From NCBI GenBank assembly GCA_951799425.1, contig OX637391.1, positions 48,145,069-48,209,068 on the forward strand: DNA of 64,000 bases, given 5' to 3'. Under the pieces are notes generated by a model. It was not told where the DNA came from and searched no databases. It saw nothing but the letters and a program-made list of their open reading frames with translations. The position numbers were made by a program, and so were the translations under genes. Positions 1 through 64,000 of this stretch are shown here, one piece after another. This DNA comes from Ilex aquifolium. Lineage: Eukaryota; Streptophyta; Magnoliopsida; Aquifoliales; Aquifoliaceae. Numbering within the stretch: the first letter of the stretch is position 1; each line of letters opens with the position of its first letter.

Positions 1-690
1 AGTGTATTAAAACATCCACATGAGCAAGAGATTTCTGAATGGTTCAGTGGCTTATACCATGTCAAATAATGACTTGAAGCAATAAAGGCCGGAAGTACAT
101 TGACTCATGCACCTTAGCTCTTGACAAGAGAAAACAACATTTGCATTGTCGTGTTCTAAAGTACGAACATACAACCAAAAGAAAAGGGAATAAGTGGATC
201 AAAAGTTGTTGTACAATAATTGTGATCCTTCTATAGTTTGCAAACCACAAGAGAATTTAGGAATAAAAACTATTATTTGGCCTACCAATGAAGACGCCAC
301 CAACATAGATGCTAGAGAAATTCATTAAACATTGAAGCCCTTAGCCTTGTTATGTCACCCTAACAAGTGCATAACATACATCCAACACAGCAAAAATAAT
401 CTACAAGAACTTATTTGTCGCCTACTTTGAATTTCTTTATAAGAGAAATTCACACAAGCTAAATGAAATACTTCTTACAGATAATCACAAAGTCATCAAG
501 CCCGTATAATAGCATTTGATGAAATAATGTAAAATTATCTTTTATCTAATTGAACATAGGCCAACATCATAGATGCATAATGCCAATTCGATGCACAACC
601 TGCAACCATCTCATATTTAGCTGAAACATCGCTACGAACGACCCATTAGTAAGTGTCGATACCAGCCTAGCATCCCATTTGTGTAAGAGT
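1..690. other. Unassigned AT-rich DNA
   Basis: I see no gene, RNA or repeat boundary here. Open frames are short, low in complexity and show no family motif. Confidence 0.5.
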
Positions 691-1490
691 TGTTCTCGTT
701 TGTGATGACCCTGTAACTTGTTTTGCTTAGCTTGTTTTGCGATTTATGCTTTGATTTTGTATTTGCAGGTAGTTTAGGTGTAAAGGTAGATGTGGAGCAT
801 CATGATAAGTGTTTTGTATGAGTTAGAGTTGAGGAAGATCCATTAGAAGTGAAGCCGGAGGCCTTAGACAAGAAATTCATAAATACAAGTTGTACCGGTA
901 GGAGGGTGCTAAAATGAAGAATCTACTGGTAGAAAAAAGACAATGTGTAAGCTACCGGTGGAGAAGTTAGGTTCTACCAGAAGAAAGGCTTTTTGGAATA
1001 GGTTCTACCGGTAGGTAGAAGGTGTTTCTACCAGTAGCAGAACTCTCTGGAATATGTTCTACCGGTAGTTGATCAATGTTTTACTGGTAGGTTGTTAAAA
1101 AAAATGTGGTTCTACTGGTAGGTATCAATGTTCAATCGGTAAGGCGACAACAGATTTGACTAAAAACTCTAATTTAAGTCTGATTTTGCCAAATCTTTTG
1201 AGAATTCTCTACCAATAGAAAACGGAGATATTTTAGGAGAAGATATTGAAGATCTTCCTTCCACACACCATAAATAGAAGGATTTGGAGGAGGGATAGAG
1301 GATCATTGAACTGCCTCTCTTTCTTCTTCTCTGCAACTCTTATCTAGTGCTTTTCTTAGTTTCTCTAGCAATCATACTTTAGTTTTATTCCTTTATCTTT
1401 GGTTTAAGAGTATTGTTCTTCAATTTTAGTCTATTCAATTTAGTGTAATTGACGTTGTTACAGTTATTTCAATACAATGTACTTTTACAT
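690..1490 (+). repeat. Possible LTR or LTR fragment with CTACYGGTAG cluster
   Basis: Between 892 and 1140 there are two perfect CTACCGGTAG palindromes (near 1005 and 1059) and at least six near copies such as CTACTGGTAG, CTACCAGTAG and GTACCGGTAG. Downstream lies a TATA-like ATAAATAG near 1271 followed by a CT-rich leader. The order (TTTGCAG-type start, palindrome cluster, TATA, pyrimidine-rich stretch) resembles the LTRs elsewhere in the window, but I could not find TG/CA ends with a target duplication, so the LTR call is inference. Confidence 0.35.
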
Positions 1491-3426
1491 TCAAATCCTT
1501 CTATTTATGGTGTGCATATGATTTAATGATTGAATAATTTCTTTCCGAAAACCAAATTGATTGGCCATATCCATTACTATTTGTATACAATTAGTTTTGG
1601 TACAAATAATAATTGGAGTCCCTGCAATCAATTGGATACCTAATTTTCCATCAATTTGTTTATCACCATAATCACTACTTTTGCATATCAAGATTTTTAC
1701 TGAACATCATCTATCCGAGGGAGTTTGATTATGAACTTGGATAAGTTATAGAATTAGTGTATAAATTTATGTTCCTAGGTGGGAAGAAATCCGAAAATTA
1801 TCTGGTTCTTCCTTTTATTGAATTTATCCTTAACTTAGTTGATTTCCAAAACTCTCAACTTCACAAAACTTTTTATTTTTATTTTCTTCAATCATCCTTG
1901 ATTACCAAAGATTTTCCTGAGGAAACGACCTTGAAATTTTGTTCTAAGTTACTACATGATAACTTTTCTTAAGCTTGGGAGCTACGTGAAAATCTACCCA
2001 TTTGAGGGCAAGCAAGGGACAATTGTTATTTAGTTAATGAAGCAAGACAAGCCAAACCAAGACAGGTAACTATGAGAGCTAAGAGACACTGTCATTTTTT
2101 TAAGAAACAACAAACAATAATGAAATCCACCAACTTGGATGGTAAAATGACAACAACAAGCTATGAAAAAAGTTGATTGGAAAATGAGAAAAACAAAAAC
2201 ATATTTCAAGAAGGACTAACAAGTGAACAATTGCACCCTAAATAACTTCCATCAATGTGAAATATAGAACTTATCCATAATACCATTTTTTAGAGTAGCC
2301 TTCTTAAACAAATATCTCTTTTATCCCAATATCAAGAAAAAAAAATCCAAATGTTGAAATGATAGTTAAAAAAATTATAACTAATAATAAATTTGAAAAT
2401 AGTATAAAATAATTGAATAGAGTCATAATTCAGAAAGTTAATTCGACGATGTCGAAGCAACGCAGCTCAAAAACATTCCTATCTTTGTTGGAAGTAATCA
2501 CATGGTCCTTCTTCAAGTATTTCTTTGTGAGATAATTAAGATGCTTGGAAAACATGAAGATAGGTGATCAATACATACTATCTCGAGTTTGAGGGCTTGC
2601 AGAATACAGTAGGTAAAGTAGCCAAAAAAAATGTCATAGAAAATAGATAAACAACAGAGAACTAAAGTAGGCACGTTATATAAAAAAATGCAAATTCCTC
2701 CCAAAATCACTAGACAACCCATCACAATACCACTCCTTTAGAGATTAATTGATTGCATGGAGATAGCATCATTAGTCACAATGCAAATATAGACTGATTT
2801 TGCATGATATGCTTGGGCGGAACAAAGATCATACTCCAACAACCTTTGCAAATCTCCTTCCCTACCAAGCTCAATCTCCTTCTCTATTGTTCTATCTATC
2901 AGAAATTCAATGACACTAAACATCTCATTCCTTACTACAATGTGTAAATATGTCAAAACTACGATGTTAATATGCATCAATAGAACTCAAAAGCCACAAA
3001 TTAATTATGAGCATGTGAAAAGGACCCAAATTATAACTGCTACATTGAATGTATATAGGATACTTATTGGTAGCAGAGAAGAAGAGGCAGATGGGGTGGA
3101 CTTCTTTGAATTCCTTAATTTAACAATTTTATGCATATATTTAATAAAGTGATGTATTCAATTAGTTTTGGTTACTTTGCAAGAGAGTTGTAATTTGAAA
3201 ATTAAATGGAGAATGATAATGTCGACATTATGTGTTTTATTAAGGCTATTATAGTCAATAGTTTTTTTTAGTTGACATTTTATATTAGTATCTATATTTG
3301 TACTACTCCTAAAAGTCTATACTACTCCTAAAAGTGACTTAACATGAAAAAATTTTCTTTTTCTTTTTTACCTTTCAAAAATCGGAAAAAGGCACTTGTG
3401 TTACCCAATTGTTCACTTTTGTAACC
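1491..3426. other. Unassigned AT-rich DNA
   Basis: No coding signal, RNA gene or repeat end was recognised. The frames of 60-80 codons present are consistent with chance. Confidence 0.5.
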
Positions 3427-4193
3427 GATATATCTAGTATTATCAGAACCGGACCAAACTAGTCGGTCAAACTGGTAAACCGGTGAACCCGAACCTAAGC
3501 TGATCTGGTTTACTAATTGGATCGCTTAAGCAAATGAACCGGGTGTAAACCAGAAAATCGACCGGTTTTGAAGAAAACCAGTGAACCGGGTGGGATTTTA
3601 AAACCGGGCGGTTCGAATTTTAAGTGATTAAAAAACCTTTTTTGGGCAATTTTCCCATAAATGAGATCCAGACCACTTCTGTCTCGATCTCTTCTCCACT
3701 AATCTCCACAATCCAGACGCACTTCAACCTTCATAGGAGAGATCTCTTCGGTCGTCTTCTCCAGATTTATTCAATCGGTCTCGATCTCCTGTTGAGCAAG
3801 CCTTTCTCTGTATGTGTGTGTGGATCTCAATCAGTCGTCTTCTCCTGTTTAGTTAACTTTATAGCCATGAATGGGGTTTTGCAGAGGGGGGAGAGAGAGA
3901 GAAAACATATGGCAGTGTTGAGGAGTTGTCCTTTCTCTCTTTTTGATTTTTTTGTGGCTTTCTGCTTTTGTGTACACTGAGTTGTCTTTTCTGTGTACAG
4001 TAACTCACTACCTAGTATACTGACACTAATTAGTATACACACAATGTATATATTGTGAATATATTTTATATTTTTTAATTAAATTATTTTATTTTTATTT
4101 TTTTATTATACGACCGTTTAGACCAATAAACCATTGACTCGGTTCCTCTGCCGGTTCGATATCCGGTCCGATTCTGATAACATTAGATATATC
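3427..4193. mobile_element. Non-autonomous DNA transposon (MITE-like) with ~29-bp terminal inverted repeats
   Basis: The left end (3427-3455) and the reverse complement of the right end (4165-4193) match at all but about three positions over 29 bases, beginning GATATATCTA and running into TATCAGAAYCGGACC. The sub-terminal regions are rich in CCGGTT/AACCGG words in both orientations, as in many plant MITEs. The interior holds a 118-codon frame from 3624 with no recognisable domain, so I do not call it a gene. I could not settle a target-site duplication. The superfamily is not assigned. Confidence 0.6.
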
Positions 4194-6480
4194 ACATTCA
4201 ATAAAGAATGTGGTTAAGATGTGAAAAGGCATTCACCAATATCCTCCATTGTCTTTTGTCCTTCCGTTCTCATCTTCTATTCTAACTAAAAGACCTTTTA
4301 TCAAGAAGACTCCTCTGATTCTCTATCTCTCCAAAAGTGAGCCTTAGCTTCATACTTTCATTTCCATTTTTTTTTAATCTTAGCCCTTGTTCTCCCTCTC
4401 ATCATGAGTCTCATGAGGATAGTTTTTCTATGGTACTATTGAGTAGTTTTTGTGCATGATGTATTTTCTTAAGTTGTATAACCTGATCAAGTAGTTTTAT
4501 TATCTAACTAATTTTTTTTCCCAAACTACATCTATGTAGCACGTATCCTAGGTATCCAATTGGATGCCACAAAAGAATTTAAAACTTACTCGGCTGAAGA
4601 TCATGAAAGTTTAGCTACTCATAACTTCTTTGCTATTTTGGTGCTTGCTGCTGGCAGTCTTGATTTCCCCTTTATATTTTCACCTTATACAAATATCATT
4701 TTTCTAATTTTTGTGACATAAAATTTCAACATGACTAGCATTACCTATGAGTTCTTCAACATTGTATCTTTTGGGCATATAATGGTTTCTTTGTGTACCT
4801 TGTCTTCCCCTTGGTTCTTTTTTTTTTTTCTTTGTTAATTACTTTTCTGCTGGCAGTATTCATTGTATTTTTGTGCAATACTTGTTGATTTGGGTGCTTA
4901 ACCTTACCCTGGTTTTTCTTGTCCTGTGCACTTAAATATAAAGTTATTCTCTTGTTGGATAAGACCTTCATCAAGAGTTTTGGATAATCTGATTGCGGAG
5001 TACCATGTTTTTCTAACAAAGACATCAAAGATCACTTTTATATGTTAGTTTTAAATTTTGATTCTTGTACATTTTTTTTCACCCTCTTTTATCTTCTCTG
5101 GCGATTAAGTGGGATTTTTATGCTCAAAACATTGTATATGTAAATCAACGGTTGAGAAGACATCATATCCATAATATTTTCTTAGACTTTTTTTTCCCTC
5201 TTTATTCTGTAGCTTTTGATTAAGAACTTTCATTCCATTGGGTTAAATAGCATGAAGACCTCAATCGGGAACCTTAATCCAATATTTTTAGATTAAGTCT
5301 TGTGTTCCAATTGGATAAATAAAAATTCTTAGAAAAAATGTAAAATGAGGGCATAAGTCTTCTCAAGCACTTTGTATTCTAAATTGATTGCAATAATAAA
5401 TAGGATAGATAGATGACGTTCAGAAAATCTTCATGGGGGTTGAACAAGCGAGCATAATTGTTTGAAGTTGAGAGGATTGGTATTTGTCATCAAGCTGGTT
5501 GTGTTGTAAGGTCTTAGTGTTGAGAATGGACACATGTAAAAAAAATGATTACATCATGTATAAGATAAGAATCTATTTATTAGGCTGCATTTGTTTTCAA
5601 TGTTGACTTCTTTTTTATTTTTTTTTATGAATTTTTTTTTTATTATTTTATCCTTCACTATGATTATTGTGTTACTTAAGCTTAAATTGACGTGCTACCC
5701 ATCCTCTTTTATGGTTTCTCTTTGTTAATTACTAAAAATAGAAAAGTAAGAAATATATGTTTTGAAATTACAATTGAGCTACTAAATAGATAATTAGAGC
5801 CACTGTTCTCTTTTTGTCGTGGTGGTTCAAATAAAAATAACGAAACTGTGGAACACGTGTGCTTTTGAAGTGAATGCATCAGTTTTGTTGTTGATGTGGG
5901 GTACATAATTTAGTAACCAACCATCAATTTTTACATGGGTTGAACTTTTGGAAAAACGGTTCATGGATTCAATATTTAATATTTTATCTTCAAATGACTC
6001 ACGTGCAACGTATGTGTGTATTAATTAGTAGATATAAATATAGATAGATATAGATAAATAATTTGAATAGGGCTTGAGAGAAAAAGAGTGATAGTTGATA
6101 GGAAAATAAATCCATAGCTAGATATTTCCTCGACATAGACTTTAGTCGAGGGGAAACTGCCGAATTATGCACGTTATGGTTGCTTAATATATTTAAAGTC
6201 AATTTAGTCAATTAAAAGTACTTTCTTACGAATTTCTCTCTTTAAATTGTAAAATAAAATTAAGTAATTATTTTCTCAGGAGTATCATGTTTATTCCTAA
6301 TTTTTTTTTATAGGAACCACAATTGAGGACAATTTAGGTAATTAAAGAATTTTCTTGGAAATTTAATTTTTTTTCAAACTATAAAGTTGAATTTTCTTAC
6401 GGATTTTTTAATGACTATCATTAAATCACTTTCCCTTTCATTTTCCAACTTTTTAAAACCAAACAAAACATAATCTATTG
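4194..6480. other. Unassigned AT-rich DNA
   Basis: This stretch contains many T runs and short frames. I recognise no gene, RNA or transposon boundary in it. Confidence 0.5.
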
Positions 6481-6800
6481 TTTATTTACAATGGATCCTG
6501 ATTTTTTTATGTACAAGGATATGTTACTTGATGATGATGGATTTAAGTCTAGGCCCCACTTCGAGTCCAAAGCCTCCAATGGGCTCCTAAAAGACAATCC
6601 AAGTGGCCCTTCTGGATGACATCTCTCATGTCTAGGCTGGACCACAACCTCGCCCCAGGAAAAGCCTAGGATCAACCAACCCAGACCATTGCCTACGTTG
6701 GCCCCCAATGAGCTCGGTGATCAGCGTCTTCTCGGGTAGTTGAGCTCGACACCAAGCTGACTCGATATAACCCAATCGTGCCACATGGACAGGAGCCGGG

Positions 6801-9800
6801 GTGATAGTGCACCGGCTTAGCGTAGATCCCAACTGTAAGCCCGTCAGGAAAAAAAGGAAGAGCTTCGTCCTAGAGAGACAGAAAACGATCAACGAAGAAG
6901 TGGCCAAATTGTTGCGAGCGAATGCCATTAAGGAGGTCGACTATCCGACCTGGCTAGCCAACGTGGTGTTGGTTAAAAAGGTCACGGAAAGTGGCGTCTA
7001 TGAATCGAATTCACAGACCTGAACCGTGCGTGCCCCAAGGATAGTTTTCCCCTGCCTAGGATTAACCTTATAGTTGATGCCACGGCAGGGCAGGAGCTTC
7101 TCAATTTCATGGATGCACCAAATCAAGATGGATCCTAACGACCAAGAAAAGACTTATTTTGTCTCAGAGCAAAGGATTCTTTGCTACCAGATCATGTCTT
7201 TCGGGTTGAAGAACGCTAGAGCCATTTACCAAAGGTTGGTTAATTGCATGTTCTAGGAGAAGCTTGGTTCAACAATGGAAGTGTACATCGATGATATGCT
7301 AGTCAAATATCTTAAATTCGAACTCCACATCCAGCATCTCCGCGAGTCATTCGAAATCATGCGCCAATACATGATGAAGTTGAATCTAGCCAAGTGCGCT
7401 TTCAGAGTATCGGCAGAGAAATTTATCGGGTTCATAGTCAACAGCCGAGGCATCGAAGCAAACCCAGAGAAGGTAAAGTTCGTCTTGGAAATGAAGTCAC
7501 CAGCTATCACTAGGGAAGTACAGCGACTCACTGGGAGAATTGCGGCACTCAATCAGTTTCTTTCACGCTCTAGTGACAAGTGTCAGCCATTCTTCAAGGT
7601 ACTAAAGGCCGCTTTCCAATGGGATGAGAAGTGTGAGGAAGCCTTCCAAGCCCTGAAGACGTACCTGGCTTCGCCTCCAGTGCTAGTTAGCCCGCGCGAG
7701 GGGGAAGTCTGGACCCTATATCTTGTCGTATCTGAATTCTCAGTTAGCACAGCCTTAGTAAAGGACAAGGAGAAGGTACAGAAGCCGGTCTATTTCTGCA
7801 ACAAAGCCCTCAGAGGAGCTGAAGAGAGATACCCCAAAATGGAGAAGCTCGTCTTGGCCCTCCTCGTCACCGCTAGAAGGCTAAGACCCTATTTCCAAGC
7901 ACACACCATTAAAGTACCGACCGATCAACCTATGAGACAAGTGTTGCATAAACCCGAGGCGCCCGGGAGATTGGTAAAGTGGGCAATGTAACTCAGCGAG
8001 TTCGATATCAAGTTCAAACCAGGGACGACAATTAAAGGCTAGGTACTCGCTGACTTCCTAGCAGAGTTCACCCCTTCATTCGAAGACCAACCGAAAAACC
8101 TTGATCTTGTCACCGATGTCACAACATGGAAATTGTACGTAGATGGCGCCTCAAATGCCCAGGGGGGTGGGGCCGGCCTTATCCTGACCTCACTAGAAGG
8201 ATATAGTCTTGAGTACACATTGAGGTTCAACTTCCAGGCCACCAACAATGAGGGCAAGTACGAGGCCTTTATAGCTGGCCTGAACTTAGCCTTATCAATG
8301 GATGCACAACAAATCATTATCCATAGTGACTCTCAGCTAGTAATCAGGAAGGTGGAGGAAGAGTATGCGGTCCGGGACAAAAAATGGCCCTATATATGAG
8401 AAAGGTACGAAGCCTCTTAAGAAGATTTATGGTCATTGAGCTCATCCAAATTCCCCGAGAAACAAATTATCGAGCTGACGCACTGGCTAAGCTAGCTACT
8501 ACAGCCCAACAAGATTTGCATGGAACAACACCCATAGAGGTCCTACTCGAGCTAATCATCCAGCTCGACGAGGATCAGGTCATGCCGGTTGATGAGACCA
8601 CGTCGTGGATGGATCTCATCATCTCTTTTCTACAAGACAAACACCTCCCACTCGAAAAAAAAGAGGCAGCTAAGTTAAAGAACAAAGCAGCAAGGTTCTC
8701 CATGGTGCAAGGTAAGCTTTACAGACGAGGCTTTTCTTTCCCTTTGTTGAAATGTGTCACAAAGCTCGAGGCATATTATATCTTGAGAGAGATTCATGAG
8801 GCCATTTGTGGGAACCACATCGGCGCACGAACTCTTGCCAGTAAAGCACTCTAGCAGGGGTACTTCTGGCCCACGATGGCGAAAGATGCTAAAAAGATAG
8901 TGAATAAGTGCCAACCATGCTAGATCCATGCGAACTTGCCGCACTGCCCCCCTAAGCAACTCACACCGGTTGTCAGCCCTTGGCCTTTCCAGAAGTAGGG
9001 GTTGGACATTCTAGGGCCTCTCCCAGTTCGTGTTAGGGCAATGTAAGTTCGTCATAGTCGTCGTGGACTACTTTACCAAATGGGTAGAAGCGGAGGCGTT
9101 AGCAAAGATAACCGAGCAGAAAGTGAAGAATTTTGTTTGGAAATCAGTAATCTTTCATTTCGGCATCCCAAGAGCGGTGGTTTCAGACAATGAAAAATAG
9201 TTTGACAATCCAGGATTCATAGGTTTCTGCGCGGAATTAGGAATTAAGAATTATTTCTCAACACCCGCACACTCGCAGTCAAATAGGCTGGCGGAAGGCA
9301 CCATCCGAACTATCAAGTTGGCACTAAAAACAAAACTAGAAGCTTCTAAGACCCAATGGGTTGATCACCTTCTGGCGGTGTTATGGGCTTATCAAACCAC
9401 TGTGCGGACTGCCACCAATGAGACCCCTTTCAGCCTTACTTATGGGACTGAGGCCATGGCCCTGGTCGAAGTTGGGCTTCCTTTGGTAAGGACCGAGCTC
9501 TTTGATCTCGAGCAGAACAATAGGTCTTTGCTCGTCAACCTCGATCTCCTGGATGAAAGAAGAGACAAAATGCTACAGTGGATCTTCTCTTATCAAAGGA
9601 ACACCGTGAGGTACTTCAATCGGCGAGTGAGGAGGAGAAACTTCAAGCTGGGCAATCTAGTCTTCAAGAAACTACTTCTAGCAAGGGAAGACCCCACACA
9701 TGGAAAACTTAGTCCAAATTGGGAAGGGCCATAGATTGTGAAGAGGGTGATCCGACCTGGAAACTACGAGCTGCAAACTGAAGAGGGTAAGGATCTGCAA

Positions 9801-9842
9801 CACTCTTGGAACGCAGATCATCTGAAGTGGTATTACCAATAG
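6801..9842 (+). pseudogene. Tat-type pol remnant: RT, RNase H, archaeal-type second RNase H, integrase
   Basis: The N-terminal reverse-transcriptase segment (6801-7022) contains HRLSVDPNCKPVRKKRK and WLANVVLVKK, a Tat signature. The catalytic box YIDD lies near 7281-7292. The first RNase H follows (to 7991). A second RNase H starts near 8128 with LYVDGASNAQGGG, NNEGKYEA and HSDSQLV, giving the expected D, E, D residues; this extra domain is diagnostic for the Tat group. Integrase zinc-binding and core regions run from about 8780 and the C-terminal part ends at the TAG at 9840-9842. The reading frame is broken many times by frameshifts and stops (for example near 6990, 7255, 7989, 8398, 8853, 8922, 8996 and 9732), so no functional polymerase can be made. 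It lies upstream of the tandem-repeat region and the antisense ORF of the same element. Confidence 0.85.
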
Positions 9843-9954
9843 GTTCATAAACAACAAGATGGTGTGAAAGTAGAAAAGTAATTGTAAACATCCAGTTCTC
9901 AATCAATGAAATTTTAAATTCTAGCCAACAAACTTGTACAATGGATGATTCAAG

Positions 9955-10548
9955 GGGTTTTTCAACTCCCCAAAGCTGTGAGCTATTCAGTCGCGTGACC
10001 TCAACTAGGCTTTTTAGCGCGTGACCTCAACTAGGCTTTTTAGCCTAAGAGCTTTTTAGCCTTCAAGGAGTTTCTCAACTCTCCCAAATCCGCGAGCTCT
10101 TCAGCCACACCACCTCAACTAGGCTTTTCAGCCTAAGAGTTTTTCAGCCTTCAAGGAGTTTCTCAACTCACCCAAAGCCGCGAGCTCTTCAGCCTTGCGA
10201 CCTCGACTAGGATTTTCCGCCTTCAAGGAGTTTCTCAACTCCCCCAAAGCTGCAACCTCTTCAGCCGCACGACCTCGACTATGTTTTTTCAGCCTAAGAG
10301 CTTTCAGCTCGGCTTTTCAGAATTCAAGGAGTTTCTCAACTCCCCCAAAGCTGCGAGCTCTTCAGCCGCGCGACCCCGACTAGGCTTTTTAGCCTACGAG
10401 CTTTTCAACTTGACTTTTTGCCCTCAAGGAGTTTCTCAACTCCCCCAAAGCCGCGAGCTCTCCAGCCGCACAACCTCGACTAGGCTTCCCAACCTAAGAG
10501 CTTTTTAGCTCGGTCCTTCTGCCTTTAATGAGTTTTCAACTCTCTGAA
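9955..10548 (+). repeat. ~100-bp tandem repeat array in Tat 3' untranslated region
   Basis: Seven degenerate copies are anchored by CTCAACTCNCCCAAAG-like words at about 9961, 10074, 10162, 10234, 10335, 10435 and 10535, giving spacings of 113, 88, 72, 101, 100 and 100 bases. Each unit contains self-complementary words such as AGGCTTTTTAGCCT and GAGCTTTTTAGCTC. Tandem repeats between pol and the 3' LTR are a known trait of Tat/Ogre elements and can seed satellites. Confidence 0.85.
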
Positions 10549-10648
10549 GGCGCACGCTATAGCAGGATTTTGAGTCTAGCAGCTCTCCAGATCAGGACGA
10601 CGACAAATAAAGAAAAACGAAGAATCAAAGGGAAAGGTCGTATTTTAT

Positions 10649-11331
10649 TTAGTAAAGTTTGAAATTATAAGAAACTTTGAAGGAAACTCTAGGATTTCCA
10701 ATCTTCAACTCTAGGACCTCTTCCCCCGGCTGCGCATTCTCCGCTTGCAACTGAGCATTCTCAGCCTTTAGCTCATCCTTTTCTTTCTCGGCCTCAAAAA
10801 GCTATTTTTTCAGCACCGCCTTCCCTAATGCTAGCTCTAGCTTGCCAGCTGTGAACCTCATCTCACAAGAAGAGGAGTCTGACAGCTGCGGGGACGAAGG
10901 ATCCCATTTTTACTTCCTCCTCCTCCTCAAATAGGTAGCAGTGTCCTCCTTTAGGCCAACTTGAGAAAAGTCTACGTCGACGATGAGGGGAGGAGGAGTC
11001 GGGACAGCAGTAGGAATAATAGTCGAGTTGGGACCAATACCGAACCGAAAAAGGTTCTGAGCTGTAACAAGGGTAGAGAAGGGAGCCACTTCAGCACGAC
11101 AAAGTCGGCAGACCCTGACAATCTCTTCAGGGGTGAATCCGGGACCATCTGCATTAATATAAAAACCGTTAAGCCTCGAAGTGGGAACGCTCTTCATTTT
11201 AAAAGAGCAAAACTGTTGTTTTTGTACCTTTATCTAGGATGTGCCCCTAAGAGCGAGGAACTCGGGAATGCTCAGACTGTGCTTTAGCAGACTCCTAAGA
11301 ATCCCCATAAATGAAGAAGAAACGCTGCAAC
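10649..11331 (-). pseudogene. Tat antisense extra ORF, C-terminal part, with coiled-coil tail
   Basis: Read on the minus strand, one frame runs from an ATG at 11197 to a TAA at 10649-10651 with two in-frame stops, at 10910-10912 and near 10803. The last segment contains KEKDELKAENAQLQAENAQ, an obvious heptad coiled coil. From 11331 to about 11220 on the minus strand there is QRFFFIYGD, a motif of plant retrotransposon extra ORFs, followed by further stops. This is the C-terminal half of a protein whose N-terminal half lies at 24546-25053; element A was inserted between them. Function is unknown; such antisense ORFs downstream of pol are known in the Tat lineage. Confidence 0.65.
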
Positions 11332-11596
11332 TGATTAACCCTAATTAATGCAAAATGTAATTAAATTAAAAGGTCAATTGTGTAATTAAATAAAGTTAAA
11401 CTAGTCAAAATAAATCTAATTAGGGTTAATGTGTGAATTAAGGATAATGCATTGAATGTTGTTCTTTTCAGGTTTTTATGCGTCAAAACGACGGGAGCCA
11501 ATTATCAAAGCATGGAGAGCAACTTATCAAAGCATAGGGTGTAAATTATTAAAGCTCAAAACAAAGGGAGATCAAAGTGTAAATCAAGATCTTCTT

Positions 11597-11777
11597 GATA
11601 TTTGTAATTAAATATCTTTTAGGATAAATATCTTTTAGGATATTTGTAATTAAATATCTTTTAGGATAAATATCTTTTAGGATATTTGTAATTAAATATC
11701 TTTTAGGATAAATATCTTTTAGGATATTTGTAATTAAATATATTTTAGGATAAATATCTTTTAGGATATTTGTAATT
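11597..11777 (+). repeat. 42-bp direct repeats (about four copies) upstream of the TATA box
   Basis: The unit, with words TTTGTAATTAAATATCTTTT and GGATAAATATCTTTT, repeats every 42 bases. Its place immediately upstream of the TATA box in U3 suggests enhancer-like repeats. The same block is at 23025-23205 in the 3' LTR. Confidence 0.85.
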
Positions 11778-11778
11778 T

Positions 11779-11822
11779 GGATGCCTATAAATACCCCCCT
11801 TGGGGGCTTGTAATGGGCATCC
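11779..11822 (+). promoter_or_regulatory. LTR A core promoter: TATA box inside an inverted repeat
   Basis: TATAAATA (11786-11793) is followed by a C6-TT-G5 hairpin and the whole is framed by GGATGCC (11779-11785) and GGCATCC (11816-11822). Transcription of element A is expected to start shortly downstream. The 3' LTR has the same sequence at 23207-23250. Confidence 0.7.
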
Positions 11823-11940
11823 TTCTCTTGTTTCATTTTTCTTGTAAAGAACATTTCTTCCTAGTGGAAAACACTCCAAAGGTCTTGAATCTTTTTCTTG
11901 AATCATCTTTCAAGTATTATTGCTTTATTTACTTTCTTGA

Positions 11941-12235
11941 GTTATTGTTTTCTTTTTATTAGATCTTGGTTGTGAATTAAACACCAAGAAGTTATTGTTT
12001 TCTTTTATGTTTTAGATCTTGGTTGTGAATTAAACACCAAGAAGTTATTGTTTTCTTTTATGTTTTTATTATATCTTGGTTGTGGATTAAACACCAAGAA
12101 GTTGTTGTTTTCTTTTTATTAGATCTTGGTTGTGAATTAAACACCAAGAAGTTGTTGTTTTCTTTTATGTATTATCATCTCTTGGTTGTGGATTAAACAC
12201 CAAGTATTTATTGCTTTCTTTTAATTTAAGTATTG
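11941..12235 (+). repeat. Five 50-57-bp repeats with a 7-bp stem each, in R/U5 of element A
   Basis: CTTGGTTGTG words occur at about 11965, 12018, 12075, 12125 and 12181. In most copies TCTTGGT pairs with ACCAAGA across about 12 bases. The repeats would be transcribed, so the RNA leader can fold as serial hairpins. Confidence 0.8.
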
Positions 12236-13123
12236 TTTTCTTTTACTTCCATTGTTGGAGCTTCCTTCTTCCCCTTAGAGGAGTGAAACTCTTCCACTTT
12301 TCTAGAGCTTTACCAAAGCCGTGAAGGGTGGAACGTGATTCACTCATTCTTTGTCAAAGATCGGCTCCTTGTTTAGCTATTTTACTTTAAAGCATTTCAC
12401 TTTTAGTGCTTGAGCATTTTACTTTGTAACACCTTTTGGGGATGAGTATCATTCATCATTCTAGCTTTACCATAGCTATGAAGGGTGAGTAGTCCTCATT
12501 CACTCTTTGGGAAGAGATGATAGATATGTAAAAGATTAATCCGGACATTATGTTTGTGTATCACCTTTATGCTTAAATGTTCTATACTCCACTTGATTTT
12601 TGGGTGATTGAATGCACCTAGCAAAGTAAAGGTACTTTGTATAATCAACGGATCTTTCTATGATAAATGGATGACTCCTACATGGAAAGATCCATTGATT
12701 CAAGGCAAGTACCCTAACTAACTCTTCATGACAAAATTTCAATGTCCACCATTATTGCACTTCATTCCTATCTTCCGATTAATTTGCCGTTGACACGGGA
12801 GTTAATTGAGTTATAAAGCATAAACATAATGCACCGGATAATCAACTACATATTCTGATTCCCGAACCAAAGAGTGTTTGTTACATTTAATCATCTTATA
12901 TTTTGTCTAGAAAAATACCCATTGGAAAGAATTTTACATTCTATCCAAAACTTCCCACAACTTCAAAATCATAATACTTCCAGTTACAAGTCTTTCTCAC
13001 TATTTACTTCAAAGAACACCAACCATAGTTCCCTGAGGATTCGACTCTGGACTCAAACCAGATTATTACTACAACTTGACCGCCTGCACTTGGGTGTACA
13101 CATTTCGGATCAAGTCAAGTTTT

Positions 13124-13141
13124 TGGCGCCGTTGCGGGGGA
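13124..13141 (+). promoter_or_regulatory. Primer-binding site of element A (tRNA-Asp)
   Basis: TGGCGCCGTTGCGGGGGA matches 17 of 18 bases of the complement of the plant tRNA-Asp 3' end. It lies six bases after the 5' LTR. This primer is characteristic of Athila elements. Confidence 0.9.
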
Positions 13142-13245
13142 ACCATAAAAGGTGCTCTTTTTAGAAAAAGGTGAAAAAAAAAAAAAAAAACCTCTCTTTT
13201 AGTATATATTTTTGCCTTATTGTGAATAATTTTGTTTTTTTTTTT

Positions 13246-16200
13246 ATGACTGACACCAAACGTCTCTTTCAAAATTTGCCTGTTGAATCTTCTGGGTCTG
13301 TAAATCAACTTGAACCACCTTCACCCAAATCAGAAGCCGATTCTTGTAACTTCAATATGGCAAATATTGACAGGCAGGGTGAAGATCATGTGAGAGAGGG
13401 GGAAGTACCCAACATTCGAACATTGCGGGATTACTTACATCCCACAAGGAATAGTGTCCCCTCTTGTTTTGTTTTTCCGGAGAATGCACCCCACTTCACT
13501 GTGAAGCCGGGGACAGTGCATTTATTGCCCGTGTTTCAGGGATTGGATACAGAAAATCCGTATCTGCATATCAAAGACTTCGAAGAAGTGTGTGGAACAT
13601 TTCAAGACAATTCTGAATTGACAAAAATGAAATTGTTTTCTTTCTCTTTGAGGGATAAAGCCAAACAATGGTTACATTCTTTAAAATCTCTTTCAATCCC
13701 TAATTGGCAGGCTCTACAGAATGAATTTTTCAGAAAATTCTTTCCTCTGCACCGCACTAATGCACTCAAAAGACAAATCATGAATTTTTCGATCAAAGAA
13801 GGGGAAACTTTTTATCAAAGCTGGGAGAGATTCAAAGATCTTCTCCAATCTTGTCCACACCATGCTTTTGAAGATTGGACTTTGGTAGGATTTTTCTATG
13901 ACTCCTTGCCCACTAGGTTACGACAGTTTGTCGAAATGATGGCTCAAGGAGAGTTCATGGGAAAAAGTCCGGAGGAGGCATTCAATTTTTTTGATACCAT
14001 ATCTGACAGTTCTCAAATGTGGGACTCAGCCTCTCCTACCACTGTAGAAGCCAAACCACCTACTTTCCAAGGGGGTAAGTATGTCTTGAGAGAAGATGAT
14101 GATCTTAGAGCAAAAATGTCCACTTTGTCTCGAAAGCTTGAAGCTTTAGAGATGAAAAAGGTCCATCAAGTTGATGTTGTCCCTCCCACAGAACAAGTGT
14201 GTGGGATTTGTGCACTAACAGGGCATCCTACTGGGGAATGCCCGACCATTCCGGCATTCAAAGAAGTTTTGTTGGAACAAACAAATGCCATTTCCAATTT
14301 CAACAAGCCTTACTCCAACCCATACTCTGAAACATACAATCCAGGGTGGCGGAACCACCCAAATTTTAGTTGGAGAAACACACAACCAACCCCCATGAAT
14401 CAGCAACAAAGTCCACAACAACCACCTCAAGGACCTCCACAATATCCTCATCAACAAGGGCCACCACAACCACCTCAAGGACCTCCACAATATCCTCCAT
14501 ATCAACCACCACACAAAAGGAACCTTGAAGATACATTGAATCAATTCATGCAAACCCAAATGAGCTATAACAATAGTTCTACTCAGGCTTTTATTGATTT
14601 CAAGGCCCAGACCACACAATCTTTTGAGGATCTCAAAGGCCACATTCAAAAGCTGACCCAGTCCATGAGCACACATGAGAAGGGAAAATTTCCTGCCCAA
14701 CCAAAGCCTCCACAAGGCCAATTTCAGGTGGGAAATCCATCAACTATGGAAACTCCACAAGACCAAGCCAAAACTGTCACCACATTGAGAAGTGGCAAAA
14801 AGATTGACAAGTCCATCAGAAACATGCTGATTCCAGACCCAAAACCAGTCTCAATTCCAGTCAACCCATTAAGTGAGCCAGAACTTGAAAAAAAAAATGA
14901 CTGTGATCCCATGATTGAACAAGAACCAGAGCCATCAAGGGAAGAAGAACCCTCGTATTCTATTCCTGCTCCTTTCCCTCATAGACTCAAGAGCATACAG
15001 AAAGCAAACAATCAGTCTGAAATTTACGAGCTTTTCAAGCAAGTAAAAATCAACATCCCACTTCTGGATGCAATCCAACAGGTTCCAGCTTATGCCAAGT
15101 TTCTAAAAGACTTGTGCACAGTCAAAAGAAGCCAAAATGTTCAAAAAAGAGCCTTCTTCACAGAACAAGCCAGTGCCTTACTTCAACAAAAAATTCCTTC
15201 AAAGTGCGAAGATCCAGGATGCCCCACTGTGTCATGTGTCATTGGAAATTTCAAAATTGAGCAAGCATTGTTAGACCTTGGAGCTAGTGTCAACTTGCTT
15301 CCTTTCTCTGTCTACCAGCAGTTGGGTTTAGGTGAACTGAAACCCACTTGCACCACACTCCAATTGGCAGATAGATCTGTAAAAATTCCTAGGGGTATTG
15401 TTGAAGATGTACTTGTCCAAGTGGATAATTTTGTCTTCCCTGTAGACTTCATTGTTCTAGATACTCATCCAGAAGTTCATTCAGAAACTCCAATTCCTGT
15501 CATTCTTGGTCGACCTTTTCTAGCAACCTCCAATGCACTAATCAATTGCAGGAATGGTATTATGAAATTGACTTTTGGGGATATGACTCTTGAAATGAAC
15601 GTCTTTGACATTGCAAAACACCCAAGAGAGTACGAGGAGGTGGGAGAAATAAATTCCATTGAGTCATTGATACAAGCACATCTGAATGACTCATTCTATG
15701 AGGATCTTAGTGAATCAACTTTGTCAAAATCTGACTCATCTGACTCTCTGGAACAAAACTCCATTGAGTGCCCTACCTTCAATGTGGGGACATGGGCTCC
15801 TAAATTTGAAGAAATTTCATCAAGTGGTACAAAACCACTATCTTCAAGTGACAGGCCACCAAAGCCTGAACTGAAACCGCTCCCATCTGATCTCAAGTAT
15901 GCATTTTTAGGTGAGGATAAATCTTACCCAGTGGTAATTTCTTCAAAAATCACAGACTTGCAAGAAGCTCAATTAATTGAAGTTCTTAAAAGTCATAAAA
16001 GCACCATTGGGTGGACCATCGCTGATTTGAAAGGTATAAGCCCGTTAATTTGTAATCATGCCATATACCTTGAAGAGGACTCAAAACCCTCTCGTCAAAT
16101 GCAGCGACGATTGAATCCTCACATGAAAGAGGTTGTGAGACTGGAAGTGCTCAAACTCCTGGATGCAGGGATAATTTTTCCTATCTCCGATAGCAAATGG

Positions 16201-17175
16201 GTTAGTCCAACCCAAGTTGTACCAAAGAAATCTGGAGTCACAGTAGTCAAAAATGATGCAAATGAACTCGTGCCAACACGAGTCGTCACAGGATGGCGAA
16301 TGTGCATTGACTATCGAAAACTCAATCTGGTGACTAGAAAAGACCATTTTCCTCTTCCCTTCCTTGACCAAGTCCTCGAGAGAATAGCAGGCCATGAATT
16401 TTACTGTTTCCTGGATGGGTATTCCGGATACAATCAAATTGAGATAGCTCTGAATGACCAAGAAAAGACCACATTCACATGTCCATTTGGCACCTTTGCA
16501 TTCAAAAGGATGCCATTCGGACTTTGTAACGCTCCTGCAACATTTCAAAGATGTATGCTGAGCTTGTTCAGTGACATGGTCGAAAATTTTTTGGAAATCT
16601 TCATGGATGATTTCTCGGTATATGGTGACTCATTTGATTTGTGTCTAGCTAACCTAGAAAAAGTTTTGATGAGATGCAAAGAGGCAAATCTGGTGCTTAA
16701 CTGGGAGAAATGTCATTTCATGGTGAATCAAGGCATTGTCTTGGGTCACATTGTGTCGTCTGAAGGCATGAAAGTTGATAAAGCAAAAATTGATTTGATA
16801 AGGAATCTTCCTGCTCCTAGGGTTGTAAAGGATGTTCGATCATTCTTAGGTCATGCAGGATTCTACAGAAGGTTCATAAAAGACTTCAGCACCATAGCAA
16901 AACCTATGTGTCATCTTTTGAGTCAGGATGTCATTTTCGACTGGAATGAAGCGTGCCAAAAATCCTTTGACAAACTCAAAGGCATGTTGATTTCTGCCCC
17001 AATAATGCAACCTCCTGACTGGACTCTACCCTTTGAATTGATGTGTGATGCTAGTGACTATGCTGTAGGTGCTGTTTTGGGACAAAGAAAAGATAAGAAG
17101 CCACATGTGATTTACTATGCAAGTAAAACTTTAAATGATGCCCTTAAACCCAATTTTGGTGATCGAAATTTTTGA
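13246..17175 (+). CDS. Athila gag-protease-reverse transcriptase polyprotein, truncated in RNase H
   Basis: I place the start at the ATG at 13246 (MTDTKRLFQ) because the longer frame upstream begins in a poly-A stretch and would give only a lysine run. Gag carries [19 protein letters not shown] and a capsid-like core, then a C-x2-C-x4-H-x4-C knuckle (about 14198-14242), a proline/glutamine-rich linker and [14 protein letters not shown]. Protease shows [13 protein letters not shown] (about 15265). Reverse transcriptase shows [25 protein letters not shown] and FMDDFSVYG (about 16600). RNase H begins with [15 protein letters not shown] (about 17041) and is cut off after SKTLNDA; ten unrelated-frame codons follow to the stop. 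Compared with element B about 690 bp are missing at this junction, removing most of RNase H and the integrase zinc finger. Gag, protease and RT are open and could still be made. Confidence 0.9.
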
Positions 17176-18157
17176 CTGTTGGGGTATCGATTTTATGGGA
17201 CCATTTCCCCCCTCCTTTGGCTATCTATACATTTTAGTAGCCGTAGACTATGTATCCAAATGGGTTGAAGCAATTCCATGTCGAAATAATGATCATCAAA
17301 CAGTGATCAAGTTTTTAAAAGAAAATATTTTATCTCGGTTTGGAATTCCAAAATCCATTATAAGTGATGGGGGTTCTCATTTTTGCAATCGTCCCTTCTG
17401 AAATTTAATGAAAAAATACTTGATTTTTCACAAAATTGCAACCCCTTATCATCCACAGACCAGTGGACAAGCTGAGTTAGCTAATCGGGAGATCAAATTA
17501 ATTTTGGAAAAAACGGTGAACCCAGATCGCAAAGATTGGTCATTAAGACTAACTGATGCGCTCTGGGCATACCGAACTGCTTTTAAAACAATTTTGGGCA
17601 TGTCTCCCTATCGATTAGTCTATGGAAAGCCATGTCACTTGCCTGTGGAATTGGAACATAGGGCATACTGGGCTATTAAAGCAATGAATTTTGACTTAGA
17701 CAAGGCTGGACTGTCACGGAAGCTTCAGATTAATGAATTGGAGGAATTGAGAAATGAAGCATATGAAAATGCTAAGATTGCAAAAACCAGGATGAAAATT
17801 TTTCATGACAAGAACATAGTGCGAAAATCTTTTGAACCTGATCAAAAGGTTCTACTTTTCAATTCGAGACTTCGCCTATTTCCTGGTAAGTTGAAATCAA
17901 GATGGACTGGACCATACATTGTTAAAAAGGTATTTGAACATGGGGCAGTGGAAGTGGAGAACCCATCAAACGGTAACATTTTTACCGTCAATGGTCAGAG
18001 ATTAAAACCCTTTGTGGAGAATTTTGTCCAAAATGTGGAGACCATTTTTTTAATGGATCCAGAAAGTATCTCCGGATATCACTCCGGAGATTACGCTTGC
18101 CGACACAAAAAAGGGTCGGGTCAGTCAGACACCCGACACGATGGAATGCCTTTATAA
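17138..18157 (+). pseudogene. Integrase core and C-terminus of element A, frameshifted and with a nonsense codon
   Basis: The frame holds the catalytic D of [10 protein letters not shown], the second D of SDGGSHF and the E of [10 protein letters not shown], then a GPY-type C-terminal module with [11 protein letters not shown]. It is out of frame with the upstream polyprotein because of the deletion near 17140 and has a TGA at 17399-17401 just after CNRPF. The HHCC zinc-binding region is absent. The frame closes with TAA inside the TATA-like sequence at 18151-18158, so the end of pol overlaps the proposed start of the downstream transcription unit. Confidence 0.85.
18068..18137 (+). promoter_or_regulatory. 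Two stem-loops at the pol/3'-cassette junction
   Basis: ATCTCCGGA (18068-18076) and TCCGGAGAT (18083-18091) form a perfect 9-bp stem with a 6-base loop. GTCGGGT (18115-18121) and ACCCGAC (18131-18137) form a 7-bp stem with a 9-base loop. Both lie in the last codons of integrase. A role in RNA processing or translation is inference. Confidence 0.55.
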
Positions 18158-18300
18158 GGCTCCCATCGCTTTTTTTTTTTTTTTTCTTTTTTTTCTTTTC
18201 CTCACCACACCTTTACTCTTTTCTTTTCTTTTTCTTCTTCTGCTTCTTCTCTTTTCTTCTTCTTCTCCACTGCATCTGGTCTTCTGTACCACGATCCAAC
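18145..18300 (+). promoter_or_regulatory. Possible internal promoter 1: TATA-like site and CT-rich leader
   Basis: GGAATGCCTTTATAAGGC (18145-18162) contains TTTATAAGG and is followed by more than 100 bases of T/C-rich sequence, as in plant TATA plus Y-patch promoters. The same arrangement, with GGAATGCCTTTATTAGGC, opens the second cassette at 19618, which argues for function of the shared block. No transcript evidence is available here. Confidence 0.45.
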
Positions 18301-18313
18301 CCATAACAGTACC

Positions 18314-18460
18314 ATGTCTGCATTTTTCGATGACCCTATCCTCCTTCTCATGATCTACATTTGTTTGTATTATTTACTTATGGCTGTTCTTCTTCGGGCC
18401 GCACTGATGATCAAGGGTTTTTGTCCCAATGAAAACCCAGACCACCCCAAAGATGCTTAA
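18314..18460 (+). CDS. 48-residue membrane microprotein, cassette 1
   Basis: The short frame begins MSAFFDDPILLLMIYICL. After a short acidic N-terminus it has one long hydrophobic stretch (about residues 8-33), suggesting a single membrane span, then a short polar tail ending NENPDHPKDA. A paralogue of 43 residues sits at the same place in cassette 2 (19786-19917). Both share M-x4-DDP, a Cys-Leu-Tyr-rich span and N-P-D-x-P near the end. It lies between the CT-rich leader and a 3' splice-site-like signal. I do not recognise a family; small single-span proteins also occur in plant RNA virus movement blocks, but no homology is claimed. Conservation between the copies is the main support. Confidence 0.55.
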   Translation: MSAFFDDPILLLMIYICLYYLLMAVLLRAALMIKGFCPNENPDHPKDA

Positions 18461-18465
18461 TCTCT

Positions 18466-18509
18466 GTTTTTTTTTGGTATAGGTCATCGGCGATTGAACA
18501 GATCTCCAC
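18466..18509 (+). promoter_or_regulatory. 3' splice-site-like signal, cassette 1
   Basis: A T-rich run ends in GGTATAG at 18482 and is followed by GTCATCGGCGATTGAACAG. The second cassette has TTTTGTTTGTAG ending at 19946 followed by GTTTCGGCAGATGAACAG. The conserved boundary suggests a spliced subgenomic RNA joined just upstream of the large cassette ORF; this is inference. Confidence 0.45.
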
Positions 18510-18552
18510 AATTAACTGCGTATTCAAGCTCTACAAACCGAAAAACTCGAAA

Positions 18553-18589
18553 CATTGGGGACAATGTTCAGTCTAGGTTGGGGGGTGAG
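18553..18589 (+). promoter_or_regulatory. Internal polypurine-tract-like motif of element A
   Basis: CATTGGGGACAATGTTCAG followed by GGTTGGGGGGTGAG matches motifs after pol in element B (47760-47796) and element C (62315-62352). It resembles the 3' polypurine tract at 22746-22759. Direct imperfect repeats containing GTTGATCTGC follow at 18590-18640. Confidence 0.6.
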
Positions 18590-18745
18590 ATCTACAGTTT
18601 ACAATAGTTGATCTGCAGTTTACAGTAGTTGATCTGCGCAGGTTGAACCCGTAAAATTTTTTGTAAATTTTTTTTGTTTTTATTGTTGTATCTGTTCATA
18701 TTATGTACCTTGTATTAATGATAATATCTGTGGGTCAGTTTTGAT

Positions 18746-18766
18746 CGTCTTTGTGACTGGAAGACG
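18746..18766 (+). promoter_or_regulatory. Stem-loop 15 bases upstream of the cassette 1 ORF
   Basis: CGTCTT (18746-18751) pairs with AAGACG (18761-18766) across TGTGACTGG. The same loop with a shorter stem is at 20418-20436 before the cassette 2 ORF. Its place next to both start codons suggests a translational or RNA-binding role. Confidence 0.5.
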
Positions 18767-18781
18767 TAAAAAAACCAGATA

Positions 18782-19213
18782 ATGGGTCATAGAGTATCAA
18801 TCATGGATGTAAATCTTTTTTGGTTTAGTCTAGGAGTCCTACGTACTTTTCCATCTGATGTACATACCATGATCATGAGAAAAGCAAGATTAGTAAGGAA
18901 GGCTGAAATCAAAGAAAAACAAGTGAAACCCCTCTGTGGCCGAAGCAGTTATTCTAAACGTCGTCGTGCTACACGACTTGGTGCCTGTAAACAGTGTGGC
19001 AGATACTTTCATGAGAAAAGATACAACAAATGTTCTGAACCAATTTCCGGTCGCGCAACCGATCGATTAAACTGGATAAAACATGGGCTGAGTAAGGATT
19101 ACCCTGATACGCCATGCTATTCCGGTACTGTGCTTAACCGATTTGTGAGAGAGGAAGTTGGGAGAGTTACTAGTTGTCCATTTTACACAGATACGGAGGG
19201 GGAATCGGATTGA
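18782..19213 (+). CDS. Cysteine-rich basic protein resembling plant betaflexivirus nucleic-acid-binding proteins, copy 1 (143 aa)
   Basis: The ORF starts MGHRVSIMDVNLFWFSLGVL. A second in-frame Met at codon 8 aligns with the Met of copy 2 and could be the true start. Residues 12-40 include FPSDVHTMIMRKAR. Residues 52-66 hold GRSSYSKRRRATRLG, an arginine-rich stretch that could be a nuclear-localisation or RNA-binding signal. It runs into C-x2-C-x4-H-x6-C (CKQCGRYFHEKRYNKC), a probable zinc-binding finger unlike the gag knuckle. The C-terminal third has SGRATDRLNWI, HGLSKDYPDTP and an acidic end. The GRS-Y-RRA-LG-C-x2-C order matches what I know of cysteine-rich nucleic-acid-binding proteins of carlaviruses and relatives, some of which suppress RNA silencing. 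That relationship is inferred from the pattern, not from a search. It occupies the envelope position of an Athila element. Confidence 0.7.
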   Translation: MGHRVSIMDVNLFWFSLGVLRTFPSDVHTMIMRKARLVRKAEIKEKQVKPLCGRSSYSKRRRATRLGACKQCGRYFHEKRYNKCSEPISGRATDRLNWIKHGLSKDYPDTPCYSGTVLNRFVREEVGRVTSCPFYTDTEGESD

Positions 19214-19582
19214 CCTCTGTGGAAAAGTGTACTGAGGTTGGGAATGAGAGCTGAAGGTCCGAGTCTGTAAATTTTATTTTATTTTATTTTTTTATGTTCT
19301 GTACAAACTCTTTTGCATATCACTTTCTTTTGTTGTATAATTTTGTTGTTCCTAGTTTCAGATATTGGTGCATGAGTCAAAGCTCAAGTGCGAGGTGTTC
19401 TCTTACCCTACTCATTTTTATTACTATGCACCATTATTGCGCCTGCTGCTATTATTGCGCCTGCCGACACTGCCGAAAGTAAAGTTAGAAAAAAAAAAGG
19501 GGGGGGGGGCCTCCCACTGCCTTTCTTCTTCTTTTTTTTTCTTTTCTTCTGCCTGCCAGCTCCTGCCGACACTTTCTTATAT
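19214..19582 (+). other. Untranslated part of cassette 1, with a block shared with element B
   Basis: The stretch has TTTTA repeats, then a 24-base block at 19389-19412 identical to 47693-47716 of element B, then low-complexity A, G10 and CT runs. No gene is seen. Confidence 0.6.
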
Positions 19583-19605
19583 TAAAAAAAAAAAAAAAAA
19601 AAAAA
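19583..19605 (+). repeat. Poly(A) tract at the boundary of cassettes 1 and 2
   Basis: About 23 consecutive A residues lie just before the second GGAATGCCTTTAT promoter-like block. Further A runs occur at 20321-20343 and 21291-21318. They could be relics of polyadenylated RNA copied back into the element. Confidence 0.6.
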
Positions 19606-19617
19606 AACAAAAATCTG

Positions 19618-19785
19618 AGGAATGCCTTTATTAGGCCTTCCACCTTTTTCTTTTTCTTCCACCATCACCGGTGTTGGTTCCCCCCTTTTCTCTTTCCCTT
19701 ATCTTCTTCTCTTTCTTTTTCTTCTCTTCTTCTTCGTCGTCGTTCTTTCTGTTCTCTGTAAAAACAACTCACCCCCTGTAAATCC
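19618..19785 (+). promoter_or_regulatory. Possible internal promoter 2: TATA-like site and CT-rich leader
   Basis: GGAATGCCTTTATTAGGC opens the second cassette, with TTTATTAGG at 19627-19635 and a long CT-rich leader up to the microprotein ATG. It parallels 18145-18300. Confidence 0.4.
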
Positions 19786-19917
19786 ATGACCATATACGCC
19801 GACGATCCAGTCTTTTGTTTAATAATTTGTCTTATATGTTTGTATGTGTACCTGGGTGCTCTTTGTGTTCTCACACTTAGGATGAGGAGTTTCCAGAGAA
19901 ACCCAGATATTCCTTGA
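19786..19917 (+). CDS. 43-residue membrane microprotein, cassette 2
   Basis: The frame begins MTIYADDPVFCLIICLIC. Hydrophobic residues from about 9 to 30 form one likely membrane span rich in Cys, Leu and Tyr, followed by a basic stretch LRMRSFQRNPDIP. It is the paralogue of the 48-residue ORF at 18314-18460: DDP, CLY in the span and NPD-x-P are shared, and the distance to the splice-site-like signal downstream is comparable. The frame is too short to be convincing alone; the paired conservation supports it. Function is unknown. Confidence 0.5.
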   Translation: MTIYADDPVFCLIICLICLYVYLGALCVLTLRMRSFQRNPDIP

Positions 19918-19931
19918 GTTGAGTAATTGTT

Positions 19932-19975
19932 GTATTTTGTTTGTAGGTTTCGGCAGATGAACAGATCTGTACCTT
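19932..19975 (+). promoter_or_regulatory. 3' splice-site-like signal, cassette 2
   Basis: TATTTTGTTTGTAG ends at 19946 and is followed by GTTTCGGCAGATGAACAGAT, matching cassette 1 at 18483 after a similar T-rich tract. Confidence 0.45.
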
Positions 19976-20417
19976 ACAACCTTATCTCCACTAGCCCACT
20001 AGTGCTAGTGTTGTAAGTATTGCTTGTTTGTAATTTCATTTATATATATATTTGAAATTTGATATCTACAGCTTGTGATTCTCATGGCTATTTGTCTTTA
20101 TAAGATTCCTTGTGAATTTGCTATGCCCTCCAATGACTATGTTGTAATTGCTGTTACAGTAAGATCTGATAATTTGCCAAATAATCCTCCTCAATCCTAT
20201 GTATTCTGGGTTTATTCCTTCTTCGTTAATTTGTTTGTTTCATCCTAAATCTTCTTCCTTCCGCTTGTATTTTGGTATACTTTCTCTAGTTTCGTATTTG
20301 TAATTTTAGTTTTAGATCTGAAAAAAAAAAAAAAAAAAAAAAATTATTTTTTTTGGATCGCGTTTTTTTTAGTATTTGTACCTGTATTTCATGATCACAT
20401 CGGATGCAGCTTCAACT

Positions 20418-20436
20418 GTCTTTGTGACTGGCAGAC
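20418..20436 (+). promoter_or_regulatory. Stem-loop upstream of the cassette 2 ORF
   Basis: GTCT and AGAC enclose TTGTGACTGGC, the same loop as at 18746-18766. The ATG follows at 20455. The two upstream regions also share AACCAGATA. Confidence 0.45.
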
Positions 20437-20454
20437 GTTAAAGAACCAGATAGA

Positions 20455-20880
20455 ATGTCTTTAGTCTTAGCAAGCATGGATCCTAAACTTTTTTGGTTTA
20501 GTCTAGGAGTTTTACGCATTTTCCCATCTGATGTGCATGCTGTGATAATGAGAAAAGCAAGGGATGTGAGAAAAATTGAGATCCGAGAGAAACAACAACA
20601 ACCATTGTGTGGCAGAAGCAATTTTGCTAAACATCGTCGTTCCAAACGACTGGGTGCTTGTTACCATTGTGGCAGGATATTTCATATGAAAAAACATAAT
20701 CAGTGTTCTGAACCAATTTCGGGTCGTGCAACCGATCGATTAAACTGGATAGTGTATGGGCTGAGTAAGGATTATCCTGACACACCATCTTATGCCAGTC
20801 CGGGACTTACAAGTTATGTGCGACAAGAAGTTGGAAGGGTCACTGATAATGACATAGATCCAAGCGATGACTCGGATTAG
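20455..20880 (+). CDS. Cysteine-rich basic protein resembling plant betaflexivirus nucleic-acid-binding proteins, copy 2 (141 aa)
   Basis: The frame starts MSLVLASMDPKLFWFSLGVL and aligns without a gap to copy 1 (18782-19213) over most of its length; I count roughly two thirds identical residues. Conserved blocks are LFWFSLGVLR-x-FPSDVH, IMRKAR, PLCGRS, RLGAC-x2-CGR-x-FH, CSEPISGRATDRLNWI, GLSKDYPDTP and VR-x-EVGRVT. The finger is C-x2-C-x4-H-x6-C (CYHCGRIFHMKKHNQC). The tail is acidic (DPSDDSD). Differences cluster in the N-terminal seven residues, the centre of the basic region and the C-terminus. Both copies remain open in an element whose pol is broken, which hints at selection on these proteins. 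A silencing-suppressor or RNA-binding role is inference from the family resemblance. Confidence 0.7.
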   Translation: MSLVLASMDPKLFWFSLGVLRIFPSDVHAVIMRKARDVRKIEIREKQQQPLCGRSNFAKHRRSKRLGACYHCGRIFHMKKHNQCSEPISGRATDRLNWIVYGLSKDYPDTPSYASPGLTSYVRQEVGRVTDNDIDPSDDSD

Positions 20881-20993
20881 ATTTTGACTATAAAAACAAA
20901 GCTGTGGAAAAATGTGTTTTGGAATGAAGGTTAAGGGTCTGAACTCTTTTGTAAAATATTTTTGTACAAAGTCTGGTTGTTGAAATAAAAATA

Positions 20994-21255
20994 TGGGCCG
21001 AGTAAGGAACGTCCCGAACTACCAACTAACAGTGTAGGTAGGGATTTGATCCTGAGACGCCATAAATTTCCAAGTTCAATTTGTGCATTTTATCTTCTTT
21101 CAATTCTCATAGATAAATGAGTATGTGGGCGGAGTAAGGAATGTCCTAAAATGCCAACCTGTAGTGTGGGTAGGGACTTATCCTGAGACGCCATAGTTTT
21201 TCAAGTTTAATTGGTGCATCTAGTCTTCTTTCAATTTTCATAGATAAATGAGTAT
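20994..21255 (+). repeat. Tandem ~130-bp repeat containing decayed cassette-ORF sequence
   Basis: Two copies start TGGGCCGAGTAAGGAACGTC and TGGGCGGAGTAAGGAATGTC and both end near AGATAAATGAGTATGT. The first bases match the codons for GLSKD in the two cassette ORFs (TGGGCTGAGTAAGGATTA), and TCCTGAGACGCCAT resembles the following CCTGATACGCCAT. They may be remnants of further ORF copies. Confidence 0.55.
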
Positions 21256-21318
21256 GTTTATAATTTTGAATTTTATTTTTCTTGTTTTCTAAAAAAAAAC
21301 AAAAAAAAAAAAAAAAAA

Positions 21319-22745
21319 CCACTTCCTTGAAAAATGGTATTTTCTCTATGCTTAAATGTCAAATGTATATTGCTATTTGTTATTCTTAAGGTACAGAATG
21401 ACCAGACTCAAAAATAGAATCGGTATATAACCGACATTCCATGAAAAACCTGACATTACCAGTAGAGATGATAAAGAATACCATGGTAAGTTTTGAGCCT
21501 TACCATACTTTTGAGAGATAATTAACATTTATTCAAGTAAGGTCTTTCATTCTCTATTTTTGAATAATCTCATTAAATTTGCTTTGATTGACGCAACTAA
21601 GGTAATCTGTTGACATATCCCCAAGAAATCTGTTCATACGACACATACATGTTCACATACTTGAGAAAGGATTTTAGGCCATCTTTGATTTGATATTGAG
21701 CCTTAGCCATTTTTTCTGCAAAATTATTTCCCTAGTCAGCCATGTTTGAGCCCTCAATGTATGATTTCTTCTTTGATAAACCCAAATTTTTACCAAGCCA
21801 CAAGAAAACATACTGGACACACCATTGCTATCTAATTTTCTTGCACACTCTTATTAATCAATATGACACAGAAATGCAAAGAAATGGGAAAACTCTGGAG
21901 ATTACTTTTCGATGATAAGGAGAATCAATGGGAACAAATGAAAAAAAAGAAAAAAAAGAAATCATTTCTGGGCAAAATGTCGAAAAGCTAGAAAGAAGTG
22001 TGCTACATTACAGAATGAAAAGATAGCTTTTGAAAACCTCTGACGTCATTTCATTAGCCACTGACCTCTGGCCACGCTACAACCTATGAAAAGCCCTAAT
22101 TGATCTCAAGTCTGTTACATGTGTGTGTTGTTAATCAAAATTGGGGTATGGTAAATAGTATTTCTTTAAATTGCATCAATATTCTTTCATGAGATTATGC
22201 CAAACATGATTAGTTTGTTTCCGTAAACTTCACTTCCTTCCTAATTGTGCATGTGATTTTTCGATTGGCCACCTTCTGATCACATGCCCCGTGAGAGACA
22301 AGTCACTATAATCGGAGTGAATTTTTGCTGAGAGCATTCTACGAGAGGTTTGTGAAATCGAAGCTATCCATGGAAGGTAGTAAAGTGGAGTGTTTGTTAT
22401 ATAACAATTCTTGTTGCTAGAATGATCATTCTTACTACATAGGGAATTTCAAATACCAATATAACAAGTGTTTATTTTTGCATATATTACGTACCAATGA
22501 CATAGAAGTGTTTTATTTTGCTAAAAAAAAAATTCGGCGTCTCAGCTATCATGGTGCTAATGCATATACACATTTTTTCAAATGGAGTTTGTAGGTAGCT
22601 TCACTGAAAACCTTCACGAGACAAAACTCGTCCACTAGGAATCACCTAGGGGTTTAACGGCTTATTGCATATGCTAAATGCAATCGTGTTATCTACGAAA
22701 GTGATTTTGTTATGCTGTTATTTATTACTAGGGACTAGTAATGTT
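21319..22745 (+). other. 3' noncoding scaffold of element A
   Basis: No gene is seen. The segment around 21655-21750 aligns with 48280-48390 of element B (GGATTTTAGGCCATCTTTGA versus GATCTTAGGCCATCATTGA), so this is ordinary Athila 3' sequence retained beside the cassettes. Confidence 0.6.
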
Positions 22746-22759
22746 TAGGTTGGGGGGTG
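22746..22759 (+). promoter_or_regulatory. 3' polypurine tract of element A
   Basis: AGGTTGGGGGGTG directly precedes the TG of the 3' LTR and would prime plus-strand DNA synthesis. Confidence 0.85.
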
Positions 22760-24545
22760 TGATTAACCCTAATTAATGCAAAATGTAATTAAATTAAAAG
22801 GTCAATTGTGTAATTAAATAAAGTTAAACTAGTCAAAATAAATCTAATTAGGGTTAATGTGTGAATTAAGGATAATGCATTGAATGTTGTTCTTTTCAGG
22901 TTTTTATGCGTCAAAACGACGGGAGCCAATTATCAAAGCATGGAGAGCAACTTATCAAAGCATAGGGTGTAAATTATTAAAGCTCAAAACAAAGGGAGAT
23001 CAAAGTGTAAATCAAGATCTTCTTGATATTTGTAATTAAATATCTTTTAGGATAAATATCTTTTAGGATATTTGTAATTAAATATCTTTTAGGATAAATA
23101 TCTTTTAGGATATTTGTAATTAAATATCTTTTAGGATAAATATCTTTTAGGATATTTGTAATTAAATATATTTTAGGATAAATATCTTTTAGGATATTTG
23201 TAATTTGGATGCCTATAAATACCCCCCTTGGGGGCTTGTAATGGGCATCCTTCTCTTGTTTCATTTTTCTTGTAAAGAACATTTCTTCCTAGTGGAAAAC
23301 ACTCCAAAGGTCTTGAATCTTTTTCTTGAATCATCTTTCAAGTATTATTGCTTTATTTACTTTCTTGAGTTATTGTTTTCTTTTTATTAGATCTTGGTTG
23401 TGAATTAAACACCAAGAAGTTATTGTTTTCTTTTATGTTTTAGATCTTGGTTGTGAATTAAACACCAAGAAGTTATTGTTTTCTTTTATGTTTTTATTAT
23501 ATCTTGGTTGTGGATTAAACACCAAGAAGTTGTTGTTTTCTTTTTATTAGATCTTGGTTGTGAATTAAACACCAAGAAGTTGTTGTTTTCTTTTATGTAT
23601 TATCATCTCTTGGTTGTGGATTAAACACCAAGTATTTATTGCTTTCTTTTAATTTAAGTATTGTTTTCTTTTACTTCCATTGTTGGAGCTTCCTTCTTCC
23701 CCTTAGAGGAGTGAAACTCTTCCACTTTTCTAGAGCTTTACCAAAGCCGTGAAGGGTGGAACGTGATTCACTCATTCTTTGTCGAAGATCGGCTCCTTGT
23801 TTAGCTATTTTACTTTAAAGCATTTCACTTTTAGTGCTTGAGCATTTTACTTTGTAACACCTTTTGGGGATGAGTATCATTCATCATTCTAGCTTTACCA
23901 TAGCTATGAAGGGTGAGTAGTCCTCATTCACTCTTTGGGAAGAGATGATAGATATGTAAAAGATTAATCCGGACATTATGTTTGTGTATCACCTTTATGC
24001 TTAAATGTTCTATACTCCACTTGATTTTTGGGTGATTGAATGCACCTAGCAAAGTAAAGGTACTTTGTATAATCAACGGATCTTTCTATGATAAATGGAT
24101 GACTCCTACATGGAAAGATCCATTGATTCAAGGCAAGTACCCTAACTAACTCTTCATGACAAAATTTCAATGTCCACCATTATTGCACTTCATTCCTATC
24201 TTCCGATTAATTTGCCGTTGACACGGGAGTTAATTGAGTTATAAAGCATAAACATAATGCACCGGATAATCAACTACATATTCTGATTCCCGAACCAAAG
24301 AGTGTTTGTTACATTTAATCATCTTATATTTTGTCTAGAAAAATACCCATTGGAAAGAATTTTACATTCTATCCAAAACTTCCCACAACTTCAAAATCAT
24401 AATACTTCCAGTTACAAGTCTTTCTCACTATTTACTTCAAAGAACACCAACCATAGTTCCCTGAGGATTCGACTCTGGACTCAAACCAGATTATTACTAC
24501 AACTTGACCGCCTGCACTTGGGTGTACACATTTCGGATCAAGTCA
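22760..24545 (+). repeat. 3' LTR of element A
   Basis: It is the 1786-bp copy of 11332-13117 with one difference noticed at 23784. It is followed by the target duplication GCAAC. Confidence 0.95.
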
Positions 24546-25053
24546 GCAACCACCCCTCGGGGGAGCCAGGTGCATTGATGACCAGCGTAGGAACGTGACA
24601 CCTCCACATAAACCGAGAATGATAGGGAGGGAAGTCAAAATCAAAGTCAAAGAAGTAAAGAAACTTAGAAACAATGAGGAAACAATCATGGCCTTGCTTG
24701 CCCCAGAAAATGAAGAAGCTTACAAGGGTGCCCCACCCCTCTGGCGAAAGGCGTGAAGGGCGAAGCAAAAAAAAGGCAAGAATTTGTCCTATGGTTGGAT
24801 GGATGGGCAAACGAAGTTCCATCTCAAAGGCACCCTAAAAAATGCTCACCTCCCTCCGAAGAAGGAGGTTGCAAGGTTCGTCGGGGGTAGGAACTCAAAT
24901 GGTCAAACCTGGGGGAAAAAGGTATCGCCTCCTAATCTCCTCTGCTTCGGGTGCAATAATAACAGCATGAAACATAAACACAACATAGTCTGGGTCATCA
25001 ATCATGATTCGAGCGCGTTGCCTAAACAAATAAGTAGAGGAAGAAGCCATGAA
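24546..25053 (-). pseudogene. Tat antisense extra ORF, N-terminal part
   Basis: On the minus strand the frame begins near 25053 with MASSSTYLFRQRARIMIDDP, is interrupted by at least two stops or shifts, and continues as MELRLPIHPTIGQILAFFLL, then PEGWGTLVSFFIFWGKQGHD, to GSPEGW at the insertion point. It joins in frame with QRFFFIYGD at 11331 across element A. The LPIHP, W-x-FFI-W and GW-x-RFFF spacing fits the domain found in many plant retrotransposon extra ORFs. Its role in the Tat life cycle is unknown. Confidence 0.65.
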
Positions 25054-25263
25054 GCCACAAAGTAAGCAGCACTCAAGAAAAACCCCAAGGAGATATAAGA
25101 ATACGAAGAGTGGAAAGTTTTTGAACTAAGTTGAATAAGCAGTCTGTGGAGGCTAAAGGGCAACCGTTACACTTCTGCAATATAGAGGCTTCATGGAAGG
25201 AGTTAATAAAGACGGCCCAAGATGAAGTTAGGTGAAGTTAGGTGGACACGAATAACGACACAT

Positions 25264-25276
25264 TTATTGGGGGCGA
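25264..25276 (+). promoter_or_regulatory. Polypurine tract-like site of the first Tat element
   Basis: TATTGGGGGCGAG lies about 200 bases beyond the start of the antisense ORF, where a Tat 3' polypurine tract is expected. The LTR that should follow was not delimited. Confidence 0.45.
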
Positions 25277-25689
25277 GAGATTAGGAAAGGACACAAATCA
25301 ATAAATTTGAAAGGATCTAAGTTGCAAAAAGCTCGAGATTCAGAACCAAGTAATAAAGTTGGTGGCAACCCTTCCTCTTCCCATTCCTCTTTTTCGGGGA
25401 CTCCTCAGTGGTGTTGATGAAGTTACTTCTCTAGCCCAAGCAGCTCTACATTCGACAAGTTGTGCAGAGGTGACGAAGGGCACCACAATGAAGGAGTGAC
25501 AAGTGGGTTTGTAAGCGAGCAACACGTGAACAACTCGGCACCAAGTATCCCAAGCCCCAAATGCCCAAACCTTCTTTAAATTCACAAAATTAACTCTCTA
25601 TTCAAGGACCTTTCCTTTGACAGTTTCCCTTACAAAAAGATTCAAATATCACAAATTGAAAAAGAAAAAGAGAAAAATGGGGCATTACT
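25277..25689. other. Undelimited Tat-derived DNA
   Basis: An 81-codon frame on the minus strand (25340-25585) has no recognisable motif. This may be Tat LTR or 3' sequence of the second Tat remnant. Confidence 0.4.
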
Positions 25690-25725
25690 AAAGATCATCT
25701 GGGGCACCCTCTTCATAAGGATAGT

Positions 25726-26205
25726 TGTGAGATCCTGGTGTCCCACAACGGTTAGGGAGGGAAAAGTTGTTGGACTTATAAGTAAGCCCCTCACCTTACA
25801 TGGCATAAGGTCTTTTCCCAAGGGTACTAGGAGGAACAAAACCGTGAGGGCCAGTGGGCCCAAAACGGACAATATTATGTCATGTGGAGGGTGGGGTGTT
25901 ACAAGTTGGTATCAGAGCCGACTCTCGCCTGGATCGAGTGTGGGCCCCTTTCGTGCTCGCGTGTAGTGGGCGGGCAGGTAGCTGACGAGCTGCTGCACGG
26001 GGACGTGCAACCCTAAGAGGGGTGGATTGTGAGATCCTGGTGTCCCACATCGGTTAGGGAAGGGAAAGTTGTTGGGCTTATAAGTAAGCCCCTCGCCTTA
26101 CATGGCATAAGGCATTTTCCCAGGGGTACTGGGAGGAACAAAACCGTGAGGGCCAGTGGGCCCAAAACGGACAATATTATGCCATGTGGAAGGTGAGGTG
26201 TTACA
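25726..26205 (+). mobile_element. TRIM retrotransposon (480 bp)
   Basis: Two 178-bp terminal repeats (25726-25903 and 26028-26205) begin TGTGAGATCCTGGTGTCCCA and end GTGTTACA. A primer site TGGTATCAGAGCC (25907-25919), complementary to initiator tRNA-Met, follows the left repeat, and a purine tract CTAAGAGGGGTGGA precedes the right one. The target duplication is ATAGT (25721-25725 and 26206-26210). It encodes nothing and depends on other elements for movement. Confidence 0.95.
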
Positions 26206-26445
26206 ATAGTTGTACCGAGGCTCATTGCCCCTCTCTATGTTCCCAATTACCAAAAACAAACAAGACATCATTTTCATGGCCCTTGTTTGAGTCTGGAAGA
26301 TGGGTGACCAGATAAGACCGATTTTCCTAACTCGAAAATAATAGTTTTCCTTAGAAGTAGGAGTGATGATGTAGCAATAAAGGATATCCCAGAGACCCAG
26401 GTTGGTCCCCAGAAGGTTGTTTAAGGTGGAAACCTCCATGACTAT

Positions 26446-28269
26446 TGATGAGCACATAATATTGCATATTTGAAGGCCTCATTACATGCATTTTAACTCA
26501 ACTTTTGCATTTAAGTACTTAGAGTTAGTCAAAGTTGTCAATAATGTTGAATTTTCGATGTTGCAGGTAATTATAGCATAAATGATAGATTTTAGAACCT
26601 TGCAACTATGTGTGGATGTGTGGTGAAGAGATGGACACATTACATGAGAATTTGGAGGCTTAAAAGTGAAAGAAATCAAGGAGGTATTGGTGTTTGGTAA
26701 CATAGGCATCAGCACCCACACCATTTTGTAGTAGTACCTCAGTTTTCCTCCTTTTTTACCATGATCCTCTTCGAATCTGAAAAAGTTTAAAACATGAAAG
26801 TTGTAGATCTAGATGTCTTCTGTATTGTGTCAAAATTTCAGCTCAATCTAACGGTTGGATCAAAAGTTATGATGATTCTACAAAAACTGGTCCGCAGTAG
26901 AAACAGTACCGGTACGGTTCTGCCTCTGGAGTTCGGGGTACCGGTACACAGTACCGGTACTATCTGTTGAACAGCCCAAAACACCTGCAAACCATGCTCC
27001 ACTTGCTTGGGGGTCCCACCATTGATTCCCCCACTTGTCCCCTGACATCCCTTACACATTTACATGATTCCTACACACTTGTGGAAGACTTTGAAGGCAA
27101 TGGCATTAATGGGGATGGGAGAGAAGGGGACAGCCAGGAGAGTTGCAGGCTAGGCTTGTCTTAGCCTATGCAATGCATCAACTCAGCCTCCTATGGATGG
27201 GAGGCTTATCACACACCTAGGGGGACCCTCATGGACGAAAATGCAGAGCTCTCACACTCCATATACTCAGCATTCACCAAGCATTGAAGGGTGGCTACCT
27301 AAGCTTAGGAGTAGTTCCAAGGAAGAAGATGAATAGTTAGATTTTTGCATTGTCTTCACCCATTTCACTTGTAATCTTTTGTAAGGATCTTGTAAGCTTC
27401 ATTTATTGTCTTTAATGTCATTTATTTCTAATGTTTTGCAAGTTTAGTTATGCATTCTAGATTCTACCATTGTTGTTTTGAGTTCTTCATTTTCAAACTT
27501 TGAAATGGGTATTGAATATTTTTCTTCTTAGTTTAAGATTTCTTGCATTAATTTAAGTTTCATTCTCCATTTAAATTATGTCTCTTGACATTATGCATTT
27601 CTTTCTTGCTTTCATGAGTAGCTAGATTTTAAGTTGGCTAATCCAAGGGAGACCTCATCTTGGGTGTGTCATTTCAACTCATTTTTTTTCCTCCTCTCAG
27701 AGTACGATGGTTCGATTTGACTAGGTTGAGAATGGATGCGGTTGTGAGTCTTTGATATCCCGTAGGCCTGGTCACGGGTTATGCTTGGATCCTCACCTCC
27801 ATTTCGTCCCTAACTTCCCACGAATCAATCGTTCATCTAAGCTCTATTCGAGGAAGGCTTCGAGTTGATTTGGGATTCCCATTGGAATGAACCCTTCGGA
27901 TTAGCCAACACTTGTTTCATTTCATTTTCATCAAAAACACAATCACAAAACTCAAAATCAAAATCAAAAGATTTTACATTTTCCTTTTTTTGACAAAATC
28001 ACCTTCACACACTTGAACTTTCCTTCCCTGAGGAGACGACATTGGAATACTTTTCCAAATAAAACACGACATTCAAAAGACTCCTTGCGCTTGGGGAGCA
28101 CTTTTGTTCACGCACATTCCATTTCATACATTTCATTCCATCCACCATTCCGTTGCCCTTTCTTTTGACATCATCCCAAGGGAGAGTGACACTCCCTTCG
28201 CACCTACATCATATACACATTAAAGAATGATATTAGGAGGTTAGGAACAACAATGGTTTTGATCAAGCA
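26446..28269 (+). mobile_element. Solo LTR of an Athila-like family (element C family), plus orientation
   Basis: It starts TGATGAGCACATAATATT and ends TTTTGATCAAGCA, with target duplication ACTAT at 26441-26445 and 28270-28274. It aligns along its length with the 5' LTR of element C. It carries a GTACCGGTAC module near its nucleotide 450-525. Confidence 0.9.
26894..26970 (+). repeat. GTACCGGTAC module in solo LTR
   Basis: Three perfect GTACCGGTAC palindromes are framed by CAGTAGAAACAGTACC and GGTACTATCTGTTG, which are imperfect reverse complements. The spacer has GGAGTTCG. Confidence 0.9.
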
Positions 28270-28826
28270 ACTATTTTGAAGAGGTTGGGGCAACACTGAA
28301 TGGGGTAAAGATTCAATGCATGAAGGACCCAAAGAAGAAAAAGGTGCAGGGGGAATCTAGCTCCACCCTCTATTATGGCTCTAGTTGGGATGAGGATAGA
28401 CTCCCTAGAACCCATTAAGGGTTCATCCTCATCTGCAGCCCTAATGATCACATCATCAAGGATGAAGTATTTGGATCTAAACTCGGGTATTGCTCTTTTT
28501 TCAAGAGAGCCATGGACAAAAAAATGAATAGAAGAAACTGGAGAAAAAAGGTGAAATGGATACTTATAGTTTCTGAGGGTGTAGAAGCATGAAGACGTCA
28601 AGAATGGCAGAAGTGAGGAAATAGGGAAGATGACACTTTAAATAGAAGAAAACAGGCGTTAGAAACCGTGCCAAGAGCATTGAAAGATGGGTCATTTAAT
28701 GCAGATGATCGTTTTTCATTGAAAGGATACAAGTAGTGCATTTTCGTAATAAATGATACAAGGTAATTAATGAGGGAAATGATTGTAACAAAGAATGTAT
28801 CACAGTGTGCCACGTGAAAAAAATTC

Positions 28827-28839
28827 ATTGGGGGCAAGT
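28827..28839 (+). promoter_or_regulatory. Polypurine tract of the second Tat element
   Basis: CATTGGGGGCAAG precedes the LTR-like stretch and lies beyond the 5' end of the antisense ORF, as in the first Tat element. Confidence 0.6.
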
Positions 28840-28841
28840 AA

Positions 28842-29655
28842 ATGGGTTTAGAACCTCCGAACCATGGTGTGACAGTTGGACTAGGGCATGTGGCAGAGTC
28901 ATTTGCTAAAATAGTTTGGCTCGCCATGACCAAACAAGAGAACTCAAACAAGCTTACTGATAAGCCGAGCAAATTGAAAAGAAGCCCAACCATGAAGTAA
29001 GTCGGCTGAAAGTGGTTTGCTTGATGGAAAACATTCTCGAGCAAGGAAGTGTGTTCCAAGCAGATCCTTATGAAGTATGCTCTTAAAGAGATACTACAAG
29101 ACTAGAATTTGATCAAATGTTTGACTCTTATCTTCTGGAAGAATAACCCCTATCCAACAAGAACTGATAGGTAGGCCATCTCTAGAAACCAGAGATGGTT
29201 GACAAGATGGAGCCTAGACAGTGATGAGAACTAAAGACTAAGCGAAAAGGTAGCTAGGCTATCCCAAATAACCAGCAGCAGTGCTAATTAGCTAATAAGA
29301 AAATTGTCTAAATCATAGGTGCACTTTAGAAATATGTGAGCTAAGGAATCAACAAGTAATAAAGGAAGTCTGAAAAGATTGCTACATACATTAAGGAAGA
29401 TTTGGCTAAAAAATAGGTCTGCCACCTTGTATAGGCAATGAGAAAATCCGTAGAAGAATGATACAGATCCCTATAAATACCGGCTAAAGCTTAAGCCTAA
29501 GGTATACACTCATTTCCCTGCAATTACCTTGCTTATTCTCATAATCCTTACTGACTTAAACATCGGAGTGCCTCCAACTGATCAACTTCTGGTTCCAGAC
29601 AGTTTATTCATTTTGTCGGAAGGATGTGCAATTTTGTTCATTTCTCTCAAAAAAC
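28842..29655 (+). repeat. Tat 3' LTR (approximate ends)
   Basis: A TATA box CCTATAAATACC (about 29470) is followed by ACTGACTTAAACATCGGAGTG, a leader sequence typical of Tat LTRs. Exact TG and CA ends and a target duplication were not found. Confidence 0.6.
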
Positions 29656-29953
29656 CTACTCAAACTCAACATTTCTACTAAATAAATGTACAAAATTTTT
29701 TCCTCGTATAGTACATTTTTCTAAGCCAAGCCAAAGATCTTTCCAGAAGTAGGAAGTAGATATGTTGGTGACTCACGAAGTTTTTTATCCTTTCATTAAT
29801 CAATTTATACAAAATTCAACTAGAATATTGATTTTTCGATTGTCTTTCTACTCATTTGATTTTTTCTTGTGAATATTTTTCATGTTCTTGATGTTGTTAT
29901 TCGGGAAACCGGGTTGAACCCCATTTTTTAACAATTATGCATAAGTTGGGTTC
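29656..29953. other. Unassigned DNA
   Basis: No feature was recognised between the Tat LTR and the next solo LTR. Confidence 0.4.
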
Positions 29954-30688
29954 TGATGATACCTAAAATAAACCCCCGACATGAGCTCGGGAAGTGAGCT
30001 CAGCTCGGGAGCTCAGGTAAGATACGCTGAGCTCCACCAGCCATAGCCTGAGCTCATCCAGCCGGTATTAGAGCTCCTCCAGGTAAGAGAATAGGAGAAA
30101 GAGGCAAGAAGACAGCAAGATGACAACAGACACCCCTGAAGTAGGGGTCAAGCTGGAATCAAGGCATAAAACCCTCAACCAACCAAGATCCTCTCTAAGT
30201 GATTAAGGAGGATCCCCCGGTAAGAGGCAAAGATCTCGGGATATAGACCATGGAAGCCAATCGAATGGAGTTATGGTAATTCCGGGATCGAAGAGGGAAA
30301 GATACGGGAAATCCCTTCATTATAGGAAGAAAATTCGGATTAGAGGTAAGCAAGAGGCTATAAGAGGAGGGTGAGGCCTCCGTTGAAGAGGATGGGCATT
30401 AGAGCCACGAAAAACTCTAATTTCCTTCAGATCACACTGTAATACATTCAACACCATAAGTAAGAAGAAAAGGAGCTAGAGACTCCATTACTGAGTGGAC
30501 TAGCCGAGCTCAGGCCGGTGAACCACTATAATTTTGTCGTGTTATCATCCCTATCCTCATTCCCCCAAACATCAACCAGCATTATTACATATGAGCCATG
30601 CAGCTCAGACACCCTACTTAGCCCCAAGAAGATTGTTCATACGAATTAATCTTGTTCAGTAGCTCATTCGCGTAGATTTACACCATCA
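29954..30688 (+). mobile_element. Solo LTR (735 bp)
   Basis: It starts TGATGATACCTAAAATAAAC and ends GATTTACACCATCA, with target duplication GGTTC (29949-29953 and 30689-30693). GAGCTC words are repeated near its start. A relative with the same ends is split between 53323-53484 and 57470-57986. The lineage is not assigned. Confidence 0.85.
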
Positions 30689-30693
30689 GGTTC

Positions 30694-30916
30694 AATCCTA
30701 GTATAACTCGAGTTTGAAAATCTGAACACACTAGTACTTTGGTTGACAGATTCGGGTTGAGTTTGAGTTCAGGTTGAACTTGGGTTAAAGATTTTGACTT
30801 TTGGGTTGAGCCTGGATTGACATATCAACCTATCCAACCTTCTCGAATTGCACCTCTAACCATCTCTCTGCCTCTTAACGTACATAGATCTTAGCTCTTG
30901 TACTTAATTTTGAAAT
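30694..30916. other. Unassigned DNA with GGGTTGAGTTT-like words
   Basis: Degenerate GGGTTGA/GGTTGAACTTGG words are repeated. No gene is seen. Confidence 0.4.
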
Positions 30917-31755
30917 GGGCTAATCTCAATTTGTACCCTGAAAGATCGCTCAAATTTCAATTTACACCCTCAATTTAAAAATATCAATTTACACCCTGAA
31001 AAACATAAATTTGTATCAATGTGCACTGGGGGCTAACTGTCATCTATTTTGCCGTTAAAAAAGATCTTAACTCTTATACTCGTTAAATACCTCTCAATTG
31101 TGTCGTATCGTGTTATTTTGTGTCATGTCGTATCATTTTCGTGTTGTGTTCGAGTCGATAAAAAAATGTTTTTAACACAAAATATTCTTGTGTCGAGTCA
31201 ATTGCGTTGTGTCGTATATTTCACATTTACAACAATTTATATAATACTATATTTTTTAAAAATTATAAAAATATCTATTTTTTACCTACAATACTCATTA
31301 AATAGCTATTTTCTGTCTACAGTTGTGTTATTCATATCTAACTTTAATTCGATCGAATAATCAAAAAATTTGTGTCTAAGTATAGACAAAAAATAGCTAT
31401 TTAACAAGTATTGTAAGTAAAAAAGGTATTTTATAATTTTTTTTAAATTTTAAAAATATTTTTTTTACTGACTCAAACATGACACGAAAATATTATGACA
31501 CGATACAATTGACAGCTATTTAACGAGCATTAATGGAAGAAATTCTTTTTGGATCATAAATATGAAATATTTAAACTTTCAGGGTGCAATTTATAATTAG
31601 TCCAAATTTTTTTAACAACAAAATGGATGGCAGTTAATCTCAGGTGCACATTGATACAAATTTATGTCTTTTAGGATGTAAATTGATATTTTTAAACTTT
31701 GAGAGTACAAATTGAGATTCAAGTGATCTTTCAGGGTGCAAGTTGAGATTAGCCT
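30917..31755. mobile_element. DNA transposon with ~125-bp terminal inverted repeats, non-autonomous
   Basis: The first ~125 bases (from GGGCTAATCTCAATTTGTAC) and the reverse complement of the last ~125 (ending AGTTGAGATTAGCC) align with few differences. The interior is AT-rich and has no transposase. TTGAAAT occurs just outside both ends and may be part of the target duplication. Long inverted repeats suggest a Mutator-like element, which is inference. Confidence 0.7.
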
Positions 31756-32358
31756 TGTTGAAATTATCAGCCTTATATTTGTGTATTCTTTAAAAAATTC
31801 AGTTGTTTCTTCTTTTATGTTGGTTATGATTTTAAGGAGCACAAGTGACAAGAATGAGTAGCGAATCTCAATCCTACTATTATGTGAAACTAAATGAAAG
31901 TGTAATAGAGAATGTCTTAATCCTGAAATTTTTAAGTTAGTATCAATACAGCTGTCTAGATCCAACAATGCAAATTGACACTTGAAAAAAAAAAAAAATT
32001 TGTCTCTTTCTCTCAAATTTGTCTTATTTCTTTTTCTTTCTCTTGATACCTCTCAAGTCTTCGCTCTATATTTTCTTTTCTTTTTGTTTCTTTTTGTTAT
32101 CTTCTTTATCGTAGAATGAAATAAAATGAAATATGGGTTTTTTGCCCATCAAATGAAAATGTGTTTGCATGACGTATCCCCTTGGCCAACTTTCATGATT
32201 GTCAGGAAAGGCCATTCTTTCAACACAAATTAATGAGTCTAGTAGACTATGAACTGAAACTCAGTTAAAATCTTGCATATTTGACTATAGAAAAAGCAAC
32301 ATCTGATACTAAATAAAAATTAAATTTATTTTTTGAAGGTTTAATTTAAGAATTATTT
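31756..32358. other. Unassigned AT-rich DNA
   Basis: T-rich tracts are present; no gene or element end is recognised. Confidence 0.4.
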
Positions 32359-32701
32359 TAAGGGTAAATCACATAAATGGCCCCTGAACTTTAGCCTTTG
32401 TTTTAAATTGCCCCCTAAACTTTTAATTTTTTTAATTTACCCATTGACCTATTTAAATCATTTTAATAAGCACCTTCTGTTAAATTCAGGCATTAAGTGG
32501 GAATGAAACCCTACACGTGACCTACACATGGAAACTGATGGTGGGCATTTTTAGCACATCAACATTTATGTATAATTGGGTGCCAATTTTCCCTCCCATT
32601 CTCCTCTCTTCCTAATACTATGTTCTTCTTCAGTCCAGCTGACTGGGTATTGTGAGAAAGGCAACAGTGGAGGGGCAAAAAAGGGAGAGAGAGAGAGAGA
32701 G

Positions 32702-35089
32702 TGTGTGTGTGTGTGTGTAAAACCCGAAAAATTTTGATTTTTTTATGAAAAAGTGCAAAATGGTAATTTGTCACTATAGTGCGGGTTGAAAACCGGTATT
32801 TTTCTAGACCTCGGATGACGAAACGGACCTCACTGTTAGATTCTTCTCGCGAAATCTAGTTACCCAGACAAATTTCGTCGGATTTCAAGATAGTCGGATT
32901 TTTTGCATTTTACAAGGCGGTCGGGTCTCGGGTGACCCAAAAATGAAATTTTTAATAAAATTTCGAAAGTTGGAAAATAATTTAAAGAAATTTCATATAA
33001 AATATTTTGAGCTTGAACCGGTACGAAATTTAATCGTTTTGGGGCGAAAACAGACCTGGAAATGGGAGACGTGTGGCGCGACGTGGACCAAGCGTTAAAA
33101 TGTATAAATAGGAACAAAAATCTGATTTTATAGAGAGATCTCTGCTGGGTTTATGCTGGGTTCAAGTTGGAAGAGAAAGAGAAGGAAAAAGAAAGATTTC
33201 AAGACTTCTTTCTCAGATCTACGAAGTTCCGTCGGTCGGAATTCTTCGGGCCAAGTATTAAGTTGATCTACGCGACGAGGGCTACGCAACCATACCAAAA
33301 AGGAAGGATTTCACCGAAGATTCAAAGACGGGATTTTGGGAAAAGTTTGGTTATGGACAATGTTTGGGTTCTTGGAGCTTCCTAGCATTGTTTACGCTTC
33401 AAGAGGTAGGTTTTCATCCTACTTAGGATTATTTCCAACCTATGATGATTGTATGAAATGGGTAGGTTGTTAAATTTGATTTAACAAATGCCTATTGTAT
33501 TTGAAATGTGAAATGGGTAGAATAAATTCTATCTTGACTTGAATACATAGGAATTGCTAGATTGTGATTTCTTAGAATTTTGATAATTGGGTATGTGGAA
33601 ATCACTAAATGTGATTTTTTGATTTATGTGATGATTATGGGCATTTTTATGTGATAATATGATTTGGTGCCTTGAAGGTGTTTGACTAAATGCCTATGTG
33701 AAAATTAAGTGTGTTATGGCATAGATTATTTATGACATGCTTGAGAAAAATTGTTGTTAAATGTGAATGTTGGTATATGTTTATGATATATTGGCATTGT
33801 GATGACTTTATGGAAGTTATATGCTTTGAATATAATTTGCCATGAAAATGTTGAATGTGGTTAAATTAGCCCATATGACATTCATTACATATGAGGCATT
33901 ATATTGATATTGCAATGGTTCACTATATTGCATATGCACGGAAACATCGCATTTGGTTGGTGTGTGTACATGGTTTGATCAAACACCATTCTTGGTGGAT
34001 GATACTTGGGCTCGGGAAAAGTTGGATCAAAGATTCGACTGAGTCGCATAGTTAGCATGAAAAACTTGTGTCGGGTATAGCAAGCAGGGATAGATTCTCC
34101 CTCGGGTGCAAGATCCTATTACTTGGTTCATACACTCCCCTGTGGTAAAATTCCAGAAAAGTGTATCGGTGTGCTGAACCAGTGTGCGGAACCGGCAGTG
34201 CGACACCAAAACTCCGCTACCCAACAAAGACACATGATTTTGTTTTAGAAAATAGTCATTCGATGTATAACATCCAACAATGATACATGATTTTTTTTTT
34301 ATAATAAAAACACATGACTTTTATTTCAAAATGATCATTGGATGTATTTCATCAATAGCGGATTTATTACACATTGACACTGCATTGTGTTGTGGGAACC
34401 GGTGAGGGCTCGGGTTAAAATGCATGAGTGAGTCTCATCTCATTTCATGGCATGACATGGTAGAATTCCAACATTGAATTGCATATTCTTGTTTAGGATG
34501 ATTGTTGCTTGTTAAATGTTGCATGTGAACATTTCATATGCACTTAGGTTGGGGAGTAGTCTCTGTAGGAGATACCCTATTGAGCGTGACTCACCCTATA
34601 TGGGAAAACATTTCAGGTGCAGGGTTCGCGCCGATGGAAGGCTCACAATCGGGGCCTAAATATTGAAGAAAAGCCGACTTGTGGTTTTTTATCCATTTTT
34701 GTAAAACATTTGCAAAGTTAGTTTTTGGGCATATAATGTATGTAAAAGAATTGTTATTTGAAATTGTATTAACTATGTTTGATGTATATTGGACCTCGGA
34801 TGGGTTATGTGATTAAATGTTGTTATATGAGTATGGATAAATGGACCCGGTGTGGTCAATGTTGTATATTGGACCTCGGATGGGTCATGTGATTGTATGA
34901 TTGCACATGTTGTGTTTTATGTAGAGCTTCCCGTACAAAGGAGACTCTGCCCGAATTTTGTTAAATTATGGATCCCGATAAATGGGGGATAATGGCGTGA
35001 TATCGAGTTACACGGCATCCACGGGTATTCCGCGGGTTGATGGGTGATCAACGGGTTAACAAAGGACCTCCGGTTTTTGGGGCATCACA
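32702..35089 (-). mobile_element. Solo LTR (2388 bp), probably Ty3/gypsy, reverse orientation
   Basis: Read on the minus strand it starts TGTGATGCCCC at 35089 and ends in CA repeats at 32702. The target duplication GAGAG is present at 32697-32701 and 35090-35094, inside an AG-repeat tract. It aligns with the partial LTR at 62669-64000, including the strings encoding ACCCGTTGATCA and CATATGAAATGTTCACATG. TGTGAYGCCCC starts are common in Tekay-type chromoviruses, but the lineage is not proven here. Confidence 0.75.
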
Positions 35090-35149
35090 GAGAGAGAGGG
35101 CATACACACCACCAGTAGGCCGGCTCAGTTAACTTGACATCCCAAACCT

Positions 35150-35377
35150 TCACATTCCTACACCCAACCAACCTGGGTCTACACTCATCACCCAAACACG
35201 CCCCGATCTGATTCTACTTAGCATCACATTCTTCTTCTCATCAAACCTCTTCACAAACCTCAACCATTTCCCATTTATCTCTCCACCGGTAATCCCAACA
35301 TTCTCTGCCACCTCCGCCAATCCCATGTACCCTTTTTCACTCTCTTCTGGGTAGTCCTCTATTTTTATACCTCCCAA
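35150..35377 (-). pseudogene. Unidentified coding-like fragment inside the Pack-type element
   Basis: The 75-codon minus-strand frame contains IEDYPEESEKGYMGLAEVAE and KWLRFVKRFDEK, with a composition like real protein. I do not recognise the family. It lies just downstream of the acyl-activating-enzyme fragment in the same orientation and ends close to the solo LTR, so it may be a second captured host exon. Confidence 0.35.
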
Positions 35378-35388
35378 TTAGTTGATAA

Positions 35389-35751
35389 TTAATGATTTCT
35401 GTGTTTTCGATCTTTTTTGGGTAAATAAATATTGTCGATGTTAACGGTTGTAAATTCGCATTCAAAATCCATCAGTGTTGAGAATAGCTCTGACCTGGGA
35501 ATGGCAAAATGGAGCTCGTAAATGGCGGGGATGTTGGGTGCCACAACGGAGACCACATGGCTTCTCTTGATGCCGAAAGAAACAATGGAGGAAATGAGTT
35601 GGAGGCATGGATGGTGAGTCTCCGACCACGTGTAGATGGTGGTGTTGTAGACGACAGAGGGGCACTCGCCGTAAACAGTGGCGGCTCTTTCCAGGAAGGA
35701 CAGAGGAGTGAGAGGGCTTAAATTTGGAGCTCTTGGGTTCAATTGGTTCAT
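35389..35751 (-). pseudogene. Captured N-terminal fragment of an acyl-activating enzyme (AMP-dependent synthetase/ligase)
   Basis: The minus-strand frame from the Met at 35751 contains PLTPLSFLERAATVYGECPS, TYTWSETHHPC and VSVVAPNIPAIYELHFAIP. This matches the N-terminus of plant acyl-activating enzymes, which adenylate a carboxylic acid and pass it to CoA. Only the first ~90 of more than 500 residues are present; similarity stops after HFAIP, where a frameshift follows, and the AMP-binding signature is absent. The frame can be read upstream to 35853, but this part lies in the transposon repeat. It is a non-functional captured piece; an intact parent gene should exist elsewhere in the genome. 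Confidence 0.75.
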
Positions 35752-36044
35752 ACTCTGTTTCTGTGTCTGTGTATGGAGTTTTGGAGTATGAAGAGGAGAG
35801 AGGAAATGGAGGAAGAATTGGCGCCTAACAATAAATAAATGTTGATATGTCAAAAATGCTCTCCACCAGTTAACATGTGCAAGTCACGTGTGAGGTTTCA
35901 TCCCCATTTAATGCCTGAATTTAACAGAAGGTGTTGATTAAAATGATTTAAATATTTCAGAGGGTAAATTAAAAAAATAAAAAGTTGAGGGGATAATTTA
36001 AAATAACGACTAAAGTTTAGGGGCATTTATGTAGTTTACCCTTA

Positions 36045-36800
36045 TAATAATCTTCCCCACTTTACTTCCAAGTTGAAATGTTGTCTACAAGATCTGGCAT
36101 TGCCTTGAAATCCTCTCCGTTTGAATCATCCTACTACATTCCCTCAAATTTCTTTATTTTGTCTGTGATAGCAATAGTTCAACCCTTCCTCAGTTATTCC
36201 TAGACCTTGAAAATTTAGTAGAAATAAGTAGAGTGGGGTTGGACAAGACTGGTTGAGCTTGACTCTCATTGTCACATAACAAATTGGATAGCAATACAAT
36301 ACCAAAAAAAATATTTTACCACATTATCAATAGTTACTATATTTAATAGTCAATTTATGTCTTATGATCGATCATGAATTATTTCAATCAATTGTAACTT
36401 CTTATTTATGAGTTGTCACTTGACTTTTAAAAGTTTTACTTTTCATGATCGATCATAATATTTTTCGATCGTGCTTTTTAGAGTTGTAACTTATACCCTA
36501 AAAAAATTATAACTTGACTTTAAATTTTGTAATTTCCAGTACAACATCTATTTCGTTGTGGTAGTCTTCCCCCAACAAATTCTTTTTTTTTTTTTTTTTT
36601 GTTGCACTAAAACAATTTTTAGGTATAAAAAAATTAATTTTTAGTCGACTTTGAGTTTAAATTAAGGTGAGACCCACTCATCATTTTGAGTAAACTTTCA
36701 TGACTTCGTATTCTATTCCGTAAAGAGAATAACATAGTATATTCACTTACTCAAATTGATTAAGAGGTGAATAAGAAAATAGGCTCTAAAGTAACCCTCT
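36045..36800. other. Unassigned AT-rich DNA
   Basis: ATGATCGATCAT-type palindromes occur near 36367 and 36447. No gene is seen. Confidence 0.4.
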
Positions 36801-37500
36801 TGGAATGTAAAAATAGAGGTTGGCAATGTAGGATATAACACCAATCCCACATTGATTGGTCAAGAAAGATTTGATAAGCATATATACCCCAAGCTTGCTT
36901 TATGAGTTGAGCCCTAAGGGCATTGCAATATTGTGGATTGGGGAGGATCTATATGAGATTGGATTTGTCCACACACGCACTGCCACCACCTGCCTCACTC
37001 GGGCCGGGCTTGGTTATGGGTCAAATCCAACCTTATTTTTTTGAAAAAAAATCATTAAATGGGTCATTAAATTCTTAACTGTTTTTAATTTCTTGCCCAT
37101 TGGAATTTAAATTTTGCACGAAAAATTTGAATTCAAAGTGTGCACCAGTTGAAATTCGAATTGGTGTATGTTTATTAACAAACACCTTCTGGCTTGCTTC
37201 AATTCTCATTGTGGTTGTCCGGAACAGACCCAATTTTGTCTATATAAAACCAGATTCATTCTGGATTAATTTCTTATGAAATTACTCATTAAGGTAGTTA
37301 TTACATTCACCATTTTCGTGATTAAGAGCCATCATTTCTGAGAATACAAAACACACTCTGGTTCACTAAGAAAATAGATTGGAGTGAAACTTCTGTTTGC
37401 GTGAAGATCATTGTATCTTGGGAAGTAGATGTCGAGATTTTCATTAGGACCAGTGTGGGGCGAAATCTGTCTTAAAGATAGAGTATCCAACACTAGATGT
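36801..37500 (+). repeat. Possible copia-like LTR fragment
   Basis: TGTAGGATATAACACCAATC with CCCACATTGATTGG near the start, a TATA-like CTATATAAAACC (about 37240) and GAAATCTGTCTTAAAGATAG near the end resemble plant Ty1/copia LTRs. The ends and target duplication were not established. Confidence 0.35.
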
Positions 37501-38019
37501 TGGTACATTTTAATATTATATATAATTTATTATGTATAATTCGTTGTACTAGTGTGTAATATTATATATAATTCATTGTGCTAATGTATAATGTATATAC
37601 ACGAATCTTTATATTCAATGTATTGTATATATACATGCTACATAAATGTACATAAATATTATCTACTACATGAATCATATTTATTAGATACATGTATAAG
37701 TTAGGTACATGTATATTATGTATGCATGAATGAGTTGTATACATGAACTCTAAGAGGTTCTAAGAGCTTATAAATAAGACTTCTAAGTTGAACATTTAAA
37801 CACTTATGTGACATCATACAACACATTATAACAGTTCATAATATACTACACACACTTGAGAGTTTAAGCCAAAGAATGGTGTTTTTATGGTGAAGCTTTG
37901 GACTTAACCACTTATGCAGAGTTGGTTAGAGTTATACGACGGAGCTATCGGACTGTTGTATCCTGGAGGGGACAAGTCATATGAAAAGGTCTACTACATC
38001 AAATTTTGGGCTTTGCCAT
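37501..38019. other. AT-rich DNA with TATATA/TACATG runs
   Basis: The stretch is rich in TATATAC and ACATGTA words. No gene is seen. Its last five bases GCCAT are the left target duplication of element B. Confidence 0.5.
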
Positions 38020-39655
38020 TGATTAGCACAAAATAGTGTATATTCTTGTGTGCTAATCATCTCACTTCATTTGCTTTTGCAGTTTAAATGATGTGAATTG
38101 TGTTAGTTGAAGTATTACCGATGCTATTTGATGTTTGCAGTTGCAAGGCCCTAAATAAGGCTTCTTAAGGCTTTCCCAAATGCATTGGGATGTTTGGGGG
38201 CGAAGGAAAGGATAAAGTAAAGCTCAGAAGTTGGAAAAAATCAGAAAGAAACAGAGAAACCGTACCGGTATGCAGTACCGGTACTGTACCGTACCGGTAC
38301 GCAGAAGCTACTAGTGTTCGCAGTACCGGTACGCAGTACCGGTACTGTCTGCTGAGTTTGCCCCGAATCTCTGCATTTCAAGATCAGCTGCTCTGAGGGT
38401 CCCACCATCAGTTCTCCCTGACACGCCCACAATAATATTCACCACTTTTACACTTTTGATTGGATGTTGGAGGCTTGGGTGATGAATGAAGAGAGAGAAT
38501 AGAGGATCAGCTGGGTGTGCAGACAAGCTCTGCACTCCCCTGACAAGCCATCCCTGTTGCACCCTACTGATGGGGGTCACTTCAGGGAGCTACAGGACCG
38601 CTCCAGGCACGTTGGTGGGGAGGCCAAGCTCTCCAATGTTCAACATATTCCATAGTATTGAAGAGGATATAGAGAGAGAAGCTCCAGGCATAGAAGAAGA
38701 TGAATAGTAGTTTTAGAGAGAGAAAGTTGTGATTTTTGCATTTCTTCTACTACGTTGTCTTGTAATCAAGGGGATAAATCTTTAGAATTTCATTGGATGT
38801 CATTAATGCTATTTACCTTCATGTTCCTGGCTAGTTAATGCTCTTCTAAAGTTTCTACCATTAATGCTTCAAGTCTTTCATTGTCTTAGTTGTAAAAAAA
38901 TGGGTTTGAAATGCTTTCACTCTTAGCTTGTGTTTTATTGCATTTAGTGATCCTAGAACTTCATATTTTTGCAATGTATTCTCTTTACATTGTCACTTTT
39001 ATTTCAAGTATGAGTAGCTAAATCCTTTAGTTGGCAAGACCAAGGGGAATCTCCCTTTGGGTATACCATTTCAACTCCTTCTCCTCCCTCCCTTTAGAGT
39101 CCAATGGTTCGGTTTGACTAGATTGAAGGTGGATGATTCGGTGAGTCTTTGATAATCCGTAGGCCTAGTCACGGTTTATGCTTAGATACTCACCGACATC
39201 ATCCTCGGCTTTCTATGAATCAATCGTTCATTCATGCTCAATCGGAGGAGTGATTTGAGTTGAGATGGTATACCTATCGGAGTGACCTCTTGGAATTGCC
39301 AACACTTGCTTTCTCATTTCATTTTCACCAAAACACATTTCACCAAACAACTTTCCACCACAAGAATTTTTACACTTTCTTTTCCCAAAATCACTTTCAA
39401 ATTGGTTTACTTCCTTCCCCGTGGAAACGACCTTGGAATACCACCAAGTAAAACAAGACCCACGAAAGTCTCCTTGCGATTGGGGAGCATTTTTGTGCAT
39501 TCATATATCACATTTCCACCAACCTATTTCCTTTCCCCTTGCCCTTTCTTTTGACACTATCCCAAGGGAGAGTGACACTCCCTTTCTTTCATACACTTTG
39601 GCTTCTAAGGGATAGTATTTAAGGGGTTAGGAATAACAACTTTTTTGCTCAATCA
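38020..39655 (+). repeat. 5' LTR of element B
   Basis: It starts TGATTAGCACA and ends TTGCTCAATCA. TGATTAGCACA (38020-38030) and TGTGCTAATCA (38049-38059) form an 11-bp perfect inverted repeat at its very start. A palindrome module lies at 38252-38356. Confidence 0.95.
38252..38356 (+). repeat. GTACCGGTAC module in 5' LTR of element B
   Basis: Four perfect GTACCGGTAC copies and one GTACCGGTAT are arranged around the spacer AGAAGCTACTAGTGTTCG. The right flank is TGTCTGCTGA. Confidence 0.9.
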
Positions 39656-39658
39656 TTT

Positions 39659-39676
39659 TGGCGCCGTTGCCGGGGA
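39659..39676 (+). promoter_or_regulatory. Primer-binding site of element B (tRNA-Asp)
   Basis: TGGCGCCGTTGCCGGGGA is a perfect 18-base complement of the plant tRNA-Asp 3' end, three bases after the LTR. Confidence 0.95.
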
Positions 39677-42600
39677 AGGCAAGTGTCAAACCAAGGAGGT
39701 GATTTCCGAACAACGGAGGTAAGTCCCGTGATCTTCATCACGGGCTGAGGTACGTTGTCTCGTGTACATATTCTTGTTTGTGTATAATTTCATTTGTATA
39801 TATCTTGTTGCATGTGGGAAAGGGACGACTATCACCGATTAGTTAGACAAACCTTAGGCCCCAACATGAACATTGACCAAGACCCACCCGAGGATGCGGG
39901 TGACAATTTTGAAAATGTGGATGTCAACCCAAACATGCAAGGGGGTGGAAACGTTGATAATGTAGGTGCAAATCCAAATGCTCAAAGGGGTGGGGGATTA
40001 CCCGAACCTAGGATGCCTAACCCACGAATGCAATATCCCCCTCCCGATGCTTTTGATAATATGGATGCTAACCCGAATATGCAAAGGGGTGGGGGATTGC
40101 AACCACCTAGGATACCCAACCCACGAGTGCAATTTCCCCCACCTAGGAATGAAGGGAACATCCAACTTGACCCTCCGGCAAGGACAATGCGGGAGTTCCT
40201 TCAACCAACCCGTAGCACCACACCATCATGCATCCTTCTTCTCGTCTAAGCTCATCTCTTTGTAATCAAACCATGGATGTTGCAACTACTCCCTAAATTT
40301 CACGGGGTTGAGAATGAAAACCCGTATAATCATATAAGGTCTTATGAGGAAATGGTTGCAACCTTTATCCCAAATTACAACATGGAAGAGATAGCGAGAA
40401 TGAAATTGTTCCCTTTTTCCTTGGATGGTAAAGCAAGAATTTGGCTTGATTCCATGGGGCCTCGGACCATGTTATCTTGGGACCATATAGTTTCATTTTT
40501 TTTTAAAAAAAAATTTCCGGTTCATAGAACCACTTCTTTGAAAAAGGAAATTCAAATTTTTTCTGAAAAACCCAATGAGCAATTCTATCAATGTTGGGAT
40601 CGCTACAAAGACTTGATTCAATCCATACCACATCATGGTTTTAAATCGTGGCAATTGGTGAGTTTCTTCTACGAAGGAATCACACCAAACCATAGACAAT
40701 TCATTGACATGATGTGCAATGGTGAGTTCTTGAACAAAGACCCTGATGAGGCCCTCGACTACTTTGGTACCTTGGCTGAAAATGCACAATCTTGGGATGT
40801 TAGGGATCCAAATGATGTACCTAGGACATTGCCAGTTAGTAGTCAATCACAAAGGGGAGGGATATGTGACTTGAAAGACCGGGAGGATCTACTTTCACAA
40901 ATTTCCAAATTGTCTAGGAAAGTAGATAGCCTTGAGGTGGAAAGGAGACGAGAGGTGTCTCATGTGTCAAGAACCGAGGAGGCTTGTTCTATTTGTGGTG
41001 GTGTCGAGCATTCCACATCGGAGTGTCCGAGCATTCCGGCACTTAAAGAAGCATACCATGAACAAGTCAATGCCTTCAACCAACCAAGGCAATCATTTCC
41101 TTCAAATTCCAACACTTACAATTCGGGGTATCGTGATCACCCTAATTTTAGTTGGAGGAATGAGAACCCCATCCCCTATGGTTCAAACACATACACATCT
41201 CCTACACCTCCAAAGCAAGGTCAGTACCAATCTCAATATCAAGGCCAAGGGCAAGCTTCTAGCTCCCAATACCCACGGTCCAATCCGCAAGGGTACCAAT
41301 CCAATCCTCTCCCACAAAATTTCTCTCAAAGTCCAAATCCACAAAATTTCTCCCAACAAGGCCCATCTAGTTCTTCCAGCTACCAACCACCTCATAAAAG
41401 GAGTTTAGAAGACGTGGTCCACGCCTTCATTCAAAGCCAAACCACCTTCAATAAAGACATTTCGGCTCAACTCACAAAGATCACCAATCACATAGGCTTG
41501 TCTCAACAAGAGAAGGGGAAATTCCCCTCTCAACTCCAACAAAATCCCAAGGGCCAAAATGTGATTGAATTAGTTGAGCCCACCCAAGAGAGTTGTGAGC
41601 ACCTCAAGGCGGTCACCACTCTTCGTAGTGGCAAACAAATAGAAAAGACCATAGTGCCAAAGGTTCCACCCAAGGCACCATTGCCAATAGAAGAGTCCAT
41701 CGAGGGTGAGTCCATTGAGGGTGAGGCCAAGGAACGTGTGGCCGAAAAAGGTGAAATGAGTAAAGACAAAGAAAATGAGCAAATTGAAAATGAACATGTG
41801 ATTGATGATAGCTTGTGTATTCCTCCTATGCCTGCCCCTTTCCCCCATCGTTTGAAGTCACCTGTCAAGGTGGCTAATTATTCTGATATTTTAGACATGT
41901 TTAAGCAGGTAAAAATCAATATCCCGCTCCTCGATGCCATCAAGCAAATACCGTCATGTACCAAAATTTTGAAAGATCTATGCACGGTAAAGAGGAGGCT
42001 AAATGTCCGGAATAAGGCATTCTTGACAGAACAAGTGAGCTCCATTTTGAGGACCAACACTCCTCCCAAATTCAAAGATCCCGGTTGTCCAACAATTGCC
42101 ATCACTATAGGAAATTGCCGAGTTGAACAAGCATTGCTTGATCTGGGAGCAAGTGTCAATCTCCTTCCCTACTCCGTGTATCAACAACTCAAGCTTGAGG
42201 AGTTGAAACCTACTTCAATTACACTTCAACTCGCGGATCATAGCATCCGCACACCAAGGGGAGTAGTGGAAGATGTGTTGGTTCAAGTTGATAAGTTTTA
42301 TTTTCCAGTCGATTTTATTGTATTGGACACTCATCCTGTTGCTAATCTTAGTTCCCAAATCCCCGTGATACTTGGGCGACCTTTCCTTGCTACATCTAAT
42401 GCAGTGATAAATTGCAGGAATGGTCTGATGAAATTGGCGTTCGGGAACATGACACTGGAACTTAATGCCTTCAATTTGGCAAAGCAACCAGGGGATGACG
42501 AGGAGGCAAATGAGATCAATAGAATTTACACTTTGATTGAGGAGCACTTGGAGTTAGAATGGATGTTGAAACTCAAGGAGGAAGAATTGGTTGAATTGGA

Positions 42601-45262
42601 GAAGTTGGATGATAAAAAAAAGGTTGAAGAGTTGAAGGAGATGGAAAGGTGGATCCCCACATTTGAAGAGCTACCTAAACAAGAGAAGAAAATTTTCCCT
42701 TCGAATGAGAAAAATCCAAAATTGGAATTGAAGCCATTGCCCGCACATTTGAAATATGCTTATATTGGCAATGAGGAGACTTTCCCGGTAGTCATTAGCT
42801 CTACCCTAACCATGGAACAAGAAGAAAAGCTTTTGGGGGTATTGAGAAAGCATAAGGGAGCGATCAGGTGGACTATTGCAGATATCAAGGGAATAAGCCC
42901 TATAATTTGCACCCATCGCATCTATCTTGAGGAAGATGCTAAAACCTCCCGACAACCTCAAAGGAGATTGAATCCGAACATGAAAGAGGTAGTGAAGGAT
43001 GAGGTGTTAAAGCTACTGGATGTGGGCATTATCTTTCCAATTGCGGATAGCAAATGGGTAAGCCCCACACAAGTCATCCCAAAGAAATCCGGAGTCACAG
43101 TGATTGAAAATGAGGAAAATGAACTCATACCTACAAGAGTCATTACCGGATGGAGAGTTTGCATCGACTACCGGAAGCTTAATGCTTGCACACAGAAAGA
43201 TCATTTCCCAATGCCGTTTCTTGATCAAGTTTTGGAAAGGGTAGCAGGGCACCTATTCTATTGTTTCCTAGATGGGTACTCTGGCTACAACCAAATTGAG
43301 ATCGCATTGGAGGACCAAGAGAAGACTACCTTCACCTGCCCATATGGTACCTTTGCCTATCGTTGTATGTCATTCGGATTATGCAATGCCCCGGGGACCT
43401 TTCAACGGTGCATGATGGAGATTTTTAGCGATATGGTGGAGAAAATTTTGGAGGTCTTCATGGACGATTTTTCCGTGTTTGGTGATTCCTTTGATGGATG
43501 CTTAGAGAACTTGGAGAGAGTATTGGAAAGGTGTGAAGAAAAGGATCTTGTGCTTAATTGGGAAAAGTGTCACTTTATGGTGACGGAAGGAATCGTGTTG
43601 GGCCACATACTATCGGCAAGGGGCATTGAATTTGACAAATCCAAGGTGGAGGCCATCTCCAACCTTCCCACGCCGACAACCATCAAGGGAATCCTGTCAT
43701 TTTTGGGCCATGCAGGTTTTTATCGCCGATTCATTCAGAATTTTAGCGCATTGGCTCGACCCCTGACCAATTTACTGTCTAAGGAGATTCCCTTTGAGTG
43801 GTCGGATGAGTGTGAGGCATCGTTTAAAAAACTAAAAAGCATGCTTGTCACGCCTCCTATCATGCGACCACCCAATTGGGATCTACCTTTCGAGCTCATG
43901 TGCGACGCGAGTGACTACGCGGTTGGCGCAGTGCTTGGTCAGAGAAAGGACAATCGACCGCATGTTATACACTACGCTAGCAAAACACTTAATGAGGCTC
44001 AAATGAATTACACTACCACTGAGAAAGAATTGCTAGCCGTTGTGTTTGCTCTAGATAAATTTCGTTCATATATCATTGGTGCGCCTATTGTTGTCTTTAC
44101 TGACCATTCTGCCTTGAAGTACTTGTTATCTAAGCAGGATGCGAAACCAAGACTCATTAGGTGGATCCTCCTCCTACAAGAATTTGACTTGACAATTAAA
44201 GACAAGAAATGAGTTGAGAATGTTGTGGCGGATCACTTATCCCGACTGGTGGTGCAGGAGACTAATGAGCATATTCCTATTCCTGACTTTTTTCCTGATG
44301 AACATTTACTCTCAATCCATTCAGTTTGTCCTTGGTATGCTGACATTTGTAATTACCTTGCAACAGGACAAATACCGCCACAATGGAGCCCGGAGGATAA
44401 AAGACGATTCATGGCAGACGTGAAGTATTTTTACTTCGACAATCCGTATTTGTTCAAATATTGCCCAGACCAGGTCATGAGGAAATGCGTGCCCGAAAAT
44501 GAACAGCGGAACGTCCTTGCATTCTGCCATTCCCAAGCTTGTGGCGGACAATTCTCGGCAAAGAAAACTTCGGCCAAAATTTTTCAATCAGGTTTCTATT
44601 GGTTCTCTCTTATTAAAGAATGTGTTTCATATTGTAAGGCATGCGACAGATGCCAACGATTGGGTAGTGTGACCCGCAGAAATATGATGCCCCTTTCCCC
44701 CGTCCTTGTCATAGAAATATTTGACTGTTGGGGCATCGATTTCATGGGTCCATTCCCCATGTCTTTTGGTTATCTATACATTCTTCTGGCAGTGGACTAG
44801 GTGTCCAAGTGGGTAGAGGCTATCCCAACCAAGACTAATGACCACCGGGTCGTAGTCAAGTTCCTCAAAGAGAACATTTTTTTGAGGTTTGGGATGCCTC
44901 GTGCGATGATCAGTGATGGTGGATCCCACTTCTGTAATAGGCCATTTGCATCATTAATGTTTAAATATGGCGTTACACACAAAGTATCCACTGCATACCA
45001 CCCACAAACCAAAGACCAAGTTGAATTAGCCAATAGGGAGATTAAGAATATCTTGGAACAAACGGTTAACCCAAACAAGAAGGATTGGTCAGTCAGATTG
45101 ACCGATGCCTTATGGGCGTACCGTACTGCCTATAAGACTATTTTGGGCATGTCTCCCTACAGGCTGGTTTATGGAAAAGCTTGCCATTTGTCGGTTGAAA
45201 TGGAGCACAAGGCCTACTGGGCCATAAAGACCTTGAATTTTAACTTGAGAATGGCCGGTGAG

Positions 45263-47166
45263 TGATTGATGAAAAACGTTGTAGTTCCTAACCCCTAAAC
45301 ATCACCATTTGACATGTGTATATGACTTATGTGTGAAAGGAGTGTCACTCTCCCTCAGGGTGATGCAAGAGATTAGGCAACAACGGCTTGGTGGAAAATG
45401 GAATGAACAAAATGTGAAATGAAATGCGGGTGTGTGAACAAAAGTGCTCCCCAATCGCAAAGAGTCTTTTGTGTGTCGGTGTTTTACTTGGAAAAGTATT
45501 CCAAGGTCGTCTCCTTAGGGAAGGAAAGTTCAAGTTGTGTGAAGGTGATTTTGCAAAAGGTAAAGAAAGTGAAAAATCTTTTGTTTGTGTTTTGTGAGTG
45601 AAGTTTTTGAATGAAAATGCAATGAAAATAAATGTTGGCTAATCCAAAGTGGTCATTCCAATGGGAATCCCATCTCAACTCCAAACCTTCCTCCAATGAT
45701 GCTTAAATGAACGATTGATTCGTGGGAAGATAGGGACAAGATGGAGGTGAGGGTTCAAGCATACACCGTGACAATGCCTACGGTGTATCAAGAACTCACA
45801 ACCAAATGGAGGTGAGGATCCAAGCATAACCCGTGACCAGGCCTACGGGATATCAAGGACTCACAACCACGTCCACTCTCAACCCAGTCAAATCGAACCA
45901 CCGTACACCGAGTGGAGGAAAAAAGAAGAGTTGAAATGGAACACCCAAGAGGAAATCTCCCTTGGATTAACCAACTTAAAATCTAGCTACTCATGGTAAA
46001 AGAAAAGACATTGCATAATGTAAATGGACATAATTGAAATGGAGCATGAAACTTAACTCAATGCAAGAAAACTTGAACTATGGAGAAAAATATTCAAAAC
46101 CCATTTCAAAGCAAGAAATTGAAGAACTAGCTACAACAATGGTGCAATCTAAAATGTAGCATTAAACTTGAAATGTACTTGAAGTAAATGACATTAAAGG
46201 CATTAAATGAAGATTACAAGATCCTTACATTAACCTACAAGTGAAAAGATGGAAGAAAATGCAAAAACATAAACATTTCTACTATTCATCTTCTTCCTCA
46301 CTATTCTAAGCTTAGGTAGTCACTCCCTTTGCAATGCTGAATAATGCTGAGTATATGGAGTGTGAACCTTCAAATTTCGTGCATGGTGGTCCCCCCTAGC
46401 TGTGTGAAAGGCCTCCATCAATAGGGGGCTGAATGGATGGGTGTTGCAGGCTAGGACAAGCCTCCCCCAGGCTACCCGTTCTCTCCCATCCTCATTAATG
46501 CAATGGCCTCCAAAGTCTTTTAATTGTGTAAGGGAGGCATGGAAATGTGTAAGTAAATGTTGGGGGGCAAGTGGGAGAAGTGTAGGTGGGACCCCAAGCA
46601 AGTGGAGATGAGTTGCAGGCGTTTTTGGGCTGTTCGTACACCAGTAGCTTCGGCGTACCGGTACTGAGTACCGGTACGGTACAGTACCGGTACGGCGTAC
46701 CGATATGGTTTTTCTGCTCCGGACCATTCTTCGTAGAATTGGCATAACTGTTGATCCAACCATCAGATTGAGCTAAAATTTTGACACAATACAGAAGGCA
46801 TCCAGATCTACAACTTTCATGTTTTGAACTTTTTCAGATTCGAAGTGGATCATTGTCAAAATGGAGGAAAACCTAGGATCTTCAACCCAGTGGTGTGGCT
46901 GCTGGCGCTTTTGTTCCCAAACACCAATACCTCCTTGATTTCTTCACTTTTAAGCCTCCAAATCTTCATGTAATGTGTACATGCCCTCACCACACATCCA
47001 TCATAGTTGCAAGGTCCTAAAATACATGATTTAAGCTATAAAAACATGCAACCTCGAGAATTCAACATTATTAATAAAATCGGCTAACTCTAAGTACTTA
47101 GATGCAAAAGTTGAGTTAAAATGCATGTAATGAGGCCTTGAAATATACAATATTTTGTGCTCATCA
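45263..47166 (-). mobile_element. Solo LTR of the element C family inserted in element B integrase
   Basis: On the minus strand it starts TGATGAGCACAAAATATTG and ends with the complement of TGATTGATGAAAAACG. The target duplication is GTGAG (45258-45262 and 47167-47171). It is 1904 bp long, aligns with 26446-28269 and 59207-61068, and carries a palindrome module at 46635-46720. Confidence 0.9.
46635..46720 (-). repeat. GTACCGGTAC module in reverse solo LTR
   Basis: Three perfect copies and one GTACCGATAT are present, with TTTTTCTGCTCCGGACCA at the outer side, matching the flank in the other LTRs of this family. Confidence 0.9.
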
Positions 47167-47546
47167 GTGAGCAGAGAAAGTTGGAACTGAATGAATTGGA
47201 AGAGATCCGAAGAGATGCATATGAGAGTTCCAAAATTTCAAAAGAACGGGCTAAAGTTTTTCATGACAATTCCATCACACGGAAATCATTTGAACCCAGA
47301 CAAAAAGTACTCTTGTATAATTCTCGTCTCTCCGTGTTCCAAGGAAAACTAAGATCCCGTTGGGATGGCCCCTATTTTGTCGAGGTGGCCTACCCCAACG
47401 GAGCGGTAGATATCACAAACCCTAAAGATGGCCAAACATTCAAGGTCATTGGCCAAAGACTCAAGCCATTCTTTGAGGGTTTTGAAGGACAGGTGGAGGA
47501 GGAGGATTTAATTGACCCGGTGTATCCGGAATTGATGGAGGGTTAG

Positions 47547-49585
47547 CTAGCGTTTATCCCTCCTACTGTACAGTTACTTTTAGTTACTTTTAGTTATTTA
47601 TGTCATTTTTATTTTATGTCACTCACTTGATGTGGTTGTATAGATTGGGTTCTCTTAGATCCAGATCTTGGTGTTTTTTTCAAAAGCGTAATTGCGAGGT
47701 GTTCTCTTACCCTACTTATCTTTTTACTGTCTTCCATTGCATACTATATCTTTTTATTGCATTGAGGACAATGCATGATTCTAGTTGGGGGTGAGGTGCA
47801 CCATTTGTATGATACACCAAGGTTGCTTGAAAATTTTTGATTTTTGCTGCATTAGTGAAAAATAGGTGAAATTTTTGATGAAAAAAAATCTAATTGTTGA
47901 TTTGTATTCCTTCATGATGAGTGTGTGAGTTTGATGACATGTTGATCTTTGTTGTGAACTTTGTGCACATGAGTGTTCTATGGAAGTTGATCATATGCAT
48001 GAGTATCATTTATGTATTGATTTTTGAACTCAACAGTATGTGACTCTTGAATGTGTAATTTTGGCAATTTACGGATTGGATTCAAGTTTTTAAGCTTGAC
48101 ATAAGTAGTGGAGATGAGTAAAGACCCTTGAGAGCTTTAGTGCCAATCCTTTTTGGAGGGAATTTACAATTACTCAAAGAACATTTTTTTTTTTTGTCAA
48201 GTTTGTTCAATAGTCTCATTATGTTTGTGTTGGTTAGTGCATTTGGATAGTAGACTGATTTTTCTTGAACATATAATGCCCTCCCATGCGGACCTGGAAG
48301 TGATCTTAGGCCATCATTGAATATTTTGAGCCTTTATATTTTTTTTTTCTTGTGCAAATATTATCCCTAGTGCCGTGATTGAGCTTATTTGAAATTCGTT
48401 TATATGCCACACAGTTGACCAAGCCTATGAAAATAAGAAAGATATACCTTACCTTGGTTGTTCCTAAAAGCAGAAATGAGTGATTGCAAAAGCAAAGGAA
48501 GTGTAGTGTGGAAACCCAAACAAAAGGGATAAATGATGTTGAAACTCAAAGAGTTCAATGGAAAAAGAATGAAAATCCAAGAAAAGAAGAAAAAAAGGGG
48601 TGAGGAGAAGACAAGAAAAATGTTAAGGAAAAGAAGAAAAAGAAACAAAGAATCTGGTGATGGGGTGAGAATCAAAATCCCATGAAAAGGGAAGTGTTTT
48701 TCTAAAGTAAAAGTCTCTCACTCGGAACAACCCTCTTTGTTACCCTATATCCTTCATTTCATTTTCCTAGATACCACCCCAAGGCCCCATTATAACCCTT
48801 AAAGTCCTAAGTGATCTAGAGAAGTTGGGAGGTGCATAATTTCAAAGGGAATGATGAGTTTAGTCTTACTACCTAATGCCCTAATATTCTATTCATGAGA
48901 CTATGCCAAGTTCGCTTCATTTTCATTTATTAACTTCATTCTTGGATTACATGTGAGCACACTTTGTTTTGAACACAAGACTCTATCTCACATGTACACA
49001 TGGAGTGCATACCAGGATAACTTGAGTGTATTTCATTGCATTAGAGTGTCCCTTGGTGAGTTTTTGCATTGAAGCTGAATTTGTCCAGCTATTCGAATGT
49101 GAATCCTGTTGTGTAACTGTTCAAATTACTTGTTTAATTCACACACACGCAAGTTGAAAATGAATTTGTAGGTGCATACTTTAGACTAGTATCTAAAACT
49201 ATGGGTTTGCTCATGTTAGCCTAGTTCAATCATTTGAGAAATTTGTTAAATAACTCCATGCTTGCAAGAATGAGGGAATATTGCTCAAGTTTTTTATATT
49301 TGAAAAGGATTAGAACTATGTGTGTTGTTTGAATCCGTATTTGCATTTAGGGATATTCATTTTGATAATTAAGAATAGAAATCCATTCCCTGTATGTTGA
49401 ATGCATCAAAGTTTTAAATCACTTTGCAATTTTGATAATAACTTGGGCATGATGGATCAAATTGTGGATAATAAGTGGAGTACATCTTTGGGGAGTGAGT
49501 AGAAGTCATAAATTGTGTGGTAAGATGTCTAGGAAGGTCCTGAGTTGGAATGGAGTGGAGAGGTATGTCAGCAGGATTATTTTGG
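47547..49585 (+). other. Noncoding region between pol and the envelope-position ORF of element B
   Basis: About 2 kb without a supported gene. It includes the 24-base block shared with element A (47693-47716) and a polypurine-like motif (47760-47796). Confidence 0.6.
47760..47796 (+). promoter_or_regulatory. Internal polypurine-tract-like motif of element B
   Basis: CATTGAGGACAATGCATGA followed by AGTTGGGGGTGAGG matches the motifs at 18553 and 62315. Confidence 0.6.
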
Positions 49586-49740
49586 CAGAAACAGGGAAAC
49601 AGTACCGGTACTATACCGTACCGGTACGCCTAAGCTACTGGTGTTCAAAGTACCGGTACGCAGTACCGGTGCGGTAAAGTACCGGTACTCAGTACCGGTG
49701 CGGTAAAGTACCGGTACTCAGTACCGGTACTGTCTACTGA
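49586..49740 (+). repeat. GTACCGGTAC module upstream of the envelope-position ORF
   Basis: Six perfect GTACCGGTAC copies and two GTACCGGTGC are present, with the same spacer (AAGCTACTGGTGTTC) and right flank (TGTCTACTGA) as the LTR modules of element B. It lies about 160 bases before the proposed start codon at 49898, like a promoter-proximal element. Confidence 0.9.
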
Positions 49741-49897
49741 AACAAAAGGGCTTTTTAATTTAAATCCCTCGGTGACCCTTTCATTTCCCCACCTAAATTG
49801 TGCAACCCACACCCGAAACCCTAGTTGCCAAAACCCCCAAAGTCCCTCAAATTTCTCCAATCCTCCTGAACTTTCAAATTGCTCCAAGGAATCCCCA

Positions 49898-51129
49898 ATG
49901 GCTCGTCATTTAGAGGTATGTTCTGAAGCTTTTGACCCGATTAAGGGTCTCCTCCATTTTCTCTTTGCCTTGTTCTTGATTGGGGCAATGGTGCTCGGCA
50001 GGCTCGCACCAAGAGAGCCGGAACCAGTCCCACACCACATGAGGAACCCAGTCGCCGCAAGAGAAGCGGCGAAGGGTCAAGCGAGGACCCGAATGAGCAA
50101 AGGAAAAGGGCTAGGAAACAAGCACGACTCTAGTGGATTCAAGAGAAAAATGTGACCTGTGAGCGTCAACTTGGTCGCATTTCACTCACCCCTATGCATC
50201 CGGTTGTGAAAATCATTGAAGGGCATAGTATGAATTTCTGGTTCAAAACAGTTGTGGGGTATGATTTGGCATTGTGTAGAGAGTTCTACCAATCACTCAA
50301 GGTGGTTGTGAAGAAAGGTGGGGAGGTTTTGAGAGCAAATGTTAGAGGCAAGGGGATCGCGGTGACCCCTGATGTCATTGCCACCCTCCTAGGGGACTAT
50401 CAGAGACCACCAAACTTCCCACCTGTCTATCCTCACAACATCACTAGAGCCAAGACCAAAGCTGAGTTTGTTGATCTGATGTATAAGGATCCTTCTAAAT
50501 TCAGGGGCACTGTTCTGAGTGGAGGGTTGAAGCATGTCTATGGGCTTCTGAATAAGCTGCTCCATTATAATTTATTCCCAAAGGCTGCGGAAAAGAAGCC
50601 GAATATGGAGAAGTTAGCCCTTTTGGACGCTGTCGTGTCAGGCAAAACGGTTGACTTTGCCCTTTTTATATGGGAGGTGATGAAAGACTTTGCTGAGACA
50701 GAGAAGCCTATGACCAATTTGTCATATGGGAGTCTGGTAACCCGGATGTGCAACCACTTTAAGGTAAAAGGGTACGTGTCTGACAAGCTTACCCCTCCCG
50801 AGACTGGGGCTATTGGGAAGGCCAGTAGCAAGAAGAGAAAAGCAATGAATCGGGGGAAACAAGCTATTTTGGATTTTGATGAGGAGGACTTTGCACCGAC
50901 TGCACCCACTATGCCATTCAGAGCCGTACCATCACGCTTAGTACCTCGGCGTCTTGATGCACTAGAGATAGCAGTGCATGAGACCCAAGCTACTGTGCAG
51001 GGTATGGCAGCTATGATGAAAGAGTTGTATGTGCATACCTTCCCTGGGAGACCTATCCCAGAAGTTCCCGCTCCACCAGCTGCTCCCTCTACCTCCAGAG
51101 TGAATGAGGATGATGATGAGGAGGATGAG

Positions 51130-51160
<31 letters not shown>

Positions 51161-51222
51161 AGGGTGATGATGAGCAGATTGTGCTAGTGTTGTGCTTTTG
51201 TTTAGGTTTGGAATTCATGTAG
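49898..51222 (+). pseudogene. Envelope-position ORF of element B (Athila second ORF type), probably spliced, one nonsense codon
   Basis: A likely first exon (49898-49915, MARHLE) ends at GAG/GTATGT and a GGCAG acceptor at 50001 would remove 86 bases and keep frame. The second exon begins ARTKRAGTSP, is rich in basic residues, has a TAG at 50131-50133, then is open for 363 codons to 51222. It includes EFYQSLKVVV, NVRGKGIAVTPDVIATLLGD and VYGLLNKLLHYNLFPK, a pattern of the second ORF of plant Athila-type elements and related plant transposon proteins. The C-terminal third is low-complexity with an acidic run of Asp/Glu from a GAT repeat (51106-51175). No signal peptide or membrane segment is obvious. 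Its function is unknown; element A has the two-cassette block in this position instead. Confidence 0.65.
49916..50001 (+). other. Predicted 86-nt intron in the envelope-position ORF
   Basis: The donor GAG/GTATGT and the acceptor CTCGGCAG/GC fit plant consensus, the size is near the usual minimum for plants, and removal joins two in-frame parts. It is unproven. Confidence 0.4.
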
Positions 51223-51436
51223 TTGGGATGGGAACGTAGGCCATTTTGTACTCCAACTTCGTGCACATGAATGAAAAACCACAGTTTGTTCAATCTAATC
51301 CATGTTTATTTTGAAATTGCATTATGATTTTCACTTTGTGATTGATTGGATGAATGGTTAATAATGGATTGTGTGCATGTTGTGCCCATTGTTTTAATTT
51401 GGAGAAATACTCTTTTGCTAAGGGACTAGCAAAACC

Positions 51437-51450
51437 TAAGTTGGGGGGTG
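51437..51450 (+). promoter_or_regulatory. 3' polypurine tract of element B
   Basis: AAGTTGGGGGGTG directly precedes the TG of the 3' LTR. Confidence 0.85.
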
Positions 51451-53070
51451 TGATTAGCACAAAATAGTGTATATTCTTGTGTGCTAATCATCTCACTTTA
51501 TTTGCTTTTGCAGTTTAAATGATGCGAATTGTGTTAGTTGAAGTATTAACGATGCTATTTGATGTTTGCAGTTGCAAGGCCCTAAATAAGGCTTCTTAAG
51601 GCTTTCCCAAATGCATTGGGATGTTTGGGGGCGAAGGAAAGGATAAAGTAAAGCTCAGAAGTTGGAAAAAATCAGAAAGAAACAGAGAAACCGTACCGGT
51701 ACTCAGTACCGGTACGCAGAAGCTACTGGTGTTCGAAGTACTGGTACTCAGTACCGGTACTGTCTGCTGAGTTTGCCCCGAATCTCTGCATTTCAAGATC
51801 TGCTGCTCTGAGGGTCCCACCATCAGTTCTCCCTGACACGCCCATAATAAAATTCACCACTTTTACACTTTTGATTGGATGTTGGAGGCTTGGGTGATGA
51901 ATGAAGAGAGATAAGAGAGGATCAGCTGGGTGTGCAGACAAGCTTTGCACTCCCCTGACAAGCCATCCCTGCTGCACCCTACTGATGGGGGTCACTTCAG
52001 GGAGCTACAGGACTGCTCCAGGCACGTTGGTGGGGAGGCCAAGCTCTCCAATGTTCAGCATATTCCATAGTATTGAAGAGGATATAGAGAGAGAAGCTCC
52101 AGGTATAGAAGAAGATGAATAGTAGTTTTAGAGAGAGAAAGTTGTGATTTTTGCATTTCTTCTACTACGTTGTCTTGTAATCAAGGGGATAAATCTTTAG
52201 AATTTCATTGGATGTCATTAATGCTATTTACCTTCATGTTCCTGGCTAGTTAATGCTCTTCTAAAGTTTCTACCATTAATGCTTCAAGTCTTTCATTGTC
52301 TTAGTTGTAAAAAAATGGGTTTGAAATGCTTTCACTATTAGCTTGTGTTTTATTGCATTTAGTGATCCTAGAACTTCATATTTTTGCAATGTATTCTCTT
52401 TACATTGTCACTTTTATTTCAAGTATGAGTAGCTAAATCCTTTAGTTGGCAAGACCAAGGGGAATCTCCCTTTGGGTATACCATTTCAACTCCTTCTCCT
52501 CCCTCCCTTTAGAGTCCAATGGTTCGGTTTGACTAGATTGAAGGTGGATGATTCGGTGAGTCTTTGATAATCCGTAGGCCTAGTCACGGTTTATGCTTAG
52601 ATACTCACCGACATCATCCTCGGCTTTCTATGAATCAATCGTTCATTCATGCTCAATCGGAGGAGTGATTTGAGTTGAGATGATATACCTATCGGAGTGA
52701 CCTCTTGGAATTGCCAACACTTGCTTTCTCATTTCATTTTCACCAAAACACATTTCACCAAACAACTTTCCACCACAAGAATTTTTACAATTTCTTTTCC
52801 CAAAATCACTTTCAAATTGGTTTACTTCCTTCCCCGTGGAAACGACCTTGGAATACCACCAAGTAAAACAAGACCCACCAAAGTCTCCTTGCGATTGGGG
52901 AGCATTTTTGTGCATTCATATATCACATTTCCACCAACCTATTTCCTTTCCCCTTGCCCTTTCTTTTGACACTATCCCAAGGGAGAGTGACACTCCCTTT
53001 CGTTCATACACTTTGGCTTCTAAGGGATAGTATTTAAGGGGTTAGGAATAACAACGTTTTTGCTCAATCA
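51451..53070 (+). repeat. 3' LTR of element B
   Basis: It shares both ends with 38020-39655 and is 16 bases shorter, mainly in the palindrome module at 51672-51770, which has three perfect GTACCGGTAC copies and one GTACTGGTAC. Its part from 51674 onward is duplicated at 53810-55206. Confidence 0.95.
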
Positions 53071-53809
53071 GCCATCTGCAGATAACTTGAATCTCCTTCA
53101 AGAGAGCGAGATGCACCTGCCTTAGCTTGAATTGTTTCGTACCAAGTTTTATAATTTTGTATTTTGCTTTTCAATTAATGCAATTACACCAACACTACCG
53201 TTGGTCTAAAGATTTAATTTATGCTATTGTTCGACAATCGGGTTAGTTTTATGTGTTACAGTTTGTTCTTAATTGCATGATATAAATTAGAAATTTCAAT
53301 AATTAATCATCCATATAAATATTGATGATACCATAATCAGAATACCATTATTTGCTTATCTTGGCTCAACCTTGAACAACATGACCTCAAAGACCAAAGC
53401 CGAACAACAAATAAGCAGAATGACTGATATGATGGCATAGTCGAAGCTCGGCATCATCTAATGCAGTTCAGACATAAAGACCGCTGATTGATGGAAAAAC
53501 GTTGTTGTATCCTAACCTCTAAACATCATCCCTAAATGTGTGTATGGCTTATAGGAATGGGTGAGTGTCACTCTCACTCGGAATGATGCAAAAGATTAGG
53601 CAACAATGGAATGGTGATGGAAATGAATGGAATGAACAAAATGTTATGAAATGGAATGCGTGTGTGGTGAACAAAAATGCTCCCCAATCGAAAGGAGTCT
53701 TTTGTGGTTGTGTGTTTTACTTGGAAAATATTCCAAGGTCGTCTCCTCAGGGAAGGAAAGGGAGTTTTGTGAAAGTGATTTTGCAAAAGTGAAAAGAAAG
53801 TGTAAAATC
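51674..53809 (+). repeat. Tandem segmental duplication, copy 1 (2136 bp)
   Basis: It contains most of the 3' LTR of element B, the flank, the first 162 bases of a solo LTR and 325 bases of a reverse solo LTR. The next 2136 bases repeat it; all long frames in both copies translate identically. AAAATC occurs at 51668, 53804 and 55940, at both breakpoints and the junction. Confidence 0.95.
53323..53484 (+). repeat. Left part of a solo LTR related to 29954-30688 (duplicated at 55459-55620)
   Basis: It starts TGATGATACCATAATCAG and is preceded by AATAT (53318-53322). The right part, ending CGCCATCA and followed by AATAT, is at 57470-57986. The LTR was split by the reverse solo LTR and its left end was then duplicated. 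Confidence 0.8.
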
Positions 53810-55945
53810 AGAAAGAAACAGAGAAACCGTACCGGTACTCAGTACCGGTACGCAGAAGCTACTGGTGTTCGAAGTACTGGTACTCAGTACCGGTACTGTC
53901 TGCTGAGTTTGCCCCGAATCTCTGCATTTCAAGATCTGCTGCTCTGAGGGTCCCACCATCAGTTCTCCCTGACACGCCCATAATAAAATTCACCACTTTT
54001 ACACTTTTGATTGGATGTTGGAGGCTTGGGTGATGAATGAAGAGAGATAAGAGAGGATCAGCTGGGTGTGCAGACAAGCTTTGCACTCCCCTGACAAGCC
54101 ATCCCTGCTGCACCCTACTGATGGGGGTCACTTCAGGGAGCTACAGGACTGCTCCAGGCACGTTGGTGGGGAGGCCAAGCTCTCCAATGTTCAGCATATT
54201 CCATAGTATTGAAGAGGATATAGAGAGAGAAGCTCCAGGTATAGAAGAAGATGAATAGTAGTTTTAGAGAGAGAAAGTTGTGATTTTTGCATTTCTTCTA
54301 CTACGTTGTCTTGTAATCAAGGGGATAAATCTTTAGAATTTCATTGGATGTCATTAATGCTATTTACCTTCATGTTCCTGGCTAGTTAATGCTCTTCTAA
54401 AGTTTCTACCATTAATGCTTCAAGTCTTTCATTGTCTTAGTTGTAAAAAAATGGGTTTGAAATGCTTTCACTATTAGCTTGTGTTTTATTGCATTTAGTG
54501 ATCCTAGAACTTCATATTTTTGCAATGTATTCTCTTTACATTGTCACTTTTATTTCAAGTATGAGTAGCTAAATCCTTTAGTTGGCAAGACCAAGGGGAA
54601 TCTCCCTTTGGGTATACCATTTCAACTCCTTCTCCTCCCTCCCTTTAGAGTCCAATGGTTCGGTTTGACTAGATTGAAGGTGGATGATTCGGTGAGTCTT
54701 TGATAATCCGTAGGCCTAGTCACGGTTTATGCTTAGATACTCACCGACATCATCCTCGGCTTTCTATGAATCAATCGTTCATTCATGCTCAATCGGAGGA
54801 GTGATTTGAGTTGAGATGATATACCTATCGGAGTGACCTCTTGGAATTGCCAACACTTGCTTTCTCATTTCATTTTCACCAAAACACATTTCACCAAACA
54901 ACTTTCCACCACAAGAATTTTTACAATTTCTTTTCCCAAAATCACTTTCAAATTGGTTTACTTCCTTCCCCGTGGAAACGACCTTGGAATACCACCAAGT
55001 AAAACAAGACCCACCAAAGTCTCCTTGCGATTGGGGAGCATTTTTGTGCATTCATATATCACATTTCCACCAACCTATTTCCTTTCCCCTTGCCCTTTCT
55101 TTTGACACTATCCCAAGGGAGAGTGACACTCCCTTTCGTTCATACACTTTGGCTTCTAAGGGATAGTATTTAAGGGGTTAGGAATAACAACGTTTTTGCT
55201 CAATCAGCCATCTGCAGATAACTTGAATCTCCTTCAAGAGAGCGAGATGCACCTGCCTTAGCTTGAATTGTTTCGTACCAAGTTTTATAATTTTGTATTT
55301 TGCTTTTCAATTAATGCAATTACACCAACACTACCGTTGGTCTAAAGATTTAATTTATGCTATTGTTCGACAATCGGGTTAGTTTTATGTGTTACAGTTT
55401 GTTCTTAATTGCATGATATAAATTAGAAATTTCAATAATTAATCATCCATATAAATATTGATGATACCATAATCAGAATACCATTATTTGCTTATCTTGG
55501 CTCAACCTTGAACAACATGACCTCAAAGACCAAAGCCGAACAACAAATAAGCAGAATGACTGATATGATGGCATAGTCGAAGCTCGGCATCATCTAATGC
55601 AGTTCAGACATAAAGACCGCTGATTGATGGAAAAACGTTGTTGTATCCTAACCTCTAAACATCATCCCTAAATGTGTGTATGGCTTATAGGAATGGGTGA
55701 GTGTCACTCTCACTCGGAATGATGCAAAAGATTAGGCAACAATGGAATGGTGATGGAAATGAATGGAATGAACAAAATGTTATGAAATGGAATGCGTGTG
55801 TGGTGAACAAAAATGCTCCCCAATCGAAAGGAGTCTTTTGTGGTTGTGTGTTTTACTTGGAAAATATTCCAAGGTCGTCTCCTCAGGGAAGGAAAGGGAG
55901 TTTTGTGAAAGTGATTTTGCAAAAGTGAAAAGAAAGTGTAAAATC
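53810..55945 (+). repeat. Tandem segmental duplication, copy 2 (2136 bp)
   Basis: This is the direct copy of 51674-53809 with no difference noticed. It includes a palindrome module at 53810-53906 and a second copy of the target duplication GCCAT at 55207. Confidence 0.95.
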
Positions 55946-57464
55946 TTGTATTTGTGTTTTGGTGAGTTTTGTTCAAAATGAAAATGCAAGAAAGCAAGTG
56001 TTGGCTAATCCAAAGGGTTCATTCCAATGGGAATACCAAATCAACTCAAAGCCTTCCTCCGATTGAGCATGAATGAACGATTGATTCGGGGGAAGCTAGG
56101 GACGAGATTGGTGAGTATCTAAGCATAAACCGTGACTAGGCCTACGGAATATCAAAGGCTCACCAACTCATCCACTCTCAACCCCGTCAAACCGAACCAT
56201 TTGACTCTAAAGGGAGGAATGAAGAAGAGTTGAAAATGGTATTCCCAAGAGGAATTTTCACTTGGATTAACTAACTTAAATCCTAGCTACTCATATTAAA
56301 AATGCAAGACAAGCATAATGTAGATGGACATGGAAGAGAAATGGAGATTTAAAGCATGAAACTTAACTTGAAGCAAGAAATCTAAAGCTATGAAGGAAAA
56401 TATGCAATACCCATTTTAAGCAAAGAAATGAAGAAAACATGGAAGTAACAATGGTGAAAGCTAAAATGAAAGATTAAACTTGAAATGAACTTGCAGTGAA
56501 TAGCATTAAATACATTAAATGAAGCTTACCAAGTTCTTACAAAGGATTACAAGTGAAATGGATGGAAGAAATGCAAAAACGAAATTACATTACACTATTC
56601 ATCTTCTTCCTCAATGGAGCAAAAACTAAGCTTAGGTAGTCCACTTCTATACAAGCTTGTAATGTTTAATATATGCTGTGTGGAGACTTGCCAAAACGTC
56701 CAAGAGGCTCCCCCCTAGCTGTGTGTACGAGCTCCCATCAAGAGAGGGCTGAATGGATGGCTTGACAGGCTAGGAGATCATAGCCCTGGCAGCCCACTTC
56801 TCTCCCATCCTCCATCAATGCATTGGCCTTCAAAGTCTTCCACTTGAGTGCAGGAGGCCTGCAAATGTGTAAGGAAATGTTGGGATAGGCGTGGGAGAAG
56901 TGTAGGTGGGACCCCCAAGCCTCAAAGTTGAGTTACAGGCTGTTTTCGCGACCAGAAGGTCCGGAGTACCGGTACCATTTGGTACCGGTACCTAGTACCG
57001 GTACTGTTTTTCTGCACTGGACCACCTTCGGTAGAATCGGCATAACTCTTGATTTAACCGTTGGATTGGGCTGAAATTTTGATACCAAACATAAGACACC
57101 CATATCTAAAACTTTCATGTTTTGAACTTTTCCAAATTATGAGTAGATCATGGTCAAAATGGAGGAATTACGAGGCAGTGCTTCCAATTGTTGCTGCAGC
57201 TGGTGCACTTGTTCCCAAGCACCAATGCCTTCTTGATTTCTTCACTTTTAAGCCTCCAATTCTTCATGTATTGTGTCCATGCCTTCACCACACATCCAAC
57301 ATAGTTGCAATGTCCTAAAATACATGATTTAAGCAATAAAAACTTGCAACATCAAAATATCAACATTATTCATAATTTCGGCTAACTCTAAGTACTTAAA
57401 TGCAAAAGTTGAGTTAAAATGCATGTAATGAGCCCTTCAAATATGCAATATTATGTGCTCATCA
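55621..57464 (-). mobile_element. Solo LTR of the element C family, reverse orientation (1844 bp)
   Basis: The target duplication is ACCGC (55616-55620 and 57465-57469). On the minus strand it starts TGATGAGCACATAATATTG. It carries a palindrome module at 56950-57022. Its first 325 plus-strand bases are also present at 53485-53809 because of the tandem duplication. Confidence 0.9.
56950..57022 (-). repeat. GTACCGGTAC module in reverse solo LTR
   Basis: Three perfect copies are followed by TGTTTTTCTGCACTGGACCA, the family's flanking sequence. Confidence 0.9.
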
Positions 57465-57469
57465 ACCGC

Positions 57470-57986
57470 CCAAGCAAATTTCTTTACCTTCAACAAGCTC
57501 TTCCAAAAAGGAGAATCTTACAGATCACCAAACACTACTCAACTAGCTCATCCAATGGCCTCGAAAGTTCAACCCTTCCAGATGGCGTCACATTATTTCT
57601 AGAAAAGACACGTGGAGCACTGTCAGAGATATTCTAATGGAAAGATATCCCCCTTATGATTCTACCGATTTAGGGGACCACATAATTTGGGATAAGGACA
57701 AACCCTTGTATAAATAGGAGGATATACCTTAAAGAAAAGATGTCTGAAATCTCATTGTAACAATCTTCTTTCCCAAGCAATAGAAAATAGAGAGTAAGAG
57801 ACTTCATTAGAGTGGACTAGCCAAGATCTTCAGCCTAGTGAACCACTAAATCACCTATGTCACTTTATTTATTTAAGTCATTACTCTTCTGCAGTGTCAA
57901 AGAGCTTTTCAGCTCTATACTCGGAATCAATCGCTCACACACAAACACATTCCTTCCGACTCTCATACCTTTGTTTTACGCCATCA
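57470..57986 (+). repeat. Right part of the split solo LTR
   Basis: It has a TATA-like TTGTATAAATAGG (about 57708) and GAGTGGACTAGCC (about 57821), shared with 30497-30509. It ends TTTTACGCCATCA and is followed by the target duplication AATAT (57987-57991). Confidence 0.8.
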
Positions 57987-57991
57987 AATAT

Positions 57992-58673
57992 TATCCTCCC
58001 AACATTTTCTCCTTTCTCCTATGAAATAACACCGACCTTCTTCCCCATATGTAATAGGTAAATTATTTTACGAAAAAATTTGCTAAATTAGTCGAATGAG
58101 CAATACATGGCCATTGTTTATATTAGGATAAATTAACCTAGCGAAATGTAACAAACTACAAAATTTAATGCTTTTGATCGAGATGCTTAAGGCCAAAATG
58201 TATCCAAAACCAACATGTAGCACATGGTCTTAGGCACTTTTTCTTTTTACTCTTTTTAAGCTTTTATGCCTTATTTCAAGGATTCCCCATTTATTAGGGA
58301 GTCTAGTGCTCTCTAGTCCAAGAAAAGTGTTAATAGTTGAGACAGACAGTCGTAGGTGAGATATTAAAGGGCGATAAACAAAGGAAGAAAGACAGAGACA
58401 ATCCTTAAACTAAAAGCAAGATGAGATGACATAAATTTAACTGTTTTCTTACTTGTGCGTGGTATAGTACCTAAAAGGCAAGAATGAGGTAATGGTATAT
58501 CACGAGTTTATTGGAACCTAATTTAAAAACTTAATTCATATATATAATTTGTTATAGTTATTAAGCTAAATAATACTATTTAAACTTAATTTAATAATAT
58601 AATATTTTTTATGGTGGTAAAAAATCGAGAGGCGTGAGGTGGAGAGCTAGATGAGCTCTTGGTGGGTCTGTCA
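57992..58673. other. Unassigned AT-rich DNA
   Basis: No gene, RNA or element boundary is recognised. Confidence 0.4.
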
Positions 58674-59041
58674 TGTGCGTGTAAAAATGAATGAGAATAC
58701 ACAAGAAAATAAGTGGTTCACCAACTGAAAAGCTTGGCTTATCCACTCTAATGGAGACTCTTGCTCATTGATTGTATATTATTTTTTTAAAGAATAAGAG
58801 TACAATAGAGTTTTGTACTTGCTTGAGGCCCCTTTTTACACAGTGATCATTGTCTTTTATAACAGGATATTAGGGGAATATTTAGGGAATATTCGAGAAA
58901 TATTCAGAGAATATTTTGTGCGACTTATTGCCCAAGGTATGGTTTGATGGTGAAAATCCTTCGCTACCCCTTCTAGTAGTTTTTGTATTGTTTGTTGTCT
59001 TCTAGAATCCCATTGCCTTTTGTATATTTTTCGGTATCAAC
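58674..59041 (-). repeat. Possible Tat-like 3' LTR, reverse orientation, with polypurine tract at 59042-59056
   Basis: On the minus strand it starts TGTTGATACCGAAAAATAT just after GGGGCTGGGGGCAAC and ends near TTTTTACACGCACA. The flanking 59042-59206 has AGCTC/GGCTTAG-like words reminiscent of Tat 3' untranslated repeats, and is cut by element C at 59207. Confidence 0.5.
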
Positions 59042-59206
59042 AGTTGCCCCCAGCCCCGAGCAAGGATTGACCTGAAAACCTTGTTTGGGAGTTTGAGGGG
59101 TTTGTCGAAGAAGCTCTACGAGTCCTGAAAACCTTATTTTGTTTTGGACTTAGGCAGGTTGAGCTAATTCTTCTTTTAGGCTGAGGAGCCAAGCCGAGCT
59201 GACTAG

Positions 59207-61068
59207 TGATGAGCACAAAATATTTTATATTTGAAGGTCTCATTACATTCATTTTAACTCAACTTTTGCATATAAGTACTTAGTGTTAGCCAATTTTATG
59301 AATAATGTTGAATTTTCAATGTTGCAAGTTTTTATAGCTTAAATGATTGATTTTAGGACCTTGCAACTATGATGGATGTGTGGTGAGGGCATGGACACAG
59401 TACATGAAGATTTAGAGGCTTAAAAGTGAAGAAATCAATGAGGTATTGGTGTTTGGGAAAAAAAGCACCAGCAACCACACCATCTGGAAACAGAGCCTCG
59501 GTATTCCTACATTTTTACCATGATTCTATTCGAATATGAAAAAGTTCAAAACATAAAAGTTATAGATCTGGATGTCTTCTGTATTGTGTAACAATTTTAG
59601 CTCAATCGGACGGTTAAATCAAAAGTTATACCAATTCTACGAAGACTGGTCCGGAGCAGAAAACAGTACCGGTATGGTACCGTTCCGGAACTGCGTACCG
59701 GTACTTCGAACTCCAGAAGGTTTAGAGTACCGGTACACAGTACCGGTACGCTCCCTGACAGCCCAGAATCGCCTGCAATCATGCTCCACTTGCTGGGGGT
59801 CCCACCTACACTTCTCCCACACCTAGCCCGACATTTTATCCCTACAACCATGCCTCATACACCCTACTTGAAGACTTTGAAGGCTTGGGCATTAATGGGG
59901 ACGAGAGAGAGAAGGGGTAGCCTGGGGGAGGCTTGTCCTAGCCTGCAACACCCATCCATTCAGCCCCCTAATGAGGGAGGCCTTTCACACAGCTAGGGGG
60001 GACCACCATGCACGAAATTTGAAGGCTCATTCTCCATATACTCAGCATTCACAAGCATTTCAAAAGTGTGGCTACCTAAGCTTAGATAGTTCCTAGGAAG
60101 AAGAAGATGAATAGTAAAATAGAAATTTATGGTTTTGCATTTCCTTTGCCCATTTTCACTTGTAATCTCTTGAATACTCTTGTAAGCTTCATTCATTTCC
60201 TTTAATGTCATTTATTTCAAGTATATTTCAAGTTTAGTCTTGCATTTTAGATTTCACCATTGTTGCAGCTAGTTCTTCTTTTTCAAGCTTTGAAATGGGT
60301 ATTGAATATTTTTCTTCTTAGTTTAAGTTTTCTTGCATTGAGTTAAGTTTTAATCTTCATTTCTTCTACATGTCTCTTAACTTTATGCATGTCTTTCCTT
60401 TTTACCATGAGTAGCTAGATTTTAAGTTGGTTAATCCAAGGGAGAACTCCTCTTGGGTGTGCCACTTCAACTCATTTTCATTCCTCCTCTCAGAGTACGA
60501 TGGCTCGGTTTGACTGGGTTGGGGTGAGGACATGGTTGTGAGTTCTTGATACACCGTAGGCATTGTCACGGGGTATGCTTGAATCCTCATCTCCATTTTA
60601 GTCCCGAGCTTCCCACGAATCAATCGTACTTCTAGGCTCTCTATTGGAGGAAGGCTTGAGTTGATTTGGTATTCCCATTGGAATGACCTCTTTGGATTAG
60701 CCAACACTTGTTTTTATTTCATTTTCATTAAGAACACTATCACAAACCAAACTCAAAACTCAAAAGATTTTACACTTCTCTTTTGTTCACTAAAATCACC
60801 TTCACACACTTGAACTTTCCTTCCCTGAGGAGACGACCTTGGAATATTTTTCCAAGTAAAACACGACACGCGAAAGACTCCTTGCGATTGGGGAGCACTT
60901 TTGTTCACATTTCATTTACATTTTCATTCATTCCATCCTCCATTACATTGCCCTATCTCTTGCATCATTCCGAGGGAGAGTGACACTCCCTTAGTCCTAT
61001 AAGCCATACACACATTGAGGGATGATGTTAAGAGGTTAGGAAACAACAACGGTTTTTTTGATGAATCA
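59207..61068 (+). repeat. 5' LTR of element C
   Basis: It starts TGATGAGCACAAAATATTTT and ends TTTTTGATGAATCA. It matches the three solo LTRs at 26446, 45263 and 55621. Confidence 0.9.
59654..59762 (+). repeat. GTACCGGTAC module in 5' LTR of element C
   Basis: Three perfect copies plus GTACCGGTAT and a CCGTTCCGGAAC variant are present. The left flank is GGTCCGGAGCAGAAAACAG and the spacer has TTCGAACTCCAGAAG. Confidence 0.9.
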
Positions 61069-61072
61069 TTTT

Positions 61073-61090
61073 TGGCGTCGTTGCCGGGGA
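61073..61090 (+). promoter_or_regulatory. Primer-binding site of element C (tRNA-Asp)
   Basis: TGGCGTCGTTGCCGGGGA matches 17 of 18 bases of the tRNA-Asp complement. Confidence 0.9.
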
Positions 61091-61210
61091 AGGTTAAGCG
61101 TCGAGTTCGGAGGTGATTTTGAACGGCATGGTAAGTCTCGTGATTTTCATCACGGGCCAAGGTATGTCGTCTCTTTTGTATATATTTTGTTTTAGTTTGT
61201 GTTTTATATA

Positions 61211-62032
61211 ATGTCTTATAATTATTATGAAAATGTTTCAAATGCCCCATATTATGAAAATGTGTGTGAGATTTGTGATGACTATGGGCTCATCTCTTGT
61301 GTGTGCCCAATAAATTATCCGGTTCAAGACTTTGCATGCGAAGGTTCAAATTCATTTTTGGCCTCTGAAAATTTTTACCCCAACCATTATGATACACCGA
61401 GTTATTCGAGTTATGGTTGGGAGAATGAACCTCATGATTTTTCATCCAATCTCACACCACCAAATGAATTTTGCCATTATCCAACGTATGAGGACTCAAC
61501 TAAACAAGAATTGGAAAATACGTTTTACGAGTTTATGCAAAGCCAAATGGAATGGAATGCCCAAATAACCCAACAACTTGATACATTGACTAATGCTATA
61601 ATTGATATGCATGAAGAACAACAACTTGAGCATAGTCAATGTATTGAGGTTGATCATCCCAATGGAATGCATATTGATGTTGAATCTCCCACCACTCTTG
61701 ATTGTGAAAAATTTGATAAAGTTATTATCTCACAAGAGGCTAATGAGCCCAATGTCATTTTTCCATCTAAGAGTGGTGTTGAGATTCACATTTCTCAACT
61801 TGGGGAGGGCATTGCAATGGAGTTAAGTGTAGAAAGTTTTCAAGACAAATTTTATACTCCATTGTTGGAATTGCATAAATTTGCCTATACCTCGGTTCGG
61901 TTGAGAATTTTGAGTCAACCTCCTTTCTATGTTTGGATTGATGGTTTAAGAAAGGCATTCATACACCAAAAAAATGTTAAAACCAAAAAAATAAATGGGC
62001 GCAAGCTCATATCCGAATTGAAGCCGGATTGA
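61211..62032 (+). CDS. Sole ORF of element C, 273 aa, probably derived from Athila gag
   Basis: The ATG at 61211 (MSYNYYENVSNAPYY) is the first good start after the primer site. Residues 18-32 contain CEICDDYGLISCVCP, which looks like a gag zinc knuckle that has lost its histidine. Residues around 97-122 contain QELENTFYEFMQSQMEWNAQ, matching the [19 protein letters not shown] block that follows the knuckle in element A and the equivalent in element B. The remainder (IHISQLGEGIAMELSV, PPFYVWIDGLRKAF) has no recognised domain. The capsid core upstream of the knuckle is missing. The frame is intact. It may act as an accessory RNA-binding or packaging protein for parasitic movement, which is inference. 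Confidence 0.6.
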   Translation: MSYNYYENVSNAPYYENVCEICDDYGLISCVCPINYPVQDFACEGSNSFLASENFYPNHYDTPSYSSYGWENEPHDFSSNLTPPNEFCHYPTYEDSTKQELENTFYEFMQSQMEWNAQITQQLDTLTNAIIDMHEEQQLEHSQCIEVDHPNGMHIDVESPTTLDCEKFDKVIISQEANEPNVIFPSKSGVEIHISQLGEGIAMELSVESFQDKFYTPLLELHKFAYTSVRLRILSQPPFYVWIDGLRKAFIHQKNVKTKKINGRKLISELKPD

Positions 62033-62668
62033 CATGAGCCCTTTTTGTTTTACTTTCATGTACATAGTAGTTAGATTTCTTTTATTGTTATATCTTTACT
62101 TTTATTTTGTTGTAGTGTAGAAGTTGTTTACATCTCCCTAATTTGGATTCATTTCATTTTGAGCATCATCGTAGAAAATCTCATTCAATATCATGTGCGA
62201 GTTTAAGTTGGGGGTGTAAACAAACTTTTTTGTTTTCCCTTTAATGTGTATACTAAAGAAAAAGAAAAGAAAAGAAAAAAAAAGAGGGAGTATCTCATTG
62301 CATGATTCCTTGTGCATTGAGGACAATGCATGGTTCAAGTTGGGGGGTGAGGTGCACCATTTACATTTTCCACCACTTTTTGTATAGAATAATGGAAAAT
62401 GTGAAAATTTTGAAAAATTTTGGTTCCAATATTGAACTATATTCCCCTATCCTAATGGTTATGGGATTTGTGATTACTTGATCTTCATTTTGAACTTTGA
62501 ATACATGAACACATTATAGAAGTTTATCCTATTGCTAAGAGTATCACATACTTGTTTGCTTTTGAACTCAACCATAAGTGCACCATGAACTTGTAATTTT
62601 GACAATTTACGGATTGAGTTCACATTTGAGTGCTTGACATGAATAGTGGAGATGAGTAATAACCCATG
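62033..62668 (+). other. 3' noncoding region of element C with polypurine-like motif
   Basis: CATTGAGGACAATGCATGG and AGTTGGGGGGTGAGG (62315-62352) match elements A and B. No gene is seen. Confidence 0.6.
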
Positions 62669-64000
62669 TGTGACGCCCCAATTTTCGGGGGTCCTATATT
62701 AACCGTTGATCATCCTTCAACCCGCGGAAGTACCCGTGAATGTCGCTCAACCCAACACCACGTCGTTAGCATCCCCTTAACCGGGATCATAGCCCACAAT
62801 GTAAACTGGATTCAGTTATTCATTGGGCTCAACCAAGATCCAACGTACCATGATTTATACTTCATTATAGTCCATTTACATCATTGGAGGGAAGGAAAAC
62901 ATAGACCGAAAATAGGGCAAAGCAATTTAAAAATCTGAAAATTTTTTAGAGTGTACCAGTACTGTGTACCGGTACAATATCGTACTGGTACTGCGTACCG
63001 GTACAATTTGCTTACTGGAAAGTGCGTACCGGTACCCTACCGTACCGGTATTTTCTGCCAAATTTTGCCTTTTTCAACCGTTTTTCATTTTCAATCCATT
63101 CCAAACCCATTCCAAACTCATCCAACACATGCATAATGAAGATTTTCATACTATACAAGGTTAAAAGCAACTCTATTACATTTAATTCCAAAGTTTTACA
63201 TACCAAAAGCTAAGTTTTCATAATGTTTTACAAAAACTCAAACAAAAGCCACATTTCGGTCTTCGTCATCCTTGGGGCTCGAAATGGGAGCCATCCGCCG
63301 GTGTGAACCCCGCACCTGAAATATTTTTCCCACGAAGGGTGAGCCACGCTCAATAGAGTATCTCCTACTGAGGCTACTCCCCAACCTAAATGCATATGAA
63401 ATGTTCACATGCCACAATTCATAACATTCCAAGCAAGAAAGTATATTCAATGTTGGAATTTTCAATGTCATGCTATGTAATGAGGTGAGACTCACTCATG
63501 CACATCAACCGAGTCCTTCCCGACTCCTCCACACATGCAAGTGCCAATGTGTACGAATCCATTATTTATGTTGCACATCAAATGACATTTCATTCTAGGG
63601 TCTTTATAGGGGTGGATGTTCATGGACTCACACCAAGGGTCACCCAACCCACACGGAATTTACGGACTTCCACCGAGGGTTCCACGTACACCCACACACT
63701 TCATGGGCCGAGCCAAGGGAGTGTGTATCCTAATCACCGGGTCTTGCACCCGAGGGATCTTCTAGCCCTTCTTGCTACCCCAACCCTATCAACCATGCAA
63801 ACCGTGCGACTCGACTAGGTCATCGACCCAGCTCACGCGAGCCCACTAGTCATCCACCAAACGAGGTGAAGACAACCACCATGCACACACCCCCTAAATG
63901 CGATGTTCCCGTGCATATGCAGTATGATGTCTCATTGCAACCATAATACAATGTTCAATATGGCATGAGTTACATATGAACATTTTTAACACATTTCACA
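62669..64000 (+). repeat. Partial LTR related to 32702-35089, inserted in element C
   Basis: It starts TGTGACGCCCC and aligns with the minus strand of 32702-35089 over several blocks, then runs off the window. Unlike that LTR it contains a palindrome module at 62950-63060. Confidence 0.75.
62950..63060 (+). repeat. GTACCGGTAC module in a non-Athila LTR
   Basis: Three perfect GTACCGGTAC copies plus GTACCAGTAC, GTACTGGTAC and GTACCGGTAT are present. The corresponding place in the related LTR at 32702-35089 has none. Confidence 0.9.

Follow-up and report, generated by a model that had tools for sequence, protein, structure and literature searches.

How does a plant LTR retrotransposon come to carry, downstream of pol, two copies of a gene resembling those of RNA viruses, and what would the encoded proteins do for it? 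The question is raised by a locus of Ilex aquifolium (GCA_951799425.1, contig OX637391.1, positions 48,145,069-48,209,068; this stretch of 64,000 nt is referred to as the window). A sequence-only reading of the locus had proposed that an Athila element acquired a cysteine-rich protein (CRP) gene of the type found in carlaviruses and related viruses, placed it in the envelope position, perhaps as a means of resisting host silencing, and duplicated it.

Host element and the CRP genes

A Ty3/gypsy LTR retrotransposon spans positions 11332-24545 of the window, with the following features.

11327..11331, no strand: target-site duplication GCAAC, left copy
11332..13117, + strand: 5' LTR, 1786 bp, TG...CA, one mismatch to the 3' LTR
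13118..13144, + strand: primer binding site region TTTGGCGCCGTTGC, directly after the 5' LTR
13171..17175, + strand: gag-PR-RT open frame that stops within RNase H (Pfam Retrotrans_gag, Asp_protease_2, RVT_1 and partial RNase H)
17176..18157, + strand: integrase remnant in a different frame with one stop, from comparison with L063
18314..18460, + strand: putative hydrophobic 48-aa ORF upstream of CRP1
18747..18781, + strand: conserved leader motif upstream of CRP1
18782..19213, + strand: CRP1, 143 aa, Arg-rich C2HC zinc-finger protein, Viral_NABP/Carla_C4 homologue
19786..19917, + strand: putative hydrophobic 43-aa ORF upstream of CRP2
20418..20453, + strand: conserved leader motif upstream of CRP2
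20455..20880, + strand: CRP2, 141 aa, second copy, Arg-rich C2HC type
22748..22759, + strand: polypurine tract GGTTGGGGGGTG, preceding the 3' LTR
22760..24545, + strand: 3' LTR, from the LTR comparison
24546..24550, no strand: target-site duplication GCAAC, right copy

The Ty3/gypsy features found were LTRs with TG...CA ends, a 5-bp target-site duplication, a primer binding site, a polypurine tract and the order gag-PR-RT-RH-IN, with complete RNase H and integrase present in relatives such as L063 and not in the window copy. The LTRs differ at one of 1786 bases, with GCAAC on both sides, and the element is a young, recent insertion. It is not intact: about 0.7 kb of RNase H/integrase is missing compared with L063, in which the RT-RNase H-integrase frame runs open for 1081 aa. 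An integrase search of the host genome gave open frames of about 1869-1871 aa for many of the best 150 of 9959 candidates, and a value of 251 for the window element. Because its RNase H and integrase are truncated, this copy may be mobilised by other elements. We take the element to be Athila-type, assuming that the primer binding site is of the tRNA-Asp/Athila type and that PF20167, found as an env-like ORF in relatives of the CRP3 lineage (see below), marks the Athila env position. No PF20167 match was obtained after pol in the window element itself (18158-22759, E <= 10). The window also contains a second, related element with a PF20167 ORF at 50152-51222, and tblastn with CRP found no further CRP copies in the window beyond CRP1 and CRP2, the second element included.

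CRP1 and CRP2 are open, in sense orientation, between the end of the integrase piece (18157) and the start of the 3' LTR (22760). Their description in the sequence-only reading proved accurate: two ORFs of 143 and 141 aa, about two thirds identical (66% measured), each with FPSDVH, a GRS-x-Y/F segment running into a basic stretch, and C-x2-C-x4-H-x6-C. Its claim of a duplication within one element holds as well, with both copies open. In an alignment of 24 proteins, C72 and C84 do not vary, and C69 and H77 are almost invariant. Chance ORFs are excluded by matches above cut-off to two viral Pfam families and by the frame being open in the best 150 CRP2 copies. Genes in the two hydrophobic mini-ORFs could not be established (dN/dS 0.47, interval 0.22-1.33), and Rfam on 18140-21050 gave eight matches, all under the gathering score and all within A/T-rich 19467-19653.

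The leader motif GTCTTTGTGACTGGCAGACGTTAAAGAACCAGATAG sits immediately upstream of CRP1 and CRP2; in front of most CRP3 genes, roughly 45-75 nt separate its end from the start codon. Of 44 CRP upstream regions, 41 show the motif, while L038, L039 and L049 have lost it by deletion, and 26 of its 41 columns are invariant across 18 distinct versions, which were collected by similarity to the motif. The leader is nearly constant between lineages that have diverged to dS 0.84-1.44 at synonymous positions. An RNA pseudoknot (CGTCT/AGACG with CTGG/CCAG) was considered and is possible, with 95.1% of cells pairing and zero covariation; since nothing covaries, conservation may be of the sequence, at the DNA or the RNA level.

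Relationship to betaflexivirus proteins

The suggested likeness to carlavirus-related cysteine-rich proteins, for which a Pfam profile search had been proposed, was borne out, as both proteins exceeded the gathering cut-offs of two viral families. Viral_NABP (PF05515, cut-off 23) matched CRP1 with 42.2 bits (E 1.2e-10) and CRP2 with 48.4 bits (E 1.5e-12), and Carla_C4 (PF01623, cut-off 20.9) matched them with 26.4 bits (E 6.9e-6) and 24.2 bits (E 3.3e-5). The Viral_NABP profile was covered in part, at positions 109-221 and 100-210 of 227 for CRP1 and CRP2, respectively; Grapevine virus A (GVA) p10 matched positions 147-209 with E 4.7e-7, compared to 1.5e-12 for CRP2. The family feature of an Arg-rich stretch followed by C/H zinc-binding residues is present in both proteins, which are encoded by an LTR retrotransposon and not by a betaflexivirus genome.

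When 5.8 billion proteins were searched with a single sequence, 10 of the 13 candidates proved to be relatives, each carrying both Pfam domains, and protein relatives occurred in environmental contigs as well. An alignment search gave 27 matches, Grapevine virus A (1.4e-7) and Carrot vitivirus 1 (8.8e-3) among them, and a second round gave 58, including Grapevine virus A (5.6e-23) and Peach mosaic virus (1.5e-8), with second-round E-values benefiting from the presence of two viral rows in that query. Further second-round matches were Grapevine viruses H and M, Mint virus 2, Tomato vitivirus 1 and Allamanda chlorotic virus B, with Elderberry carlavirus A (1.1e-3) and Rose virus B (6.7e-3) on the carlavirus side, an insignificant match to Potato virus H (0.29), and a Striga hermonthica 'Unknown protein' at 3.4e-8. 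UniRef labels some of these viral proteins 'RNA silencing suppressor'.

Profile-profile comparison provided a cleaner test, as the transposon and viral sides were kept unmixed. The transposon-type proteins alone (A1) matched the vitiviruses alone at E 1.9e-16, and the carlavirus and Peach mosaic virus proteins at E 8.7e-16 over 121 columns, each value coming from a single comparison. In pairwise alignment, CRP2 and GVA p10 were 43% identical over 63 residues. Searches of NCBIfam and PDB returned only insignificant matches, chiefly to ribosomal zinc-ribbon proteins, and scans of viral contigs with CRP2, A1, P0054, P0016 and the 18-base leader core gave no match.

The vitivirus NABPs (PF05515), including GVA p10, have in common with the CRPs the GRSTFAKRRR-type Arg-rich motif, the C-C-H-C finger and a downstream DRL..W/F(I/V)..G...(D/E)TP block. 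However, they are encoded by RNA viruses, the aligned members lack the N-terminal FWFSL...FPSDVH segment of the CRPs, and their finger spacing is C-x-C. The 121-column match to the carlavirus and Peach mosaic virus proteins (PF01623) takes in the N-terminal part, but these proteins are 23% identical to the transposon-type proteins, have another finger spacing and are likewise encoded by RNA viruses.

Copies, lineages and selection

The host genome searched comprised 800 Mb in 103 contigs. A search with CRP2 identified at least 150 copies; the best 150 of 4093 candidates were 99-100% identical, and none of these 150 had an internal stop. A search with P0011 revealed a third lineage, CRP3, with 73-86% identity to P0011 among the best 150 of 4067 candidates. 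Some of these 150 rows had internal stops, most of the listed stops falling at the match end, and two of the 30 CRP3 loci fetched (L041 and L042) were broken at codon 31. P0016-type proteins were not seen in the host genome, the best 150 P0016 matches being only 44-47% identical.

Both scored sets, CRP2 and CRP3, favour intact copies because they were ranked by similarity to intact proteins. A less biased sample was therefore chosen by a 361 bp non-coding flank (40 copies of 1727 candidates); all 40 were 100% identical across the flank, and all are young. A full-length CRP2 frame was present in 36 of the 40, a shorter open frame in two (both on C4, 131 aa) and a frameshift in two. Of this sample, 29 copies coincided, when matched by eye, with stop-free rows of the protein searches (25 from the CRP2 search and four from the P0016 search, the latter including the two frames of 131 aa), and the remaining 11, which were read, included nine intact and two frameshifted frames. 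For three copies chosen by integrase, the 1-kb stretches read comprised one with an intact CRP2, one stop-free over the first 84 residues, where the stretch ends, and one without a CRP2 match. With a frameshift in two of the 40 flank-chosen copies, frames are not mostly broken in this sample, broken ORFs in most relatives having been named by the sequence-only reading as part of what would refute it.

CRP1 and CRP2 occur together in L061-L063, and one CRP copy was found in the CRP3 loci. The upstream 1.5 kb of the 30 CRP3 loci contained integrase in 11, gag/protease without RT or integrase in 12 and neither in seven. In the downstream 1.5 kb, 19 loci matched the 379-residue PF20167 ORF over at least 343 residues (in two loci as two pieces), seven matched only both of its ends and four had no match. 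CRP3 together with the PF20167 ORF, and with no gag/pol match within 1.5 kb, was seen in six of the 30. These flanks indicate that CRP3 occurs where pol or the env-like ORF has been lost, in loci that were chosen for having CRP3. As CRP3 lies beside the env-like PF20167 ORF in many loci, the CRP gene does not simply replace env. The proposed duplicated gene in the envelope position thus describes the window element, where both copies lie after pol and before the LTR, but not the CRP3 loci, which are single-copy and often carry the PF20167 ORF alongside.

For CRP1 and CRP2, dN/dS was computed from the shared MD start with bootstrap intervals. Codon comparisons show purifying selection between copies and lineages. 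The comparison of the two window copies, suggested by the sequence-only reading, gave a ratio far below 1 (dS 0.84, dN 0.22, dN/dS 0.26, interval 0.15-0.40). The same ratio of 0.26 was obtained for CRP2 against CRP3 of L033 (dS 1.44, interval 0.13-0.43) and for CRP1 against CRP3 (dS 1.24, interval 0.15-0.43), and two CRP3 pairs gave 0.16 and 0.19. CRP2 of L078 compared to the window CRP2 gave 0.43 (0.22-0.83). For pN/pS, 83 frames were reduced to 48 by dropping partial CRP1 frames at locus ends, L041 and L042 (fewer than 125 codons) and duplicates. Within lineages, pN/pS was 0.38 among 20 distinct CRP2 frames and 0.25 among 24 distinct CRP3 frames. Four distinct CRP1 copies, with very few changes, had a pN of 0.019 above a pS of 0.006 (pN/pS 3.1), and these counts give no support for current constraint on CRP1.

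Function, origin and precedents

This Ty3/gypsy family carries a post-pol gene homologous to betaflexivirus NABPs, and we consider it probable that its product would bind RNA, blunt silencing and aid multiplication of the element. RNA binding would be mediated by the Arg-rich patch together with the C2HC finger. With less certainty, and by analogy with GVA p10, it may shield the element RNA from siRNA-directed silencing or suppress silencing in the cell, and such protection could, again less certainly, help the family multiply. The gene would presumably have originated from viral RNA captured by reverse transcription. According to passages of PMC9104223, GVA p10 is an RNA-binding protein that relies on its Arg-rich motif for binding, and it acts as a silencing suppressor in mesophyll cells of N. 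benthamiana.

The same protein features could serve the element in other ways. The CRP might be an RNA-binding packaging or chaperone factor, that is, a second nucleocapsid-like protein and not a silencing suppressor, and we give this a modest chance. An Arg-rich stretch with a zinc finger suits nucleic acid chaperones, and gag/protease without an RT or integrase match lies in the upstream 1.5 kb of 12 of the 30 CRP3 loci; however, gag already bears a CCHC knuckle (a 14-residue motif, read by eye), and the six loci that combine CRP3 with the PF20167 ORF have no gag/pol match within 1.5 kb. Some carlavirus cysteine-rich proteins act as nuclear activators or reprogrammers, and the basic patch adjoining the zinc finger, as well as the 121-column match to the carlavirus and Peach mosaic virus set, would fit a nuclear transcription activator or host-cell reprogrammer that raises element transcription. 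Such a role appears rather unlikely, as it is a vitivirus-type protein that gives the best viral match. The copy number could by itself have arisen by hitchhiking with an active element, and pN/pS exceeds 1 among the four CRP1 copies, but a neutral passenger is highly improbable given the dN/dS of 0.26, whose upper bounds lie at 0.40-0.43 across three comparisons between lineages, and two duplicates that are both open at dS 0.84.

The direction of transfer was addressed with a protein tree of 42 rows, in whose 140-column alignment long branches meet. The transposon-type proteins formed one group (94/95), the vitiviruses with one environmental row another (100/98), and the Striga-type and P0016-type proteins groups of their own. 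The tree did not order the transposon, Striga-type, environmental and viral clades. AU tests rejected none of four groupings: transposon with P0016-type and Striga (p 0.218), transposon with vitiviruses (0.495), transposon with Striga (0.476) and all viruses together (0.455); the number of origins was not discriminated. Environmental proteins from unidentified plants fall in both the CRP1 group (99/99) and the CRP2 group (91/77), which places the duplication before the diversification within each group. Of the proposal that a transposon acquired a viral gene, the homology to viral proteins therefore stands, while the direction is settled by neither the tree nor the AU tests. The reverse path, with betaflexivirus cysteine-rich genes descending from plant retrotransposons, seems doubtful to us. 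The transposon-type proteins are longer than those of vitiviruses, their Viral_NABP match exceeds that of GVA p10 (1.5e-12 compared to 4.7e-7), and, the clade order being open, the AU test does not reject a tree that keeps the viruses together (p 0.455). On the other hand, the viral relatives span several virus groups, CRP was not found in the second window element with its PF20167 ORF, and the alignment is short (140 columns) with long branches. It is an improbable, if broader, idea that a silencing-suppressor gene common to RNA viruses and plant LTR retrotransposons is carried, amplified and diversified by the latter, and that these were a source or exchange partner for betaflexivirus CRPs, not mere recipients.

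The reading of the CRPs as a virus-type accessory gene, which we favour, has partial precedents. The Athila-type elements described in the consulted part of PMC7264820 resemble the present element in structure and in having a sense accessory ORF after pol, and resemble the CRP3 relatives in the PF20167 ORF; they are described there with env-like ORFs, and that part mentions no virus-type nucleic-acid-binding gene. Insect retrotransposons with RNA-virus helicase domains likewise bear an RNA-virus gene, for which weak silencing suppression is reported (sections of PMC6338049), but gene, host kingdom and context differ, the CRPs being stand-alone, small, duplicated ORFs of a plant LTR element. 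An orchid Ty3/gypsy element with an AlkB RNA demethylase also gained and retained an RNA-acting accessory gene, and no viral origin is traced for it in the main-text section of PMC9289625, unlike the virus-type CRPs. Across 121 angiosperm genomes, the same section counts 15 non-canonical domains in LTR elements, and neither NABP nor Carla_C4 is among the nine that it names. The excerpt of PMC3136472 gives only one plus-strand RNA virus sequence, betaflexivirus replicase-like and from cucumber, and that of PMC11963269 mentions no virus-type nucleic-acid-binding gene in retrotransposons. Open-access PMC full text, outside which most subscription literature lies, yielded no description of a CRP-bearing retrotransposon, and a wider search of it with the Pfam names and accessions gave only two glyoxalase titles. 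That retrotransposons can carry accessory genes, in insects even RNA-virus helicases, is known already, and a virus-type NABP in a plant LTR element appears to be new within the portions of the literature covered.

How high-copy plant retrotransposons survive under RNA silencing is an open question on which the CRPs bear. To our knowledge, few elements are said to encode their own silencing suppressor. Here, three gene lineages within a single retrotransposon group encode a virus-type candidate suppressor, which is duplicated in one of them. Given the three lineages, the purifying selection and at least 150 near-identical CRP2 copies, the idea is directly testable by standard reporter assays. 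The CRPs also bear on the origin of the betaflexivirus cysteine-rich genes.

Extent of the duplication and the upstream mini-ORFs

The duplicated unit (18140-19300 versus 19610-20980) seems larger than the Arg-rich zinc-finger gene alone, of which CRP1 and CRP2 are the two copies. By eye, GAATGCCTTTAT and pyrimidine runs are common to both halves, and each also contains splice-acceptor-like stretches 5' of CAGATCT. Upstream of each CRP gene lies a hydrophobic mini-ORF with a DDP... motif:

18314-18460, hydrophobic mini-ORF of 48 aa, upstream of CRP1
19786-19917, hydrophobic mini-ORF of 43 aa, upstream of CRP2

These mini-ORFs are present again in many further copies and are shortened in a few. 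Because the interval around their dN/dS of 0.47 spans 0.22-1.33, their standing as putative coding genes is unproven, and T-rich sequence could mimic the hydrophobic appearance.

Repeats and polypurine tracts in the two elements

Both LTRs of the main element hold short tandem duplications (11583-12226 and 23011-23654). Inspection by eye also placed an internal polypurine tract copy (AGGTTGGGGGGTG), similar to the 3' tract, 3' of pol at ~18575-18587, and a comparable polypurine-like stretch at ~47780-47795 in the second element:

40172-51450, second related element, integrase interrupted
50152-51222, its PF20167 (env-like) ORF

A search of the window for CRP genes found none in this second element.

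CRP3 loci and Striga-type proteins

Six host-genome loci (L034-L037, L048 and L054) carry CRP3, the third lineage of the gene, and the PF20167 ORF, but nothing in the 1.5 kb upstream matches gag or pol; these loci are perhaps deletion derivatives. Among related proteins, P0047 and P0051-P0054 form a distinct Striga-type clade, within which P0054 (178 aa) has an extended N-terminus. This clade is kin to the same viral families as the CRP proteins, those of the Viral_NABP/Carla_C4 type.
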